64,000 bases of DNA from Phytoactinopolyspora mesophila (lineage in GTDB: Bacteria; Actinomycetota; Actinomycetes; Jiangellales; Jiangellaceae). The stretch covers positions 806,001 through 870,000 of the forward strand of contig NZ_WLZY01000001.1 in assembly GCF_010122465.1 (NCBI RefSeq), in the 5' to 3' direction. The notes under the pieces are model-generated. The model made no database searches. It was not told the DNA's origin and saw only the letters and a program-made list of their open reading frames with translations. Made by a program: the position numbers and the translations under genes. Below are positions 1 to 64,000 of this stretch, in pieces. Within the stretch, counting starts at the first letter, position 1; each line of letters begins with the position of its first letter.

Positions 1-441
1 GTGGCACGCTCTCATGCCGCGGGGCTGGCCAGCATCATCGAACCGGTATCCCGGGCGCCACGCGGTGGCGGGTCCTGGGACTGGGACGCCGGAGTGCTCG
101 CCGCGGTGAAAGAACTCGGTGACCTCGGGGCTGACCTGTACAAGGCGGAGGTTCCCCTGCACGGGTTGGGGGATGCCGCCGAGATTCGGCGCCGCTGCGC
201 CCAGATCACCGAGACGCTGGCCTCGCCGTGGGTCGTGTTGTCTTCCGGCGTTCCCGAAGACGCGTTCCCGCGGGCGGTGGAACTAGCCGTCGCCGAAGGC
301 GCGTCAGGCTTCCTTGCCGGCCGGGCCGTGTGGCAGTCGAGCATCGGCGCGTCCGACGTCGAAGCGACCCTACGAAGCAATGCGGTTTCGCGGCTGCGCA
401 GGCTGTGCGACGTCGTCGACGAAGGCATCACCAACCGCTGA
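1..441 (+). CDS. YihT-like class I aldolase, 3' end (5' cut by window edge)
   Basis: C-terminal 146 residues of a (beta/alpha)8 class I aldolase of the LacD/YihT family. The segments LGADLYKAEVPLHG, PWVVLSSGVPEDAFPRAV and GASGFLAGRAVW closely resemble, from memory, the end of enterobacterial YihT, which splits 6-deoxy-6-sulfofructose-1-phosphate into DHAP and sulfolactaldehyde. Family members are about 290 residues, so roughly half of the gene lies upstream of the window and the GTG at base 1 is probably internal. The stop is followed at once by an AGGAGGTG ribosome site for the isomerase gene, so the two are cotranscribed. The substrate is inferred; tagatose-bisphosphate or another ketose phosphate remains possible. 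Confidence 0.75.
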   Translation: MARSHAAGLASIIEPVSRAPRGGGSWDWDAGVLAAVKELGDLGADLYKAEVPLHGLGDAAEIRRRCAQITETLASPWVVLSSGVPEDAFPRAVELAVAEGASGFLAGRAVWQSSIGASDVEATLRSNAVSRLRRLCDVVDEGITNR

Positions 442-454
442 GGAGGTGTACTCC

Positions 455-1861
455 GTGCCCCGTGTCGTCTGCATCCCTACGGCGCGCCCCACGTTCGCCG
501 TCGAGACCGCGGCCAAACGCGCCGCCCAAGCTCGTACCCTCCTGGCCGAACTGGGTGCCGACGTCGTCGGGCCCACCAATCTGGTGATGACACCCGACGA
601 CGTCGAGGACGCGGCCGGATTCGTCGATCCGGACGCAGATCTCGTCGTCAACGTCTGTGCCTCCTTCTCCGACGCAACACCGGCGCTCAGGCTCTATCGC
701 GACCTCGACCGGCCGGTGCTGCTGTGGGCATTCCGCGAACCAGGGCCGGTGGGAGACCGGCTCTGGCTCAACTCACTGTGCGGCGCCAACTTGTTCGGCC
801 ACGCCCTGGTTGGACACGGTGGTGAAGTCCGGCTGCTCTACGGCGACCCGGAGGAACCTGCTGTCCGTGCCGCCTTGCGAGAGGCCTTGGCCGGCGCCCT
901 GCCCCCGGCACCTCAACTGCCGGCTGCCGCCGGCCGAGCCCGCGCGGCGTCAGACGACGTACTCCCGGCGCTGGACGGCCTGCGTGGCCGTCGCATCGGA
1001 GTGATCGGCGACGCGCCTGCCGGATTCACCCCGTGTGAATACGATCCGGAGATCATCACCCGCCTGTTCGGCGTCGAGGTCGATCAGCTCGACCTCGACG
1101 AGTTGATCGAGCGGATCCGCGACGCCGACCCCGCCGCTCGGGACCGCGAACTCGCCGAGGCGGTCGAACAGCGCCCGACGCTACGCCACCTCGACACCAC
1201 CCACGTCGAACCGTTCGCGGCGATGACCACCGTGCTCCGGGATTGGTCGGCCGGCCAGCTACTCTCCGGCGTCGCCCTGCGATGCTGGCCGGAGTTGCCT
1301 ACCGAGCTTGGTGCCTGTCCGTGCTCGGCGCTCTCCCGGCTGGCCGACGAGGGCACAGCCACCGCCTGTGAGCGCGACGTGTACGGCGCGCTGACCATGC
1401 TCGTCTTCGAGGCGCTCGGATCCGGTCCCACCTACCTCGTCGACACCGTGGACCTGCAGACCGACGACAACATCGTCCGCGTCTGGCATTGCGGGTCCGC
1501 CGCCACCAAACTCGCCGCCGAACCAGCGACAGCCACCCAGTCTGTCCATTGCAATCGCAAGATCGGCGTGGCAGGAGATTTTCCGCTCAAGACCGGCCGG
1601 GTGGTTCTCGGCCGGCTCACCGAAAACCCGGCACAGCCGGGCGGGCTACGGCTGCTCCTCACCTCGGGTGAGTCGGTTCCGGCGCCCAACCGATTCCAAG
1701 GCAACACCGCCGACGTCGTCCTCGACACGGCGGCCGACGAGTTCGTCCACGGTCTGGTGACCGGGGGGTTCCCGCACCACACCGTCATCGCCTGGCAGGA
1801 CGTCCGGCCCGCGCTTCGGACGGCCGCCGACCATCTCGGGATTCCCATCGTCGAGTGGTGA
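455..1861 (+). CDS. L-fucose/L-arabinose isomerase-fold sugar isomerase
   Basis: A 468-residue protein that should interconvert an aldose and a ketose. The C-terminal half holds the family's metal-site region: RCWPELPTELGACPCSALSRL followed by ACERDVYGALTMLVFEALG, matching the Glu and Asp ligand region of FucI-type enzymes. I chose GTG 455 because AGGAGGTG ends 6 bases before it; in-frame starts further upstream lie inside the aldolase gene. It sits between an aldolase and a sugar importer, so it probably does the first intracellular step. L-fucose-isomerase-fold enzymes have been reported as sulfoquinovose isomerases in Gram-positive sulfoglycolysis, which would fit the YihT-like neighbour. 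The substrate is not provable from sequence. Confidence 0.8.
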   Translation: MPRVVCIPTARPTFAVETAAKRAAQARTLLAELGADVVGPTNLVMTPDDVEDAAGFVDPDADLVVNVCASFSDATPALRLYRDLDRPVLLWAFREPGPVGDRLWLNSLCGANLFGHALVGHGGEVRLLYGDPEEPAVRAALREALAGALPPAPQLPAAAGRARAASDDVLPALDGLRGRRIGVIGDAPAGFTPCEYDPEIITRLFGVEVDQLDLDELIERIRDADPAARDRELAEAVEQRPTLRHLDTTHVEPFAAMTTVLRDWSAGQLLSGVALRCWPELPTELGACPCSALSRLADEGTATACERDVYGALTMLVFEALGSGPTYLVDTVDLQTDDNIVRVWHCGSAATKLAAEPATATQSVHCNRKIGVAGDFPLKTGRVVLGRLTENPAQPGGLRLLLTSGESVPAPNRFQGNTADVVLDTAADEFVHGLVTGGFPHHTVIAWQDVRPALRTAADHLGIPIVEW

Positions 1862-1889
1862 TCCCCAACGCATCTGGCAGGAGGCCACG

Positions 1890-3185
1890 ATGACCAAGGC
1901 TTTTTCGCAGGGAATGCACAGACGCGATCTGCTCCGGCTCCTCGGAATCGCCGGGCTCGGCTCGCTCGGCGTCTCATGCGCCGGACCGGGCAGCACCACG
2001 AACAGCGACGACGCCGCCCCGGAGGAGGGCGACGTCAGCGGAGCCATCTCCTTCGCGCACTGGCGTGCCGAAGACAGCGATGTCTTCGACGAGATCATCA
2101 GCGACTTCGCTGCCGAACACGACGACGTGAGCGTTCGGCAGGACATCTCGCCGTCCAACGACTACCAGTCCACCGCCCTGCAGCGAGTCCGCAGCGCTGC
2201 CATCGGTGACGCGTTCACCGCCTTCCGCGGTGCCCAGTTCGTGGACATGGCCAGCGCCGGGCTCTTCGCCGATCTCTCCGAGCAGCCTTTCGCGCAGAAC
2301 TACCAGGCCGACCTCATCACCGCCGGGCAGTCTGACGGCCGTCAGCTCGGCTTTCCCTACCAGCTCGTGTTCAACATGCCGGTGTTCAACGTCGACGCGT
2401 TCGAGGATGCCGGCATCTCCGAGCCGCCGGCCGACTGGGACGGGTTCCTGGACCTGCTCGACAAGCTCGCTTCGGCGGGATACACGCCGATGGCCTGGCC
2501 AGGCGGCGAGCCCGGGAATGCGGGACAGCTGATCAACTCGATGGTCATGAACAACGCACCGTCGGAGGACATGTTCACCGGCATGGAACAGGGTGAGTTC
2601 GACGCCACCGACGACTGGTTCGTCACCACGCTCAAGCAGTACGCCGAGCTTCGGCCGTTCTTCCAGAACAACGCCTCCGGGACGGCGGTCGAGCCCGCGC
2701 AGCAGATGTTCGCCGAGGGAGAGGCAGCGATCCTCGCCACCGGCTCGTACCACATCGCCGCCATCCGTGATCTGGGCGCGGAGTTTCCGATGGATCTCAT
2801 CTCCCCGATCACCGTCGGCGCGGACGAGGTCCAATTCCGCGGCGTGCACAACGCCACGTTCATCCTGGGCGTGAACACCGCCTCGGACAACCAGGCCACG
2901 GCCACCGCCTTCGTCGAATACCTGTCCCGGCCGGAGGTCGCCGCCGTGTACGCCGATGGCACCGGCCAGCACGTCACCGTCGAAGGTGTCGAGTACACCA
3001 GTCCCGATCTGCAGGCACTTGCCCACTGGCTCGACCAGCCGACCATCCTGGCGCCGAGGTTCCAGTTCAACGATCTCGACATGCGCTCGGCGATCGAAGA
3101 CGCCGCCATCCAGGTGGTCGGCGGGAAGGACCCGGAGCAGGCAGCGGCCGATGCCCAGCGCATCGTCGAGCAGAGGCGCGCGTGA
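1890..3185 (+). CDS. ABC sugar importer, solute-binding lipoprotein
   Basis: A 431-residue family-1 extracellular solute-binding protein. The N-terminus carries a twin-arginine pair (RR at 11-12, then DLLRLLGIAGLG) and a lipobox LGVSCAG with Cys30, so it is probably a Tat-exported lipoprotein anchored on the outer face of the membrane. The mature part has the usual pattern for this family: an early LAHW/FAHW-type strand, a MAWPGGEP ligand-loop region and a C-terminal helix rich in AAADAQ. The likely ribosome site is GGAGG about 8 bases before ATG 1890. Two permease genes follow directly; no ATPase gene is present in this operon. Confidence 0.88.
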   Translation: MTKAFSQGMHRRDLLRLLGIAGLGSLGVSCAGPGSTTNSDDAAPEEGDVSGAISFAHWRAEDSDVFDEIISDFAAEHDDVSVRQDISPSNDYQSTALQRVRSAAIGDAFTAFRGAQFVDMASAGLFADLSEQPFAQNYQADLITAGQSDGRQLGFPYQLVFNMPVFNVDAFEDAGISEPPADWDGFLDLLDKLASAGYTPMAWPGGEPGNAGQLINSMVMNNAPSEDMFTGMEQGEFDATDDWFVTTLKQYAELRPFFQNNASGTAVEPAQQMFAEGEAAILATGSYHIAAIRDLGAEFPMDLISPITVGADEVQFRGVHNATFILGVNTASDNQATATAFVEYLSRPEVAAVYADGTGQHVTVEGVEYTSPDLQALAHWLDQPTILAPRFQFNDLDMRSAIEDAAIQVVGGKDPEQAAADAQRIVEQRRA

Positions 3186-3198
3186 CCAGGGCTGCGGG

Positions 3199-4173
3199 AT
3201 GAATACCACCCCCACGAAGCCCGGAACCGGGCACTCTCCCCCACAACCACCCGCCGCGGCGCCCCATCCCCCGCCGCGGCGGGGCCGGCGGTCGTCATCG
3301 ACGGTGAGCCCACTGCTCTACCTGTTCCCGGTGCCAGCGCTGGTGCTGTACGCGATCTTCTTCGCCGTTCCCACGTTCCAGGCGTTCCAGTACGCGATGA
3401 CCAACTGGGACGGGTTCAGCGCGGCCTACGACAACGTCGGCTTGCGCAATTTCGAGCGGATCGCCACCAGCGACGACCTGTTCCGCAACGCCCTGACCAA
3501 CAACCTCAAGTTCGTACTCGTCGTGGTTGTCTTCCAGACGTTGTTCGCGTTGATCCTGGCTATTCTGCTGACGGTCAACACCCGCGGCTCGGTGATGCTG
3601 CGCGCGCTGTTCTTCTTCCCGACGATCCTGTCGTCGGTGTCGGTGGCCTTCATCTGGAAGTTCATGTACGACCCGAACTTCGGGCTGATCAACAGCGTGC
3701 TGGAGACGGTCGGCCTGGACGGTCTCACCGGCGCCTTTCTCGGCAATCCGAACCAGGCGATCTATTGGGTCGCGGTGACCCAGGTGTGGTTCCACGCCGG
3801 GCAGATGATGGTGATCTTCATCGCCGGCCTGCAGCAGGTACCGAAAGAGATGTACGAGGCCGCCGAGGTGGACGGAGCGTCGCGATGGGGCCGGTTCCGG
3901 CACGTCACCTGGCCGATGATCGCGCCCGCCACGGCGATTGTGATGGCGTACACCACGATTCAGTCGTTCAAGGCGTTCGACCTGATCCTCGGGCTGGGCG
4001 GCAACCCGCCGAAGCAGTCGATGGACATCCTGTCCACACGTATCTACGCCGGGTTCACCAACTCCGAGTTCGGCTACGCCGCGGCCGAGTCCATCTACTT
4101 CATGGTCGTGATCGCACTGATCACCTGGGCGCAGCGGCGCATCGTCCGGCTCACCCAAGCTGGTGCTCAGTGA
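3199..4173 (+). CDS. ABC sugar importer permease (MalF/UgpA type)
   Basis: A 324-residue inner-membrane permease with about six hydrophobic segments and the EAA loop (EAAEVDGASRWGRFRHVTWP) that docks the ATPase. ATG 3199 lies 13 bases after the binding-protein stop; the first 35 residues are an unusual Pro/Arg-rich cytosolic tail (PPQPPAAAPHPPPRRGRR). It pairs with the MalG-type permease just downstream to form the channel of one importer. No ATP-binding subunit is encoded nearby, so it probably relies on a shared MsmK-type ATPase. Confidence 0.88.
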   Translation: MNTTPTKPGTGHSPPQPPAAAPHPPPRRGRRSSSTVSPLLYLFPVPALVLYAIFFAVPTFQAFQYAMTNWDGFSAAYDNVGLRNFERIATSDDLFRNALTNNLKFVLVVVVFQTLFALILAILLTVNTRGSVMLRALFFFPTILSSVSVAFIWKFMYDPNFGLINSVLETVGLDGLTGAFLGNPNQAIYWVAVTQVWFHAGQMMVIFIAGLQQVPKEMYEAAEVDGASRWGRFRHVTWPMIAPATAIVMAYTTIQSFKAFDLILGLGGNPPKQSMDILSTRIYAGFTNSEFGYAAAESIYFMVVIALITWAQRRIVRLTQAGAQ

Positions 4174-4199
4174 ACACCTGCGCCTGAACGGAGGAAGAC

Positions 4200-5015
4200 A
4201 TGCGCTATCGGATCGGGCGCCGCGGCGTGCTGGCCGTGTATGCGGTGCTGATCGTCGTGCCCCTGCTGGTCGTCTTCACCGGCACGTTCAAGACACAGTC
4301 CGAGCTGTTCAGCTCGCCGTTCGGGCTACCGTCATCGTTCGACCCCGGCAACTACCACACCGTGCTCACCGAACGGAACCTTGGCCGGGCTTTCCTCAAC
4401 AGCACCCTGGTCATCATCTTCTCGGTGCCAATCACCCTGTTCCTGGCCAGCCTGGCCGCCTACGCGATCGCGCGCATCCCGGGCTGGAAGAGCTGGGCGA
4501 TCTTCACTTTTCTGGTGCTCGGGCTGGCCGTGCCCGCGCAGGCGAACATGATCCCGCAGTACGTCCTCTTCCAGAACCTGGGCCTGCTCAACAGCCTCAC
4601 CGGACTGGTCATCATCAACATCGTGGTGACGCTGCCGGTCTCGGTGTTCATCCTGACCGGTTTCATGAAGACACTGCCGCGGGAGATCTATGACGCCTCC
4701 AGCATCGACGGCGCGGGACCATGGAACACCTATCGGCGCATCGCACTGCCGCTCTCGATGCCGTCCGTCGCCGCCACCGCGATCTTCCTGTTCGTCATCC
4801 ACTGGAACGACCTGCTGTATCCCCTGTTGTTCATCCAGGAACCGAGCAAGAAGACACTGCCGGTGGCGCTGCTCGACTTCACCGGTGAGTTCCTCACCGA
4901 CTACCCCATGCTTTTCACCGGGGTGGTCATCGCGTCGGTGCCGCTCGTGCTGGCCTATCTGTTCATGCAGCGATGGTTCATCAGCGGGATGACCTCTGGA
5001 TCGGTGAAAGGATGA
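4200..5015 (+). CDS. ABC sugar importer permease (MalG/UgpE type)
   Basis: A 271-residue permease, second half of the importer channel. It shows about six membrane segments, an EAA-type loop (YDASSIDGAGPWNTYRRIALP) and the family's C-terminal signature SGMTSGSVKG. A clear GGAGGAAG ribosome site precedes ATG 4200. Its stop overlaps the start of the GH31 gene (ATGA at 5012-5015), indicating translational coupling of import and glycoside cleavage. Confidence 0.88.
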   Translation: MRYRIGRRGVLAVYAVLIVVPLLVVFTGTFKTQSELFSSPFGLPSSFDPGNYHTVLTERNLGRAFLNSTLVIIFSVPITLFLASLAAYAIARIPGWKSWAIFTFLVLGLAVPAQANMIPQYVLFQNLGLLNSLTGLVIINIVVTLPVSVFILTGFMKTLPREIYDASSIDGAGPWNTYRRIALPLSMPSVAATAIFLFVIHWNDLLYPLLFIQEPSKKTLPVALLDFTGEFLTDYPMLFTGVVIASVPLVLAYLFMQRWFISGMTSGSVKG

Positions 5016-7327
5016 CGATGACCGACGCGTACATGCTGCGCCAGGTGGTCGGCGTGCGGCGCCGCGGCGACGACGTCGTACTGTCCGTGGCAGCTCGCCC
5101 GGCCGTGCAGGTGGGCATCATGCCTGGTTACCTCACCGGCGAGCCGCTGGCCGAGCAGGGCATCGAGACCACGCTGCCGAATCTGCCCGATCTCGACCTG
5201 CCGCCGAGTGACCCGCGCGCCTACGCGGTGCGCATCTCCTGGGCGGCGCCCGACACCGTACGTCTGACCATCGCGCCGGAGAACAACCCGGTACTGGACG
5301 ATGACGGCACCTGGCTCGGCATCGTCACAGATCCTGCCCCGGCCGCAGCTCCGGTGCACGTCGAGGAGTCCGAGACAGCGGTGGTGATCGAGAGTTCCGC
5401 CTTGCGGGTGCGGGTGGGCCGCCGGCCATTCTCGATCATCGTCGACGATCTACTCACCGGCGCCCAGGTGCTGCGCACCGCCGAGCGGTTGCGCCAGGCC
5501 GCAGGTTTCCCCGTCGCACCACCGGCCATCGCGGACGCCCGCGGGATCAGCGTGCATCTGGAACTCGGCACCGGCGAGGACATTCTCGGCTTCGGTGAAC
5601 AGTTCGGCCGGCTGGTCAAGAACGGTCAGCAACTGACCCTCCGGTGCGAAGATGCCTTGGGCACCGGGACCGGGCTGGCGTACAAGCCGGTCCCCGTCTG
5701 GCACTCGTCGGCCGGTTACACCGGCTTCCTCAATACCGGTGCGACGGTCACCGCCGACGTCGGGCACACGAGACCGAGCGTGCTCGGTCTGAGTCTCGAC
5801 GACGACGCACTCGACCTGTACGTGGTCGGAGGCGCGCAGCCGCGGCGACGGCTGCACTCCTACACCGCGCTCACCGGACGCGGACCGGTTCCGCCGCTAT
5901 GGGCATTCGGGTATTGGATGGGGCGGTGCCGGTACCACTCGCGCGAGGAGATGCTCGATGTCGCCCGCCGCGCTCGCGAGCTGGAGGTGCCGCTCGATGT
6001 GCTGCATTGCGACCCGGATTGGCTCGTCGTCGACCGGCTCAACTGCGACTTCATCTGGAACAAGGACCGATTCGGCGACCGGCGCTCCTTCGTCCAGGAG
6101 CTCGAGAAGCTGCACACCCGGCTCTCCGTCTGGGAGCTGCCGTACCTGGACCCGGCCTCGCCCCGCTTCGCCGAAGCCGAGGCGAAAGGCTACTTGGTGC
6201 GATATCCCGACGGTGAACTCGCCACCATCCAGAAGACGCCTACCCCCGACGGTAGGCCGCGCGCATTGGTCGACTTCACCAATCCGGATGCGGTCGCATG
6301 GTGGCAGGGTATGCACGAGGAATTCCTCGCCGACGGCGTCGCGGTGTTCAAGACGGACTTCGGCGAAGCCCTACCCGACGGCACCGCGCCGCACAGCGGG
6401 CTGCCGGGCAACCACGCCCACAACCTGTACCCGCTGTATTACAACGGTGCGGTGTGGGCCGCTCTGGCCCGGCTCGGCGACGAGCCTGCCCTTGTATGGG
6501 GCCGAAGCGGCTGGGCCGGATCGCATCGCTACCCGGGACAGTGGGGCGGCGACGCCGAGTCCACGGTTGCCGGCATGCAGGCTACCGTCCGGGGCGGGCT
6601 GTCCTACGCGATGTCGGCACCGGGTTTCTGGAGCCACGACATCGGCGGGTTCTACGGGCCGGAGCTCACCCCGGAGTTGTACGTGCGCTGGACTCAGTTC
6701 GGCGCGCTGTCTCCCCTCATGCGTGCACACGGGCTGCGCCCGCGTGAGCCGTGGGAGTACGGCGAACACGCACTCGAGATCTGCCGGCGGTGGATCCGGC
6801 TGCGCTACGAGCTGCTGCCCTATCTGTGGCAGGTTGCCCACGAGTCAAGCCGCAACGGCTGGCCCGTGCTGAGACCGCTGGCGTTCGAGTACCCGGACGA
6901 CCCCGTCGCCGCCGGCGTCGACGGGCAGTTCCTGCTCGGTTCGGACCTGCTCGTCGTGCCGGTGTTCGACGACGGCGACACACCCGTCCGGCGCCGCTAC
7001 TACGTTCCGGAAGGTCGCTGGACCGACCTGTTCACCGGCGAAGCGCTCACCGGGCCACGGTTCGTGATCCAGGACATACCGCTGGACCGGATCCCCGTCC
7101 TGGTTCGCGACGGCACGATCCTCCCCCGTCTCCAGGTCGACGGTTCGATCCGCCGGACCGACGATCTGCTCGGACGGCCGTGGACGTTGCACCTCTTCGG
7201 CAACGTGGACCACCGTCATCAGCTCGTCGGGTTCGACACAACGGCTACCACCGTCGCCTTCGATGGTGATGCGGTCACGGCCGACGGCAGCCAGCCGATC
7301 GCGCCCACGGCGCGGCTTTGGATCTAA
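5012..7327 (+). CDS. GH31 alpha-glycosidase, YicI (alpha-xylosidase)-like
   Basis: A 771-residue retaining alpha-glycosidase. The nucleophile is Asp449 in FKTDFGE and the acid/base is Asp514 in QWGGDAES, 65 residues apart as in E. coli YicI. Other YicI-like marks are DFTNPDAVAWW, the RSGWAGSHRYPGQWGGD stretch and GFWSHDIGGF. The -1 subsite region reads LDVLHCDPDWLVVDRL; sulfoquinovosidases have a Gln-Asp-Trp and a Lys-Arg/Trp pair here that I do not see, so the substrate is more likely a xylosidic or other neutral alpha-glycoside. There is no signal peptide, so cleavage is cytosolic after import. ATG 5012 overlaps the permease stop; ATG 5018 is an alternative. Confidence 0.9.
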   Translation: MTMTDAYMLRQVVGVRRRGDDVVLSVAARPAVQVGIMPGYLTGEPLAEQGIETTLPNLPDLDLPPSDPRAYAVRISWAAPDTVRLTIAPENNPVLDDDGTWLGIVTDPAPAAAPVHVEESETAVVIESSALRVRVGRRPFSIIVDDLLTGAQVLRTAERLRQAAGFPVAPPAIADARGISVHLELGTGEDILGFGEQFGRLVKNGQQLTLRCEDALGTGTGLAYKPVPVWHSSAGYTGFLNTGATVTADVGHTRPSVLGLSLDDDALDLYVVGGAQPRRRLHSYTALTGRGPVPPLWAFGYWMGRCRYHSREEMLDVARRARELEVPLDVLHCDPDWLVVDRLNCDFIWNKDRFGDRRSFVQELEKLHTRLSVWELPYLDPASPRFAEAEAKGYLVRYPDGELATIQKTPTPDGRPRALVDFTNPDAVAWWQGMHEEFLADGVAVFKTDFGEALPDGTAPHSGLPGNHAHNLYPLYYNGAVWAALARLGDEPALVWGRSGWAGSHRYPGQWGGDAESTVAGMQATVRGGLSYAMSAPGFWSHDIGGFYGPELTPELYVRWTQFGALSPLMRAHGLRPREPWEYGEHALEICRRWIRLRYELLPYLWQVAHESSRNGWPVLRPLAFEYPDDPVAAGVDGQFLLGSDLLVVPVFDDGDTPVRRRYYVPEGRWTDLFTGEALTGPRFVIQDIPLDRIPVLVRDGTILPRLQVDGSIRRTDDLLGRPWTLHLFGNVDHRHQLVGFDTTATTVAFDGDAVTADGSQPIAPTARLWI

Positions 7328-7344
7328 TGCCTAGTGCCCGCCTG

Positions 7345-8571
7345 TTAGCGCGAAGCCTGGTCGACGAGCGGGACAAGATCATCGAGTCCGTTGTCCAGCA
7401 CGGGCAGCTCTGGTGCGTCGCTTAAGGCAAGGTCAAGGTCCTTGAGCCCGCACGACGTGCCGAGCGCCACGACGACGCCGCTGCCCGGGCTGGTGGTCAA
7501 GTGCCTGGTGGCGGCCACTGCAACGGCGGACGAGGCTTCCATGAAGATCCCGTCGGCCGCCGCACAGGCCCGGTACTCGTCCATGAACTCGTCCGGATCG
7601 ATCGGGATCGCCTCGCCGTCGGTGTCCCAGAGGGCCTGCAATCCCTGCCAGTTGGCCACGTCGCTGCCCACGGAGAACGCCGCCGAAGGGCCGTAGTGCA
7701 CCCGGGTGCGTTCCTGCTCGGAGCGATCGCTCTTCTGCAAAGCAGTGCTGAAAGCCGCGGCCCGACTCGGTTCGGCGGCGACCAGCCGCGGACTCGCGCT
7801 GATCAATCCCGCATTGACCAGCTCCTTGAAGCCGCGGTGCACACCGCTGAGAACGTCAGCCCGTGACGTCGGAATGACGACGGTGTGCAGCTCATCGCCG
7901 AAATCGCGGGCCAGCTCGTAGGCGATGCTCTTGAGTCCCTCGATCGCATACGGGTGCCCACCGGGACCGGGCTCGGCGTAGTTCGTCAGCGGGAACCATC
8001 CGAGCTGCTCCACAGCCTGTTGCATGGTACCGTTGCGCGCCACGACGTCCGGGAAGCCGGCGACGACCGCTCCCGCCGCCACGATCTGCGCGTGGATGGC
8101 GGCCGGCAGGGATCCCTTGGTCACCACCACGCAGCGCAACCCGGCACGTGCCGCGTACGCCGCGGCGGAAGCCCCGGCGTTTCCGCTCGAGGCGGCGATC
8201 ACGGTATCGGCGCCCTGAGCGCGCGCCGTCGTCACCGCCGCCGCCATGTAGCGGTCTTTGTGCGACATCGTGGGGTTCGCGGCCTCGTTCTTCAGCCACA
8301 CCTCGGGCCGGCCGGGGCGAGGTGCGAGCCACACCGCGGGTGTGTTCCCCTCCCCCAGCGTGACGACCCCGGTTCCGGGCGGGACCGGTACGGCGCCTTC
8401 CCACCCCCACGGACCACCCGGGAACGACGCGAGGTCGTGCCCCCGGAGATCGGTCAGCGGCAGCTCGAGGTTGACCGTCACCCCCTCGGCGCGGCAGCGC
8501 TGACACCCCGCCGTTCCGGTTCCCTCATCGAGGCAGCGAGGGCATCGTAATACCGGTGCGGTTCCAGACAC
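7345..8571 (-). CDS. Threonine synthase-like PLP-dependent enzyme
   Basis: A 408-residue fold-type II PLP enzyme. Lys105 in NPTMSHKDRYM should form the Schiff base, and the glycine-rich phosphate loop is SSGNAGAS. A short N-terminal ribbon with Cys10, Cys13, Cys23 and Cys26 (CPRC...CQRC) may bind zinc, as in some threonine-synthase-like proteins. Its start lies 7 bases after the stop of the amine oxidase gene, so the two form an operon. Pairing with an amine oxidase rather than thrB or homoserine dehydrogenase suggests a catabolic or side role, not threonine biosynthesis. Confidence 0.75.
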   Translation of the reverse strand: MSGTAPVLRCPRCLDEGTGTAGCQRCRAEGVTVNLELPLTDLRGHDLASFPGGPWGWEGAVPVPPGTGVVTLGEGNTPAVWLAPRPGRPEVWLKNEAANPTMSHKDRYMAAAVTTARAQGADTVIAASSGNAGASAAAYAARAGLRCVVVTKGSLPAAIHAQIVAAGAVVAGFPDVVARNGTMQQAVEQLGWFPLTNYAEPGPGGHPYAIEGLKSIAYELARDFGDELHTVVIPTSRADVLSGVHRGFKELVNAGLISASPRLVAAEPSRAAAFSTALQKSDRSEQERTRVHYGPSAAFSVGSDVANWQGLQALWDTDGEAIPIDPDEFMDEYRACAAADGIFMEASSAVAVAATRHLTTSPGSGVVVALGTSCGLKDLDLALSDAPELPVLDNGLDDLVPLVDQASR

Positions 8572-8578
8572 GTCGTCG

Positions 8579-9739
8579 TCACCCTTCTCGCTTCTGATCC
8601 GGCCACGCCATCAGCTCCCGGTCAGGGGCAAAGGGCTCCAGGTCGAACGTGGATTTCCCGTCGGTGACGAGCTCGGCTCCCACTTCGCCGAACGCGGTGG
8701 CGTACTTGAATCCCAGCCCGGAGAACCCGCCGAGGATCACCACCCGGTCGGTGTTCTCCGCCCAGCCGGCAATCGGGCGATTGTCCGCGGTATAGCCGTC
8801 CATGTACGCCGAGACCCGGATCGGATCCGGGTGCAGGCCGGGCAGGTACTGCCGGATGATCTCGTTCAGGCCCCGCACTTCGTCGAGGCCCACCGTGCGG
8901 TCCAGCTGATCCGGATCGGGGACGATCTGTTTGAACGGACCCGTGGGCCCGGCCTTGACCAAGGCGCCGTCAACACTGGGGAACGCATAGAAACCGTCGT
9001 CCTCGGGGCGCAGCGTGATCGGGAACCGCTCAGGAGCGAAGGCCGCGGGATCGTCGGCTGCGTACCACACCTGGATCGGGCGGCGGACCTGGATCTTGCC
9101 GGCCAGCTGCGGCGCCAGCCGCTGCACCCATGGCCCGCCGGCCAGCACGACGTGCTGGTAGCGGTAACTGCGCTGCGCGGTGGTCACGGTGACGCCGTCG
9201 GCGTCGGGCTCCACGTGTGTGACCGGTGTGTGGGTGTGTACGACGGCGCCCAGCTCGGCCGCCCGCCGCGCGGCCGTCAGCACCGCGAGCTCCGGGCGCA
9301 GGAAACCCGCGTTGGGGTCGAGGACGCCGACGTCGCCCGGCCGCATCCGCTGTTGCGGGTACCGCCGCGCGACGTCCCGCTCGTCGAGCAGCTCGTGTTC
9401 CAGATCGAATGCGCGCACGGAATTCAGTACGTTGACGATGTGCGGTGCGTTCTCAGCTCCCAGCACCAGCTCGCCATTGAGGGTCAGCAACTCCCGGCCC
9501 GTCTCGGCCTCGAGCTGTTGCCAGAACGTCAACGACGCGGCGGCGAACGACACGTACACCGGTTCTCTGGGGCTGGTGCTCCGGAACATACGGGTCTCAC
9601 CACCCATGGCGCTTCGGTCGTGCGGCACGCCGTACTGGTCGAACCCATGCACCGCCAACCCGCGACCGGCCAGCCGCCACAACGCCATACTGCCGATCGA
9701 CCCGACTCCGATTACCGCCACATCCGCGTCAAAGCTCAC
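8579..9739 (-). CDS. FAD-dependent amine oxidase (sarcosine/N-methyltryptophan oxidase-like)
   Basis: A 386-residue DAO-superfamily flavoprotein. The Rossmann motif is VAVIGVGSIGSMALWRL near the N-terminus, followed by FDQYGVPHDRSAMGGETRMFR, typical of the monomeric sarcosine oxidase/SolA branch, and GGFSGLGFKYATAFGE near the C-terminus. In that branch a Cys in a C-M-Y-T-like motif carries FAD covalently; here the corresponding stretch reads SAYMDGYTADN with no Cys, so FAD is probably bound non-covalently. It is upstream of, and probably cotranscribed with, the threonine-synthase-like gene. The substrate is unknown, likely an N-methyl or secondary amino acid. Confidence 0.75.
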   Translation of the reverse strand: MSFDADVAVIGVGSIGSMALWRLAGRGLAVHGFDQYGVPHDRSAMGGETRMFRSTSPREPVYVSFAAASLTFWQQLEAETGRELLTLNGELVLGAENAPHIVNVLNSVRAFDLEHELLDERDVARRYPQQRMRPGDVGVLDPNAGFLRPELAVLTAARRAAELGAVVHTHTPVTHVEPDADGVTVTTAQRSYRYQHVVLAGGPWVQRLAPQLAGKIQVRRPIQVWYAADDPAAFAPERFPITLRPEDDGFYAFPSVDGALVKAGPTGPFKQIVPDPDQLDRTVGLDEVRGLNEIIRQYLPGLHPDPIRVSAYMDGYTADNRPIAGWAENTDRVVILGGFSGLGFKYATAFGEVGAELVTDGKSTFDLEPFAPDRELMAWPDQKREG

Positions 9740-9850
9740 GCCATCAACCTCTCATCCCTGCGCCGCCGCCGACGCAGTGGCTCGCCATCCACCACCGCTC
9801 GGCAGAACATCGACACGACATTGTCAGTGGCTATGACTATTGTTTGACAC

Positions 9851-11278
9851 ATGAGTTCGGACACGGTTGTGGAGATTGTCAACGCGGCGAAACAGCTCGC
9901 CGCGGTTGACACTGACAGCCTGTCCGATGACGACATCGTGACTGAGCTGGTGGCACTGCGCCGGCTAGCTGACGTAGCCGAGGCTGCTTACCTTCGCCGG
10001 TTGCGTACCTTCGACACCCGCAGACTCTCCGAGCAGCGTTCGGTGCTGTCCACCCGGTCCTGGGTGAAACATGAGCTACACGTGGCGCCGGCCGAAACCA
10101 GCCGGGTGCTGAACGTCGCCAAGAGACTGGTAGACCTGCCGGTCATCGAAGCCGCCCTGATCGCTGGTGACATCCGGCTGCCGCATGCCGCTGCCATCGC
10201 CGATGCTGCCGCTCTGCTCGGCACTGACGTGATTGCCGGCTGCCAAGACACTCTGGTGGCCGCGGCGAAAACCGACGACCCGACCCGGCTGCGCGCGGCA
10301 TTACGCGGGCTTGGCGCCGCGGTGGACAACAAGGACGCCGTGCGCCGAGCGCGGCGGCGGGACCAGGGCCGTTGGCTGGACATCGCGTCCACCTTCGACG
10401 GCGCCGTGGCGATCAACGGCATGCTCCCGGGTGACGACGAGGCCGGTTCCGTCGTTGCCACCGCGATCGACGCGCTGGCCAAGCCGTCTGGGCCGAATGA
10501 CGAGCGCACGCCGGCTCAACGCCGCGCCGATGCGCTGGTAGAGCTGTGCCGCCGCCAGCTCAACTCCGGCCTCCTGCCCACGCAGGGCGGCGAACCCACC
10601 CACGTCACGGTGGTCACCGACCTCGACACACTCGAAGCCAGCGCAGGCGGGTTCGGAGAGCTCCCTGACGGCAGCATCCTCCGCGGCGAGACTGTCCGAC
10701 GGCTCGCATGTGATGCGAAGGTCACGCGGATCATCGTTGACCCCAGCTCCCAGCCCTTGGACGTCGGGCGCGCCCAGCGCACACTCACCCCGGCGCAGCG
10801 CAAAGCGCTGCGGCTGCGCGACGGCGGCTGCCGTTTCCCCGGGTGCGATCGCCCGATCGAGTGGACCGACGCGCACCACCTATTGCACTGGGCACACGGT
10901 GGCTGTACCGATCTGGCCAACCTGATCAGTCTTTGCCGAAAACACCACACGGCCGTCCACGAGGGCGGCTGGAGCATCCTGTGTGTCGCACCCGGACGGT
11001 TCGTGTTCATCGACCCGGACGGCTGCCGACGCGACGAGGATCCGCCCGTCTCGACCAGCAGAGTGGTCCATCGACTCGTCGACGTCAGCGACACATCCGA
11101 AGGATCGCCGCGAGCCGGACCGGGAGCTGCAACCACCGCCGCTGCCAGCAGACGCGCACCCGAGCCCCGACGTGCCCCTAGTCCCGGAGCCGGCGATGCC
11201 GCCGGTCACGCATGCGCCGACGGGGAGGGTACCCACGAATCCGGCACCCACGCCGACGATGAATCCGACGCTGCCTGA
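9851..11278 (+). CDS. HNH endonuclease signature protein (DUF222, 13E12-type)
   Basis: A 475-residue protein with an N-terminal helical DUF222 domain and a C-terminal HNH module (RFPGCDRPIEWTDAHHLLHWAHGG, then NLISLCRKHHTAVHEGGW). The histidines, Asn and the Cys pairs of an HNH/zinc fold are intact. The last 90 residues are a low-complexity Ala/Pro/Ser/Asp-rich tail. The family is highly repeated in actinobacterial genomes and its role is unsettled; recombination or mobility-associated nuclease activity is a family-level guess. It stands alone and is divergent from the amine oxidase operon. Confidence 0.85.
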   Translation: MSSDTVVEIVNAAKQLAAVDTDSLSDDDIVTELVALRRLADVAEAAYLRRLRTFDTRRLSEQRSVLSTRSWVKHELHVAPAETSRVLNVAKRLVDLPVIEAALIAGDIRLPHAAAIADAAALLGTDVIAGCQDTLVAAAKTDDPTRLRAALRGLGAAVDNKDAVRRARRRDQGRWLDIASTFDGAVAINGMLPGDDEAGSVVATAIDALAKPSGPNDERTPAQRRADALVELCRRQLNSGLLPTQGGEPTHVTVVTDLDTLEASAGGFGELPDGSILRGETVRRLACDAKVTRIIVDPSSQPLDVGRAQRTLTPAQRKALRLRDGGCRFPGCDRPIEWTDAHHLLHWAHGGCTDLANLISLCRKHHTAVHEGGWSILCVAPGRFVFIDPDGCRRDEDPPVSTSRVVHRLVDVSDTSEGSPRAGPGAATTAAASRRAPEPRRAPSPGAGDAAGHACADGEGTHESGTHADDESDAA

Positions 11279-11400
11279 GCGCCCGTGCCTGCCGTACGGT
11301 CCGGAACAGTCTCCCAATGCGCGTCTGGGCGCCGTCCGATCTCAGGTTCGTCGCCGCGGCGTTCGACGCGGCGCTCAACCGGCCCTCAACGGCGGTGGGA

Positions 11401-12303
11401 TCACCTGGCTACGCCCGGCCGCGCGCCAGCAAACGTGACGCGGATCGAGTAGAGATCCCCGGCGGAGTTGGTGATGAACAGGTTGTTGCGCTTGGCCCCA
11501 CCGAAGGTGAGATTCGAGGCCGCTTCCGGCAGTCGCAACTTTCCGACGAGGGTGCCGTCCGGGTCGTAGCAGTGCAGGCCGTCCAGCGCCGCCGCCCAGA
11601 TACGCCCGAGATGGTCCAGCCGGATGCCGTCGAACCAGGACTCGGCGAACACATCGCCGCCGGATAGCTCGCCGTCGTCGCTCACCTCGAACACCCGCAT
11701 GTGCCGCCTACGGGTGTCGACGATGTACAGCCGGCTCTCATCGGCGGAGAAGGCAAGGCCGTTGGGACGGACGAAGTCGTCAGCGACGATCTCGATCTGA
11801 CCGGTAGCCGGATCGATCCGGTAGACATGATCGGCGCCGATCTCGCTCTCGGCCTCGATGCCTTCGTAGTACCCGGTGATGCCATATCGGGGATCGGTGA
11901 ACCAGATCGACCCGTCGGACCGGACCACGATGTCGTTCGGGCTGTTCAGCCGCTTTCCGTCGTATCGGTCCGCCAGTACGGTGACCGAGCCGTCGTGTTC
12001 GGTACGCGTCACCCGGCGGGCACCCTGCTCACACGTCAGCAGCCGGCCCTGCCGATCGATGGTATTGCCGTTGGCGTTTCCCGACGGCTCCCGGAAAACC
12101 CCGATGCTTCCCGTCGTCTCATCCCAGCGCAACAGCCGATCATTCGGAATGTCGCTCCACACGAGGTAACGGCCCGCTGGGAAATACACGGGCCCTTCGG
12201 TCTTCCGGCTACCGGAATGAAGGATCTCGACGTATTCATCTCCTCCGTAGGAAGCGAAACGGTCATCCAGGCTCTCGAAGTGAGCCTTGAATCTGTCGGT
12301 CAT
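11401..12303 (-). CDS. SMP-30/gluconolactonase/LRE-like lactonase
   Basis: A 300-residue six-bladed beta-propeller hydrolase. Metal-site landmarks are visible: Glu36 in RKTEGPVYF, Asn in RLNSPNDIVVRSDG and the ADESRLYIVDT strand with its Asp. No signal peptide is seen, so it is cytosolic. Such enzymes open sugar lactones made by sugar dehydrogenases, and two Gfo/Idh dehydrogenases are encoded a few kilobases away, although not in the same operon. The gene stands between the HNH gene (convergent) and a DUF998-like gene on the same strand. Confidence 0.85.
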   Translation of the reverse strand: MTDRFKAHFESLDDRFASYGGDEYVEILHSGSRKTEGPVYFPAGRYLVWSDIPNDRLLRWDETTGSIGVFREPSGNANGNTIDRQGRLLTCEQGARRVTRTEHDGSVTVLADRYDGKRLNSPNDIVVRSDGSIWFTDPRYGITGYYEGIEAESEIGADHVYRIDPATGQIEIVADDFVRPNGLAFSADESRLYIVDTRRRHMRVFEVSDDGELSGGDVFAESWFDGIRLDHLGRIWAAALDGLHCYDPDGTLVGKLRLPEAASNLTFGGAKRNNLFITNSAGDLYSIRVTFAGARPGVAR

Positions 12304-12346
12304 TCGATGCTCCGGCTGTTACGTCCTGCCCGATATGTATGCCTCA

Positions 12347-13102
12347 TCATCGGTGATCTTGACGCGATAAACCAGCGGGCGAACCTGCCTCGTGAGCACT
12401 CGGCCCATCACGTAGACGTTTGCGTCCACGCTCTTTCATCCCGAGCCGGATCAGGTGGATGGCGAGCATGCAGACCCAGATACACCCCACGACCACGATG
12501 GTTCGCTGCAGCGCGCCCACCCATTCGGCGAACTCCCCGGAGATCATCAGCACGAACAGCAGCAACGTGAGCATCCCGCTGGCCACCGACGGCAGCCGCA
12601 GGTAACGCCAACCGTCCCGCCGGCGCATGGCCCGCGACAACAGAAGCTGAGACGCACCGGCGAACATGAAGGTCGCGGCACTGGCGACGTCGTGCACCGC
12701 GTGATACCCGGAGATCTCCCCCAAGCTGACTCTGGCCGAGCAGTCCGGCAACTGGAGACCACAATCGTGGCGCATCGAGCCCGCCACCAGCACACCGAGC
12801 CCACTCAGCAAAACCCCGAACGAGGCGATGCGCCCGAGCGGATCGGGAAACGAATGGACTAGCCCGGCACCCAGCGACATGACCCCGATTCCGAACAGGA
12901 CCAATGCGGCGATCATGATCTCGGGGTTCGCCGCCCCGACGGCAGCCAGCGAACTGATGTAGTCGCTCCGGGGATCGTACTGATCTTGCACTCGGCCTGC
13001 GATCAGCCATCCAGCCGTGAAGACAAGCGCCCCGGCGATGGACGGCACCGCCAGCCACGATGACACTGCCTGCCGACGGGACCACTCCGACAACACCGCC
13101 AT
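12347..13102 (-). CDS. DUF998-like integral membrane protein
   Basis: A 251-residue protein with about six membrane segments. After the first one comes the family-like motif YDPRSDYISSLAAVG, and HDCG plus GYHAVHDVASAATFMFAGASQ in the middle of the chain, which match my memory of DUF998 proteins. The C-terminus is a short basic cytosolic tail. The function of the family is unknown. It precedes the lactonase gene on the same strand with a 43-bp gap, so cotranscription is possible but a functional link is not evident. Confidence 0.65.
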   Translation of the reverse strand: MAVLSEWSRRQAVSSWLAVPSIAGALVFTAGWLIAGRVQDQYDPRSDYISSLAAVGAANPEIMIAALVLFGIGVMSLGAGLVHSFPDPLGRIASFGVLLSGLGVLVAGSMRHDCGLQLPDCSARVSLGEISGYHAVHDVASAATFMFAGASQLLLSRAMRRRDGWRYLRLPSVASGMLTLLLFVLMISGEFAEWVGALQRTIVVVGCIWVCMLAIHLIRLGMKERGRKRLRDGPSAHEAGSPAGLSRQDHR

Positions 13103-13334
13103 AGTCAGTGCTCACCTTCCCTTGGGCCGTGCCGCATCCGCGCCGAGGCCGGATGTGGGCGCGATCCTGAGGGCATACCCAGGACGCAAAAATCACAAAC
13201 CAATAACGGCAAGATTACACATCCGCATCACGGTGGGGCATGGGAACAGCCGTGGCTCGCCGACACGGGTCTGCGGCCTTCGCCGTGAGTTGAACGCCGG
13301 CGTACCCGCCGCAGGGAGATGCCGGGCGTGCGGC

Positions 13335-13937
13335 TTACTGCTTGGACACCAGCTCTTCGACCTGACGAGCCAGGAGGTCGGCATCCGGTTCGGTGGGCAG
13401 CCCGATCACCATGACGCGCTTCGAGTGATCGCTGTAGACCGCGACTCCATGCCGCATCCAGTCGTAGAACCGGCCCATCAGGTAGTAGCCATCCGGGCCG
13501 CTGCGCGCAGGAGCCCTCCTCAGCGCGACGGTGTTCTCATCACTTCGCCGCAACCCGTGCCAGACGACCACCTCGACCCGGGTGACGTCGCCCAAGAGCA
13601 AGGCCCGCCGGCGGCGGAACGGCCGCGGCATGCCCAAGCGTCCTTCCACCAGCCGGTCGGGCCACAGCTCCCAGCGCCACGCGAGCTGGCCGATGAACAT
13701 CGGAAGAAAGACGACGACACTGAGCGGCACCACGAGTACGCCGACCAAGATCAGGCTCTCCCGCAAGCTGACGTCCGCCCAGTCCGAGGACAGCTCCATC
13801 TGGAGGGCAGCCGCGACGATTCCGGACAGCACCACGAACGTGACGGCGGCGAACCGGATCAGGTACATGACCGGATAGCGCCACGAGATGAACGCCCCAC
13901 CATGCGCGATCGGTACACCAGACACCTGCGGGCTCAT
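13335..13937 (-). CDS. Hypothetical membrane protein
   Basis: A 200-residue protein that I do not recognise. Two hydrophobic segments lie at about residues 25-47 and 60-85, followed by a roughly 110-residue soluble domain beginning ELWPDRLVEGRLGMPRPFRRRR, with a strand-rich pattern that resembles bacterial PH-like (bPH) membrane proteins. I chose ATG 13937 because a GGAG lies about 9 bases upstream; a longer form from 14009 is open but has an unlikely Cys-rich start. Confidence 0.55.
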   Translation of the reverse strand: MSPQVSGVPIAHGGAFISWRYPVMYLIRFAAVTFVVLSGIVAAALQMELSSDWADVSLRESLILVGVLVVPLSVVVFLPMFIGQLAWRWELWPDRLVEGRLGMPRPFRRRRALLLGDVTRVEVVVWHGLRRSDENTVALRRAPARSGPDGYYLMGRFYDWMRHGVAVYSDHSKRVMVIGLPTEPDADLLARQVEELVSKQ

Positions 13938-14056
13938 TACGCCGCACTCCTGTCCGTCCGCGATCGCGACAGAGGCATAGCGCCACGGACCGCTGCACGA
14001 TCGTTTCATTCCTCGCTAACACGCAGTTTAGCCGTGCGCGCTTCACGCTCTCTAGC

Positions 14057-14071
14057 GTTGACCAGGTCAAC
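14057..14071. promoter_or_regulatory. Palindromic operator-like site
   Basis: GTTGACCAGGTCAAC: perfect 7-bp inverted arms around a single A. The size and symmetry suit a dimeric GntR/FadR- or TetR-type repressor. It is upstream of the Gfo/Idh gene at 14246; which promoter it controls and by which protein is not known. Confidence 0.45.
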
Positions 14072-14166
14072 ACACGTGTTCGAAATCAGCCGGCGGAGTG
14101 GCCCGGCCGACGTTGGGCAGCAGCACCTCGTCGAAGACACCCTCGGTGCACGGCGTGGCCATCGCC

Positions 14167-14180
14167 GGATAACGCTTACC
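14167..14180. promoter_or_regulatory. Possible LacI-family operator
   Basis: GGATAACGCTTACC has partial dyad symmetry (TAA-CGC-TTA core) of the kind bound by LacI-family sugar repressors. It lies 66 bases before the ATG of the sugar dehydrogenase gene, a normal operator position. Symmetry is imperfect and no LacI gene is in the window. Confidence 0.3.
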
Positions 14181-14245
14181 ATGCTGGGGACCGGACGATT
14201 CGAATCCGGCGATCTGGCAGACAGCACAAGGACGGCAGAGCACAT

Positions 14246-15427
14246 ATGGATGCAGCTGAAGCAACCACGGTGGCGTTGATCGGTGTACGCGGCTTCGGCC
14301 AGAAGTACATGGAGCTGCTGACCAGCCCGGCACGTGCCGAACACGTCCGGATGGTCTCCGGTTGCGACATCGCGCCTGACGCGGCCGCGGATCTGCCACC
14401 ACAAGTGCCGTTCTACACCGACTTCCGAGCCATGTTGCGTGAGTGCCCCGCGGACGTGGTCATCGTCGCGACTCCCCCGCATCAGCACTTCGAGATGGCC
14501 CGCAGCGCACTCGAGGCGGGCAGCGATGTTCTCATGGAGAAGCCGCCCGTCGTGTCGTCCGCGGAACACACGGCTCTGCTCGACGTGTGCCGAAGCCGGC
14601 ACCGGGTGTGCCAGATCGGCTTTCAGAACCTGGTGGGCGCACCGATGCAGCGGCTACTCCAGCTCACGGCCGAAGGCCGGCTGGGCGAGATCCGCGACAT
14701 CGCCGTCACCGGCGCATGGATCCGTCGCGACAGCTACTACCGCCGATCGCGATGGGCCGGGCACCGCACACTCGACGGCGTGGTCGTGGCCGACGGCGCG
14801 GCCACCAACCCGTTCGCCCATGCGGTAATGAATGCCCTCGCGATTGCCGAGGCTGCCGATCCCGGCGCGGTGCCCGTTCGGATGGAGGTGGAGAGCTACC
14901 GCTGCCGCGACATCGCCACTGACGACACGATCAGCGCCCGGCTGGACCTCAGCGGTGGCCAGCGCATTCACATCGCTCTGACATTGTGTGCCGAAGAGTT
15001 CGCCGATCCGGTCGTCACCGTGCACGGAACCGGTGCGGTGGCCGAACTCGGCGCCACAGCCACCACACTCAGCGTTGACGGCGCGCCGGTCGAGCTCCCG
15101 GCGGACCGAGGCGAACCGCTCGACAATCTGCTGGCGCATCTCCGCGAAGGCTCCCCGTTGCTCGTTCCACTAACGCGAACGGCGGCGTTCACGTCGTTCG
15201 TCGAAAGCATGGTCACCTCCGCACCCCCACATCCGGTTCCCGCGGACGCGCTAGAGGTGCACGCCGACGACGACGGCCAGGACCGCAGAGTTGTCCTGCG
15301 CGGCATCAACGATGTCATCGCCGAGTCCGGCAGCGAGGCCAAGCTGTTCTCCGAGATCGGCGTGCCGTGGGCGCAACCCCCGGAGGCGATCCGGCTGGCT
15401 CAGCCCACCACTGTGCCGCGGCACTAG
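14246..15427 (+). CDS. Gfo/Idh/MocA-family oxidoreductase
   Basis: A 393-residue NAD(P)-dependent sugar or cyclitol dehydrogenase-like protein. The N-terminal Rossmann strand reads TVALIGVRGFGQKYMELL, with GVRGFG in place of a strict GxGxxG. The family Lys-Pro motif is present as SDVLMEKPPVVSS, and the alpha/beta C-terminal domain follows. The substrate is unknown. The stop codon overlaps that of the convergent second Gfo/Idh gene by 4 bases. The two proteins are clearly different members, not a recent duplication. Confidence 0.82.
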   Translation: MDAAEATTVALIGVRGFGQKYMELLTSPARAEHVRMVSGCDIAPDAAADLPPQVPFYTDFRAMLRECPADVVIVATPPHQHFEMARSALEAGSDVLMEKPPVVSSAEHTALLDVCRSRHRVCQIGFQNLVGAPMQRLLQLTAEGRLGEIRDIAVTGAWIRRDSYYRRSRWAGHRTLDGVVVADGAATNPFAHAVMNALAIAEAADPGAVPVRMEVESYRCRDIATDDTISARLDLSGGQRIHIALTLCAEEFADPVVTVHGTGAVAELGATATTLSVDGAPVELPADRGEPLDNLLAHLREGSPLLVPLTRTAAFTSFVESMVTSAPPHPVPADALEVHADDDGQDRRVVLRGINDVIAESGSEAKLFSEIGVPWAQPPEAIRLAQPTTVPRH

Positions 15428-16425
15428 GCGCTTGCCTGCTCCGCTGTGAGCTGGGCGGTGATCGACAGTTCCATCGCGGTGAAGTACATCTGCTGCGGAT
15501 TCGCCGTCTCGGTGCGATCGCGAACGTCGGCCATGAAGTCGTCGAAGAACGTCAGCGGCCGATTCGAGCAGTTGACGTAGTGCTCACCAGCGCCGTCGAC
15601 GAGGAACAGGTGGTCACCCCCAGCTCGCCCGGCGATATCGACGTTCTTCCGTAGCTCGATGTAGCCGTCCGTGCCCAGAACGGTGATGCGCCCGTCGCCC
15701 CAATCGGAGAGCCCGTCCGGTGTGAACCAGTCGACACGGACGTATCCTCGCGCGTGCGGGCCGCTCATCAGTACTTCGCCGAAGTCCTGCAGCTCGGGGT
15801 CGTCGGGATTGCCGTAGTTCCCGACCGACGCGGACACGATCTGCGCCGTGGTCGATCCGGTCAGGAAAAGGAACTGGTCGATCTGGTGCGATGCGATGTC
15901 AGTGAGGATGCCGCCGTAACGCTCGCGCTGGAAGAACCACGAGGGCCGCGTGCCGCGCCGGAGCCGATGTGGTCCGAGGCCGATAGTTTGCACGACGGTT
16001 CCGATAACGCCACCGGTGATCAACTCATGGGCCTCTGACGTGGCCCGGCTACCGAACCGCTCCCCGAAGTACACCGCCCAGATCCGGCCGGTTTCGGCCA
16101 CGGTCTTGCGCAGGTCGGCGATCTGCTCGTGCGTCGTCGCCGCCGGTTTGGCCGCGAGCACGTCCTTGCCCGCGTACATGGCATCGATGGCGACACCGGC
16201 CCGGTCGGCGGACACGCTCACGGTGACGATCACATCGATGTCAGGGGCGTCGTAGAACCGGCGCGCGTCGTCCACGATCGGGACGTCGGGAAAGGCCTGT
16301 GTGAACGCCGCGACTTGCGCGGGGTCCGCGGCGTATGCGCCGGCGCACTGCGCACCCGAGGAACGCAGGCCCCGCACCATGCCGTATACGTGATCGTGAT
16401 CCAGCCCGACAACTGCGAATTTCAT
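15424..16425 (-). CDS. Gfo/Idh/MocA-family oxidoreductase
   Basis: A 333-residue dehydrogenase-like protein. The N-terminal strand is MKFAVVGLDHDHVYGMVRGL, again with a degenerate dinucleotide loop, and the Lys-Pro element is GKDVLAAKPAATTHEQ. SHQIDQFLFLTG supplies the His-containing catalytic-region helix seen in the family. It begins 9 bases after the aldehyde dehydrogenase stop, so the two are cotranscribed and probably act on the same pathway: sugar or polyol oxidation followed by aldehyde oxidation. The substrate is not deducible. Confidence 0.82.
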   Translation of the reverse strand: MKFAVVGLDHDHVYGMVRGLRSSGAQCAGAYAADPAQVAAFTQAFPDVPIVDDARRFYDAPDIDVIVTVSVSADRAGVAIDAMYAGKDVLAAKPAATTHEQIADLRKTVAETGRIWAVYFGERFGSRATSEAHELITGGVIGTVVQTIGLGPHRLRRGTRPSWFFQRERYGGILTDIASHQIDQFLFLTGSTTAQIVSASVGNYGNPDDPELQDFGEVLMSGPHARGYVRVDWFTPDGLSDWGDGRITVLGTDGYIELRKNVDIAGRAGGDHLFLVDGAGEHYVNCSNRPLTFFDDFMADVRDRTETANPQQMYFTAMELSITAQLTAEQASA

Positions 16426-16434
16426 CGCACCTGT

Positions 16435-17880
16435 CTATCGCATCAGCCAGCGCGCTACGGCATCGGCCAGCCGGCCGTGTGGCGGATAGACCATACGCAG
16501 CGTGTCCGGCGTCATGGGTTTCGAGAGCACCGCACGTTCGTGGCTGAAGGTGCGGATCGAATGCTCCCCGTGGTACTGGCCGATGCCGCTGCCGCCGACG
16601 CCGCCGAATGGCAGTTCAGGCGCGCTGAGGTGCGCGACCGGCACGTTCACGCCGAGCGCGCCGCAGGAGACGCGCTGGGCGAATGCGCGGCGCACCATTC
16701 GGTTGGTGGTGAAAACGTAGGCCGCCAGTGGCTTCTCCCCCGAGCGGATGATCTCGATCGCGGCCTCGACGTCGGGCACTCGCAGGATCGGCAGGATGGG
16801 GCCGAAGATCTCTTCCCGCATGATGGGGTCGTCGGTGCTCACGTGGTCCAACACGGTGGGGGCAAGGTAGCGCCTCGCCCGGTCCGACTCGCCTCCGATC
16901 ACTACCGAAGCCACCTCGAGCATGGCGGTCAGCCGATCGAGGTTCTGCGCACTGAGCATCCGGGCGTAGTCCGGGCTGGAGGCCGGGTCGTCGCCGTAAA
17001 ACTGGCGGATCGACCGGCGCAGTGCGGGAACTAGGGCATCAGCGTCCGCGTCGGTGGTGAGCACGTAGTCGGGAGCGACGCAGCTCTGCCCGGCGTTGAG
17101 GAACTTGCCCCACGCGATCCGGTCGGCAGCTGTCTGAAGGTCCACCGTGCCATCCACCCATACCGGTGACTTTCCGCCGAGCTCCAGCGTCAGGGGGGTC
17201 AAGTGCCTGGCGGCAGCCTCCGCGACGATCCGGGCGACCCTCGCGCTTCCGGTGAAGAAGATGTAGTCGAAACGCTGCTCCAAGAGTTCCGCCGCTTCGT
17301 CCGGTCCGCCCTCGACCACCGCGACGGCGGCCGGATCGAGGTACCGCGGCAGCAGGTTCGCCAGCGCCGCGCTCGTGGCCGGGGCCTGTTCGCTGGGTTT
17401 GAGCACTACCGTGTTTCCGCTGGCGATCGCCCCCGCCAGCGGAACAAGAGCAAGCTGAACGGGGTAGTTCCACGGCGACACCACCAGAACAACACCCAGC
17501 GGCTCCCGAACTGTCCAGCCGCGGGCCGGCCACAGCCGCAGCGGAAGCCGATGACGCCGTGGTCTCAGCATGGCGCGAAGGTGCCGATTCAGGTAATTGG
17601 CTTCCGCGACCGCCATCCGTATCTCGGTCAGCCGCGATTCGGTTGCCGACTTACCCAGGTCGTCGCGTAGCGCCTGCTCCAGCACCACGGACTCCTCAGT
17701 GAGCATCCGCGCCAACGCAGCCAGCTGTTGGCGACGCCAGGCCAGCGCGCGGGTACCGCCGTCGTCGTAAAAGGCGCGCAGCCGGGCCACCGTGTCGCCC
17801 GGCACACCGTGGTCGGAGATCATCCGCTCCACCCATTCATCTGCCCTACCTTGCCATCTCTCCCCGTCCGCCTTACTCAC
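16435..17880 (-). CDS. Aldehyde dehydrogenase (ALDH3-like)
   Basis: A 481-residue NAD(P)-dependent aldehyde dehydrogenase. The cofactor-domain motif is SPWNYPVQLALVPLAGAI, the general-base Glu lies in LTLELGGKSP and the catalytic Cys in LNAGQSCVAPDYVL. The short N-terminus and the FFTGSARVARIV segment suit the class 3 branch. GTG 17880 overlaps the TGA of the upstream CPBP remnant (GTGA), which argues for this start; the longer frame to 18093 is antisense-like, Arg-rich and unlikely to be coding. It is cotranscribed with the Gfo/Idh gene downstream. Confidence 0.85.
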   Translation of the reverse strand: MSKADGERWQGRADEWVERMISDHGVPGDTVARLRAFYDDGGTRALAWRRQQLAALARMLTEESVVLEQALRDDLGKSATESRLTEIRMAVAEANYLNRHLRAMLRPRRHRLPLRLWPARGWTVREPLGVVLVVSPWNYPVQLALVPLAGAIASGNTVVLKPSEQAPATSAALANLLPRYLDPAAVAVVEGGPDEAAELLEQRFDYIFFTGSARVARIVAEAAARHLTPLTLELGGKSPVWVDGTVDLQTAADRIAWGKFLNAGQSCVAPDYVLTTDADADALVPALRRSIRQFYGDDPASSPDYARMLSAQNLDRLTAMLEVASVVIGGESDRARRYLAPTVLDHVSTDDPIMREEIFGPILPILRVPDVEAAIEIIRSGEKPLAAYVFTTNRMVRRAFAQRVSCGALGVNVPVAHLSAPELPFGGVGGSGIGQYHGEHSIRTFSHERAVLSKPMTPDTLRMVYPPHGRLADAVARWLMR

Positions 17881-18089
17881 CCCATGGCGCCGACGGCAAG
17901 CGTGCTGGAGTTGATCCCGTTGTGCAGCACAACGGCCGGCTGCAGACTCCCTCCGCGGACGCGCACCCAGACGAGCAACACTCCGGCCAGAACCGAGGCG
18001 AGGATCGCGGTGAGGTCGACGTCGACGGTTACTCCGCCGTCGAGTCGCAGACCGTGCATAAGCCCGAACAGCAGCGTCGAGTGATCCCA
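17877..18089 (-). pseudogene. 5'-truncated CPBP-family intramembrane protease remnant
   Basis: The frame reads STLLFGLMHG, then two hydrophobic stretches ending in GSLQPAVVLHNGINSSTL. These match the second and third conserved motifs (FxxxH and the later His helix) of CPBP/Rce1-like membrane proteases. The first motif with the EExxxR glutamates and the preceding helices are missing; an in-frame stop lies at 18090-18092. It still overlaps the aldehyde dehydrogenase start by 4 bases, so a once intact gene was probably coupled to it. A short expressed peptide from ATG 18059 cannot be excluded. Confidence 0.65.
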
Positions 18090-18140
18090 TCACTTCCGCA
18101 GAGGACCTGCCTGGGCACCTTTTGGCGACCGCAGTTTTTA

Positions 18141-18152
18141 ATACCAGTGGTC
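18141..18152. promoter_or_regulatory. Operator-like site ATACCAGTGGTC
   Basis: The core ACCA-G-TGGT is a 9-base palindrome. The same 12-mer occurs at 26241-26252 upstream of the importer operon, with similar AT-rich flanks ending TTAAA here and TTGAA there. It lies 116 bases before the dioxygenase start. GntR-type binding is a guess from the half-site spacing. Confidence 0.5.
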
Positions 18153-18203
18153 TGTTAAATCTTCGCCATAGCCGCTAGACTCCCGGAAAATGACCGATCT
18201 GGG

Positions 18204-18229
18204 GGTCCCGGAGACCCGCTCGCGGGACC
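18204..18229 (+). other. GC-rich leader hairpin
   Basis: GGTCCCG (18204-18210) pairs with CGGGACC (18223-18229) around a 12-base loop, upstream of the dioxygenase start. It lies within the region that would be the mRNA leader. It may be an attenuator or simply a stabilising hairpin. Confidence 0.3.
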
Positions 18230-18267
18230 TCTTGAGCAGACCGATGGTTCGGAGGAGACCGGCCACC

Positions 18268-19086
18268 ATGACTGCTGCGCCCGCCGCACTCGAGACCCCG
18301 TACCTGCTAACAGACCACGACGTTCAGCGGTTCGACCGCGACGGCTTCATCCGGTTGAGTGAGGTGCTCGACCCCGACGCCCTGCGTGAACGGGAGCCAG
18401 AGATCACCGCCAAGGTGCTCGAACTCAACACCGTCCACAAGCCCATGGAAGAACGCAGCACCACCCAGAAGGCGTTCCTGCAAGTCGGCAATCTGTGGCG
18501 GCACAGCCAAGCCGCTCACGATCTCGTCTTCTCCCCCCGCCTGGCCCGGATTGCCGCCGAGCTCCTCCAGGTGGACGGCGTCCGGCTTTATGCGGACCAG
18601 GCGCTGTACAAAGAACCATCCGGCGGCATCACGCCGTGGCACGCCGACCAGTACTACTGGCCACTGTCCAGCGACCGCACCTGCACCGTCTGGATCCCGC
18701 TCCAAGACACGCCACTCGACATGGGGCCACTCTCGTTCGCCGCCGGAAGCCACCACTTCGAGTTCGGCCGCGACATGAAGATCAGCGATGAATCCGAACG
18801 CGAACTCCAGGACGCGCTGGCACGCGAGCAGTTCCCCGTGGACGAGCACCCATACGATCTCGGCGACGTCAGCTTCCACCTCGGCTGGACCTTCCACCGG
18901 GCCGGCCGCAACGTCGGCACCGAGCCTCGCCGGGTGATGACCGTCATCTACATGGACGCCGACATTCGGGTCGCACCGCTGGCCCGGCCCGAGCAGCAGA
19001 ACGATCTCGACAAGCTGATGCCCGGCGCCGTCGTCGGCGAGGTCCCGGACACGCCGCTGAATCCGGTGCTCTACCCCCAGGCCTGA
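18268..19086 (+). CDS. Phytanoyl-CoA dioxygenase (PhyH)-family oxygenase
   Basis: A 272-residue Fe(II)/2-oxoglutarate-dependent dioxygenase. The metal triad is suggested by His and Asp of TPWHADQYYWPL and the distal His of FHLGWTFHRAGRN, whose Arg should bind 2-oxoglutarate. ATG 18268 has GGAGGAG about 10 bases upstream and is preferred to ATG 18190, which has no good ribosome site. Bacterial members hydroxylate many small molecules, including halogenation-like and sugar- or lipid-related substrates, so a specific reaction cannot be given. It is followed by an exported metallophosphoesterase and shares an operator-like site with the importer operon. Confidence 0.82.
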   Translation: MTAAPAALETPYLLTDHDVQRFDRDGFIRLSEVLDPDALREREPEITAKVLELNTVHKPMEERSTTQKAFLQVGNLWRHSQAAHDLVFSPRLARIAAELLQVDGVRLYADQALYKEPSGGITPWHADQYYWPLSSDRTCTVWIPLQDTPLDMGPLSFAAGSHHFEFGRDMKISDESERELQDALAREQFPVDEHPYDLGDVSFHLGWTFHRAGRNVGTEPRRVMTVIYMDADIRVAPLARPEQQNDLDKLMPGAVVGEVPDTPLNPVLYPQA

Positions 19087-19227
19087 CACTTCGTCCGGCC
19101 TGGACAGGCCCACTTCCCAGCCGAAACCCGCCGGCTGTTCATCTGACCACCACCTTCGTCCGCGAACGACGCGCGCCCATTTCCAGTCACCTAGCCCGCC
19201 TTCGAAAAGCACGACGAAAGGAGCGCC

Positions 19228-21534
19228 ATGAGTGGTGTCGAGCACCAGGTCACAGCTCAGCCGCACACGTTAGGCCGTCGTCACCTACTCTCCCTGGCCG
19301 CGGGGTCCGTCGGAGCCACCGCGCTGGGCGCGACACCCCTGGGCAACGCGGCGTCGGCCCAGCCGAGACCAGAAGGATTCGCCTTGCTGGGCGACACCCA
19401 CGTAGGAGTGACGGTGCCGGAACGCACCGGATGGACTCGGTGGGTCTACGAACACATTCTCGCCAGAGATGCCTCGGCGGTGTGCCACGTGGGCGACATC
19501 ATGGATTACGGCTCGGTCGACGAGTACGACGCGTACCTCAGCACCATTCCCGACGATCTCTTCGAACGAGTCCATCATGTACCCGGCAACCACGACTGGC
19601 GCTGGGACCCGACGGCTCGCGAACGCTACCGGGAACTCCTCGGCCAGAGCCGCTACTCGTTCGACGCCGCGGGCATCCGGTTCATCGCACTCGATCCAAG
19701 TCATCTGCTGCAGGAAGGCGGCGGCTTCGGCGAACACGGCATGGAATGGCTCCTCCACGAGCTGGAGCAGGCGCCGGATGATCAACCGATCGTGATGATG
19801 TGCCACTTCCCCATCGGTTTCGACAACTACTACGTCAGTGACCAGCAGCGCATCCTGGAGATCCTGCAGTCCTACAACGTGCGCGCCTGGTTCGCCGGGC
19901 ATATCCACAACGAGCAGATCCACCAGTTCAACGGCGTCACCCAGCTGGCGGTGAACGGCACTCTGAACGCTCCTCTCTACTACTGGCTGGAGCGAATCAC
20001 CGGGCCCGACGGGCCGGCGTTGAAGGTCTCGGAGGTCCGCCGCGCCGACCATCCGGCCGCCCGCACGCTGCGGCGCTACCCTGACCACGCCACCGACCGC
20101 GCTCCCGATCCCGCCGGCCACGATCCGAACCGCGGTGCCGTCGATCCCGACGACGACGAGGTCATCGTGCGTGAGGTCGGCACGATCCCGCTCGGCGGCG
20201 AGCGGATCGCGCAGCATCAACGGCCGCTGACCGTCGATCTCGAACCCACCCGCGGATCATTGACCGTATCCGTACGGCTTCGCTCGCGTGCCGCCGGCTC
20301 GCTGGTCGAGGCGCAGCTGTACCCGCAACACACGTATGCGATGAAGAACCCAGGCGACTGGCAGGCGCTCACGCCCGACGACCGCGGCCGCCGGTTCACC
20401 GGCACCCTCGACACCTCCGCGCTGGCACCGGGCGCACACCGGATGAGCGTCAAGGTGCACGGCGACGATGTCTGGCACGAGGAGACACACAACTTCGCCG
20501 TACCGGGTGCGGACCGGGTCGTATGGCACGTCGAGCTGGGCGCGCCGGTCCAGGCCGGGCTCGCCGCCCATGCCGACCTGCTGGTCGCGACGACGAGCGC
20601 CGGTGTCGTCGTCGGTGGCCGGGTCACCGGCTCCGGGCTGGACGAACGCTGGACCCGGGAGATCGGCGGGGTCAAGGGCAGGCCAGTCTTCACCGAAGAT
20701 GGTGCCACCGTGTTCGTCCCGTCGGTCGATCACCACATCCACGCACTCGACGCCGCGACCGGCGAGACCCGCTTCACCTACGACGCCGGCGAACCGGTGC
20801 TCGGCAGCCCGCTCCTATCCGAGATCGACGGCACACCGGTGGTCGTCTGTCCTGCCGGAGAGAGCGTGCACGTGATCGACGCCGAGACCGGCACCGGTCG
20901 GTGGTCGGCGAACGACCTCGGCATGTTCGTCGGACGGGCCGCCGCCGACGGCAACCGGATCTACACCGGGGGCGGCGACGGACGCGCCTACGCGTTCGAC
21001 GCCTCCAGCGGTGCCGTGGTGTGGTCCTTCCTGACCAACACCCAGCAGGAGTCTTACCGCCGGCTCATTTACGGGCCGTGGTACGACAACGTGGAACTCC
21101 TCACCGAAAGCTCGGTGCTCGTCTCGACGGTGCAGAACGGCTTCGCCCTGGACGTCGAGACCGGCGAGGAGCTGTGGCGCATCCCCGGCTCGTACGTCTT
21201 CGCGCCGAAGAAGCGCCTGAGTGACTCCGAGCTCCTGCTCATCGACGACTGGGCTCGTACCGTGTCCAGCATCGACCCCGCCACCGGCGACGTCCGCTGG
21301 ACCACCAACATCGGGGTCCGGGCGCTCAACACCGGCGCGGCCCTGCACAACGGCGTCGCGTGGGTCCACGGCACCACCGGCCAGCTCACCGGCGTGGACG
21401 TGCACACCGGCGACATCACCGAACGGCTCCAGCTCACCGCCACGGCCAACTGCTACAGCGCTCCCGCCGTGGCCGGAGACGTGCTCGTCGTCGGCGACCA
21501 GGACGGCGTCCTGCACGGCGTCACCCTCCCCTGA
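19228..21534 (+). CDS. Tat-exported metallophosphoesterase with PQQ-like beta-propeller
   Basis: A 768-residue two-domain protein. A Tat signal (GRRHLLSLAAG, residues 16-26) is followed by a calcineurin-like phosphoesterase domain with all metal motifs: D56 and H58 in GDTHVG, GD at 89-90, GNHD at 120-123, the His of MCHFP and AGHIHNE. From about residue 430 a PQQ-like propeller is built of repeats such as ALDAATGETRFTYDAGEP and VIDAETGTGRWS. It should hydrolyse a phospho-mono- or diester outside the cell. It is convergent with a sugar importer operon. A homologue with the same architecture lies at 53383-55629, also next to an importer. Confidence 0.87.
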   Translation: MSGVEHQVTAQPHTLGRRHLLSLAAGSVGATALGATPLGNAASAQPRPEGFALLGDTHVGVTVPERTGWTRWVYEHILARDASAVCHVGDIMDYGSVDEYDAYLSTIPDDLFERVHHVPGNHDWRWDPTARERYRELLGQSRYSFDAAGIRFIALDPSHLLQEGGGFGEHGMEWLLHELEQAPDDQPIVMMCHFPIGFDNYYVSDQQRILEILQSYNVRAWFAGHIHNEQIHQFNGVTQLAVNGTLNAPLYYWLERITGPDGPALKVSEVRRADHPAARTLRRYPDHATDRAPDPAGHDPNRGAVDPDDDEVIVREVGTIPLGGERIAQHQRPLTVDLEPTRGSLTVSVRLRSRAAGSLVEAQLYPQHTYAMKNPGDWQALTPDDRGRRFTGTLDTSALAPGAHRMSVKVHGDDVWHEETHNFAVPGADRVVWHVELGAPVQAGLAAHADLLVATTSAGVVVGGRVTGSGLDERWTREIGGVKGRPVFTEDGATVFVPSVDHHIHALDAATGETRFTYDAGEPVLGSPLLSEIDGTPVVVCPAGESVHVIDAETGTGRWSANDLGMFVGRAAADGNRIYTGGGDGRAYAFDASSGAVVWSFLTNTQQESYRRLIYGPWYDNVELLTESSVLVSTVQNGFALDVETGEELWRIPGSYVFAPKKRLSDSELLLIDDWARTVSSIDPATGDVRWTTNIGVRALNTGAALHNGVAWVHGTTGQLTGVDVHTGDITERLQLTATANCYSAPAVAGDVLVVGDQDGVLHGVTLP

Positions 21535-21605
21535 CCTCGCCTGACCCGCCTGACCTCGCCTGACCCGCCTGACCTCGCCTGACCTCGCCTGACCGCCTCT
21601 GACCT
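21531..21605. repeat. Tandem CCTGACCTCG/CCTGACCCG repeat
   Basis: About seven imperfect 9-10-base units (CCTGACCTCG or CCTGACCCG) start at the metallophosphoesterase stop and run downstream. Units of 9 and 10 bases alternate, as expected of slippage-prone DNA. There is no spacer structure, so this is not CRISPR. Confidence 0.75.
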
Positions 21606-21630
21606 ACCCGCTCACCACCTCACCCCATTT

Positions 21631-21725
21631 CCCGGTGATCGACAGTGGGTTGTGGCTGTGATTTGGTGATCGACAGTGGGTTCTGGTTGCGGGATCACAG
21701 CCACAACCCACTGTCGATCACCGGG
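21631..21725. repeat. 31-bp palindrome with internal repeat; likely bidirectional terminator
   Basis: Bases 21631-21661 and 21695-21725 are perfect 31-bp inverted arms beginning CCCGGTGATCGACAGTGGG. The 33-base loop holds another direct copy of GGTGATCGACAGTGGGTT (from 21665). It lies between convergent genes. The outer ends and arm sequence resemble the element at 26492-26587, so it is both a strong hairpin and a member of a dispersed repeat family. Confidence 0.8.
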
Positions 21726-21763
21726 AAGGGGTGGGTGGGAGGAGTGGAAGGGTGGGGCGGAGC

Positions 21764-23083
21764 TCAGCCGCCGAGGATGGAGGCCAGTCCGTCGTCGATG
21801 GTTCGGGTCGCTTCCTCAAGCGTGAGATCGCCGCGATAGACACCCTCGAGCTGATCGGTGATGAGGTCGTAGTACTCGTTCCATTGGGGCGAGATCGGCA
21901 ACGGAGTCAGGTGCTCGGCCTGCTCGGCGAAGGCGTGCGCGGCCTCGCGCTCCAGGAAGTCCGGGCTCTCGTACAACGACGTGCGCGGCGGCGTGATCGA
22001 GCCCAGCTCCATGAACTTACGCAAGCCGTCTTCACTGGCCATGTGCGACACGAGCGCCCAAGCCTCATCCGGGTGGTCGGTCTGGGTGGAGATCGTCCAG
22101 CCCGCGCCGGAGGCGAATGAGTTGCGGTTCGCCGGCCCGGACGGCAGCACCGTGGTTCCCCACTCGAAGTCGGCATCGGCCTCAAGGGTGGGGATGAAGT
22201 AGGCGCCGTAGATCCCCATCGCGGCATTGCCACCGGCAAAGGCTTGCGTGTACCCGAGGTCCTCGATGACGTCCGGGCTCGGCACCGACCCGTCCTCGGT
22301 GATCATCTCTTCGAAGAAGCTCAGCGCCTCGACCGTGGCGGGGCTCGACATCTCGCCACCGGTCAGTTCGGCGTTCAGGACCTGTCCGCCGTTCTGCCAG
22401 ATCCAGTTCCAGCCGGAAGCGAAATCGTTCTGCGCGATCAAGCCGTACTGCGACGTGCGGCCGTTGTCTTCCACCGTCAACTCCGCAGCGGCCTGCCGGA
22501 GATCATCCCAGGTCCACGACTCATCCGGATAGTCGAGCCCGGCCTCGTCGAACTTGTCGGTGTTGTAGAAGAGGACCTGCATGTCGATGCCGTAGGGAAT
22601 CCAGTACAGCTGGTCCTCGTAGTAGCCGCTGGCCAGCAGTTCCTCATTGAAGTCGGCGATGTTGAAGTCCGCGTCGTCCTGCGCCGGCTCGTCGATCGGG
22701 GCGATCGCGCCGATGTCGGCGAAGCCCTGGTAGAAGAGCTGGCTGAGGAACATCACGTCCGGAGACTGGCCGCCACCGACGCGTGTTTGCAACGTGGTGG
22801 CGTAGTCGGCCCACGGCGTGATCTGGTGATCGACAGTGATGTGCGGGTTCTCGTCCTCGAACTCGGCGATCAGCTCATCGGCCACCGCCAGTTCGGCATC
22901 GGTGAACCAGCTCGAGAACACCAGAGTGACGGGTTCGTCCGTATCACCGCCGGCCGCCGCGTCGTCACCATTGCCACATGCGGCGACCACCAGCGCCGCC
23001 GACGCGGCGAGGGCAGCCGCGCACGGCCAGACGGACGAGGTGCGGCGGCGCGTCGTGCCATCAGCACAAGTGCGTGCGCTCAT
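21764..23083 (-). CDS. ABC sugar importer, solute-binding lipoprotein
   Basis: A 439-residue family-1 solute-binding protein. A basic N-terminus and hydrophobic stretch end in a lipobox (LVVAACGNGD, Cys36), so it is membrane-anchored outside the cell. The mature chain shows LVFSSWFTDAELAVADELIAEF and a VDHQITPWADYATTLQTRV segment typical of Ugp/Msm-type binders of sugars or glycerol-phosphate-like ligands. ATG 23083 has a strong AAGGAGG. It is the last gene of the operon ATPase-permease-permease-binding protein, an order opposite to most such operons. Confidence 0.88.
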   Translation of the reverse strand: MSARTCADGTTRRRTSSVWPCAAALAASAALVVAACGNGDDAAAGGDTDEPVTLVFSSWFTDAELAVADELIAEFEDENPHITVDHQITPWADYATTLQTRVGGGQSPDVMFLSQLFYQGFADIGAIAPIDEPAQDDADFNIADFNEELLASGYYEDQLYWIPYGIDMQVLFYNTDKFDEAGLDYPDESWTWDDLRQAAAELTVEDNGRTSQYGLIAQNDFASGWNWIWQNGGQVLNAELTGGEMSSPATVEALSFFEEMITEDGSVPSPDVIEDLGYTQAFAGGNAAMGIYGAYFIPTLEADADFEWGTTVLPSGPANRNSFASGAGWTISTQTDHPDEAWALVSHMASEDGLRKFMELGSITPPRTSLYESPDFLEREAAHAFAEQAEHLTPLPISPQWNEYYDLITDQLEGVYRGDLTLEEATRTIDDGLASILGG

Positions 23084-23094
23084 GTCGTTCCTCC

Positions 23095-24087
23095 TTAACG
23101 TTTCAGTCCGGACAGCGCCATTCCTTCGATGAAGTAGCGCTGGGCGATCAGGAACACCGCGATGATCGGCAGCAGGGTGACCACGGTGGCCGCCATCAAC
23201 AGCGCCCAGCGGGTCTCGAACTGACCCTGGAACATGGCCAGGCCCAGCGTCACGGTGTAGTTCTCTCGTGTCTGCAGGAAGATCAGCGGAGCGATCAGCG
23301 AGTTCCAGGTGAACATGAACTTGAAGATGCCGAGCGCCGCCAAGGCAGGCAGCGACAGTGGGATCATCAACCCGAACAGGATGCGCAGGTGTCCGGCGCC
23401 GTCCATCCGCATGGCGTCCTCCAACGCCTTCGGCACCGTCATGAAGAACTGCCGTAAGAGGAAAATGCCGAACACCCAGAAGATCGACGGCACGATGATC
23501 GCCTGGTACGTATCCACCCAGCCCAGCCAGCGCATCAGCACGAACGTCGGGATCAACTCGACGTGGAAGGGCACCATCATCGTGGCCAGCACCACGATGA
23601 AGATCGTGTTCCGGAACCGGAACCGCAGCCGGGCGAAGGCGTAGCCTGCCATGGCGCAGATCAGCAACGAGAGCACCGTGTCCGTCACCGACACGAACAG
23701 CGAGTTCGCCAGGTAACGCCCGAAAGGTGCCGCCGTCAACGCATCCGGATAGTTCTCCGGGCGGATCGGATCCGGTATCCACTCGGGCGGATAAGTGAAG
23801 ACGTCGCTCTCCCGCTTGAACGACGTCGACACCATCCAGAGGAACGGGATGATCATCACCGCCGCGCCGGCGATGAGCGTCGCATAGTACAGGGGCCGTC
23901 CCAGCCAGCGGGTATGCCGCTGCACCACCGAGACATGCACCGGTGGCGGCGGTGTCATCCCGGCGACACGCTCGGCGCCCTTCGCCGCCACAGCCGGGCG
24001 GCCGGCGGCCGTGCCCCGTAGAGGCTGCACCAGGTTGGTCCGGTCCGGCCGGTCTTCGTCCCGCACGGCGGTATCAGTAGACGACAC
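23095..24087 (-). CDS. ABC sugar importer permease (MalG/UgpE type)
   Basis: A 330-residue permease. About 65 mainly polar cytosolic residues precede six membrane segments; the EAA loop is LEDAMRMDGAGHLRILFGLMIP and the C-terminus is FIEGMALSGLKR. I prefer GTG 24087, which has GGAG six bases upstream and overlaps the stop of the upstream permease; a TTG at 24099 is also open. It forms the channel with the 24074-24979 protein. Confidence 0.86.
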   Translation of the reverse strand: MSSTDTAVRDEDRPDRTNLVQPLRGTAAGRPAVAAKGAERVAGMTPPPPVHVSVVQRHTRWLGRPLYYATLIAGAAVMIIPFLWMVSTSFKRESDVFTYPPEWIPDPIRPENYPDALTAAPFGRYLANSLFVSVTDTVLSLLICAMAGYAFARLRFRFRNTIFIVVLATMMVPFHVELIPTFVLMRWLGWVDTYQAIIVPSIFWVFGIFLLRQFFMTVPKALEDAMRMDGAGHLRILFGLMIPLSLPALAALGIFKFMFTWNSLIAPLIFLQTRENYTVTLGLAMFQGQFETRWALLMAATVVTLLPIIAVFLIAQRYFIEGMALSGLKR

Positions 24088-24979
24088 GACGTTCTCCAAT
24101 CCGCCACTGGACGATGGTGATCAGCAGGATGATCGCAAACAAGACGAACGCGATCGCCGACGCGTAGCCCATGCTGAAGCGCTGGAAACCTTCCTGGAAC
24201 AGGTAGTAGACGAGGGTGAGGGTGGCGTTGCGCGGGCCTCCGTCGGTCATGACGAACATGTACTCGAAAGCCTGGAATGTGTTGATCATCGCCAGGATGC
24301 TGACGAAGAACGTGACCGGCGAGATCGCCGGGAACGTCACTCCCCAGAACCGCTGCCATGGGCCCGCGCCGTCGAGGCGGGCTGCCTCCATCAGCGGCCG
24401 GGGCACCCCTTGCAGGGCTGCCAAGAAGATGATCATGTAGAAGCCCATCTCCCGCCAGACCGTCACGATGATCAGCGCGGGCATGGCCCACGTCGACGAT
24501 CCCAACCAGTTGATCGGCTCGATGCCCAGGAAGCCGAGCCCGGTGTTGATCAGGCCGTACTGGGCGTTGTACAGCCAGCGCCACATGATGCCCACGGCCA
24601 CCATGGACGACACGACCGGCAGGAAGTAGATGGTGCGGAAGATCTTGATGCCGCGGATGCCCCGATTGAGGATCAGCGCCAGCCCGAGCGAGATGAACAC
24701 GATGCCCGGCACGGAGACGACCACGTAGTAGACGGTGTTACGCAGCGCCTGCCAGAAGACGTCGTCACGCATCAACTCCTGGAAATTGGCCAGTCCGATG
24801 AACTCCGGGGTGCCGAACAGCGGCCACTCGGTGAAAGCCAGCCCGAACGACGCCACGCCGGGGAGTAACCGGAAGACGAGCACACCGGTCAGCGGGATCG
24901 CGAGCAGCAGGAAGGCGACGACGTTCTGTCGCCGTCGCCACCGTGAACGCGCCGGACGCGCCGGAGCTTCCGGGGTCAT
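24074..24979 (-). CDS. ABC sugar importer permease (MalF/UgpA type)
   Basis: A 301-residue permease with six membrane segments and EAA loop LMEAARLDGAGPWQRFWGVTFP. Its start overlaps the ATPase stop by 4 bases (ATGA), and its stop overlaps the next permease's start region, so the operon is translationally coupled throughout. Confidence 0.88.
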   Translation of the reverse strand: MTPEAPARPARSRWRRRQNVVAFLLLAIPLTGVLVFRLLPGVASFGLAFTEWPLFGTPEFIGLANFQELMRDDVFWQALRNTVYYVVVSVPGIVFISLGLALILNRGIRGIKIFRTIYFLPVVSSMVAVGIMWRWLYNAQYGLINTGLGFLGIEPINWLGSSTWAMPALIIVTVWREMGFYMIIFLAALQGVPRPLMEAARLDGAGPWQRFWGVTFPAISPVTFFVSILAMINTFQAFEYMFVMTDGGPRNATLTLVYYLFQEGFQRFSMGYASAIAFVLFAIILLITIVQWRIGERRVVY

Positions 24980-26133
24980 AGCGCCCCCAGCGTCGAACGC
25001 TCCGCCGAAACGTCCAGCCGTAACCCGGTATCGAGATCGAAGAAATGTGCCGAATTGCCGGGCGCGCGCAGAGTGACGCTGCTGCCCGCGTCGAAGGACA
25101 TCGAAGCGGGCACCTTCGCGATGACCTGCTGGGTACCGCTGGTGAGGTGCAGGTACGACTCCCCGCCCAGGAGTTCCACCACATCGACGAGGCCGCGCAC
25201 CACAACATTGCTCGCGTCGTGGGCCGCCATGTCAGCCGAGGCGACCTCCAGCTCTTCCGGCCGGATGCCGAGACCGATGCTCCGGCCGGCCGCCATCGAC
25301 TCCACGGCCCGCGCCACCCCCGTCGGCACGGGTGCGTAGATATTGTCCGCGCGGGCGACCAGGCCATTGCCGTCGGAGCTGAGCTCGGCCTCGACCAGGT
25401 TCATCGGCGGCGCGCCGAGGAATCCGGCCACGAACAGATTGACCGGGCGCTCGTACACCTCCCGGGGTGGCCCCACCTGCTGCAGAACGCCGTCGTTCAG
25501 CACCGCCACCCGATGTCCCATGGTCATCGCCTCGACCTGGTCGTGGGTGACGAAGATGGTGGTGGTGCCCACCTCCCGGTGCAGCCGGATGAGCTCGGCG
25601 CGCATCTGCACCCGCAGCTTGGCGTCGAGATTGGACAGCGGCTCGTCCATGAGGAAGACGTTGGGCTGGCGGATGATCGCCCGTCCGAGCGCTACCCGCT
25701 GCGCCTGACCGCCTGAGAGCTGCCCGGGACGCCGGTCCAGGAGCTTCTGGATGTCGAGCATCTCGGCCACCGCCTCGACCCGCTCGGCGATCTCATGCTT
25801 CGGCATGCGCCGCAGCCGCAGGGCGTAGGCCAGATTGCCCCGGACCGTTCGGTGCGGGTACAGCGCGTAGCTCTGGAAGACCATGGCGACGTCGCGTTCA
25901 GCCGCGTCGACGTCATTGACGATCTCCCCACCGATCTCGAGGGTGCCCGCACTGATGTCTTCGAGACCCGCGGTCATCCGTAGCAACGTCGACTTGCCGC
26001 ATCCGGACGGTCCGACCAGCACGAGAAACTCGCCATCCGGCACGTCGAGGTCGACGTCCTTCACGGCGGGCACATCGCCGAACCACTTGGAGACGCCCCG
26101 ATAGCGGACGCCGACGGCTTGGCGCTGGGTCAT
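24976..26133 (-). CDS. ABC importer ATPase, MsmK/UgpC/MalK type
   Basis: A 385-residue ATP-binding subunit. The Walker A is GPSGCGKST (41-49), the signature is LSGGQAQRVALGRA and the Walker B is VFLMDEPLSNLDAKLR. A TOBE/OB-type regulatory domain (from about residue 240) marks the CUT1 sugar class. It is the first gene of its operon. It is the only sugar-importer ATPase in this window, while two other importers here lack one; MsmK-type ATPases are known to serve several importers, so sharing is likely. Confidence 0.92.
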   Translation of the reverse strand: MTQRQAVGVRYRGVSKWFGDVPAVKDVDLDVPDGEFLVLVGPSGCGKSTLLRMTAGLEDISAGTLEIGGEIVNDVDAAERDVAMVFQSYALYPHRTVRGNLAYALRLRRMPKHEIAERVEAVAEMLDIQKLLDRRPGQLSGGQAQRVALGRAIIRQPNVFLMDEPLSNLDAKLRVQMRAELIRLHREVGTTTIFVTHDQVEAMTMGHRVAVLNDGVLQQVGPPREVYERPVNLFVAGFLGAPPMNLVEAELSSDGNGLVARADNIYAPVPTGVARAVESMAAGRSIGLGIRPEELEVASADMAAHDASNVVVRGLVDVVELLGGESYLHLTSGTQQVIAKVPASMSFDAGSSVTLRAPGNSAHFFDLDTGLRLDVSAERSTLGAL

Positions 26134-26240
26134 CCCTCACCTCCTCATCAACTCCTGTTCCGGGCCTTGCGGCTAGACAGTGGTGCTGAGTCGCGGCGAC
26201 TACGCCGAGGGCCGGATCACCTGACACTTCCGCCGGTTAC

Positions 26241-26252
26241 ATACCAGTGGTC
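26241..26252. promoter_or_regulatory. Operator-like site ATACCAGTGGTC
   Basis: Identical 12-mer to 18141-18152, with the palindromic core ACCAGTGGT. It lies 108 bases upstream of the ATPase start, so it probably sits near the promoter of the importer operon. Confidence 0.5.
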
Positions 26253-26491
26253 ATTTGAAGCCTGCCTGTTGAGGGAGATCCTAACGACAGAATGCCGTCT
26301 TAGGTAGACCGTCGGTCTGAAAATTCACGGACTCGTGCGCGACGCGCGACCTCCCCAACCCATCGGCGATCGGTCCGACCGAGTAGGCGCATAGCGCGCA
26401 GCGCTTACCTGCCCGCCACGAGCCGTATTTCCTGCTGCCGACTCACCGTCGCGGCAGCACGCGCCTTTCCACCCGACGACGATCCGCCCCT

Positions 26492-26587
26492 TCCCCGGTG
26501 ATCGTCAGTACGTTGTGGTCGCGATCCGCCAGTTTTCGGTCCGAAATGTCGTCTTTGTAGCGCCAAAACGTGCTCATGATCACCGGG
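26492..26587. repeat. 96-bp palindromic-ended intergenic element
   Basis: The ends CCCCGGTGATC (26492-26502) and GATCACCGGGG (26577-26587) are perfect inverted repeats. The left 35 bases resemble the arm of the 21631-21725 palindrome (shared CCCGGTGATCG, CAGT and GTTGTGG blocks in register). It has no coding capacity, and a MITE-like or structural repeat is possible. Confidence 0.55.
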
Positions 26588-26650
26588 GGTGGTGCCCATC
26601 AGGTGGTCCGAGTTTGAGATCGACACCGAACGGTCGTTATGGTCGATTCA

Positions 26651-26735
26651 GGTCGAGAGGCGCTGCAACGGGCTCACGGGCCCGCCACGCTCGACTCCTT
26701 GGACTCTGCCGTCAAGGGCGCCTTCCAACGGAAGG
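26651..26735 (+). ncRNA. Probable S-adenosylhomocysteine (SAH) riboswitch in the metH leader
   Basis: The stretch TCGAGAGGCGCTGCAACGGG followed by GCCACGCTCGAC resembles the SAH-riboswitch core as I remember it (GAGG-GCGYUGC ... CCAGGCUCG). GTCGAG (26652-26657) pairs with CTCGAC (26690-26695). An inner stem CGGGC/GCCCG (26669-26673 with 26680-26684) follows, and a hairpin CCTTCC/GGAAGG (26721-26735) lies just before the metH start, where it could mask ribosome binding. SAH riboswitches are known on metH and ahcY genes and turn expression on when SAH accumulates. The one-base spacing difference in the core keeps confidence moderate. Confidence 0.58.
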
Positions 26736-26748
26736 TGGCTAGTCACAT

Positions 26749-29700
26749 ATGGATACGCCCGCAGCTTCGGATAGCGAGAATCGCCTCCGGGAGCTCCTGG
26801 ATCAGCGCATCCTCGTGCTCGACGGCGCATGGGGAACCATGTTGCAGGGAGCCAAGCTCACCACCGCCGACTATCAGGGCGAGCACTTCACCAATCACAC
26901 ACACGACGTCACCGGCGACCCGGACCTGCTCAACCTGACCAAGCCGGACGTCGTCCTGGACGTGCACCGCCAGTATCTCGCCGCCGGGGCCGACATCACC
27001 ACCACCAACACGTTCACGGCCACGAGCATCGGCCAGGCCGACTACGGCCTCGAGTCGCACGTACACGAGATGAACGTGCGCGGCGCACAGCTCGCGCGCC
27101 AGGTTGCCGACGAGTTCGACGGACGGTTCGTCGCCGGCTCGCTCGGCCCGCTCAACGTCACACTGTCGCTGTCGCCCCGAGTCGAGGACCCCGCCTACCG
27201 GGCAGTGAACTTCGAACAGGTCAAGACCGCCTACGCCGAGCAGATCAAGGGACTCGACGAGGGCGGTGTCGACCTGCTCCTGATCGAGACCATCTTCGAC
27301 ACGCTCAACGCCAAGGCCGCCGTCATGGCCGCCCGCGAGGTCGCCCCACACCTGCCGCTGTGGATCTCGGTCACCATCGTCGACCTGAGTGGGCGCACGC
27401 TCTCCGGTCAGACCGTCGAGGCGTTCTGGCGCTCGATCGAGGGCGCCGAGCCGCTCGTCGTCGGCGTGAACTGCTCGCTCGGCGCGGAAGAAATGCGCCC
27501 GCACGTCGCCGAGCTGTCCAGGATCTCCAACAGCTACGTGTCGTCGCATCCGAACGCCGGGCTTCCCAACGCCTTCGGTGGCTACGACCAGACACCGGCG
27601 GAGACCGCCGCCCTACTCCGCGATTTCGCCGAGACAGGGCTGGTCAACATTGTCGGCGGCTGCTGCGGCACCGGCCCGGCCCACATCGAGCAGATCGCCG
27701 CTGCCGTGTCCGACGTTCCGGCACGCACGTTGCCGAACCCGCAGCCGGCCACTCGCTTCAGTGGCCTGGAGCCGTTCGAGATCGGTCCTGACACTGGATT
27801 CGTCATGATCGGTGAGCGCACCAACGTCACCGGGTCGGCGCGCTTCCGCAAGCTGATCGAGGCCGACGACTACCAGGCCGCCGTCGACGTCGCCCTCGAA
27901 CAGGTCCGCGGTGGGGCCAACCTGCTCGACGTCAACATGGACGCCGACCTGCTCGACAGCGAGCGGGCGATGACCACCTTCCTGAACCTGATCGCCACCG
28001 AGCCCGAGGTGGCGCGGATCCCGATCATGATCGACAGCTCCCGGTGGAGCGTGCTGAAAGCCGGGCTGACGTGTGTGCAGGGTAAGGGCATCGTCAACTC
28101 CATCAGCCTGAAGGAAGGCGAGGAACAGTTCCTCGAGCAGGCCAGGCACATTCGCGACCACGGCTGTGGCGTCGTAGTGATGGCCTTCGACGAGCAAGGC
28201 CAGGCTGAGACCACCGAACGCAAGGTGTCCATCTGTGCGCGGGCCTACGACCTGCTGACGCAGAAGGTCGGCTTCGCACCGGAAGACATCGTGTTCGACC
28301 CCAACGTGCTCGCCGTGGCCACCGGTATCGCTGAGCACAACGGCTACGCCAAAGCATTCATCGACGCCCTGCCCTTGATCAAGAAGCGCTGTCCGGGCGC
28401 ACGCACCAGCGGCGGTATCTCCAACCTGTCGTTCGCCTTCCGGGGCAACGACGTCGTCCGCGAGGCCATGCATTCGGCGTTCCTGTACCACGCGCTGCCG
28501 GCCGGCCTCGACATGGGCATCGTCAACGCAGGGCAGCTCACGGTCTACCAGAACATCCCGGCCGACCTGCTCGAACTCGTCGAAGACGTGCTGTTCGACC
28601 GGCGCGAGGACGCCACCGACCGGCTCGTCTCGTTCGCCGAGACGGTGAGCGGCTCCGCCACCGAACGCACCGTCGACCTGTCCTGGCGAGAAGCGCCGGT
28701 CGAAGAACGCCTGACGCACGCGCTGGTGCACGGCATCGTCGACTACGTCGAAGACGACACCGAAGAAGCCCGGCAACGTGCGTCGCGGCCGCTCGAGGTG
28801 ATCGAGGGCCCGCTGATGGACGGCATGAAGGTCGTCGGTGATCTCTTCGGCGCGGGCAAGATGTTCCTCCCCCAGGTGGTGAAGAGCGCCCGGGTGATGA
28901 AACGCGCCGTCGCCTACCTGGAGCCGTACATGGAGGCGGAGAAGGCGCAGGCGATCCTCGACGGCGTCGAGGGTGCCGACCGCGGTCACGGCAAGGTGGT
29001 GCTGGCGACCGTCAAGGGTGACGTGCACGATATCGGCAAGAACATCGTCGGTGTTGTCCTCGGGTGCAACAGCTACGAGGTCATCGATCTCGGGGTCATG
29101 GTGCCGGCCGCGGACATCCTCGACACCGCGATCTCCGAGGGCGCCGACGCCGTCGGCCTGTCGGGCCTGATCACGCCGTCGCTGGATGAGATGGTCACCG
29201 TAGCCGAGGAGATGCAGCGCCGCGGGATGAACCTGCCGTTGCTGGTCGGCGGCGCCACGACGTCACGTCAGCACACGGCTGTGCGGATCGCCCCCGCCTA
29301 CGACCAGACCACGGTCCACGTGCTCGACGCGTCGCGCGTCGTCGGGGTGGTCGCGGACCTGCTCGACGAGGGGCGGGCGCGGGAGCTAGACACCGCCAAC
29401 CGCGCGGATCAGGAGCGGCTGCGCGAACAGCACGCGTCCAAGCAGCGGGTTCCTGTCCTTCCGTTCGACAAAGCTCGCGCCAACCGCGAGAAGGTCGACT
29501 TCGGCGAACTGCCGGTGCCGGAGTTCACCGGTGTACGGATGATGCAGCCCGACATCGCCACGCTCAGGGAGCTGATCGACTGGCAGTTCCTCTTCCTCGC
29601 CTGGGAGCTGAAGGGCAAGTACCCGGCGATTCTCGACCAGCCGGTGGCCCGCGAACTGTTCGACGACGCCAACACGTTGCTGGATCAGATCATCGCCGAG

Positions 29701-30375
29701 AACTCGTTCCGCGCACAGGGAGCCTACGGCTTCTGGCCCGCGCACAGCGATGGTGACTCGATCATCCTCGGTGACGCCGGCGTGCAGTTCCCGATGCTGC
29801 GACAGCAGACGGAGAAGCCGATGGGGCGGCCCAACCGGAGCCTCGCCGACTACATCGCCCCGGACGGTGACCATCTCGGCGGCTTCGCCGTGGTGATTCA
29901 CGGAGCCGAGGACCTCGCCAAGAAGTATGAGGAAGCCAAGGACGACTACCGGGCGATCATGGTGAAGGCGCTGGCCGACCGGCTGGCCGAGGCGTTCGCC
30001 GAGTACATCCACCTGCGGGCGCGCCGCGATTGGTTCGAACCCGACGCCGAACCCGCCCTGGAGGACCTGCACGCCGAGCGCTTCCGCGGCATCCGCCCGG
30101 CCCTTGGGTACCCGGCCTGCCCGGACCACAGCCCGAAACAGGACCTTTTCGATCTGCTCGGCGCTGACCGGCTCGGCCTCGAGCTCACTGAGTCGTTCGC
30201 GATGAACCCGGCGGCCAGCGTCAGCGGGCTGATCTTCGCCCATCCCTCGGCGCGGTACTTCACCGTCGGACGCATCGAGCGGGACCAGATCGAGGATTAC
30301 GCGAAGCGCCGCGGCATGGACGTCGGCGAAGTGGAGCGGTGGCTGCGGCCCAACCTCGCCTACGAACCCAAGTGA
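26749..30375 (+). CDS. metH: Cobalamin-dependent methionine synthase
   Basis: A 1208-residue full-length MetH that transfers the methyl group of 5-methyltetrahydrofolate to homocysteine through methylcobalamin. The homocysteine domain (about 1-320) has the zinc ligands Cys242 (GVNCSLG) and Cys305/Cys306 (VGGCCGTG). The folate-binding domain follows ([12 protein letters not shown], then [12 protein letters not shown]). The cobalamin domain has DVHDIGKN with lower axial His760. The C-terminal AdoMet reactivation domain includes [10 protein letters not shown] and [12 protein letters not shown]. It is a single-gene unit ending in a strong hairpin. The leader appears to carry an SAH riboswitch, which fits its place in SAH recycling. 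Confidence 0.97.
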
Positions 30376-30407
30376 TCCGGCCTCAGATCACCATCCGGAT
30401 CAGTTGA

Positions 30408-30448
30408 TGATCACCGAGCAGGGAAGCTGGCGTCCTGCTCGGTGATCA
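30408..30448. terminator. Bidirectional terminator-like hairpin after metH
   Basis: TGATCACCGAGCAGG (30408-30422) pairs perfectly with 30434-30448 around an 11-base loop. It lies 33 bases after the metH stop and includes the stop codon of the convergent membrane-protein gene, so it can serve both strands. Confidence 0.8.
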
Positions 30449-31786
30449 CGTTTCTGGCTGTCCCTCCGTGTGGGCGGACCAGATCGACTCGTCTTCGGCG
30501 TGCAGTTCCGCATGCTCGGCTACCGGTTCGGACAGCGGCGATTCGCCGTGCTCCTCGGACTCGTCGTCGTCCTCGCGGACCTCACCCTGCTCCCCGGCGT
30601 ATGAGTCGAGTTCTTGATTGACCGAATTCGGTACCGTCAGCGCCACAATGACGACGACGGCGAAGACGAACCAGGTGCAGATGATCGTCGCGGTGTCGAC
30701 GGTGATGACGGCCGCCCGCGAGATGCCCAGCACAGCCATCGTGAGGAACGCGACGCCGATCAGTGCGACGGCCGCTCCCATCGCCCGTGCCTGCCCCTCC
30801 CGGGCGTCGCGCACCAAAGAGTTCCGGCCGTACGTGGCGACGACCAGCGCGACCAGCGACAACACCAGCACGGTGATGTACTGACCACGAGCATCCACAT
30901 GGTCGACCAGCCGGAACCCGGCGAGCAAGATCGACAGCACCGCCACCAGTGTCGCGGTCTGGAAGAGCCGGCCGGACAGGTTGATCCAGCGAGCGGCGCC
31001 TGACGGGGGCGGAGCCACGGCCGCGATCCCGGCAGCGGCCGCCGCTGCGCCGATCGCCGGCCAGAACATGAACTGCGGGCCGGCTTCCCGCGGAGACCAG
31101 ACCTCGGCCATGGTTTCTGCCGCGCCTTGCGCCCAGAGCACGCTGAGCAGACCCACCAGGCCAAGCACCAACGTCACATCACGCCAGACACCGTCGCCCT
31201 GAGCCAAGCCGTGCACCGCGATCAACGGCACTCCGGCGAAAAAGGCGGTCGCCAGGATGAGCACCACGACCGTGCTCCAACCGACGTCTCCCCCGGACTC
31301 GATCAAGAACACCACTATGCTCAGCGTTCCCAGCAACACACCCAGAGCGGCGATGCCGACGACGATGCCGCGCCACAAGCGGCCGTCGTTCAGCCCGTCG
31401 CGCTGTTCCCAAGCACGACCCTGCGCCGCAAGGAGCACCCCGACCAGTCCGATGGTCACGGCCACGCCGACCCCGCGGCCGCCGCCGGCTTCCCCGGTCG
31501 CATCGGCGCCGACGTAGCCGAATACCAGCATGATCACGACGAAGGCCAGATACGGTGTGTTCGCCAGCAACCGGAGCACCTGTAGCTGGCGTGGCCTCGT
31601 CGATCGGGGCAACACCGAAGCCGCCTTGAGGTACGGCAGTGCCAGGGAGATGATCGAGAGCATCGTGACCGGGATGAGGATGTCGTAACCCACGCCATGA
31701 TGCGCGAGGTCGTCAGCCATTCCCAGCGGAATCAGCAGGAAGAGCACGGCCAACGCATCACGTAGGTAGTCACCGACGGGAATCAT
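30446..31786 (-). CDS. Polytopic membrane protein of unknown function
   Basis: A 446-residue protein with roughly ten to twelve hydrophobic segments and short loops over residues 10-390. A very acidic, soluble C-terminal tail of about 50 residues follows (EVREDDDESEEHGESP and on). I see no enzyme or transporter motif. Several paired segments of similar spacing (GVLLGTLSIVVFLIESGGD, VVVLILATAFFAG) give an actinobacterial 'integral membrane protein' look. Its last codon is inside the terminator hairpin shared with metH. Confidence 0.6.
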   Translation of the reverse strand: MIPVGDYLRDALAVLFLLIPLGMADDLAHHGVGYDILIPVTMLSIISLALPYLKAASVLPRSTRPRQLQVLRLLANTPYLAFVVIMLVFGYVGADATGEAGGGRGVGVAVTIGLVGVLLAAQGRAWEQRDGLNDGRLWRGIVVGIAALGVLLGTLSIVVFLIESGGDVGWSTVVVLILATAFFAGVPLIAVHGLAQGDGVWRDVTLVLGLVGLLSVLWAQGAAETMAEVWSPREAGPQFMFWPAIGAAAAAAGIAAVAPPPSGAARWINLSGRLFQTATLVAVLSILLAGFRLVDHVDARGQYITVLVLSLVALVVATYGRNSLVRDAREGQARAMGAAVALIGVAFLTMAVLGISRAAVITVDTATIICTWFVFAVVVIVALTVPNSVNQELDSYAGEQGEVREDDDESEEHGESPLSEPVAEHAELHAEDESIWSAHTEGQPET

Positions 31787-31863
31787 CCGTTGCGCCTCCT
31801 ATGTGCTGCGCTCAACCGCCTCCTGCACCTGTGGCCACACGCACTGATCAGTACCCAAGATCG

Positions 31864-32649
31864 CTATCGGTATGCCGGCGCGTCAGCGAGCGGGTCGGCC
31901 GAGCGATATTGCTCGACGGCCTGCCGGACTTCTTCCTCCAGCAGATCATGGTTGAGCGCGATCGCCGCGGCGGATCCGTTTCCGGCCGCGGTGATCACCT
32001 GCGCTCGGGGGTCGACGACGTTGCCGACGGCCCACACGCCGGGAACGCTCGTTCGCCCGGTGGCGTCGATGGTCACCCACCCACGGTCGTCCCTGTCGCA
32101 GCCGACACCGGTGAGGAGGCCGTCGTTGGGCACCATCCGAGGGAACACGAACACGGCAGAGCGAGGCACCACCTGCCCGCCGGCTAGTTCCACCCCACAC
32201 AGCTGGTCGTCCTCGGTCACCAAGCGACTGATCTCTCCGTCGACGATCTGAACACCGCGTGCGGTGATCCGCTCCCGGTCGTCGTCGCTCAGGTCGAGCG
32301 TGTGCGGCATGAATACGACGTTCTCCGACCACTGCCGGAGCAGCAGCGCATGGTGCACGGCAGCCGGGTGGGTACCGAGCACGCCGAGGGGTTCGTCCTT
32401 GACCTCGTACCCGTGGCAGTAGGGGCAGTGCAGCACGTCACGTGCCCACCGCTCCCGCAGTCCGGGAATGTCGGGTAGCTCGTCGCGCAGGCCGGTAGCC
32501 ACCACGACGTCGTATCCCATACGCGCGGCCTCGCCATTTCCCGGCCCGCCCGGTTGACCGATCATCTTGTTCATCGCCTCGTTCATGGCGCTCACGTCCG
32601 CTGAAGATGGTGCGCGCGCCGCCGCCATGGCGGCAACTCCTGTTGCCAT
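31864..32649 (-). pseudogene. 5'-truncated thioredoxin-reductase-like flavoprotein
   Basis: From about 32520 the frame reads GYDVVVATGLRDELPDIPGL, RDVLHCPYCHGYEV (a CxxC pair) and, at the end, GVWAVGNVVDPRAQVITAAGNGS, all characteristic of the NAD(P)/FAD oxidoreductases related to thioredoxin reductase. The whole N-terminal FAD-binding part (about 100 residues with the GxGxxG and the following strand) is absent. The residues before GYDVV are unrelated Ala/Met-rich sequence. Without the FAD site it cannot work as an oxidoreductase, so I call it a deletion remnant. Confidence 0.75.
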
Positions 32650-32739
32650 TTCCGGGAATCCGAGGGAAACGGCGAGCGAGTGATCACCAGCGCCCGGACC
32701 TCGCCGCGCGTCGCCTCATCAGGCGCTACCACCGGAAGA

Positions 32740-33618
32740 TCAACGGGCCAGGAGGTCCCGCAGCGCCTTGACGACATCGGCGGGGGCTTCTTCGGCCATG
32801 AAGTGACCGCTGGTGACGGTGGCATGGTGCAGGTCAGGCGCCCACGCCCCCCACAGCGCCGCCGCGTCGAATCCCAGCGCCGCACCCCAGTCCTGCTGGA
32901 GGACCCCCACCGGCATCGCGAGGCGGTTCCCGGCCGCACGGTCGGCCTCGTCGTGCTCGACGTCGACACCGGCAGAGGCGCGGTAGTCCGCCACGATCGA
33001 GGTCACGGCGTCGCGAGAGGCGTCAAGATAGGCGGCCCGGATCTCAGCGGGGATCGCCTCGGGATCGTTGGTCCAGACATCGAGGAAGTGCCCGAAGAAG
33101 GCGTCGGCGCTGGCCCCGATCATCTGCTCGGCCAGCCCGGGCGGCTGGGCCATCAGGTAGAGGTGGAAGCCGACCGCGCCGTTGGTGCCGTGCAACACGT
33201 CCCACATGTCCAGAGTCGGCAGCACGTCCAGACAGGCCAGATGAGTGATCGTCTCGGGATGGTCGAGCCCGGCCCGGAAAGCGACCAGCGCGCCGCGGTC
33301 ATGCCCGGCCAGCGCGAACTTCTCGTGCCCCAATGCGCCGGCCAGCGCGACGACGTCGGCGGCCATGGTGCGTTTGGCATACGTGCCGCTTTCAGACTCT
33401 GCGGGTTTGTCGCTGGCGCCATAACCTCGCAGATCGGGGCAGATGACGGTGTGGTCGGCCGCCAGGTCCGCGGCGACATGCCGCCACATCAGGTGGGTCT
33501 GCGGGAAGCCGTGAAGCAGCACGATCGGCGGGCCCGAGCCTCCGACCGCCACGTTGAGGGAGACGTCGTCGGCCACGGGAACACGCTGATAGGTGAATCC
33601 GGCGATAACAGGAGACAT
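32740..33618 (-). CDS. Alpha/beta hydrolase, haloacetate dehalogenase-like
   Basis: A 292-residue alpha/beta hydrolase. It has LLHGFPQTHLMWRHVAADL (oxyanion region), PDLRGYGASDKP, the nucleophile elbow AGHDRGALVAFR with Asp in place of Ser, and the terminal His in SGHFMAEEAP. The Asp nucleophile, together with LDVLPTLDMWD and VADYRAS, places it near fluoroacetate dehalogenases, as I recall them, or epoxide hydrolases. ATG 33618 follows GGAG-rich sequence. It diverges from the BTAD regulator at 33740, a likely controller. Confidence 0.8.
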   Translation of the reverse strand: MSPVIAGFTYQRVPVADDVSLNVAVGGSGPPIVLLHGFPQTHLMWRHVAADLAADHTVICPDLRGYGASDKPAESESGTYAKRTMAADVVALAGALGHEKFALAGHDRGALVAFRAGLDHPETITHLACLDVLPTLDMWDVLHGTNGAVGFHLYLMAQPPGLAEQMIGASADAFFGHFLDVWTNDPEAIPAEIRAAYLDASRDAVTSIVADYRASAGVDVEHDEADRAAGNRLAMPVGVLQQDWGAALGFDAAALWGAWAPDLHHATVTSGHFMAEEAPADVVKALRDLLAR

Positions 33619-33739
33619 GGTCGGCTCATTTCTTGGTAGTCGGATGGCGGACTGCTTCCATGCTGGCCGCACCGGATGAGCATCGAATGAGCGTGCTACG
33701 TTGACCAGGAGCGATACCCCGAAAGGGTGGTCTTCGAAA

Positions 33740-35713
33740 GTGCACGTCGAGTTCGGAGTCCTGGGGCCGGTGGCGGCCTGGGACGCTGCCGGAGCCCCCG
33801 TCGCGCTGAAAGGTCCACGCCATCGCGCGGTGCTGGCCCGGCTGATCGTGGCCCGACGGCGCGTCGTACCGGTCAGCCTCCTCGTGGACGACCTCTGGAC
33901 CCATCCGCCGCACGACGCTGTCGGCACGCTACGCACGTTCGTGGCCGCCTTGCGCCGTGCGCTCGAGCCAGAACGCCTTCCCCGCACGCCGCCTCGGCTG
34001 CTGGTCACCGAAGGTGCTGGCTATGCGCTGCGCGCCGAGACCAGCTCGGTGGACGCGTGGCGCTTCGAGCAGGCGACGACGGATGCCAACACCCTGACTC
34101 CGGACGCGGCGATCACCCGGCTGGACGAGGCGCTGGCCTCGTGGCGCGGCCCGGCATATACCGAGTTCGCTGATGCGCCGTGGGCCCGGCCGGAACGCTC
34201 TCGCCTCGGTGAGCTCCGTCTTTACGCCGTGGAGCGCCGCGCGGAGGCCATGCTCGCGGTTGGCCGGGCAGCAGCGGCGGTTCCGGACCTCGACGCCCAT
34301 GTGGCCGAGCATCCGTGGCGCGAGGACGCGTGGCGGCTGCTGGCTCTGGCGCTGTATCGCACCGGGCGTCAGGGCGATGCGCTGGCCGTGTTGCGCCGGG
34401 CGCGGTCCCTGCTGGTGGAGCAGCTCGGCATTGATCCCAGCCCGCAACTGCGGCGCCTGGAGCAGGACGTCCTGGGTCAGGCTGACCACCTGAACCACCA
34501 CGCCCCGATCGCCGCGGCAGAGCGGGTGTGGTCGGAGGCCGCAGCCGCCTACGACCGTACGGTGGCCTCCGGCGCCCGTGCCCGGCTGGAGTCGACCGTC
34601 GGCTTGCTGCGCAACCTCGCCGTCACCGGGGGCGGCGGTCTCCAAGCAGCCCGCGAACACCGTGCCGCGGCGATCACGGCAGCCGAAGAGCTGGGCGACG
34701 CCGAACTGACAGCGCGGGTCATCGGTGCCTACGACGTACCGGCAATCTGGACCCGCCCCGACGACCCAGAACAGGCGGCACGTGTGGTGGCGGCAGCTGA
34801 ACGCGCCTTGGGCGGACTTCCGCCGGATTCCCACGAGGCGACCCGCGCCCGCCTGCTGGCCACGGTCGCACTCGAGTCCCGCGGTACCTGTTCCGTCCAG
34901 GCGTTACACGCCGCTCAGCAGGCCGAGGAGATCGCACGACGTCTCGACGACCCCGCGCTGCTCGCCTTCGCGCTCAACGGCGTTTTCATGCAGTCCTTCC
35001 AGCGAGCCGGCCTGGCCCCGCGCCGGGACGAGATCGGCGCCGAGCTGATCCGCCTCTCCGCCCGGCACGGCCTGACGACCTCCGAAGTACTCGGCCACCT
35101 CATCCGGATCCAGGCCCTCAGCGCGCTGGCGGACTTCCACCGGGCCGACGAGCACGCCGCTGCCGCGGACCACCTCGCAGAGCGCTACGAGCTGCCGCTG
35201 GTGGGAGTGTTCACGCAGTGGTACCGGGCGCTGCGCCACTCCGCGGGAGGACGCGCCGGACTGGATGAAACGGAGACGGCCTACCGCGAGGCCGCGGGGC
35301 GGCTCGAGGGTTCCGGTATGCCCGGGCTCGAACGCGGCATCCTCCCCCTCGCTCTGCTGTGCCTGCGCGTACAGCATGACTTGCCCGCACCCATCGACGA
35401 CGACCTCGACTGGGGGCCGTACCATCCATGGGCCCGGCCGCTGGTGCTGCTGGCCAAGGACCGCTCAGCCGATGCCGCGGACGCACTGCGCAAGGCTCCG
35501 GATCCGCCCCGCGATCTGTTGTTCGAGGCCATGTGGTGTCTTGCCGGGCGAGCCGCCGTCGTTCTCGGCAATACCGAGGTGATGGAGCGTGCGTACCACG
35601 AGCTCTCCCCCGCCGCGGCGGAGCTGGCCGGCGCGGGCAGCGGGCTGGTCACCCTCGGGCCGGTGTCGAGCTACCTCGCCGAGATCCGGACCCGCGCCAA
35701 AGAGCTCCGGTGA
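33740..35713 (+). CDS. SARP/AfsR-like transcriptional regulator (winged helix + BTAD + TPR-like)
   Basis: A 657-residue regulator. The N-terminus is an OmpR-like winged helix (VEFGVLGPVAAWDAAGAPV...VSLLVDDLWTHPPHDAVGTLRTFVAALRRAL). A bacterial transcriptional activation domain follows (DAWRFEQATTDA, HPWREDAWRLLALALYRTGRQGDALAVL). The remaining 400 residues form helical repeats. There is no Walker motif, so unlike full AfsR it is not an ATPase. GTG 33740 begins at the conserved HVEFGVLG. The 121-bp gap to the divergent dehalogenase-like gene suggests that it controls that promoter. It ends 11 bases from the convergent regulator-hydrolase gene. Confidence 0.82.
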   Translation: MHVEFGVLGPVAAWDAAGAPVALKGPRHRAVLARLIVARRRVVPVSLLVDDLWTHPPHDAVGTLRTFVAALRRALEPERLPRTPPRLLVTEGAGYALRAETSSVDAWRFEQATTDANTLTPDAAITRLDEALASWRGPAYTEFADAPWARPERSRLGELRLYAVERRAEAMLAVGRAAAAVPDLDAHVAEHPWREDAWRLLALALYRTGRQGDALAVLRRARSLLVEQLGIDPSPQLRRLEQDVLGQADHLNHHAPIAAAERVWSEAAAAYDRTVASGARARLESTVGLLRNLAVTGGGGLQAAREHRAAAITAAEELGDAELTARVIGAYDVPAIWTRPDDPEQAARVVAAAERALGGLPPDSHEATRARLLATVALESRGTCSVQALHAAQQAEEIARRLDDPALLAFALNGVFMQSFQRAGLAPRRDEIGAELIRLSARHGLTTSEVLGHLIRIQALSALADFHRADEHAAAADHLAERYELPLVGVFTQWYRALRHSAGGRAGLDETETAYREAAGRLEGSGMPGLERGILPLALLCLRVQHDLPAPIDDDLDWGPYHPWARPLVLLAKDRSADAADALRKAPDPPRDLLFEAMWCLAGRAAVVLGNTEVMERAYHELSPAAAELAGAGSGLVTLGPVSSYLAEIRTRAKELR

Positions 35714-35724
35714 TGCTCCCTTGG

Positions 35725-36912
35725 TTATGCCGCCGGACGGGTCGGGAGGAACTCGTCAATCTCCTCGAGGAATCGCCGCCACGCCGGGTCTCGTTCGGGG
35801 AGGAGATGGTTGGCGCTGTCCAGCGACACCAGCCGGCTGCCCGGGATGAGCCCGGCGAGCAGCCGCGACTGTTCGAACATGTCGTCCGGTTCCCTGCGCG
35901 AGCACAGGATGAGGGTCGGCACGCCAACCTGCGGCGCCATTTCGCTGACGTCGATATCGGCGAACTCGTCGAGGAAATGCCACGCATTCTCTGGCGATGT
36001 CGAGCGCCGCTGCAACTCGTCGAAGTCGCGCCATTCCTCCTGAGTCCCCTCCGGCAGGAAACGCGCGGCGAAGATCTGCCGGTAGCTCGGATCCGGCCGG
36101 CCCCAGGCGAGCCGGACAAGACTGATGCGGGTCTCCACCAGCTCGCGTTCCTCAATGGTCCGGGCGCGCTTACGGCGGCCCTGCGCGAACGCGCCGAGCA
36201 GGACGAGATGGCTGACCCGCTCCGGGTGGCGCACGGCGTAGGCGATGGCGACCGGCCCGCCCTGTGAAATACCGAGCAAAGAGAAGGTCTCGAGCCCGAC
36301 GGCGTCGACCACGGCTTCGAGGTCGTCAACCCACGCGTCGAAGGAGAAGCGTGAGACATCCCAGTCCGAAAGGCCGCAGCCGCGCTCGTCGTACCGGACC
36401 AGCTGAAAACGGCGAGACAGCTCGACGTTCCAGTGCCGCCACACCGGGCTGTGCCAGTCGTAGTCGAGATGGCTGAGCCAGTTGGCCGCCTTGACCAACG
36501 GTGGACCGTCGCCGGTCGTGGCGTACGCGAGCTGGACGCCGTCCGGCCCCAGACAAAAACGGATCTGCTGCGCGGGCGGTCCGGTGTCATGGGTGGCTGA
36601 GGCCCGCTCCTCGACGGGCGCCACGAACTGATAGCCGCGACCGTGCACGGTGCGGATGACACGTTGTGCGCTGCCGTCGTCGCCGGTGGCATGTCGCGCT
36701 GCTTTGATCCGGCTGGTGAGAGCGGACCCGCTGACGAATCGATCACCCCAGACGGAGTCCAGGATCTCCTCCTTGGACACCACCCGCGCCCGCTCGCGAA
36801 TGAGGAAGGCCAGCAGGCTGAACACCTGTGGCTCGATGGGTTGCACGGAGCCCGAAAACCGGAGCTCATATCGATCGACGTCGAGCTGACAGTCGGCAAA
36901 GGCGTAAATCAT
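35725..36912 (-). CDS. Winged-helix DNA-binding domain fused to alpha/beta hydrolase
   Basis: A 395-residue fusion. Residues 1-100 form an OmpR/CadC-type winged helix (EPQVFSLLAFLIRERARVVSKEEILDSVWG, then RIKAARHATGD and VHGRGYQFVAPV). Residues 120-395 form a hydrolase with LVRYDERGCGLSDWDV, the nucleophile elbow LLGISQGGPVA and the His in SANHLLPERDP. The Ser-Asp-His set looks complete. The architecture suggests a regulator that binds, or hydrolyses, its small-molecule effector. No membrane segment is present, unlike CadC. It diverges from the azlCD region. Confidence 0.83.
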   Translation of the reverse strand: MIYAFADCQLDVDRYELRFSGSVQPIEPQVFSLLAFLIRERARVVSKEEILDSVWGDRFVSGSALTSRIKAARHATGDDGSAQRVIRTVHGRGYQFVAPVEERASATHDTGPPAQQIRFCLGPDGVQLAYATTGDGPPLVKAANWLSHLDYDWHSPVWRHWNVELSRRFQLVRYDERGCGLSDWDVSRFSFDAWVDDLEAVVDAVGLETFSLLGISQGGPVAIAYAVRHPERVSHLVLLGAFAQGRRKRARTIEERELVETRISLVRLAWGRPDPSYRQIFAARFLPEGTQEEWRDFDELQRRSTSPENAWHFLDEFADIDVSEMAPQVGVPTLILCSRREPDDMFEQSRLLAGLIPGSRLVSLDSANHLLPERDPAWRRFLEEIDEFLPTRPAA

Positions 36913-37155
36913 TCGAATCTTCGCCCCCTCGGCCCACGCCCGGCCCTTTCGGCCAACGGCTGATCGGTCCGGCCGGTTGGAAATCTCTGTAGGGAGGCTA
37001 CGCCGTTCTCCACCTCATCTCCACATTTCCTCCAAGTCTGTGGCCTGCGACGACGGCAGAGTCATAGCTACGGCCCGGGCACTCGGGCCGGTGGGAAGGT
37101 CCCGGGAAGGCAACCCGGGCATCGTCTCGGCAACAGTCCAACACACGGGGGAAAC

Positions 37156-37347
37156 ATGAATTCGACGTACTTGCTCGCGGGCATCGAGGTCCAGCGGCTG
37201 ATGGAAAATCAAGCTCGCGCGGCGTTTGACCCTGAACGTGCGGCGCTGCTCGCTCTAGTGCAGGCCCGCCCACGTCGCAGCTGGAACTGGCGCGTCTGGT
37301 CGCGCCGGCTGCCCGCACCAACCAGGGAGCGAGGCCGGGTCCGGTGA
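37156..37347 (+). CDS. Small hypothetical protein coupled to azlC
   Basis: A 63-residue frame beginning MNSTYLLAGIEVQRLMENQ and ending in a basic tail. It has a plausible ribosome site (GGGGGAA) and its TGA overlaps the GTG of the AzlC gene (GTGA at 37344-37347), a typical coupled arrangement. An N-terminal hydrophobic-helical start and Arg-rich C-terminus recall small actinobacterial leader-like proteins. The function is unknown; it may simply promote translation of azlC. Confidence 0.5.
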   Translation: MNSTYLLAGIEVQRLMENQARAAFDPERAALLALVQARPRRSWNWRVWSRRLPAPTRERGRVR

Positions 37348-38087
37348 CCGTATCGGTGATGGCATCGAGCTATGCCGACACCGACGCCGACGCGCCGAGG
37401 CACACAGCACGCCCAGCCGACTTTCTCCTCGGTGCCCGCGCGATGCTCCCCTGGCTGGCCGGTGTCACCCCGTTCGGCCTGGTGATCGGGGTCAGCGCGG
37501 CACAGGCCGACGTCTCGACGCTCGCCGGGTGGCTGACCGGCCCGTTGATGGCCGGCGGCAGTGCTCAGATCGCGACGATCGAGCTGCTCGACGCCGGTGC
37601 CGCTCCGCTGGTGGTGGTGTTCAGTGCGCTGATCATCAACCTGCGGCTGGTGCTCTACTCCGCGGCGATGGCGCCACACTGGCGAGGCCGTTCACGGCGG
37701 TGGCGGGCGTTCGCCGCGTACCTGCTCATCGATCCGTCGTTCGCAGTCGGTATTGCCCGCTACGAACAGCCCGGGGATCGGTCCCGGGCGGACACGTACT
37801 ACGTGGGCGGGGCCGTCGTGCTGTACGCGACCTGGTTCGCCGCGATCGCCGCGGGCGCGCTGGTCGGTGCGCAATTGCCCGCCGCGCTCCAGCTGGAATT
37901 CGTCATCCCGTTGTTCCTCGCGGGCGAGGTGGTGCCGAAGCTGGCCCACCGAGCCACCCGCCGTGCGGCTCTGACCGCGGCCGGCGTGGCCGCGGTGGCC
38001 ACCGCGATCCCGCTGCATCTGGGCCTGATCGTGGCGATCGTCGCCGGCCTTGCGGCCGGTCTGCTGGCGAAGGAGGCCGCGCGATGA
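37344..38087 (+). CDS. azlC: AzlC-family branched-chain amino acid exporter subunit
   Basis: A 247-residue membrane protein with the AzlC hallmark start GARAMLPWLAGVTPFGLVIG and later GGSAQIATIELLDAGA and INLRLVLYSAAMAPHW. It works with the short AzlD partner in export of branched-chain or related amino acids. It begins with GTG overlapping the small upstream gene, and its stop overlaps the azlD ATG (ATGA). RidA-like and OsmC genes further on do not clarify the substrate. Confidence 0.88.
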   Translation: MTVSVMASSYADTDADAPRHTARPADFLLGARAMLPWLAGVTPFGLVIGVSAAQADVSTLAGWLTGPLMAGGSAQIATIELLDAGAAPLVVVFSALIINLRLVLYSAAMAPHWRGRSRRWRAFAAYLLIDPSFAVGIARYEQPGDRSRADTYYVGGAVVLYATWFAAIAAGALVGAQLPAALQLEFVIPLFLAGEVVPKLAHRATRRAALTAAGVAAVATAIPLHLGLIVAIVAGLAAGLLAKEAAR

Positions 38088-38407
38088 ACGTCTGGCTGGT
38101 GATCGTCGTCATCGGGCTCGGAAGCTACGTGTTCCGGATCAGCATGGTCCTGCTCATCGACCATTTCGACCTTCCCGAGTGGCTAACCCGCGCGTCGGGC
38201 TTCGTCGCACCCGCCGCGTTCGCGGCGCTGGCTGCTGGCAGCGTCGCCGCCCACGTGGGCGACGTCGATCTCCTCCGTGCCGTTCCAGTGCTCGGCGCGG
38301 TGACGGCGGCCGTCGTCGCCGTCCGGCTGACCCGCAAGTCCTACGTGGCGGTGCTGGCCGGCATGCCCGTGCTCTGGATCCTCACCGCCTTGGTGGCGAC
38401 GTCATGA
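38084..38407 (+). CDS. azlD: AzlD-family exporter small subunit
   Basis: A 107-residue protein with three to four hydrophobic segments, including IGLGSYVFRISMVLL and PAAFAALAAGSVA, typical of AzlD. ATG 38084 overlaps the azlC stop. It is an obligate partner of AzlC. Confidence 0.87.
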   Translation: MNVWLVIVVIGLGSYVFRISMVLLIDHFDLPEWLTRASGFVAPAAFAALAAGSVAAHVGDVDLLRAVPVLGAVTAAVVAVRLTRKSYVAVLAGMPVLWILTALVATS

Positions 38408-38523
38408 CGGCGCCGGCGCGGCCGCGAAGCCCGCCGGAAGGTTCCGGGAAGGTCACGTCCCTACGTTCACTGCAACCGATCCACCCGAATGCCATCCACC
38501 CCACATCACAAGGAGACAGAACC

Positions 38524-39093
38524 ATGAGCATCACCGCAGAACGAGCCCCTCTCAACGGCGTCGACACGCCCACCCTGTTCGCCACCCTCGACGCCGTCAA
38601 GGGCCAGCCGGACATCGCCAAGTTCCAGTTCCGCGCGACCAACCGGTGGATCAGCGGAACCCACAACCAGTCGACGATGCACACCTTCTTCGGCGCGGGC
38701 CAGGAGATGGAGCACAAGCATCCCACCGTTATCGACGCCGATCACCCGGCCGTGCTGGTCGGCCAGGACCACGGCCCGACGCCAGTCGAGTACGTGCTGG
38801 GGGCGCTGGCGGCCTGCCTGACCTCCGGGCTGGCCAACATCGCCGCGGCCCGCGGCATCGAACTGACCGAGGTGACGTCGACCGTCGAAGGTGACATCGA
38901 CCTGCTCGGAATCCTCGGGCTCTCCGACTCGGTCCGCAACGGCTACAAGGACATCCGGGTCAGCTTCACCATCTCCGGGAACGCACCGCCGGAGAAGCTG
39001 CGCGCGTTGGTCGAGCAGTCGCGAGACCGCTCCGCGGTGTTCGACGTGATCACCAACCCTGTCCCGGTCGCGCTGGACGTGACCGTCGTCTGA
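38524..39093 (+). CDS. OsmC-family protein
   Basis: A 189-residue OsmC/Ohr-fold protein. The first redox Cys is in LGALAACLTSGLANIA, with HGPTPVEYVLGAL before it as in the family. The second, usually within a C-P-V-type motif, is replaced: the segment reads SRDRSAVFDVITNP. A two-Cys peroxidase cycle is therefore unlikely, and it may be a one-Cys or non-peroxidase member. ATG 38524 follows an AAGGAGA ribosome site. It is downstream of azlCD by 116 bases. Confidence 0.82.
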   Translation: MSITAERAPLNGVDTPTLFATLDAVKGQPDIAKFQFRATNRWISGTHNQSTMHTFFGAGQEMEHKHPTVIDADHPAVLVGQDHGPTPVEYVLGALAACLTSGLANIAAARGIELTEVTSTVEGDIDLLGILGLSDSVRNGYKDIRVSFTISGNAPPEKLRALVEQSRDRSAVFDVITNPVPVALDVTVV

Positions 39094-39126
39094 GGCTCGC
39101 CGGTGATCCGGCACGAGCCATCACCT

Positions 39127-39171
39127 GCGGGTGGCCGCCCCTGGGCCGATCCTCATCGGGCGGCCACCCGC
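39127..39171. terminator. Terminator-like hairpin
   Basis: GCGGGTGGCCGCCC (39127-39140) pairs perfectly with 39158-39171 around a 17-base loop. It lies between the osmC stop and the flavoprotein start and has no long T-run. It may terminate the azlCD-osmC transcript or attenuate the next gene. Confidence 0.6.
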
Positions 39172-39193
39172 AAGAAGGAGAAAGAGAAACGTG

Positions 39194-40465
39194 ATGAAAA
39201 CGATCGATACGGTTGTGATCGGCGCAGGTCAAGCCGGTCTCGCGACCAGCCGCTACCTGACCGCGGAAGGGCGTGATCACGTCGTACTCGACCGTGGGCG
39301 GGTGGCCGAGAGCTGGCGCAGTGCCCGCTGGGACTCGCTGCGGCTGCTGACGCCGAACTGGATGACCCGGCTGCCCGGGTGGAGTTATGCCGGCTCCGAG
39401 CCGGACGGTTTCATGACCGCCGCCGAACTCACCGGCTACCTGAGCTGTTATGCCACGTCCTTCGGCGCTCCGGTGTTGGAGCACACACCGGTCACCGACG
39501 TCTCTCCCATGGCCCATGGTTATCGGGTGACGACGCTGCGCGGCTCGTGGTTCGCGCGCAATGTGGTGCTCGCCAGCGGTCCGGCTCGGACGGTTCCCAC
39601 GCTTTCCCGGCGGCTCCCATCTGATCTTCACCAGCTGCACACCAGCAAGTACCGCAGGCCCGCCCAGCTGCCCGACGGCGGCGTCCTGGTCGTCGGTGCG
39701 TCGGCATCGGGCGCCCAGATCGCATCCGAGCTTCGCCGCGCGGGCCGGAGGGTGGTGCTGGCCGTCGGTTCGCACACCAGCCTCCCCCGCCGGTATCGCG
39801 GCATGGACATCATGTGGTGGCTGGAGCAGAGCGGCGTCCTCGGCCGCACCATCGCCGAGATGCCCGACCCGCGAGCCGCACGCACCCAGCCGTCATTGCA
39901 GCTGCGCGGCGGCACGTCAGGTGAGGATCTCAACCTCGCCGCTCTGGCCGATCTCGGCGTGGAGATGACCGGCCGGCTCATCGCCGCCGACGGGTCCACC
40001 GTGTACTTCGCCGACGACCTGGCGCCGACGATCGCCGCGGCGGAAGCACGGACCCGCCGCACCCTAGACATCATCGACCGATACGCCGAATCGGCCGGTC
40101 TGGCCGCCGAGGTGCTGCCGGCCGTCCCGGAACGTGTGCTCAACGTGCACGAGGGCCCCCGCAAGCTCGCCCCACGAGCCGCTGGTATCACCACCGTGGT
40201 GTGGGCCACCGGTTTCCGGCACAGCTATCCCTGGTTGCGCGTTCCGGTCTTCGACCGCGAAGGGCACGTCCTGCAGTACAGGGGCATCACCGCGGCGCCC
40301 GGCCTGTACGTCGTCGGCGAGCGGTTCCTGCACCGGCGCGACTCGAGCTTCATCGACGGCGTCCGGTACGACGCACGCACGATCACCGACCACATCAGGA
40401 TGTCCTCGCGTGCGCAGCGGGCAACGCGCCGGGCAGAAACAGTGCTGGAAGGAGCCCACGTCTGA
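39194..40465 (+). CDS. Flavin-dependent monooxygenase-like oxidoreductase (CzcO/FMO type)
   Basis: A 423-residue flavoprotein. The FAD motif is TVVIGAGQAGLATSRYL, followed by ESWRSARWDSLRLLTPNW, typical of the TrkA/CzcO-like monooxygenases. The NADPH motif is VLVVGASASGAQIASEL, and VVWATGFRHSYPWL is the FAD/NADP linker. The start is ATG 39194 (or GTG 39191) with AAGGAG upstream. It ends at the start of the next flavoprotein gene (TGATG overlap), so the two act together. Confidence 0.83.
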   Translation: MKTIDTVVIGAGQAGLATSRYLTAEGRDHVVLDRGRVAESWRSARWDSLRLLTPNWMTRLPGWSYAGSEPDGFMTAAELTGYLSCYATSFGAPVLEHTPVTDVSPMAHGYRVTTLRGSWFARNVVLASGPARTVPTLSRRLPSDLHQLHTSKYRRPAQLPDGGVLVVGASASGAQIASELRRAGRRVVLAVGSHTSLPRRYRGMDIMWWLEQSGVLGRTIAEMPDPRAARTQPSLQLRGGTSGEDLNLAALADLGVEMTGRLIAADGSTVYFADDLAPTIAAAEARTRRTLDIIDRYAESAGLAAEVLPAVPERVLNVHEGPRKLAPRAAGITTVVWATGFRHSYPWLRVPVFDREGHVLQYRGITAAPGLYVVGERFLHRRDSSFIDGVRYDARTITDHIRMSSRAQRATRRAETVLEGAHV

Positions 40466-41688
40466 TGAGTGCATCGACGTACGACACCATCGTGGTCGGC
40501 GCGCGGGTCGCGGGTGCGACGACGGCCCTGTTGCTGGCCCGGCTGGGGCTTCGAGTCCTTGTGCTGGACCGTGGCCGCTACGGCGGCGACACCGTTTCCA
40601 CGCACGCGTTGATGCGCGGTGGCGTCTGGCAGTTGCAGCGCCTGGGCGTGCTGGACGACGTCGCCGCCGCCGGCACTCCGCCCGTGCGGCGGGTGCACTT
40701 CCACTACCCCGACGACACCACCAGAGTCACGCTCAAGCCCACTCCCGGGGTCGATGCGCTCTACGCACCCCGGCGCACCCTGCTGGACCGCATCATCGTT
40801 GACCGTGCCACCGCAGCCGGTGCCGACGTGCGCTTCGGGATGACCGTGACCGCGTTGTCTCGCGACCACACGGGCCGGATCATCGGCGTCGTGGCCTCCG
40901 ATCGTCTGGGCCGCCGGCTGCGCGCGTCGGGTCCACTGACCATCGGTGCGGACGGGATCGGCTCAATCGTGGCCCGGGCCGTCGGCGCACCGCTGACCTG
41001 GGCGGCGTCCGGTGCCGGCAGCGCGTTCCTGTACGGGTACTGGGATCACCTCCCGGCCGAGGGATACGAGTGGTACTACTCCCCCGGTGTCAGCGCCGGT
41101 TTGATCCCGACCAACGACGGCCAGACGACTGTGTTCGTCGGCACCACCCCGGAGAAGATGAAGCTGGCGCGTGCGGGCGGCACCTGGCCAGGATTCCGCA
41201 CCCTGGCCGAGGCGGTCTCACCAGATCTGCGGGCCCGGCTGGCTGACGGCCAACCACCCCGGCGCCTGCGCGGCTTCACGGGCGTGACCGGCTATCTCCG
41301 GCAATCCTGGGGTCCGGGATGGGCGCTGGCCGGAGACGCCGGCAGCTTCGAAGACCCGCTGAGCACCCACGGCATCACCGACGCGCTGCGCGACGCCTCC
41401 CTGCTGTCCGAGGCGATACTGCGCATCCACGCAGGCGGCGCCACCGAGGCGGAGGCACTTTCGGCCTACCAGAGGACTAGGGACGCACTCGCTTTGCCAC
41501 TTCTGACCACGGTTGATTCGATCTCGTCCTATCAGTGGACCGTCGCTGAACTGCAGCGTTCGCTTCTCGACGCCAGCTCCGCGATGAGCGAGCAGTTCGA
41601 GTCCACGCAGGACCACGCCGAACATAGCTCCTTGGCGCGCGTCCTGCCCGCCAGCGCATCGGATTCAGCCCACCGCGTTGCCCCCTAA
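40465..41688 (+). CDS. FAD-dependent oxidoreductase, geranylgeranyl reductase/halogenase-like
   Basis: A 407-residue flavoprotein of the p-hydroxybenzoate-hydroxylase fold. It has DTIVVGARVAGATTALLLARL (FAD loop), GDTVSTHALMRGG, an IGADGIGSIVARA stretch with the DG motif and WALAGDAGSFEDPLSTHGI with the GD-P motif. ATG 40465 overlaps the preceding stop by 1 base. A role in aromatic or polyprenyl substrate oxidation is a family-level guess. It precedes a very large regulator gene that may control it. Confidence 0.82.
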   Translation: MSASTYDTIVVGARVAGATTALLLARLGLRVLVLDRGRYGGDTVSTHALMRGGVWQLQRLGVLDDVAAAGTPPVRRVHFHYPDDTTRVTLKPTPGVDALYAPRRTLLDRIIVDRATAAGADVRFGMTVTALSRDHTGRIIGVVASDRLGRRLRASGPLTIGADGIGSIVARAVGAPLTWAASGAGSAFLYGYWDHLPAEGYEWYYSPGVSAGLIPTNDGQTTVFVGTTPEKMKLARAGGTWPGFRTLAEAVSPDLRARLADGQPPRRLRGFTGVTGYLRQSWGPGWALAGDAGSFEDPLSTHGITDALRDASLLSEAILRIHAGGATEAEALSAYQRTRDALALPLLTTVDSISSYQWTVAELQRSLLDASSAMSEQFESTQDHAEHSSLARVLPASASDSAHRVAP

Positions 41689-41786
41689 CCCCGGACGCTG
41701 CACCTGTACAGACGTGTAGTTCAGGCGCATCATGGATCTGGGTGCTGGCGCACTAGGGCACGGCTGCTGCGACCAGGGGGGTACCA

Positions 41787-44700
41787 GTGGCGGCGACACG
41801 GGTAGAGATCCGGCTCCTCGGTGGATTCGAGGTGGTGATCGACGGCACGCCGCTGGCGCCGTCGGCGTGGCCACGTCCGCAGGCTGCCAGCCTCGTCAAG
41901 GCTCTCGCGCTGACGCCCGGTCGCCGGCTGCACCGGGAACGCCTGATCGACATGCTCTGGCCGGATCTCGCGGTCGCCGAAGCCGCGCCCCGATTGCACA
42001 AGCTGGCACATTACGCCCGTCGTGCGCTTGGCGACGACCGCGAAGCCGTCGTCCTGCGTGGAGAGATGGTGGTGCTGCTGCCCGGTGTGGACGTCGAAGT
42101 CGACACCGACGTCTTCGACCGTGCGGCCGAAGTAGCCCTCGCCGGCACGACGACGGAGGCGGCTGCTGCCGCCGCCGACCTCTACCGCGGAACGCTGTTG
42201 CCGGATGACCCATACGAGGCCTGGACCGACGAGCCCCGTGAGCGGCTCCGGTTGCGCTATCTGGAGGTGCTGCGTCAAGCCCGCGACTGGCCGCGATTGA
42301 TCGAGACAGACCCGGCCGACGAGGAGGCACATCTCGCGCTGGCCAGCCGCTATCTCGACGCGGGCGATCACCGGGGAGCCTTACGCCAGCTAGAGCGAAT
42401 GGACGCCGCATTGCGCAGCGAACTGGGTGTGGGACCGGGCCCGGCGGCGCTCGCCCTGCGCGACCAGGTTCTCGCCTCGCTGCCGCAACAACCCGATAGC
42501 GGGCACGTCGCTCTGATCGGCCGGGACAGCGAGCGGCGAATCATCGAGAACGCGCTGGCCGAAGCCACCCGTGGACGGGGCCGGACAGTGCTGGTGTCAG
42601 GTCCGGCCGGCGTCGGCAAGTCGGCGCTACTCGACTGGGTGGCCCGCCGAGCGGAGCGCACCGGCTGGCGGGCAGGGCGGGGAGTGGCCGCCGCCATCGA
42701 GGGCGCCTGGCCGTACGCGCCGGTCCTGGATGCGTTGGCAGACCTGTGCCGTCGTCACCCCACGCTGCTCGACGGGCTCGACGACGCGTTTCGCGAAGAG
42801 ATCGAGCGGGCCCTGGCGGGGCGCGAGCTGACCTGGAGCGGCGAAGGCGCCCACCAGCGGCTGTTCGTCGCGGTGGCGGAGCTCGTCCGGCTCGCCGCGT
42901 CCGGCTCAGGGCTGCTCCTCACCGTCGACGACGTGCATGAGGCCGATGAGGCCAGTCTGCGCATGCTGCACTACCTGGCCCGCACCGTTGTGAGTGAGCG
43001 CGCCGTCGTCGTTCTCGGATCTCGTGACGGCGGCCGCAGGGTGGAGCAGATCCGCACCAGCCTGATCCGCCGCAACGCGGCGATCCAGATCACGCTGGAT
43101 CCGCTGGATCGGCCGGCGACGCAAGCCCTCGTCGAGCACCATGTCGCCGAAGCGGCGCCAGAAACTGTCGAGCGGATCTGGGCGGTATCCGGAGGTCTTC
43201 CGTTCGCGATCACCGAGATGGCCAGGGCACCTGAATCCACCGACGCCGTCGCGATGGGGGCACTCAGCGTCGTCGGCCTCGCACCAGCGACACGCGAAGC
43301 TCTGCAGCGGGTCGCGGTAGTCGGCACCAGCTTCGATACCGATCAGTTCGTCGCGCTCACCGGCCTGCCCGAGCCACAGGCGTTCGCCGCGCTGGACGCC
43401 GCGTTAGGCGCGCTGGTGGTGCAGCACACCGGAACGGGCTACCGGTTCCGGCACGCCCTGATCCGCGACGCGCTGCTGGCCGGTATCGCTCCCGCCAAGG
43501 AGCGCAGGTTTCATCATGAAGCCGCCCAGCGTCTCGCTGCCGTAGGCGCTCCCCCGGCGCGGGTCGCCCATCACCTGATCGCTGCCGGTCAGCTCGCCGC
43601 AGCGGTGCCCTATGTCCTGCAAGCCGTCGAGACCGAGGCGGCCATCGGGGCTTACCGCGACGCGCTGGCGCTCCTCGAGGCCGTTCAGGATCATGCCTCC
43701 ACGGCGGATCGGCCCCGGTTGTTCGCCTTGCGGGCGAACCTGCTGGCCGCCTTGGGCGACCGGTCGACCATGGACGCCTACCGTGCGGCCCTGGCGATCG
43801 CCGACGAGTCATCGCGGCCGCTATTACGGGCCCGGATGGGCCAGGCCGCCGTCATGGAGGGCGACCTGGTGACGGCCGCCGGCGTACTCGATGGGCTGGA
43901 GCCCGACGGCGGTCCGGCAGATGTGGCCATCCTGCTGGCCAAGGGCAGCCTGGCGTATTTCAGTGGGGACGTCGACGCCGCGTGGAAAGCCTCACATGAC
44001 GTGTGCAGCCGGCTGCCCGCGCATGAGAACACATGGCAGCGCCTGGACCTGCTGGCCCTGCAGGCCCTCATCGCCCACCACCGCGGGGAGCTGTTCTCGC
44101 AGCTGAACACCGAGCTGCGGCGTGCCCAGGACACGCCCGCCCTGGCGAGCACGCTGTTCGACCCCTACCTCTGCGTCGCGGAGTTTCTCCTGTACGGCAC
44201 CACCCCGTACAGCGAGGTGAAAGCTCTCGCGCACTCGCTTCGCAGCACCGCGCGGCGCACCGGCGTGCTGCGCGCCGAGGCGTTCGCCGACGCGCTGCTG
44301 GGCGAGGCCGCGCTCCTCGCGGGCGATCTCGCAGAAGCCGAACGGGAACTGCAGGACGCGGTCGACCTCCACCGCGAGATCGGCGCCGCCGCCGGAGAAG
44401 CCAGCTCCCTGCAACGCCTGGCCGAGCTGCGGTTGCTGCAGGGTGACCCCGCCGAGGCTAGCCGCCTCCTCCGAAGGGCATTGCGGCGAGCACGGTGGTC
44501 GATACTCGCGTTGCACCTCGTGCAACGCATCTTCGGCACCATGATCCGGGCCGCCCCCGATCCGCAGTCAGCCCGGCTGGTGGTCGACCAGGCCGAGGAA
44601 ACCATGGGAACCGACGACGCCTGTGCGTTCTGCGTCGTCATGTTCGCCGTGCCGGCCGCCATAGCCTGCGCCGATGTCGGAGACCTCGAAGCCGCGCAGC

Positions 44701-44927
44701 GCTACGTGAAAGTCGCCGAGACGTCGTCCGAACTATGGGAAGGGACCTCCTGGCAGGGCGCCATCCTCGAGGCGCGCGCCCACCTCGCCGAGGCCTCCGG
44801 GGATCTCCCCCGGCGCACGGCCCTGCTGGAGGAAGCAGCCGCGGTGTTCGACGACGCCGGCCAGCCGCCCGACGCCGACCGCTGCCGCACCCAACTGGCC
44901 ACCGATACCCCCAACTTGATCATCTGA
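41787..44927 (+). CDS. AfsR/MalT-like ATPase transcriptional regulator (BTAD + AAA + TPR)
   Basis: A 1046-residue regulator. It has an N-terminal winged helix (VEIRLLGGFEVVIDG..., 1-100) and a BTAD (to about 235). An AAA/STAND ATPase follows with Walker A GPAGVGKS (272-279) and Walker B LLLTVDDVH (376-384). A long TPR-like helical region runs to the end. I see no C-terminal LuxR-type helix-turn-helix. Transcription activation through nucleotide-driven oligomerisation is expected from the family. GTG 41787 is the first start after the upstream stop. Neighbours on the same strand are the two flavoproteins. Confidence 0.87.
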   Translation: MAATRVEIRLLGGFEVVIDGTPLAPSAWPRPQAASLVKALALTPGRRLHRERLIDMLWPDLAVAEAAPRLHKLAHYARRALGDDREAVVLRGEMVVLLPGVDVEVDTDVFDRAAEVALAGTTTEAAAAAADLYRGTLLPDDPYEAWTDEPRERLRLRYLEVLRQARDWPRLIETDPADEEAHLALASRYLDAGDHRGALRQLERMDAALRSELGVGPGPAALALRDQVLASLPQQPDSGHVALIGRDSERRIIENALAEATRGRGRTVLVSGPAGVGKSALLDWVARRAERTGWRAGRGVAAAIEGAWPYAPVLDALADLCRRHPTLLDGLDDAFREEIERALAGRELTWSGEGAHQRLFVAVAELVRLAASGSGLLLTVDDVHEADEASLRMLHYLARTVVSERAVVVLGSRDGGRRVEQIRTSLIRRNAAIQITLDPLDRPATQALVEHHVAEAAPETVERIWAVSGGLPFAITEMARAPESTDAVAMGALSVVGLAPATREALQRVAVVGTSFDTDQFVALTGLPEPQAFAALDAALGALVVQHTGTGYRFRHALIRDALLAGIAPAKERRFHHEAAQRLAAVGAPPARVAHHLIAAGQLAAAVPYVLQAVETEAAIGAYRDALALLEAVQDHASTADRPRLFALRANLLAALGDRSTMDAYRAALAIADESSRPLLRARMGQAAVMEGDLVTAAGVLDGLEPDGGPADVAILLAKGSLAYFSGDVDAAWKASHDVCSRLPAHENTWQRLDLLALQALIAHHRGELFSQLNTELRRAQDTPALASTLFDPYLCVAEFLLYGTTPYSEVKALAHSLRSTARRTGVLRAEAFADALLGEAALLAGDLAEAERELQDAVDLHREIGAAAGEASSLQRLAELRLLQGDPAEASRLLRRALRRARWSILALHLVQRIFGTMIRAAPDPQSARLVVDQAEETMGTDDACAFCVVMFAVPAAIACADVGDLEAAQRYVKVAETSSELWEGTSWQGAILEARAHLAEASGDLPRRTALLEEAAAVFDDAGQPPDADRCRTQLATDTPNLII

Positions 44928-44957
44928 CCACCAGCGGTCCACGTGTGGCGAAGCGCC

Positions 44958-45545
44958 CTATTCGTCGATCGGCAGCGTGTCGGCGACGTCGTAGACCGGC
45001 CAGCCGTCGTCGTCGGGGCGCATCGTGGGCCGTTCACGATGGTTCTCCTGCCGGCCCACGTCGAGCAGGTGAATGACGCTCGCGCCGCGGCACACCAGCG
45101 CATCGGCGATGAGCGAGCGATGGCAGCGCCACCACAGCGTCTCGGCACACATGATGGCGACGCGCTCTCCATTACCCGATCGGACCACCAGAGTGTTCAC
45201 GGCGTCCCGGAACGGCGGGGTGTCCATATGGTCCGCGTATCCCGCGAACGCCACGTTGATCAGCGCCGTGTGCCGGGTCTGGTCGTGGCGGCTGCGGCGA
45301 CCGCCAAGCGCTTCTCCCTGCCACTCGTAGGCGATGCGGCTCTCACCGAGGGCGGCAGCCAAGGCGTCCCGACCGAACTGCGGGTGCCGACGCGATCCGG
45401 GGAATCGCCGGACGTCGACGAGCGTGCCTACCTCGGCAGCCTCGAGCACCCGAAGAAACGTCTCACCGGCCCTCGCACCATGGCCGACGGTCAAGACAAC
45501 CGGGCGCTGTGCCGCGCCTGAGTCTGTTCCATCCACCCGTCCCAT
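44958..45545 (-). CDS. DUF488 family protein
   Basis: A 195-residue protein with the DUF488 landmarks: VLTVGHGARAGETFLRVLEAAEVGTLVDVRRFPGSRRHPQF near the start and VAIMCAETLWWRCHRSLIADAL, whose CxE...CHR is the conserved cysteine/histidine segment, at the centre. The family is of uncertain function. It is convergent with the AfsR-like gene and divergent from the hydrolase at 45704. Confidence 0.85.
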   Translation of the reverse strand: MGRVDGTDSGAAQRPVVLTVGHGARAGETFLRVLEAAEVGTLVDVRRFPGSRRHPQFGRDALAAALGESRIAYEWQGEALGGRRSRHDQTRHTALINVAFAGYADHMDTPPFRDAVNTLVVRSGNGERVAIMCAETLWWRCHRSLIADALVCRGASVIHLLDVGRQENHRERPTMRPDDDGWPVYDVADTLPIDE

Positions 45546-45703
45546 CGTATCGACGCACGGTGTAGGTCAGCGGCGATGCGCCGCGACCGGACTTGGCCTC
45601 TGAGTGCTCGACTTCAACAATCCGCGTAGGTAGGTCTACCCATGTGATCTCGGCCCCCGCCCTGCCACGCTGGTACCAACTCAACCAGGACGGGGGTCCC
45701 GGA

Positions 45704-46531
45704 ATGGCTACCTATTCAACCGTTGAGAGCAGTGTGGTGTCGCGCGACGGCACCGAGATCGTGTACTGGACCAGTGGAGACGGGTCACCGATTGTGCTCG
45801 TCCATGGGGCGCCGGCTGATCACACGCGATGGCGGCCGCTGCTCCCGTACGTGGAAGAGCACCTCACGGTTCACGCCATGGATCGGCGCGGCAGCGGGGC
45901 CAGCGGAGACGCGGTGGCATACAGCCTGGAGCGGGAGTACGAAGACGTGGCTGCCGTCATTGACGCCGTGGCGGCTGCGTGCGGGCAAAACGTCGACGTG
46001 TACGGCCATTCGCACGGGGCGATGGCAGCATTCGGTGCGGCGACGCTCACCGCGAATCTCCGCAAGCTAGTCCTCTATGAAGGCTGGCCGGCCCCGGACC
46101 CGTCGATCTATGCCCTCCCGGTGGAGGTGATGGAACGGATGAACCATCTGTTGGCCGACGGTAACCGGGGCGGCGTCGTCGAGACGCTGTTCCGTGCCAT
46201 CGAGAATGTCTCGGATGAGGACGTGGCCTGGCTCCGATCGGCGCCTTCCTGGCCAGGCCGCGTCGCGGCTGCGGAGGCGCTTCCACGCGAGATCTCAGCA
46301 GAGACCCGGGCGCGACTGGAACCGGAGCAGGCAGCCAAGATCACCGTACCCGTCCTGCTCGTGACCGGCGAGGAAAGCACCGACCCAGCCAAGGCCGAAG
46401 TAGACACAGTCGCCGATGCACTACCCGACGCGCGGCACCTGGAGCTGGCCGGGCAGCAACACATTGGCGACATCCTTGCCCCGGAGACCTTCGCCACGCA
46501 TCTGCTGCAGTTCCTCCACGGCAGTCCCTGA
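45704..46531 (+). CDS. Alpha/beta hydrolase
   Basis: A 275-residue hydrolase: VLVHGAPADHTRWRPLLPYV, MDRRGSGAS, nucleophile elbow VYGHSHGAMAAFG (Ser) and terminal acid and His in VTGEESTDPAKAE and LAGQQHIGD. ATG 45704 starts the conserved N-terminal beta-strand (STVESSVVSRDGTEIVYW). The substrate is unknown. Its gene is alone. Confidence 0.82.
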   Translation: MATYSTVESSVVSRDGTEIVYWTSGDGSPIVLVHGAPADHTRWRPLLPYVEEHLTVHAMDRRGSGASGDAVAYSLEREYEDVAAVIDAVAAACGQNVDVYGHSHGAMAAFGAATLTANLRKLVLYEGWPAPDPSIYALPVEVMERMNHLLADGNRGGVVETLFRAIENVSDEDVAWLRSAPSWPGRVAAAEALPREISAETRARLEPEQAAKITVPVLLVTGEESTDPAKAEVDTVADALPDARHLELAGQQHIGDILAPETFATHLLQFLHGSP

Positions 46532-46656
46532 TCCCCACTACGCTCGCGATTCGCCCGCAACGGCAGGCGCAGGATCGCGCCAACCTCGCCGCGGTCTCTA
46601 ACAAGTCGTGGAACGCAGCGCCAGCGCCGTGCCGTGTCTTCAGCGGACGAGCGGCG

Positions 46657-47313
46657 TCACAGATCAGTGGGCTGGGCTTGACCGGCAGGAAAGGGTTCCG
46701 AATCGCGGATTGAGCGCCACCCACGTTCGACCGACCGGCGGCAGCGGCCGGGGTCGTCACCACAGCTGACGAACAGGGCGGCGAGCATGGCCGCGCCGTG
46801 ATCGAGTGCTTGGACCGGTAGCGGCCCGTTGCTCACCAGAGACACCAGCCCGTGCCCGATGGCCCAGCTCTGTGTGGCCAGAGCCAGAGCGTTGACGTCC
46901 TGCCGGAACCGCCCGGTGCCCTTCGCCCGCTCGACGGTGTGCACCAAGGATTGCAACGTTTCGTCAGAGGCTGCAGGATCTTCCAGTCCGAAGCCCGCGT
47001 CGAACATGACTCGATAAAGGTCCGGGTTGGCCAAGGCGTTGGACAGGTACGCAGCGCCCAGCGCAGCAAGGTCGCGTACCGGGTCGGCCGACGACGGAAC
47101 TGCCTCGAGATTCCGGGCCAGACGAGTGAACCCTTCCTGGCGCATCGCCCGCCACAGGCCGTCCATCCCGCCGAAGTAGGTGTAGACGGCCATCGTGGAC
47201 AAGCCGGTGCCCGCGACGACGGAGCACAGGGTGACCGGCTCCCTGGCGCGCAGCATCTGAGCGGCCCGCTCGATCAGCATGGTGCGGACTGCGGGGTCCT
47301 TCGTCCTGACCAT
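46657..47313 (-). CDS. TetR/AcrR-family transcriptional regulator
   Basis: A 218-residue repressor. The N-terminal helix-turn-helix is EPVTLCSVVAGTGLSTMAVYTYFGGMDGLW; the C-terminal part resembles the WHG-type ligand domain. ATG 47313 lies 12 bases from a 17-base palindrome (47325-47341) shared with the divergent Rid-family gene, so it probably represses both itself and that gene. Confidence 0.87.
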   Translation of the reverse strand: MVRTKDPAVRTMLIERAAQMLRAREPVTLCSVVAGTGLSTMAVYTYFGGMDGLWRAMRQEGFTRLARNLEAVPSSADPVRDLAALGAAYLSNALANPDLYRVMFDAGFGLEDPAASDETLQSLVHTVERAKGTGRFRQDVNALALATQSWAIGHGLVSLVSNGPLPVQALDHGAAMLAALFVSCGDDPGRCRRSVERGWRSIRDSEPFPAGQAQPTDL

Positions 47314-47324
47314 GGTGCGATAAT

Positions 47325-47341
47325 ACATAGCGCTGCTATGT
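47325..47341. promoter_or_regulatory. Likely TetR operator
   Basis: ACATAGCGCTGCTATGT: perfect 7-bp arms around a 3-base centre, midway between divergent TetR and Rid-family starts, in an AT-rich patch that could hold the -10 elements of both promoters. Confidence 0.65.
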
Positions 47342-47379
47342 TTAGAATCGATCTCGTTGCCCGATATTGAGGAGTGGCT

Positions 47380-47787
47380 ATGCCCGTGGAGCTGATCAAC
47401 CCCGACGGACTGCCGAAACCCGAGGTGTACCGGCAACTGTCCGTCGCCACCGGTTCACGGCTGGTGTTCCTGGCCGGACAGGTGGCCCGCGACGCGGATG
47501 GGAATCGCGTTGGCGAGGGAGATCTGGCTGCCCAGGTCGAGCAGGCCTACCTCAACATCGGCACAGCCCTGGCCGGGATCGGGGGATCATTCGACGACGT
47601 TGCCAAGCTGACCATCTACGTCGTCGACTGGTCCCCCGACAAGAGGCCGCTGCTGGGCGAGGGTGTGGCCAGAGCGGCCACCAAACTGGGAGTCGACGCG
47701 GTCAAACCGAACACGCTGCTGGGCGTCGCCGCTTTAGGCGAGCCAGACCTCTTGGTCGAGGTCGAGGCCACCGCCGTCTTGGACTGA
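47380..47787 (+). CDS. RidA/YjgF-family protein (Rid subfamily)
   Basis: A 135-residue Rid-fold trimer subunit: VELINPDGLPKPEVYRQLSVA, LVFLAGQVARDADGN and DDVAKLTIYVVDWSPD. The catalytic-Arg segment of true RidA (usually P-A-R-S/T near the end) reads VKPNTLLGVAAL, so the Arg is missing. It is therefore probably not a 2-aminoacrylate deaminase. GAGGAG precedes ATG 47380 (GTG 47374 also open). It is divergent from its likely repressor. Confidence 0.85.
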   Translation: MPVELINPDGLPKPEVYRQLSVATGSRLVFLAGQVARDADGNRVGEGDLAAQVEQAYLNIGTALAGIGGSFDDVAKLTIYVVDWSPDKRPLLGEGVARAATKLGVDAVKPNTLLGVAALGEPDLLVEVEATAVLD

Positions 47788-47868
47788 CAATCCGCTCTCG
47801 GCTGAGGAGCCCGGGAGTCCTCGGAGCATCTCCCCTTCGGCTGCTGGACTCGGCTCTGCCGCATGCCC

Positions 47869-48471
47869 TCACACCACCGGCGGGATGTTCCACGCGGCGA
47901 TCACGGCGCGGTCGTGTTCTTTGCCGAGCACCGACACCTTGCCTGTGTCCAGCCGGAACAGACGCCCAGCGGCCGGCTCGAGGCCGAGCCAGCGAGCGGT
48001 GAGCACTCGGAGCACGTGTCCGTGCGCCACCACTAGGACGTCGCCATCATCGAGGAGTATCTGAACACGGTCGAGAACCGCATCCACCCGGGCGCCCACC
48101 TGTTGGATCGACTCGCCGGGGTGCGCGTCGTCGCCGGGAATGATGCCATCAGTCCAGAGATACCAGCCGGGATGCTCGTGCCGGATCTCTCTCGATGTAC
48201 GGCCTTCGTAGCCGCCGTAGTCCCACTCCCACAGATCGGCCTCGATCTCGACGCCGACGACGCCGGCCAGTTGCGCGGTCCGTCGCGCTCGTGACGCCGG
48301 GCTCACCAATGCGTGCACGACATTCCTCGCGTCAAGGTACGGGATGAGCGCGCTCGCCTGTTCTTCGCCCAGCGCGGTCAATGCCACATCCGTCCGGCCG
48401 GTGTGCCGGCCGCTACGGCTCCATTCAGTCTCGCCGTGGCGGATCAATATGAGTTCACCTGCCGTGTCCAT
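47869..48471 (-). CDS. Histidine phosphatase family protein
   Basis: A 200-residue phosphoglycerate-mutase-fold phosphatase with the catalytic LILIRHGETEWSRSGRHTG motif, SPASRARRTAQLAG, WEWDYGGYEGRTSREI and the second His in VLVVAHGHVLRVLTARWL. Start ATG 48471 puts RHG at about residue 10, as usual. It resembles acid phosphatases acting on small phosphoesters. It is convergent with the Rid-family gene and divergent from the phosphotransferase. Confidence 0.88.
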   Translation of the reverse strand: MDTAGELILIRHGETEWSRSGRHTGRTDVALTALGEEQASALIPYLDARNVVHALVSPASRARRTAQLAGVVGVEIEADLWEWDYGGYEGRTSREIRHEHPGWYLWTDGIIPGDDAHPGESIQQVGARVDAVLDRVQILLDDGDVLVVAHGHVLRVLTARWLGLEPAAGRLFRLDTGKVSVLGKEHDRAVIAAWNIPPVV

Positions 48472-48654
48472 ACCCGAAGTATGCCGCTCTCTCATCGAGG
48501 TGTTCCCGGTCAAGACCTTACGGATGGGTTGGTACGCTGCGAGACGTGGCGTGACCTTACCTGGCTGGCTCGCCGAAGCGGGCCGCTGGAAACACACATG
48601 GCTGTTCGGCACAGCCGACGGATCCTCGTGCCTTCGTCTTCAGGAGTTCACGTC

Positions 48655-49536
48655 ATGACCAGCCACGCAGAACGAACCGAATCGGCTATCGCCCACGCCG
48701 TTCTGGCCGAGGCCAACCGCGCGCACGGCATGCGCTTCCAGCTCGACCGCCGCATGGATCGTGGAGCCCAGTCCGGTGCGTGGCTCCTGACCAACCGGGC
48801 TGGGGAGTATGCCGTGCTGAAATGGAGCCCAAACCGGCACTGGGCAGCACAAGTCCTGCGCGCCGCCGACGTGGTGGCGAGCGTTCGCGCCGTCGGGTAC
48901 CCGACGCCAGCTTGGCTCGCCGTCGGCGTCAGTGACGACGGCCTGCCGTATCAGATCCAGGAACTCGTCCCCGGAAGCCCAGTGGGCCGAGTAACCGTTG
49001 ACACGGTGCCGATGCTCATTGACCTTGTCGAGAGCCAGCGTTGCGTGGACCCTGACCCCGAGCGGTGTTGGTCGCAGTATGTGACGACCACGATGACCTC
49101 CGGGCGTACGCATCTATGGCAACAGGTAGCCGGCATCGGACCGATCGGGCGGGAACTTCTCGGCGCTTGCGAGCAACTTCTCGCCGCCCATGAGCCTGTG
49201 TTCCTGCCGAGCGGCGACCTGGTGCACGGAGACTTTCGGCCGGATAACATCATCTTCGACGCTGGCCGGATCAGCGGTGTGGTCGACATCGAAGCGCTCG
49301 GCAGCGGTAGCAGAGTCTACGACTACGCCACCTTGCTCTCGGCACACAACATCGAGCCAGGCGCGCAGCAGATGATCATTGCCGCCGGCGAGCAAGTCGC
49401 AGGGCCCGGGCCGTTCGCCTACTGCTTCGCCCACGTCGTCCTGGAGCTTGCTGTGTTCGTCCACCAAAGCAACCTCGAGACCGGCGTCGGAGACCTCCTC
49501 GACCAGCGCCGCCGCGTTGTCCAGCTCATCCCGTAG
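48655..49536 (+). CDS. Aminoglycoside phosphotransferase (APH)-family kinase
   Basis: A 293-residue kinase-like protein. The catalytic loop is LVHGDFRPDNIIFD (HxDxxxxN) and the metal-binding loop is VVDIEALGSG, where DIE replaces the usual DFD/DWE. A Lys at YAVLKWSPN and the EL hinge are present. CAGGAG precedes ATG 48655. APH-fold proteins phosphorylate many alcohols, so antibiotic resistance should not be assumed. Confidence 0.83.
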   Translation: MTSHAERTESAIAHAVLAEANRAHGMRFQLDRRMDRGAQSGAWLLTNRAGEYAVLKWSPNRHWAAQVLRAADVVASVRAVGYPTPAWLAVGVSDDGLPYQIQELVPGSPVGRVTVDTVPMLIDLVESQRCVDPDPERCWSQYVTTTMTSGRTHLWQQVAGIGPIGRELLGACEQLLAAHEPVFLPSGDLVHGDFRPDNIIFDAGRISGVVDIEALGSGSRVYDYATLLSAHNIEPGAQQMIIAAGEQVAGPGPFAYCFAHVVLELAVFVHQSNLETGVGDLLDQRRRVVQLIP

Positions 49537-49652
49537 CGGGCGCGTGCCGCGCCGCCGAGCGGCGGCACGTCCATGCCCACCACATATGCGACGAATATGA
49601 CGTTTTCGGTCTTGGTGTATGGGTAGCGACACGGTGGGAGGAGGAACCCCTC

Positions 49653-49970
49653 ATGGATACAGCAGTCATCATTGGGATCGTCGTAGCGGCGATCGTCGTC
49701 ATCGTGCTGGTGGCGGTGATCTCCGTTCAGGCCCGAAAGCGGGGTGCGGCACAACGCCACGAGGAAGCGCTGAAGCATCAGAGAGAAGCTGAGGTGCACG
49801 AGGCCCGGGCACAGCGGCGCAGCGCGGAGGCAGACGAGCGTCATGCCAGGGCACAGCGCGAAGAGGCCATCGCGCGGGAGCAAACTGCCCGCGCCGCCAC
49901 GGATCGGCGCGAAGCCGAACAGCGCCAGGAACAGGCCAGACGAGCCGAGCCCACGGACGACGGAGCCTGA
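49653..49970 (+). CDS. Single-pass membrane protein with coiled coil
   Basis: A 105-residue protein. Residues 4-24 form one hydrophobic helix (AVIIGIVVAAIVVIVLVAVI) and residues 28-105 a highly charged Ala/Arg/Glu/Gln heptad-like region, a strong coiled-coil candidate. GGAGGAGG precedes ATG 49653. The function is unknown, and it ends just before a terminator-like palindrome. Confidence 0.75.
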   Translation: MDTAVIIGIVVAAIVVIVLVAVISVQARKRGAAQRHEEALKHQREAEVHEARAQRRSAEADERHARAQREEAIAREQTARAATDRREAEQRQEQARRAEPTDDGA

Positions 49971-49975
49971 GCGCT

Positions 49976-50031
49976 CTTGATCATTGTGCTCCTTTAGGCG
50001 CCATAGCACCTAAAGGAGCACAATGATCAAG
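49976..50031. terminator. 23-bp perfect palindrome, copy 1 (bidirectional terminator-like)
   Basis: Arms 49976-49998 and 50009-50031 are perfect 23-base complements beginning CTTGATCATTGTGCTCC, with a 10-base loop. It separates convergent genes. A copy differing only at one loop base lies at 63035-63090. Confidence 0.85.
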
Positions 50032-50037
50032 GAGGAC

Positions 50038-50862
50038 TCATCCCTTAACGGCCCCCTGCGTAAGTCCGGAGACGAAGTTGCGCTGGAAGATGATGTAGAC
50101 GAGCACGATCGGCGCGATGGTGATGATCGTGGCTGCCGACAGCAGCGGGATATTGGTCGAGTACTGGCCGACGAAGAAGCCGAGGCCGCCCGGCGCGGTG
50201 CGCATCTCCGGGTCCTGCATGAGGACGATGACCAGCAGGAACTGGTTCCATGACCACATGAAGACGAGCACGGCCAGCGTGGTGATCGCCGGCCACGAGA
50301 TCGGCAGCAGTACACGGGTCAGCACACTCAGGTCACGTGCGCCGTCGATCCGGCCCGCTTCGACCAGCTCGCCCGGAAGAGATGAGAAGTGCGACTGCAT
50401 CCAGTAGACGCCGAAGGGCAGGAAGAGCGCGACCTCCGCGAAGATGACGCCGAGGTAGTTGTTGGTCAGGCCGACGTTACTGAGGTTGTAGTACAAGGCG
50501 ATGACGATCAGCTCGACCGGCAGCGTCAGGCCCAGCACGAAGATGATTCCTACCTGCCTGCCGCCCCATGCCTTGAGGATCGCCAACGCGTACCCGGCCA
50601 GGGTCGCGCACAGCACCACCAGCGGCACCACCGCGCCGGAGATGATGAAACTCGACCGCATCAGAGCGCTGTAGCCGCCCTCGTTCCAGGCGAGGGCGAA
50701 GTTCTCCCAGTGCCAGTTCTCCGGCAGCCGCATACCCGAGACGGTCGACCCGGACGCATGCAGCGCCGCCAGGACGATGCTGGCGAACGGCAGCAGAACC
50801 ATCAGCGTCATGACGGTCAGCACCAGGTAGCGCATACTCATGCCCGCGGTCTGAGTTCTCAT
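50038..50862 (-). CDS. ABC sugar importer permease (MalG/UgpE type)
   Basis: A 274-residue permease with about six membrane segments, EAA loop LVEAGRIDGARDLSVLTRVLLP and C-terminus FVSGLTQGAVKG. Its ATG overlaps the upstream permease stop by 4 bases (50859-50862). It is the last gene of a binding protein-permease-permease operon with no ATPase. Confidence 0.88.
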   Translation of the reverse strand: MRTQTAGMSMRYLVLTVMTLMVLLPFASIVLAALHASGSTVSGMRLPENWHWENFALAWNEGGYSALMRSSFIISGAVVPLVVLCATLAGYALAILKAWGGRQVGIIFVLGLTLPVELIVIALYYNLSNVGLTNNYLGVIFAEVALFLPFGVYWMQSHFSSLPGELVEAGRIDGARDLSVLTRVLLPISWPAITTLAVLVFMWSWNQFLLVIVLMQDPEMRTAPGGLGFFVGQYSTNIPLLSAATIITIAPIVLVYIIFQRNFVSGLTQGAVKG

Positions 50863-51803
50863 GCGTTCTCCCGAGCCAACCGGCGGATCAAGGTGACGAA
50901 GCCGATGACCAGCGCGGTCAGCGTGATCGCCAGCGCACTGGCGGTGCCGATGTCGCCCTCGTTGAACGCGAGCCGGTAAACGAGCAGCGCGGGCACCGTG
51001 GTCTGGTCTGCCGGGCCCCCGTTCGTGGTGACGAACACCAGGTCGAAGCTGGCCAATGCCGCGATCGTCGTGATGACGCCGGCGATCGTGATCTCCCTGC
51101 GCACTCCGGGGACCGTGACACTGCGGAACTGGCGGAACGCCCCCGCGCCGTCGAGGGTGGCAGCCTCGTACAGCGCGGGATCGATCTTCTGCGCCCCGCT
51201 CAGGAACAGCAACATACACAGCCCGCTCATCGTCCAGGTCCCGATGAAGCCCAGCGCGATCAAGGCCAGGTCGTAGTCGCCCAGCCATGCGCGGGTGATG
51301 CCGCCAAGGCCGATCAGTTCAAGGAACTGGTTGAACAGCCCGGTCTCGTTGTACAGCCAGCGCCAGGTCACACCTACCGCGACCAGCGGCAACACTTGCG
51401 GCAGGAAAAGCACCGTCCGGAAGAACGCCATGCCACGGCGCATCCTGCCCATCAGCAGTGCGGTCATCAGCAGGCCCATACAGACCGGGATGAACGAGAA
51501 GAACACGATGAGCAGCAGAGCGTTCAGGACCGAGTTGTAGAGAGCGGGGTCCTGCACGATCTGCACATAGTTGCCCAGCCCCGCCCAGCTCGGCGGTTGC
51601 ACACCGTCCCAGTTCAGGAAGGACAGATAGAAGGTGTTCAGCGCCGGCCAGATCGCGAAGGAGGCGTAGAAGATCACGGCAGGAAGCAGGTAGAGCCACG
51701 CTTTCGCCGCGCGCCGGTTCAGTGGCCGCCTCCGACCGGTGCCCAGCCCCGCGCCACGGGATCGTTCCCGCGGCGCGGGGCTGACCTGGGTGATGTCAGC
51801 CAT
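50859..51803 (-). CDS. ABC sugar importer permease (MalF/UgpA type)
   Basis: A 314-residue permease: a basic N-terminus, six membrane segments and EAA loop LYEAATLDGAGAFRQFRSVTVP. The start overlaps the binding-protein gene by 8 bases, so the three genes are coupled. It needs an ATPase from elsewhere. Confidence 0.88.
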   Translation of the reverse strand: MADITQVSPAPRERSRGAGLGTGRRRPLNRRAAKAWLYLLPAVIFYASFAIWPALNTFYLSFLNWDGVQPPSWAGLGNYVQIVQDPALYNSVLNALLLIVFFSFIPVCMGLLMTALLMGRMRRGMAFFRTVLFLPQVLPLVAVGVTWRWLYNETGLFNQFLELIGLGGITRAWLGDYDLALIALGFIGTWTMSGLCMLLFLSGAQKIDPALYEAATLDGAGAFRQFRSVTVPGVRREITIAGVITTIAALASFDLVFVTTNGGPADQTTVPALLVYRLAFNEGDIGTASALAITLTALVIGFVTLIRRLARENA

Positions 51804-53118
51804 GGTGGCTGGTCCACACCTCCTGCAATGAGGACAGGTAGTCTTCCGTCGTCGTCCGGCCGGAGATGATCCCTTGCAGGCCGGCGGTGAGGCGATCGAT
51901 CATCCCGGGTGCGGCGAAGTCCGGGAAGGGCACGATGTTGTCGTTCTCCGCCACGGGCGCGAAGCTCTCCGCGATGTCGCCGAGAAGGCCGTCGGTGGCG
52001 ACGTCCGCCTCGGTATTGACCGGCATGAAGCCGGTCTCGATCTGGATTTCCGCCGCTTCTGGAGAGTTCATGTAGTCCAGGAAGGCGGCTGCGACATCAG
52101 GGTGCTCGGTGGCCGAGGAGATCGAGTAGGCAACCGACGACCCGGACGCTACCGGGACGCTGCCCGCATCTGCACCAGGCAGGACGAAGAACCCTGCGTC
52201 GTCGCCCATCTCATCGGCGACGGTGGCGGCCGCCCAGTTCCCCGTGGCGTGAAACGCTGCGTTGCCGGCGGTGAAGTCGGCCAGCGCATCCGCGTCAGAG
52301 GTGGCGTTCGAACCCTCCGAAATGTAGCCCGCCTCAACCCATTCGGCGATGATCTCGGTGGCCTCGGCGGCGGCGTCGGTCTCGATGGAGGAGTCCGGGG
52401 CGCCGTACACCCAGTCGAGATAGTCCTGCGCGGGACCAACGCTGTTCAACACGGCGTTCCAGAGATGGAGCGCCCCCACCTCCAGCCCACCGAGGCTCAG
52501 GGGGCGTTCGCCGGTCTCAGCCACCGCTTCCATCGCCTCGCTGAACTCGGCCAGGGTGCTGGGCACCTCGTCCACGCCGGCCTCTTCCAGCATGGGCCGG
52601 TTGTAGTAGACGCCGAGCACGGATAGACCACCTGGCACCGCATACAGCCCACCTGTGCCGAACTGCTGTGCGTCGTCGTCAGACATCAGCTGCTCGAGGC
52701 TCGCCGGCGGGAAGGCACCTTCCCAGCCGTAGAGCTCGGAGTAGCCGCCGAGTTCGAGCACATGCCCGGCCGGTACAAGCGAGCGCATCGCCCCAGGGTT
52801 GTACTGCGCGATGTCCGGCGCGTCGTCCGAGGACATCGAACGGGTGATGGAGGTGATGTAGTTGCCGAAGTCGGTCTGGGCGGTCTCGATCGTGACGTTC
52901 GGGTATTGGTCCTCGAACCCTTCGACCAGTGCCTGGGCCGGAGGGTCGTCGGTATAGGCGAGCCGGAGGGTGACTTCCTCGTCGGTGATCTCGTCGGAAA
53001 CTGTCTGGGGATCTTCCTGATCGTCCCCGTCGTCGCTGCCAGCTGTGACGCAGCCAGCCAGGACGAACATGGCGACACCGACCGCGCTGATGCGGGTGGC
53101 GTGAGTTCGAATACTCAT
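51796..53118 (-). CDS. ABC sugar importer, solute-binding lipoprotein
   Basis: A 440-residue family-1 solute-binding protein. The signal ends in the lipobox MFVLAGCVTAG (Cys23), followed by an acidic linker (GSDDGDDQEDPQ) and the binding fold starting VTLRLAYTDDPPAQALVEGF. It is the first gene of the operon and divergent, by 264 bases, from a Tat-exported metallophosphoesterase, the same pairing as in the 19228-26133 region. Confidence 0.88.
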   Translation of the reverse strand: MSIRTHATRISAVGVAMFVLAGCVTAGSDDGDDQEDPQTVSDEITDEEVTLRLAYTDDPPAQALVEGFEDQYPNVTIETAQTDFGNYITSITRSMSSDDAPDIAQYNPGAMRSLVPAGHVLELGGYSELYGWEGAFPPASLEQLMSDDDAQQFGTGGLYAVPGGLSVLGVYYNRPMLEEAGVDEVPSTLAEFSEAMEAVAETGERPLSLGGLEVGALHLWNAVLNSVGPAQDYLDWVYGAPDSSIETDAAAEATEIIAEWVEAGYISEGSNATSDADALADFTAGNAAFHATGNWAAATVADEMGDDAGFFVLPGADAGSVPVASGSSVAYSISSATEHPDVAAAFLDYMNSPEAAEIQIETGFMPVNTEADVATDGLLGDIAESFAPVAENDNIVPFPDFAAPGMIDRLTAGLQGIISGRTTTEDYLSSLQEVWTSHHG

Positions 53119-53177
53119 GGGTTCTTCTCCTTCGAAGGGCTCACCGCGGGCTGGGAGGAGCTGGACACGTGGACCCC

Positions 53178-53206
53178 TTGACCTTCCTAGTCCAAAGCTG
53201 CATATT
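53178..53206 (+). promoter_or_regulatory. Candidate promoter for the second metallophosphoesterase
   Basis: TTGACC (53178-53183), a 17-base spacer and CATATT (53201-53206) resemble a housekeeping promoter, within the most AT-rich patch of the divergent region. The -10 box is imperfect. The importer operon on the other strand must have its own promoter in the same patch. Confidence 0.35.
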
Positions 53207-53382
53207 ACTTACATGCCGTACGAAAATAAAGGGCCACCCCGACTCGCCGTCCAGTGCTGGGCATACGCCCGGTCAAACCTTCGCGCCCGCCAAGGCAGGC
53301 AGCCGGCGCAGATCGGCACCGATGGTGCTTCTCAGCGGATCGCGCGTGCATTGCCAACCCGATGAAGAAGGAGCGCACAACA

Positions 53383-55629
53383 TTGTCGAACCCAACCTCC
53401 ACTTCTCCGACCGAAGCGATCAAGACACCACTGAGCCGGCGCACCGTTCTCGTGGGTGCCGGCGCCGCCGCGCTGAGTTTCGCCGTGGGTGCACGCCTGC
53501 ATGCCGTCGCCGGTGGCAACGAAGGCAGCTTCGCCATGCTCACGGACGTCCACATCGACGTCGACCGGCCCGAACGCACCGCTGATTTCGAGCGCATTCT
53601 GCGACACATCGAGCCCAGGAACCCCAGCTTCGTGCTGAACTGCGGGGATATGACCGAACTCGGGCTGGCAGACGAGTACGAGACCTACCTCGACAGCATC
53701 CCTGACGGCCTCAGGGAACTGATGAGAAACGTTCCGGGAAATCACGAACAGCAGTGGAGCGTCGACTACGAGCTCTACCACGAGTACCTCGGAGCAGGTC
53801 ACTACAGCTTCGACTCCGGGGGCCTGCACTTCGTGAGTCTGGATCCGCAGGTGATGATGGAGTGGGGATGGTACTTCGATGAGGACCTTCTCGACTGGCT
53901 GGAACGCGACCTACGGCAGGTCCCGAAGAACACGCCGATCATCATCTTCCTGCACTACCCCATGGGAGCCGACTGGAACTACGTCCACAACGACGACGAG
54001 GTCCTGCGCATCATCGAGAAGTACCCCGTTCGCGGCATCTTCGCCGGCCACCGGCACAGCACGATCGCTTCCCAGTACAACGGCGCCACACAGGTGATCG
54101 GCAACTCGCTCAAGAACGGCCCGTACTACTACTGGGTCGAACGCAAGGATCGCGATTCCGGACCGGTGCTCGAGATCACCGAGGTCACCGTCCCCGCCGA
54201 CGGGGAGGTGGAAGAGGAGCGGGTCGCAGTCGTGCCGCTCGACAGCCCGGGCCCGGGCGAAACACTCGGTCCGCTTCGGATGAAGGCGGATCCAGCCGGC
54301 TCCGAGGTCGCCTTGCGGGTCGACGTCCCGCCGGGCGCCACGGTCGAGGACGTTCAAGCCCGGATACATCCCTACCGGTACGGCCGGGATATCGACCGGT
54401 GGTCGTCGCTGGAGCGAGCCGACGGGCAGGCCGGCGGACGGCGCTGGACCGGCCGAATCGACAGTTCCGAACTGTGGCCGGGGCAACACAAGATGGAGGT
54501 GCGCGCCGTCGGCGACGACGGAGCGCTATACGACGACGTTGTACGGTTCGAGCTGCCATCGGCGAACGCGCAGGTCAGATGGACAACCGGCCTCGATGGT
54601 CGGATACAGGGCGCGCTGGGAACGCGGGACGGCGTCGTGGTCGCTGCGACGACAAAAGGACACGTCGAGGCCTACGCACCCACCCATCGGGCGAACCGCC
54701 TGATCTGGCGCGCCGAGACCGGCCCGGTCTACCGCCAGCCGGTCTTCACGCCGGACGGCTCCGCGGTCTTGATCCCATCCACGGACCACCACCTGTACGC
54801 ACTCGACGCGGGCTCTGGTGCGGTGCAATGGTCGACGAACCTCGATGCGCCGCTGGCGGGCGACGTCGCGCTCGCGGAGGTCGACGGCGAAACCCGCATC
54901 TTCGTCGCCGCGGGGACGACCCTATTCAGCCTCGACCTGAGCGGCGACATCTTGTGGTCCGCTGATCTGAGCGGCATCTGCGCCGGTCGCCCGGAGTGCG
55001 ACGGCGAGCGCGTGTACATCGGCAGCGGAGACGGCAACGCCTACGCCTTCACTGCCGACAGCGGCGACGAGGTCTGGAGTGTCCAGCTCACCGATCGGAC
55101 CACGAGGTACGGCACCGTCCTGTACGGGCCGTGGGCCTGCTACGTGCGGATCCTGCCGAACGGCGCCGCGCTGTTCACCACCTTCACCAACGCCTTCGCA
55201 CTCGACGGCGCCACCGGTGACCTCGTGTGGGAGGGACAGGGCGATGAGCTGGGGATGCTACAGCTGCTCTACACCCCGCCCACGTTGACCGATCACGGAA
55301 TCCTCCTGGTGGACGGCTTCAACGGGACGATCCACGTGGTGGATCCGGACACCGGCGAAGAGATCTGGCAAGAGTCCGCTCTACCGCGCAACTTCGGCGC
55401 GGCGCCCGTACCCAGCCCTGACGACGACTCCGTGTACTGGCTGGTCAATCAGAGCGGTCTGCTGGTCCGCATCGACCTCGAGAACAGGTCGGTCGATCAG
55501 GTGCTGCAGGTGCTGTCCGCGTACACGCAATCCACGGCTGCGCTGCTCGGCTCCGGTTCGGAACAGGTGCTCGTCGTGGGCGGCCAGGACGGCGTCCTGC
55601 ATGGCGTGGTGGGCCTGCACGATGTGTGA
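53383..55629 (+). CDS. Tat-exported metallophosphoesterase with PQQ-like beta-propeller
   Basis: A 748-residue homologue of the 19228-21534 protein. A Tat signal (LSRRTVLVGAGAAALSFAVG) precedes a phosphoesterase domain with TDVHID, NCGDMTE, GNHEQQW, the His of FLHYPMG and AGHRHS; GNHE replaces the usual GNHD. The C-terminal part is a propeller with units such as ALDAGSGAVQWSTNL and VVDPDTGEEIWQ. I prefer TTG 53383, with AAGGAG nine bases upstream; ATG 53362 is an in-frame alternative. It diverges from an importer operon, again linking exported phosphoester cleavage to sugar uptake. Confidence 0.86.
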   Translation: MSNPTSTSPTEAIKTPLSRRTVLVGAGAAALSFAVGARLHAVAGGNEGSFAMLTDVHIDVDRPERTADFERILRHIEPRNPSFVLNCGDMTELGLADEYETYLDSIPDGLRELMRNVPGNHEQQWSVDYELYHEYLGAGHYSFDSGGLHFVSLDPQVMMEWGWYFDEDLLDWLERDLRQVPKNTPIIIFLHYPMGADWNYVHNDDEVLRIIEKYPVRGIFAGHRHSTIASQYNGATQVIGNSLKNGPYYYWVERKDRDSGPVLEITEVTVPADGEVEEERVAVVPLDSPGPGETLGPLRMKADPAGSEVALRVDVPPGATVEDVQARIHPYRYGRDIDRWSSLERADGQAGGRRWTGRIDSSELWPGQHKMEVRAVGDDGALYDDVVRFELPSANAQVRWTTGLDGRIQGALGTRDGVVVAATTKGHVEAYAPTHRANRLIWRAETGPVYRQPVFTPDGSAVLIPSTDHHLYALDAGSGAVQWSTNLDAPLAGDVALAEVDGETRIFVAAGTTLFSLDLSGDILWSADLSGICAGRPECDGERVYIGSGDGNAYAFTADSGDEVWSVQLTDRTTRYGTVLYGPWACYVRILPNGAALFTTFTNAFALDGATGDLVWEGQGDELGMLQLLYTPPTLTDHGILLVDGFNGTIHVVDPDTGEEIWQESALPRNFGAAPVPSPDDDSVYWLVNQSGLLVRIDLENRSVDQVLQVLSAYTQSTAALLGSGSEQVLVVGGQDGVLHGVVGLHDV

Positions 55630-55730
55630 GTCGTAGCAAGAACCGCTGGACGGGCTCGGGCCGGTGGACGCCGGCCCGAGCCCGCCGCACCGCCGGTGGC
55701 ATGAGGGCTGAACGTTGGCGACACCTGCGT

Positions 55731-56186
55731 TCAGTCGACCGGATTCGACAGCCACTCACCTTCGAGCATGGCTGTTCTGCCAGGAAACTCGTGAAACCCG
55801 TTCCATACCTGAACACGGCGAGGGAACAGGCGAATGTAGACGTAACCCGGCATCTGACGTGGGTCATGGGAGACGGCTGCGAAGCGGTCGGCCGCGTCCG
55901 AGGCGATCTTGGACACCGGCACGAGACCATCGAGGACCGTATCGATCATCACAACGTCGGAGGTGGTGCCTAATGCCAGACGTGCGCGCCGTGTCTCCTG
56001 GAGGTTCCGCACCGTCTTGCTGTTCTCGCCAGTTGCGGTGACGACGACGTCGTCGTCGACGATGAACGCCACCGGAATCAGGTGTGGCCCCGTGCGCCCG
56101 CCTGTCGACAGCCACATCTGGAAGTCCTGCTGAAGGCGTCGTTGAGCAGCAGCTACCCGCTCGTCATGAGTGCGAGGCGTCGGCAC
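55731..56186 (-). CDS. PPOX (pyridoxamine 5'-phosphate oxidase-like) flavin-binding protein
   Basis: A 151-residue split-barrel protein. PHLIPVAFIVDDDVVVTATGENSKTVRNLQETRRARLAL matches the flavin-reductase/F420-dependent 'PPOX class' start, and the rest keeps the short strand pattern. GTG 56186 has GAAGGGA upstream. Such proteins bind FMN or F420, and the substrate is unknown. It is a single gene. Confidence 0.8.
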   Translation of the reverse strand: MPTPRTHDERVAAAQRRLQQDFQMWLSTGGRTGPHLIPVAFIVDDDVVVTATGENSKTVRNLQETRRARLALGTTSDVVMIDTVLDGLVPVSKIASDAADRFAAVSHDPRQMPGYVYIRLFPRRVQVWNGFHEFPGRTAMLEGEWLSNPVD

Positions 56187-56300
56187 GATGGATCCCTTCT
56201 TCGTTGGCAGTGGCTCGCGTGGTCGGCGTCGAAATTGGCGCACGAAAGCAAGCGCGCAGGCCCGCAGCCATGACACCTGCGGTGACGTGAGGGCCCGCGA

Positions 56301-56810
56301 TCACGCGGTGGTCAGAGTCGCTTGTGCGTAGCGGTCGAGCAAGCCGGGCCAACCGCCGGTGCCGTCGTCGAGGTGGAAGCGGGCAGGTTCTGGGTAGGTG
56401 AACCGCTCCAGGTGGCGATGTTCCAGATCGACCTTCGTCAAACGAGGCCCGAGGTCCGTGAAGCGGAGCTCAACCTCGGTTCGCATCCTCGGGTCGTACT
56501 GCCAGAACCCGTGGCACAAGCTGCCGGCGGTGATTCCCGGGATCGCGGTCTGCAGCTGCCACGCGAGAACGAGGCGGTGCGGCGGGTCCCACGCGAGGAC
56601 CGCGCCCCAGTCGCACTGTTCACCGTCGACGGATTCCTCGTACCACCGACCGCCGACGTGGGGTTCGATCGTCACTCGGGCTTGTGGTGCCTGGGTGATG
56701 CTGTTCTGTACTGGCCACCAGCGGTCGATGCCATCAACAAACGTTTGAAATGCTCGGTCGATGTCGGCGGGCACCGTAACGCTTCGATGCACGGGTTCAG
56801 GTGCGCTCAT
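56301..56810 (-). CDS. SRPBCC/AHSA1-domain protein
   Basis: A 169-residue START-like hydrophobic-cavity protein: VHRSVTVPADIDRAFQTFVDGIDRWWPV, VGGRWYEES and WDPPHRLVLAW are AHSA1 landmarks. ATG 56810 (or 56816) overlaps the end of the ArsR gene, a very common ArsR-SRPBCC pairing in actinobacteria. The function is unknown beyond binding of a hydrophobic ligand. Confidence 0.86.
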   Translation of the reverse strand: MSAPEPVHRSVTVPADIDRAFQTFVDGIDRWWPVQNSITQAPQARVTIEPHVGGRWYEESVDGEQCDWGAVLAWDPPHRLVLAWQLQTAIPGITAGSLCHGFWQYDPRMRTEVELRFTDLGPRLTKVDLEHRHLERFTYPEPARFHLDDGTGGWPGLLDRYAQATLTTA

Positions 56811-57129
56811 CGGCATCACCCATATGGATGTCGGCGTCGGGGAAACTGGCTCGGAACGACGCCAGGGACTGATCCCAGAAAACGTCGAGATAGGCCCGAA
56901 GCTCGGCAAAGCCCTGCGGGTCGACCTGGTAAAGGCGCCGCGTGGCCTGTTGGCGTTCGAAGACCAAGCCAGCCTGCTTCAAGACTGCCAGATGCTGCGA
57001 CACGGCGGGTCGGCTGATCGGAAGAGTCTTCGCCAGCTCGCCGACCGCGATCGGCCCCTCGGTGAGGCGCTCGAAGATCTCGCGGCGCATCGGGTCACCG
57101 ATGGCCGCGAGCATGTCGATTGCGCCCAT
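56797..57129 (-). CDS. ArsR-family transcriptional regulator
   Basis: A 110-residue winged-helix repressor: GDPMRREIFERLTEGPIAVGELAKTLPISRPAVSQHLAVLKQAGLV. It lacks the Cys metal box of classical ArsR, so the signal is probably not arsenite. AGGAGG precedes ATG 57129. It is cotranscribed with the SRPBCC gene, which overlaps its end. Repeats upstream (57143-57196) are the likely operator. Confidence 0.88.
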   Translation of the reverse strand: MGAIDMLAAIGDPMRREIFERLTEGPIAVGELAKTLPISRPAVSQHLAVLKQAGLVFERQQATRRLYQVDPQGFAELRAYLDVFWDQSLASFRASFPDADIHMGDADERT

Positions 57130-57142
57130 TAGTCCTCCTGGT

Positions 57143-57196
57143 CGGTAAGTACTCGGTTACCGTAAGCTGCCACTGACCGTAAGTCAAGGCTTACCG
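57143..57196. promoter_or_regulatory. Candidate ArsR operator repeats
   Basis: Inverted CGGTAAG (57143-57149) and CTTACCG (57190-57196) flank two direct ACCGTAAG copies (57159-57166 and 57176-57183, 17 bases apart), just upstream of the arsR start. Multiple phased half-sites suit autoregulation. Confidence 0.5.
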
Positions 57197-57229
57197 AGGA
57201 GTCCGGATCATGCCGCCAAAGGACCGAGG

Positions 57230-57470
57230 TGGCGTCACCCGCAACAACTAGTGTCAAGGGGCCGAAGAACGAGCCGGGGTAAGTACCTGGATTGACCTCG
57301 AGTTCGTCGACCGGGACGGCCGCAAATCCGGGTAGCGCTCGACCGGCCCAGGGCGATCCGCAGCTCCAGTCGGGCCAGGTGCTGGCCGAGGCATTGGTGC
57401 ACGCCATATCCGAAGGTGAGGTGGCCGGCTACGTCGCGGCCCGGGCCGAACTCATCGGGCGACTCGACGA
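57230..57470 (-). pseudogene. Cytochrome P450 C-terminal remnant, frameshifted
   Basis: Reading right to left, one frame gives [23 protein letters not shown] (heme-binding FGxGxHxCLG with Cys ligand) and [11 protein letters not shown]. The continuation [20 protein letters not shown], the usual P450 end, is in another frame, so a frameshift lies near 57340. The roughly 350 residues before the heme loop are absent. It is a decayed gene piece between the ArsR and kinase operons. Confidence 0.75.
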
Positions 57471-57570
57471 AGTATGCAGTCAACGCTTGCGCACAATTCT
57501 CGGCGAGGAGACGCCCCACAGACATAGGCGAAATTGCTCATCCTTGTCATGAATTGACCTCGCCAGGTCA

Positions 57571-58515
57571 TTACCTGCCGGTCATGACGTACAGGTAGGG
57601 AGGACTGTGCACCACCTCGCCCCGGGTGGCCTTGCGCGCGAGGGCGAGTGCACCGTCGGTGGACGTGCCGCTCGGGCTGACGACCCGCACGTCCGGCACC
57701 AGCGCGACGAGGCTCGTCGTGAACGGGTCCAGGAGCAGCTGACCGGCATCGAAGAGCCGCCCGCCCCAGGAGACCCGTGGTTGCGAACCGAACGCGGCCG
57801 CCGCGGCGGCCTGGGCCAGGCACCGGCCCGCATCTCGCCAGATGCCGTTGGCAATCGGGTCGCCCGTATGGGCCGCCTCGGCGACGGCTGTCGCGAACTG
57901 GGCCAGCACGTGTGCCGGCGACGGCACGTCGTAGGTGTGGGCAACAAGCTTCGATGGGTGGCCATAGACAGCATGCAGCCGCTCCAGCAAGGCCGCTGAG
58001 CCGTCCTCGCGGCCGTCATGGGCACGCAGCGCGGCTCTCAGGCCACGCGCACCGATCCAGGCGCCGCCCCCGTCGTCGCCCAGCGCATAACCCCAGCCGT
58101 CTACTCGTCGCCAGATGTGTTCGAAATCCGTGCCGAGCGCGATGGCCCCGGTGCCGGCGGCAACGACGACGCCGGGTTCGTACTCGAGCGAGCCCACATG
58201 CGTGGTGAGCACGTCGCCTGCGAGGATGAACGTATCGATGTCGAGCTGTCTACTCAGCGCCCGCGACAGCTCTGCCGGGGCATCGTCGAGTCCCGGGACG
58301 CCGGTCATGCCGATCGCCACCGCGTGATACCGGCGTGTCCCCTGTGCGGAGGGTGCATTCAACGCGTCCACTATCCGCGGCGCCAGCCTCGCTACATCGA
58401 CCTTGCCGTTGATCCGAGGGACCGGACGGCCGTCGTCGAAGAGTGTTGCCCTCCCCTGGAACTCGAGCTGCCCACGGACGCCACCGCCGCCGACGTCGAT
58501 GCCGGCGATGTTCAT
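57571..58515 (-). CDS. BadF/BadG-type amino-sugar kinase
   Basis: A 314-residue ASKHA-fold kinase: NIAGIDVGGGGVRGQLEF (phosphate 1), LAGDVLTTHVGSL, VVVAAGTGAIALGTD and WGYALGDDGGGAWIGARGLRAAL, as in N-acetylglucosamine kinases and the MurK group. ATG 58515 overlaps the murQ stop by 4 bases. Encoded beside MurQ and a GH89 enzyme, it should phosphorylate free GlcNAc or MurNAc released by the hydrolase. It is the last gene of the operon. Confidence 0.86.
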   Translation of the reverse strand: MNIAGIDVGGGGVRGQLEFQGRATLFDDGRPVPRINGKVDVARLAPRIVDALNAPSAQGTRRYHAVAIGMTGVPGLDDAPAELSRALSRQLDIDTFILAGDVLTTHVGSLEYEPGVVVAAGTGAIALGTDFEHIWRRVDGWGYALGDDGGGAWIGARGLRAALRAHDGREDGSAALLERLHAVYGHPSKLVAHTYDVPSPAHVLAQFATAVAEAAHTGDPIANGIWRDAGRCLAQAAAAAAFGSQPRVSWGGRLFDAGQLLLDPFTTSLVALVPDVRVVSPSGTSTDGALALARKATRGEVVHSPPYLYVMTGR

Positions 58516-59414
58516 GCGTGTTCCAGCCGTGCCGCGGCGATGGCCTGGCGAATGCCCGTGTGTGCCGCGACCGCAGCCCGGGCGCGTTCCGGCGCGCATC
58601 CGGTGAGCAGGTACACCAGGGCCTGCGAGACGATGCCGTCGTTCTCTTCCAAGGCCTTCCGGCAGGTGGGCGCATCGGCTCCGGTCGCCTCACTCAACAC
58701 GTTCACCGCACGCTCCCGCAGCTTCGCGTTGGTGGCCACCAGCCCGATCATGAGATTCCCGTAGGTCCGCCCGGCCTTGATCATCAGTGCGGTCGAGAAC
58801 GAGTTCAGGATGAGCTTCGTCGCTGTTCCGGCCTTGAGCCGGGTCGAACCGCTCAGCGCCTCGGCTCCCGTGTCAGCGACGACGGTGAGGTCCGCGGCCT
58901 CCCGTAAAACAGCCGCAGGGTTACAGGTCACGAGGATGGTGAGCGCGCCCATCGTCCGCGCGGCGCTGAGCGCGCCGGCCACATAGGCCGTGGACCCGGA
59001 GGCGGTGATCCCCACCGCCACGCTCGACTCGTCGAGGTCCGCCGCGTCGGTGGCGCCAAGGTGCGCGGCGTCCTCGTAGTCGAGGGAACTGTCCGTCACC
59101 GCAGCCAGCCCACCAGGAAAGTGAGCGGTGAACAGCCCGGCGGCCACTCCGAAGGTGGGAGTGATCTCCGACGCGTCCAGCAGCGCGAGGCGACCCGAAG
59201 CGCCAGCCCCGAAATAGTGCACCGTGCCGCCGCGGCTCAGCCGCAGGTGCGCGGCCTCCACCGCTTCGGCCAACTGGTCGCCGGCCTCGTCGACGGCTCT
59301 GACCGCGTTGGCGTCCTCGTCGTTCAGCAGCCGGACGATGTCGCGGGTGCTGGCCGTGTCGATCGCGGCGGTGCGCGGGTTGCGTGCCTCGGTGGCCGAT
59401 CTCTGCGCAGTCAT
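58512..59414 (-). CDS. murQ: N-acetylmuramic acid 6-phosphate etherase
   Basis: A 300-residue SIS-domain enzyme that converts MurNAc-6-phosphate to GlcNAc-6-phosphate and D-lactate. It has the diagnostic HYFGAGASGRLALLDASEITPTF with the catalytic Glu, then VGITASGSTAYVAGAL and SGSTRLKAGTATKLILNSFSTA, nearly identical in layout to E. coli MurQ. ATG 59414 overlaps the GH89 stop. In context it feeds amino sugars into glycolysis after phosphorylation by the neighbour kinase. Confidence 0.93.
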   Translation of the reverse strand: MTAQRSATEARNPRTAAIDTASTRDIVRLLNDEDANAVRAVDEAGDQLAEAVEAAHLRLSRGGTVHYFGAGASGRLALLDASEITPTFGVAAGLFTAHFPGGLAAVTDSSLDYEDAAHLGATDAADLDESSVAVGITASGSTAYVAGALSAARTMGALTILVTCNPAAVLREAADLTVVADTGAEALSGSTRLKAGTATKLILNSFSTALMIKAGRTYGNLMIGLVATNAKLRERAVNVLSEATGADAPTCRKALEENDGIVSQALVYLLTGCAPERARAAVAAHTGIRQAIAAARLEHA

Positions 59415-61627
59415 CGGGCTCCTCGTCGTCTGTCGTGCTGTGACGCTCGCGGGAGCGAGCAGGCGAGCGTGGCGTACATGGTGTGAAGCCGGCGTGATTC
59501 TCTTGTCGTGTCTTGGACGCCGGCGGGAGGCAGCATTCTGGGACCGTTCCGGATGAACGAGTCGGCGAGTTCTCGCAACCCCATGTCCAGGTCTGCAGCC
59601 GCCGTCCCCGCGGCCGGGTCCGCGTCGGCGGCGGCCTTCAGCCCGCCAGCCCACAGCGCCCAGCGATGGCGGTAGTAGCCACCGACGAGCCCACTCCAGA
59701 CCCGGCCCGAGTAATCATCGAGCAACGGGCTGCTCGACTCACCCCAGGTAGTGACGATCCGTCGCGCGTTGTCGATCAGCACGGCCCGCTCGAGCTGGTC
59801 AGTGGCCCAGCGCGCGGCAGCGTCCTCCCAATGCTCGAACGTGAACTCGACCCTCGTACCCAGTAGGCGTTCCAGGTCGTCGAACACACCCAGGAACCGC
59901 TCGACGCGGTGACGAACATCGCCTTCCGTGTCTCCCAGATGTTCGACGATCTCCAGGTAGAGGTGGTCAGCGACACGCGACATCACTGCGATGCCGACGT
60001 CGACGAGATCGTGCCCGAGCGTACCCCTGGCCAGCACGGCGTCGTTTTCAGCAGCATCGATCATCCGGGCCCAAGCATCGACCAGAAGGCCGGCGTCGTA
60101 CCAGACCAGCCCGCGAACCTCAGCCCGCATGTTCTCCAGCCAGGGGCCTACGTCTGCGGTGATGCCCGAATACGACGGCTTGGCCGTGAGCACTCCGGTG
60201 AACAGCTCCGGAAAGATCCGCACCTCACTCGCGTCATAGACGGTGTTGAGCAGGCCCTGCCAGGCGGTCAGCAGCGGCCCGGACACAGTGCCGTAGCGCT
60301 CGGCGACGAAGCCCGGCAGCCAGGCGGTCGCGTCGGCGGGACGCTGCCACAACTGGTCGGCGACAAACTCGAAGAAGACGGGGTTGTTCCGCGTCGCCTC
60401 CATCGACAGCCCGAGTCCCACTGGCGGATGAACGCTGCCCAGCGCGGAGTCGATCTCATGCACGACGCCGTTCACGTCGGCGATCGGCTCGGTGCGCCCG
60501 CCGAAGTTGAGCAGTGCACACCACAGCCATGACTTCCCGGAGAGCCCACTGAGCCGTTGCCACTGCGGGTCGCTCTCGGCCCATAGGTCGGCCAGGAGCA
60601 AGCGATCGTCCGGAATCGCGTTCAGGAAGTCGCGGATGCGTTCGTCTGTCCAGTAATCCGCTTGATACGAGAACGGCCAAGCCTGCATGAGCCAGACCGC
60701 GTGCGGATCCGCCGACAGCATCCCGTTGAGTGTCGACGTAGCGACCGCGCCGGCGAAATCCGGATCGCCATCCACCGGCGGCATCTCGATGAACGGGTCC
60801 GCTGCGTACAGGTGATCGGTACCGTACAGCTCGGCTTGCGCCTTCGTGATCTCGGCCCCTACCTGCTCGAACAGGGGATCGGTGGGCGGCAGGACGTGCG
60901 TGGTGAATCCCTGCCAGGTCCGTGGGCTGGCCAGCTCCGGTGCCAGCTGCCGCGGAACGTGCCCGGTGAAGCCCGGTAGCACTGGGGTCATCCCGAACGA
61001 GCGCTCACGCTCGAGGATGGCGGCTCCCAGATCGCGATGGCTGTCGATCCATGCCTGCGAGAGCGGCCCGGCAAAGGTGTCGAGGCAGCCCATGTACTGA
61101 AACGGAAGATAGCCCGGGCCACCGAGGAATTCCCGGACCTCCTCCCCCGTCAACCCCAAGCGCGTGTACGCGGCCAACAGAACAGCCTCGTGCCCGGTCA
61201 GGGCGAGCGGCATGGTGACACCGTGCAGCGCCATCCAGTCGATCTCGCGCTCCCACTCCTGCCAGGTCCAGTAGGGCATCGTGTAACTGAAGGTGCAGAA
61301 GTTCAGGTAATAGCCTTCCTGGACCCGTGCCTCCCCAGAAGTCTCCGGCGCATCCGGCAACGAGTGGATCGGCAGCGGCAATGCCGTGTCCCAGTGCACT
61401 GCACGACCACAGTGCCGGCGGAGAAAGTGGTGCAGCGCCACGGCGGCGCTCACCCCGTCTGTCGCCGCTATGCTCAGCTCACCGGCGACCGCCCAGTAGC
61501 TGTAGTGCCGCCCCGGCTGGCCGGACAGGCGGAAATGAACGGAGTTCCAGATGTCTCCGAGTACACGCTCGGTGAGTCCCTGGAGCGTGGCTGCCCATGG
61601 TGCGGGCTTGTCGTCGTCGCATTTCAA
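59411..61627 (-). CDS. GH89 alpha-N-acetylglucosaminidase-like protein
   Basis: A 738-residue homologue of NAGLU. It has VQEGYYLNFCTFSYTMPYWTWQEWEREIDWMALHGVTMPLALTGHEA and GYLPFQYMGCLDTFAGPL, LPGFTGHVP, then DPFIEMPPVDG and MQAWPFSYQADYW, all GH89 landmarks. Glu residues in the WQEWEREID and DPFIE regions fit the catalytic pair. No signal peptide is visible, so a cytosolic role after uptake is likely. It is the first gene of the operon with murQ and the kinase, opposite the ROK regulator. The substrate is a terminal alpha-GlcNAc glycoside. Confidence 0.85.
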   Translation of the reverse strand: MKCDDDKPAPWAATLQGLTERVLGDIWNSVHFRLSGQPGRHYSYWAVAGELSIAATDGVSAAVALHHFLRRHCGRAVHWDTALPLPIHSLPDAPETSGEARVQEGYYLNFCTFSYTMPYWTWQEWEREIDWMALHGVTMPLALTGHEAVLLAAYTRLGLTGEEVREFLGGPGYLPFQYMGCLDTFAGPLSQAWIDSHRDLGAAILERERSFGMTPVLPGFTGHVPRQLAPELASPRTWQGFTTHVLPPTDPLFEQVGAEITKAQAELYGTDHLYAADPFIEMPPVDGDPDFAGAVATSTLNGMLSADPHAVWLMQAWPFSYQADYWTDERIRDFLNAIPDDRLLLADLWAESDPQWQRLSGLSGKSWLWCALLNFGGRTEPIADVNGVVHEIDSALGSVHPPVGLGLSMEATRNNPVFFEFVADQLWQRPADATAWLPGFVAERYGTVSGPLLTAWQGLLNTVYDASEVRIFPELFTGVLTAKPSYSGITADVGPWLENMRAEVRGLVWYDAGLLVDAWARMIDAAENDAVLARGTLGHDLVDVGIAVMSRVADHLYLEIVEHLGDTEGDVRHRVERFLGVFDDLERLLGTRVEFTFEHWEDAAARWATDQLERAVLIDNARRIVTTWGESSSPLLDDYSGRVWSGLVGGYYRHRWALWAGGLKAAADADPAAGTAAADLDMGLRELADSFIRNGPRMLPPAGVQDTTRESRRLHTMYATLACSLPRASQHDRRRGAR

Positions 61628-61664
61628 CAGGGATATTCACCTCCAGCCGCATTTAGTTTCGTAC

Positions 61665-61674
61665 GGTACGTACC
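61665..61674. promoter_or_regulatory. Candidate ROK operator
   Basis: GGTACGTACC is a perfect palindrome within a longer symmetric-looking stretch (CGTACGGTACGTACCAAAG) in the short gap between the GH89 operon and its divergent regulator. Confidence 0.4.
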
Positions 61675-61720
61675 AAAGTATGGTAGCGTATCGCACAGGA
61701 TCCGTTCACGGGAGGATTTG

Positions 61721-62989
61721 TTGAGCGCTCCGGACACCGTGGTTGCCGCCGGCACCGAATTCATGCGCGAGATCAACGCATCCGCCATCTTGCGGCAGCT
61801 GCGAGCGGACCGCAGCATGAGCGTCGCCGCGCTCGCTGAAGCGGTGGGATTGTCGCGACAGGCTGTCACCCGGTCCCTCCACGCGCTGGCCTCCGAGGGG
61901 CTGGTGGAGTTCAAGGCTCCCGAGCGGGGTGCTACCCGAATGGGCCGCCCGGCGCAGCTCGTCCGCTTCCGGGCAGAGGCCGGCTACGTCTTGGGGATCT
62001 CCATCGACCCTCGGCACATCCGCGTCGCACTGTGTGATCTGGTCGGCGACATCGTGGCCGCCGATCACGTGGAATTCCAGGCCGAGCCGAACGGCCAGGA
62101 GGCACTCGACACCCTTGTGGCCGGGATCAATCGCACCCTCGAGGCAGCCGCCGTCGTCCGGGACGACGTGTGGTTCGCGTCCGTGGGCGCCCCGGGCATC
62201 GTGGATCCGGCAGCCGGAGTGATCAAGCTGATCCCGAGCATGCCGGGGATCTCCGGCGACGTATTAGTGCGCACTGTCGCTGACATGCTGAGCTGCACCG
62301 TCTACCTCGATAACGACGTCAAACTGGCCACCCAGGGTGAGTTGTGGCGCGGCGTCGATCACCCACAGGAATCTCTCGTCGTGATTCACTGGGGCGATCG
62401 GGTGGGAGCCGGAATCGTCTTGCAAGGCCGGTTGTATCGCGGGGCATCCAACGACGCCGGAGATATCGGATTCCTCGATTTCGTCCCCGGCACCGCGGAA
62501 ACAGCGCAGGAGCCTGCGGCACAAAGCTCGGCAGGCTTGGGACGGTTCGAACAATGGGTCGGTGCCGGCGAGATCGTCGCACTGGCCTCGGCTGTCGCAC
62601 AACGCCTCGGTGACAACGACCTCGCCAGCCAATTGGACTCCGACGCCGATCAACAGCTCGACGCCGTGATCGACGCATTCGTCGCGGGGGCGCCGGCCGC
62701 CGTCGAGGCGATCGACATCGTCGCGGGCCGCTTCGCCACGGGCATAGCAGCAATCCGGTCGATCCTCGACCCCGGACTGGTTGTGATCGGCGGGCCTCTG
62801 GCCAGATGTGGGGAGCCGCTTCTCGAAGCGCTCGGCCGCCATCTCGAACGGCACCCTCTCAATCAGCCGGCCTTGGAGATTTCGGCGCTCGGCGACGACG
62901 CTGAGCTGTACGGCGCGCTATTCCACGCCCTGGCCGAGGTCGAGCGAACCGGATTCGGCCGCGTCGAGAAGAGGCGCTCCGCGTCTTGA
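61721..62989 (+). CDS. ROK-family transcriptional regulator
   Basis: A 422-residue regulator: an N-terminal winged helix (AILRQLRADRSMSVAALAEAVGLSRQAVTRSLHAL) and a ROK sugar-binding domain (LGISIDPRHIRVALCDL, GAPGIVDPAAG, LDNDVKLATQGELW). The usual ROK zinc motif (CxCGxxGCxE) is absent; the segment reads FVPGTAETAQEPAAQSS. TTG 61721 is preferred because GGAGG ends 5 bases upstream; longer in-frame forms run antisense into GH89. It should control the divergent amino-sugar operon. Confidence 0.84.
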   Translation: MSAPDTVVAAGTEFMREINASAILRQLRADRSMSVAALAEAVGLSRQAVTRSLHALASEGLVEFKAPERGATRMGRPAQLVRFRAEAGYVLGISIDPRHIRVALCDLVGDIVAADHVEFQAEPNGQEALDTLVAGINRTLEAAAVVRDDVWFASVGAPGIVDPAAGVIKLIPSMPGISGDVLVRTVADMLSCTVYLDNDVKLATQGELWRGVDHPQESLVVIHWGDRVGAGIVLQGRLYRGASNDAGDIGFLDFVPGTAETAQEPAAQSSAGLGRFEQWVGAGEIVALASAVAQRLGDNDLASQLDSDADQQLDAVIDAFVAGAPAAVEAIDIVAGRFATGIAAIRSILDPGLVVIGGPLARCGEPLLEALGRHLERHPLNQPALEISALGDDAELYGALFHALAEVERTGFGRVEKRRSAS

Positions 62990-63034
62990 CAGCGTGGCAG
63001 CCCGCCCCGGAAGTGCGGGTCTTCGCCACTTGTT

Positions 63035-63090
63035 CTTGATCATTGTGCTCCTTTAGGCGTCATAGCACCTAAAGGAGCACAATGATCAAG
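63035..63090. terminator. 23-bp perfect palindrome, copy 2 (bidirectional terminator-like)
   Basis: Arms 63035-63057 and 63068-63090 repeat those at 49976-50031 exactly; only one loop base differs (T for C). It lies between the ROK gene and the convergent P-type ATPase. Confidence 0.85.
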
Positions 63091-63114
63091 AAGGTTCCGC
63101 TGTGGACCGCCGGG

Positions 63115-64000
63115 TCATGTCGCTGTGGCTCCCTCCATATCCACATTCGGCGAGGGCATGCGAACCGGCGTCCGGCGGCGAGCATCGCCCGCCCGCCGCC
63201 GGCCCGCCCGCAGCCCGTTGAGGATGACGACTACCTCGGCGACCTCGTGAACGAGGACGACGGCGGCGAGACCGAGCACGCCGGTGAGCGAGAGAGGCAG
63301 TAGGGACGCGATGATGAGCAGAGACAGCACCACGTTCTGGTTCATGATGCGCCGCCCGCGGCGCGCGTGCGCGAGAGCGTCCGGGATGAGCCGCAGATCG
63401 TGGCCGGTGAAGGCGACGTCGGCGGATTCGATGGCCGCATCGGAGCCGGTCGTTCCCATGGCGATGCCGATGTCGGCGGCGGCGAGCGCCGGCGCGTCGT
63501 TGATGCCGTCGCCGATCATCGCGGTCGGCCGCCCGGCCGACAGTTCGCTCACCATCCGCGCCTTGTCCTCCGGGCGCAGCCGGGCCCGCACGTCGCTGAT
63601 TCCAGCGGCTTTGGCCAGCACCGCGGCCGTGCCGTCATTGTCGCCGGTGAGCAGAGTTGTCCCAAGTCCCTTGGCATGCAGGGCGGCAACCGCCTCGGGC
63701 GCTTCCGGGCGAAGTTCGTCGCGGATACCGATCAGCCCGGCCGGAACGCCGTCGATGTGGACCACCACCACGGTCATCCCGTCGCGTTCCAGGCGCTCGG
63801 CGTCGGCGTGCAGCACGCCGGTGGCGAGCCAACGAGTACTGCCCACACTCACGTCACTCCCGTCGACCGTTCCGGTCAGCCCAACACCAGGACGTTCGCT
63901 CACCCCGGTGGCGTGTGCTGTGCGGTCGGCGGCGGACACCACGGCGCTGGCAAGTGGGTGTGTGCTGTGTGCCTCGAGCGACGCGGCGCGGCGCAGTATC
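63115..64000 (-). CDS. Heavy-metal P-type ATPase, C-terminal part (5' cut by window edge)
   Basis: A 295-residue C-terminal section of a P1B-type cation ATPase. At the window edge the frame reads RRAASLEAHSTHPLASAVV, containing the HP motif of the nucleotide domain. Then come GDND in TLLTGDNDGTAAVLAKAAGI, and the hinge MIGDGINDAPALAAADIGIAMG. Two membrane segments (VVLSLLIIASLLPLSLTGVLG, AAVVLVHEVAEVVVIL) follow, with a Glu/His-containing last helix. The phosphorylation loop and transmembrane metal site lie outside, so the metal is not known. Confidence 0.88.
   Translation of the reverse strand, partial: ILRRAASLEAHSTHPLASAVVSAADRTAHATGVSERPGVGLTGTVDGSDVSVGSTRWLATGVLHADAERLERDGMTVVVVHIDGVPAGLIGIRDELRPEAPEAVAALHAKGLGTTLLTGDNDGTAAVLAKAAGISDVRARLRPEDKARMVSELSAGRPTAMIGDGINDAPALAAADIGIAMGTTGSDAAIESADVAFTGHDLRLIPDALAHARRGRRIMNQNVVLSLLIIASLLPLSLTGVLGLAAVVLVHEVAEVVVILNGLRAGRRRAGDARRRTPVRMPSPNVDMEGATAT

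Follow-up and report, generated by a model that had tools for sequence, protein, structure and literature searches.

Sulfoquinovose (SQ) is an abundant sulfur sugar of plant membranes. It ranks among the most abundant organosulfur compounds. Its known gateway glycosidases are the classical GH31 enzymes (YihQ) and GH188 (PMC10755693). In Arthrobacter sp. AK01/AK04, an actinobacterial sulfo-EMP cluster (Kaur 2022, PMC8873060) combines an ABC importer, a YihT aldolase, a PfkB kinase and an SLA dehydrogenase with a YihS isomerase and excretion of sulfolactate; the AK01 glycosidase is the GH188 NAD-dependent sulfoquinovosidase SqgA (PMC10755693). A GH188 glycosidase also marks the cluster around Y160 in Actinobacteria bacterium IMCC26103, regarded by its authors as a possible new pathway (Backlund and Higgins 2024, PMC11465081). 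Extension of sulfoglycolysis to SuyAB has been described for the sulfo-TAL clusters of Thermotogae and Chloroflexi, whose upper half relies on a transaldolase (review PMC9594981). Paracoccus wurundjeri, with its tandem sulfofucolytic-sulfolactate sulfolyase pathway, likewise joins SlcC, ComC and SuyAB to the upper half of a sulfosugar route within a single bacterium, but the sugar is sulfofucose, the upper half is of the ED type and the organism belongs to the Proteobacteria (PMC12421959).

Here we describe a locus of Phytoactinopolyspora mesophila that by homology shares the listed components of the Arthrobacter cluster but has a putative SftI rather than YihS, a glycosidase from the YicI side of GH31 where both other actinobacterial examples have GH188, and SuyAB in place of sulfolactate excretion. 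Its upper half is built on a kinase plus YihT, in contrast to the transaldolase of the sulfo-TAL clusters. We consider it very probable that the locus encodes the near-complete dismantling of SQ in a single cell, comprising sulfoquinovoside import and hydrolysis, the upper half of the sulfo-EMP pathway, and conversion of sulfolactate to pyruvate and sulfite. The first-pass annotation had favored a sulfosugar pathway, and that reading is supported overall.

The window, a stretch of 64,000 nucleotides, opens inside the aldolase gene, and the other half of the cluster lies upstream. The gene neighborhood was followed in a wider stretch that includes upstream DNA of the same genome (L003; window position equals L003 position minus 14000). 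The 3' part of the aldolase gene occupies window positions 1-441 on the plus strand, the whole gene being L003:13524-14441 (G000:C1:805524-806441), and its start overlaps by one base the stop of a PfkB kinase gene (L003:12586-13524, start probably 12616). A missing kinase had been predicted upstream, and this is where it was found. An isomerase gene follows at 455-1861, with a GTG start preceded by GGAGG at 442-446, and then, all on the plus strand, come genes for a sugar ABC importer, namely a lipoprotein-type solute-binding protein (1890-3185) and two permeases matching Pfam BPD_transp_1 (about 3199-4173, the start being our estimate and 3256-4173 the part searched, and 4200-5015). Each of these three genes is present in 20 of the 21 related clusters, and no ATPase for the importer was found among the cluster genes. 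The GH31 gene (5012-7327, plus strand) begins with an ATG at 5012 within an ATGA that overlaps the stop of the second permease gene. The aldolase end, isomerase, importer and coupled GH31 gene are thus all located where the first-pass annotation had put them.

Upstream of the kinase and the remainder of the aldolase gene, L003 holds a gene for a DeoR regulator, which sits between two divergent arms, then a divergent five-gene module, and beyond it a putative sulfate exporter. The SuyAB, SlcC and ComC genes of this module lie outside the window, beyond the view of the first-pass annotation. Searches of L003 revealed no known RNA element at Rfam gathering scores, and no operator-like repeats of at least 8 bases were present in L003:12560-12620 or 11690-11740. 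A promoter scan returned none against 0.7 expected, and terminator-like elements numbered four against 2.8 expected.

The aldolase, which the earlier reading had left for a comparison of YihT with LacD, scored 279 bits with YihT (7ag1, E 4e-82) and at most 58.5 bits with LacD-type proteins. It is 48% identical to E. coli YihT, has the YK-E-P lysine motif in common with it, and reached only 47 bits against the lacD equivalog for tagatose-bisphosphate aldolase, whose cut-off is 432. By sequence, it is assigned as a class I sulfofructose-1-phosphate (SFP) aldolase of the YihT type. The kinase is a PfkB protein (PF00294) whose best solved relative is the sulfofructose (SF) kinase YihV, at 115 bits and 34% identity, followed by ribokinase at 90 bits, and it is predicted to be an SF kinase of the YihV type. 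For the isomerase, the sole NCBIfam match was SftI (NF048012), at 279.5 bits and below the cut-off of 700; we designate it a putative SftI/SqvD-type SQ isomerase. Its structural model (pLDDT 85.4) gave Z scores of 25.8-29.0 to 19 entries for L-arabinose, L-fucose and D-arabinose isomerases over residues of about 161-468, and in this model the L-fucose/L-arabinose isomerase fold suspected earlier is confirmed. No YihS was found elsewhere in the genome, in a search that had no positive control of its own but whose query matched L076-L078 in another search, and YihR as a query against L003 turned up no SQ mutarotase.

The glycosidase carries GH31 domains (PF01055) and the invariant catalytic pair D462 and D527, and gave structural Z scores up to 41, in keeping with membership in the GH31 family of retaining glycosidases. 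Residues are numbered here with the ORF start at 4973 as the first codon (784 aa), and 13 is to be subtracted for the likely start at 5012 (771 aa). E. coli YicI, an alpha-xylosidase, is the best match in both sequence and fold, with about 360 bits compared to about 139 for YihQ and a Z of 41 compared to 35 to 36 for sulfoquinovosidases, and the equivalents of YicI K414, W345, D416 and D482 are kept. The resemblance to YicI noted in the first-pass annotation therefore stands by score. It does not extend to placement, since the protein falls in a clade of its own, 22 rows with 100/100 support, apart from YicI and YihQ and found with sulfoglycolysis genes. The score against the alpha-xylosidase equivalog was 470 bits, below the cut-off of 606, and YicI F277, C307, F308 and F313 are replaced by R, P, D and R, respectively. 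F277 and F308, which we take to be xyloside-specific residues, are R and D in every row of the clade, so by these marks the protein would not be of the YicI alpha-xylosidase type.

Nor does it belong with YihQ, to which it is 28% identical. The protein shares with YihQ and other GH31 sulfoquinovosidases the fold, the catalytic aspartates and, in three of four alignments, an Arg (R355) at the position of YihQ R301; the fourth alignment did not pair them. R301, W304 and Y508 of YihQ are reportedly sulfonate-binding. All three are invariant in the five YihQ-type rows, which form a separate clade, also with 100/100 support, whereas the clade described here has C or T at the W304 position and F at the Y508 position. 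R355 and a further Arg, R320, are invariant in 22 of 22 clade rows. R320 occupies the position of YicI F277, a column that is F in all 13 distant rows of the smaller alignment; in the larger alignment, three distant GH31 rows (L049-L051) also have R there, and R320 accordingly counts for less as evidence. Elsewhere in the genome no YihQ orthologue was seen, the best match being another GH31 at 29%. With regard to GH188, the scanned cluster proteins gave no match to a Gfo/Idh/MocA family.

Comparison across genomes revealed that all 21 other clusters of the GH31 clade carry a YihT aldolase and exactly one type of SQ isomerase, SftI in 18 and YihS in three. The YihS proteins of those three sister clusters are 61-63% identical to E. 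coli YihS and accompany the same types of GH31, aldolase and kinase. The linkage to YihT and an SQ isomerase was seen in none of 62 distant GH31 loci, a set that includes several short contigs (for example L087, L122 and L136) and from which L058-L061 were left out; two of the latter, L058 and L059, combine a GH31 of 39-41% with an SftI-like isomerase of 34-35%. The gene order is far from chance, as YihT and an SQ isomerase each accompany the GH31 gene in all 21 of these clusters. The earlier caution that the aldolase resemblance might be misleading is likewise countered, because the GH31 protein forms its own clade that occurs with sulfoglycolysis genes throughout these clusters. We regard the GH31 protein as a strong candidate for a sulfoquinovosidase of a third lineage. 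We think it likely that this lineage arose from the YicI side of GH31 and separately from both YihQ and GH188, with the C6 pocket opened by F277 to R and F308 to D and a second Arg placed at, or close to, the site of YihQ R301, and that it serves actinobacterial clusters of patchy distribution, certain of them degrading SQ as far as sulfite. The lineage was not found in the literature searched; related clusters with SuyAB are already in print.

The divergent upstream module resembles, in order, SuyA, SuyB, an ALDH similar to SLA dehydrogenase and two sulfolactate dehydrogenases, SlcC and ComC. SuyA is a SAF protein of 102 aa whose gene overlaps that for SuyB, a GD_AH (UxaA-like) protein of 386 aa, giving two separate subunits as in the sulfo-lyase. 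Among the best 30 of 309 records, SuyB was 56-69% identical to 13 plasmid-borne copies, and the next was at 39.6%. The plasmid-borne relatives include those of Rhodococcus and of C. pinatubonensis, with hpsN/hpsO nearby in the latter; the copy of C. pinatubonensis HN-2, a strain conspecific with the reference for SuyAB, is 58.9% identical. SuyB scored only 128 bits with the galactarate dehydratase 6u7l, and its sole NCBIfam match, galactarate dehydratase, was far below cut-off. Among the matches listed, SuyB would thus group with characterized SuyB, apart from altronate and galactarate dehydratases. ComC matched at 171 bits, below the NCBIfam cut-off of 500. A sulfolactaldehyde dehydrogenase had been sought upstream; the ALDH of the module is the only candidate seen in L003, and since its top scores go to succinate-semialdehyde dehydrogenases, its predicted substrate rests on context. 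The exporter-like YeiH/PF03601 protein (156.8 bits, below the NCBIfam cut-off of 232.6) has a divergent LysR gene beside it, and the same pair adjoins the cluster in P. halophila.

The five-gene order recurs in Phytoactinopolyspora, Haloactinopolyspora, Actinophytocola and, with two genes inserted, R. koreensis. In three of the four genomes having both, the module and the SQ cluster are on one contig within about 4 kb. SuyB at 70% identity or more is absent from 18 of the 22 genomes of the GH31 clade (source genome counted), and these may end at sulfolactate. Phytoactinopolyspora halophila and Haloactinopolyspora alba are among those with SuyB, whereas the Kribbella and Pseudonocardia relatives have none at that threshold.

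Gene presence, order, homology and conserved linkage, with the clade and residues of the GH31 protein, lead us to propose the following reactions, stereochemistry, cofactors and regulation. The ABC importer would take up SQ glycosides such as SQ-glycerol, and the GH31 enzyme would cleave them to SQ with retention, D462 acting as nucleophile and D527 as acid/base, while R320 and R355 would hold the sulfonate where an alpha-xylosidase closes the C6 pocket. SftI would convert SQ to sulfofructose, the PfkB kinase would form sulfofructose-1-phosphate, and the YihT aldolase would release DHAP and (S)-sulfolactaldehyde, which the ALDH would oxidize to (S)-sulfolactate. SlcC and ComC are predicted to invert this via sulfopyruvate to (R)-sulfolactate, from which SuyAB would yield pyruvate and sulfite. 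Oxidation of the sulfite to sulfate is probable, with the adjacent YeiH-type protein as exporter, and DeoR is the likely regulator.

It is rather unlikely that the cluster degrades SQ while the GH31 protein is an ordinary alpha-xylosidase or alpha-glucosidase acting on a side substrate, with another enzyme, for example a GH188, cleaving SQ glycosides. The scores and Z values favoring YicI, the loss of W304 and Y508, and the R320 equivalent in three distant rows would be in keeping with such an arrangement, but the subthreshold alpha-xylosidase score, the R and D that replace F277 and F308 in all clade rows, the fully supported separate clade and the linkage in 21 of 21 clusters versus none of 62 loci argue for a sulfoquinovosidase, as does the finding that YihQ has its closest counterpart in this genome in a different GH31. 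A second arrangement would keep the sulfo-EMP half but let the lower module serve external sulfolactate or DHPS as a mere neighbor, SQ being taken only to sulfolactate. The module stands alone on a plasmid in R. koreensis, accompanied by genes for an MFS transporter and a YihU-like dehydrogenase, lies on a different contig from the SQ cluster in P. halophila, and is divergent from the SQ genes in the source genome; SuyB at 70% or more is absent from 18 of the 22 genomes with the GH31 clade. Yet it adjoins the SQ cluster in the three genomes noted above, in line on one strand in Actinophytocola, and supplies the sole SLA-dehydrogenase candidate seen in L003, and we judge the independent role unlikely.

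Another sulfosugar, for example sulfofucose (6-sulfo-D-galactose) degraded by a tagatose-like EMP route, would suit the L-fucose isomerase fold, and the sulfofucose-SuyAB cluster of Paracoccus also contains PF00294 and PF01791 genes (PMC12421959). The known route is described there as ED-type, with neither sulfotagatose nor isomerase activity found. Sulfofucose is further disfavored because three sister clusters carry YihS, an SQ isomerase, in place of the isomerase, and this substrate seems very improbable. A sulfur-free tagatose/galactitol or altronate-type sugar-acid pathway, to which the overlapping families (LacD/DeoC, PfkB, UxaA-like and DeoR) could point, is scarcely plausible given aldolase bits to YihT nearly five times those to LacD-type proteins, an identity gap among the matches listed that leaves SuyB with the sulfo-lyases, and YihS in the isomerase's place in relatives. 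The LacD/tagatose and altronate readings were rejected on the basis of scores.

If the assignment of a new sulfoquinovosidase lineage is true, surveys relying on YihQ and GH188 markers can miss actinobacterial SQ users with an alpha-xylosidase-like enzyme, and sulfonate recognition arose twice on one fold. Mineralization of SQ within one cell is an arrangement still termed unusual in a 2025 paper (PMC12421959), and the SuyAB-linked version of the cluster would make a soil-type actinobacterium such a one-cell SQ mineralizer.

The window occupies bases 806001-870000 of contig C1 in a 6.5 Mb, 27-contig actinobacterial genome, and the gene list that the first-pass annotation gave for its start proved correct. 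The kinase expected upstream was present in the overlapping locus L003 (C1:792001-812000; L003 position equals window position plus 14000), where a PfkB kinase gene (L003:12586-13524; probable start 12616, after GGAGG) overlaps by one base the gene for a YihT-type aldolase (L003:13524-14441), which ends at window position 441. These are followed on the same, plus strand by genes encoding an SftI-type isomerase (window 455-1861), a solute-binding protein (1890-3185), two permeases (about 3199-4173 and 4200-5015), and a GH31 glycosidase (5012-7327), the last beginning in an ATGA overlap. Divergent from this arm, on the minus strand, are genes encoding DeoR (L003:11727-12572), SuyA-like (11397-11705) and SuyB-like (10258-11418) proteins, an ALDH (8789-10213), a D-2-hydroxyacid dehydrogenase (7748-8731), and an Ldh_2 protein (6711-7751). 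Beyond this arm lie a LysR gene (L003:5693-6640) and, divergent from it, a gene for a YeiH/PF03601 putative sulfate exporter (L003:4623-5702). Downstream of the GH31 gene, on the minus strand, are genes for a PALP-family (threonine-synthase-like) enzyme (window 7345-8571), a DAO-family FAD oxidoreductase (8579-9739), and an SMP-30/gluconolactonase (11401-12303).

The earlier reading of this region as sulfosugar catabolism was supported, and extended, by upper-pathway matches, the lower module, and the linkage of the GH31 gene. The aldolase scored 275-279 bits against YihT structures versus 58.5 bits against the best LacD-type tagatose-bisphosphate aldolase, and was 48% identical to E. coli YihT over 283 residues. 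Its sub-cut-off match to an NCBIfam tagatose-aldolase subfamily is no argument against the YihT type, since E. coli YihT, used as a control, showed the same pattern. The best solved relative of the kinase was the sulfofructose kinase YihV (115 bits; ribokinase, 90). The isomerase matched a single NCBIfam model, SftI sulfoquinovose (SQ) isomerase, at 279.5 bits, under the cut-off of 700. Its predicted structure (pLDDT 85.4) aligned with 19 L-arabinose, L-fucose, and D-arabinose isomerase entries (Z 25.8-29.0, 281-287 residues, rmsd 2.5-3.0) before Z fell to 9.4.

Among relatives of the GH31 protein in the genome collection (best 80 of 86), 19 were 56-78% identical and 61 were at or below 41%, with a gap between; plasmid relatives reached at most 43.4% (best 15 of 206 records). 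For linkage we took the 19 close relatives, exchanged L063 and L072 for their duplicates L054 and L055, and added L056 and L057, leaving out L058-L061. By identity thresholds set in this analysis, the resulting 21 clusters encoded YihT and DeoR in every case, the solute-binding protein and each permease in 20, the kinase and SftI in 18 each, ALDH in 16, and YihS in 3; the sequence of one of them, L078, extends just 1.4 kb downstream. None of 62 distant GH31 loci (L062 and L082-L142, some on short contigs) passed for any of 18 queries, nor did they yield YihT, SftI, YihS, or SuyB matches over half the query at E 1e-8. The best single argument for SQ as the substrate is the swap of the SftI-type gene, not found in the sister clusters L076 (Ruania), L077 (Nesterenkonia), and L078 (Cryobacterium), for a homologue 61-63% identical to the established SQ isomerase E. 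coli YihS. The kinase was not recognised at the threshold used in L054, L075, and L079, where another sulfofructose kinase or a different pathway split is possible. GH116-type glycosidases adjoin DeoR in L054 (7050-9497) and L055 (13549-16065) and are possible beta-sulfoquinovosidases, or may have some other role in glycoside processing. Near GH31, often between GH31 and ALDH, 12 of the 21 clusters (L067 included) encode a conserved protein that matches Peptidase_M24 weakly (L064:12249-13418, L067:12375-13454, and homologues); it was not found in L003.

By score the GH31 protein is YicI-like, at about 360 bits to the alpha-xylosidase YicI versus about 139 to the sulfoquinovosidase YihQ, and structurally at Z 41 to YicI versus 35 to 36 to sulfoquinovosidases. 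It reached 470 against the alpha-xylosidase model (cut-off 606) and 228 against a model that YihQ itself passes with 1247. An IQ-TREE tree of 60 rows placed the 22 clade rows together (100/100) and five YihQ-type rows together (100/100), with the YicI group apart. By alignment (numbering from the ORF start at 4973), the nucleophile D462 and acid/base D527 are kept, and in every clade row YicI F277, C307, and F308 are replaced by R320, P348, and D349. Phe is kept at the R320 column in 13 of 13 distant rows of a smaller alignment; R320 alone is no clade marker, because in a larger one three distant rows (L049-L051) also carry Arg there. These three form a distant group from the same bacterial family, with R-Y at the R320-Y321 columns. 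R355, invariant in the clade, pairs with YihQ R301 in a MAFFT and two profile alignments and is unpaired in the larger alignment, where a gap opened. The YihQ W304 position is Cys or Thr and the Y508 position Phe. Arginines are described as common in sulfonate-binding proteins (PMC10599462). We infer that the clade comprises candidate sulfoquinovosidases that would bind the sulfonate by a residue set of their own.

L058 (11950-18560) and L059 (1400-9160), from high-GC actinobacteria with genomes of about 1.7 Mb, encode GH31, an SftI-like isomerase (218 bits in NCBIfam for the L058 gene, scored as its copy in L007), and an SlcC-like protein without a close YihT, the aldolase giving a 28% match or none. 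Their GH31 proteins lack both R320 and R355 in the larger alignment and may be sister to the clade, beside which they stand at 86/84, flagged as long branches; the sister group is unsure because of such branches. These loci may represent a related but different pathway, and they caution that the isomerase family alone is no proof of SQ.

Among plasmid records, the SuyB-like protein had its closest matches in Rhodococcus (69% identity), followed by Methylobacterium (60%), Cupriavidus pinatubonensis (58.9%), and Sinorhizobium, Caballeronia, Paracoccus, and others (56-58%); below this group of 13, the next match was at 39.6% (best 30 of 309 records). C. pinatubonensis JMP134 is the strain in which SuyAB was identified (PMC12890257); the strain compared here is HN-2, in which hpsN and hpsO lie a few genes from SuyB. 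An R. koreensis plasmid carries SuyA-SuyB-ALDH-MFS-YihU-like-hydroxyacid dehydrogenase-Ldh, with identities to the window genome of 57 (SuyA), 70 (SuyB), 72 (ALDH), 59 (SlcC), and 64% (ComC). Racemisation by SlcC/ComC followed by SuyAB is described in PMC9594981. Across the 21 genomes with the GH31 clade, SuyB was found at 70-72% in 3 and only at or below 36% in 7, and 11 gave no match. All three SuyB-bearing genomes share the order SuyA-SuyB-ALDH-SlcC-ComC. In Actinophytocola (L178) these genes run in line with the SQ cluster, Haloactinopolyspora (L180) has them about 4 kb away from DeoR, and Phytoactinopolyspora (L179) carries them on a different contig. One Mo-co_dimer (sulfite-oxidase-type) match exceeded the cut-off in the window genome, away from the cluster. 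Sister cluster L057 encodes a TauE/SafE sulfite exporter (17545-18273) after ALDH; the window genome has the YeiH-type protein near the lower module instead.

At E 1e-200 or better, the GH31 clade occurred in 6 of 393 genomes from an even draw of the class and, within the window's genus, only in the window genome (1 of 5). Such an accessory trait with patchy occurrence suggests horizontal movement. The window genome encodes further GH31 proteins (C9:125372-130349, C9:77459-79195, and C14:46992-48716), one 38% identical to its clade member.

Kaur 2022 (PMC8873060) presents actinobacterial sulfo-EMP clusters without GH31, and Kaur 2023 (PMC10755693) adds GH188 and counts two sulfoquinovosidase classes. 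Backlund and Higgins 2024 (PMC11465081) describe an actinobacterial cluster that combines SuyAB with an SFP aldolase, a kinase, and a fucose isomerase, in which the glycosidase is GH188, whereas it is GH31 here. Two reviews (PMC9594981 and PMC12890257) cover sulfo-TAL clusters extended by SuyAB and, for Actinobacteria, hybrid sulfo-EMP combinations, and PMC12421959 supports a sulfosugar upper half with SuyAB in one bacterium, with sulfofucose as substrate. Given these published clusters, the pathway logic has precedent, and almost the whole gene set does too. The open-access literature searched yielded no report tying a YicI-side GH31 to sulfoglycolysis, a weak absence, as a GH31 subfamily paper and a sulfoquinovosidase structure paper fell outside its scope. 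The newest part of the locus is the GH31 clade, as a candidate third sulfoquinovosidase lineage.
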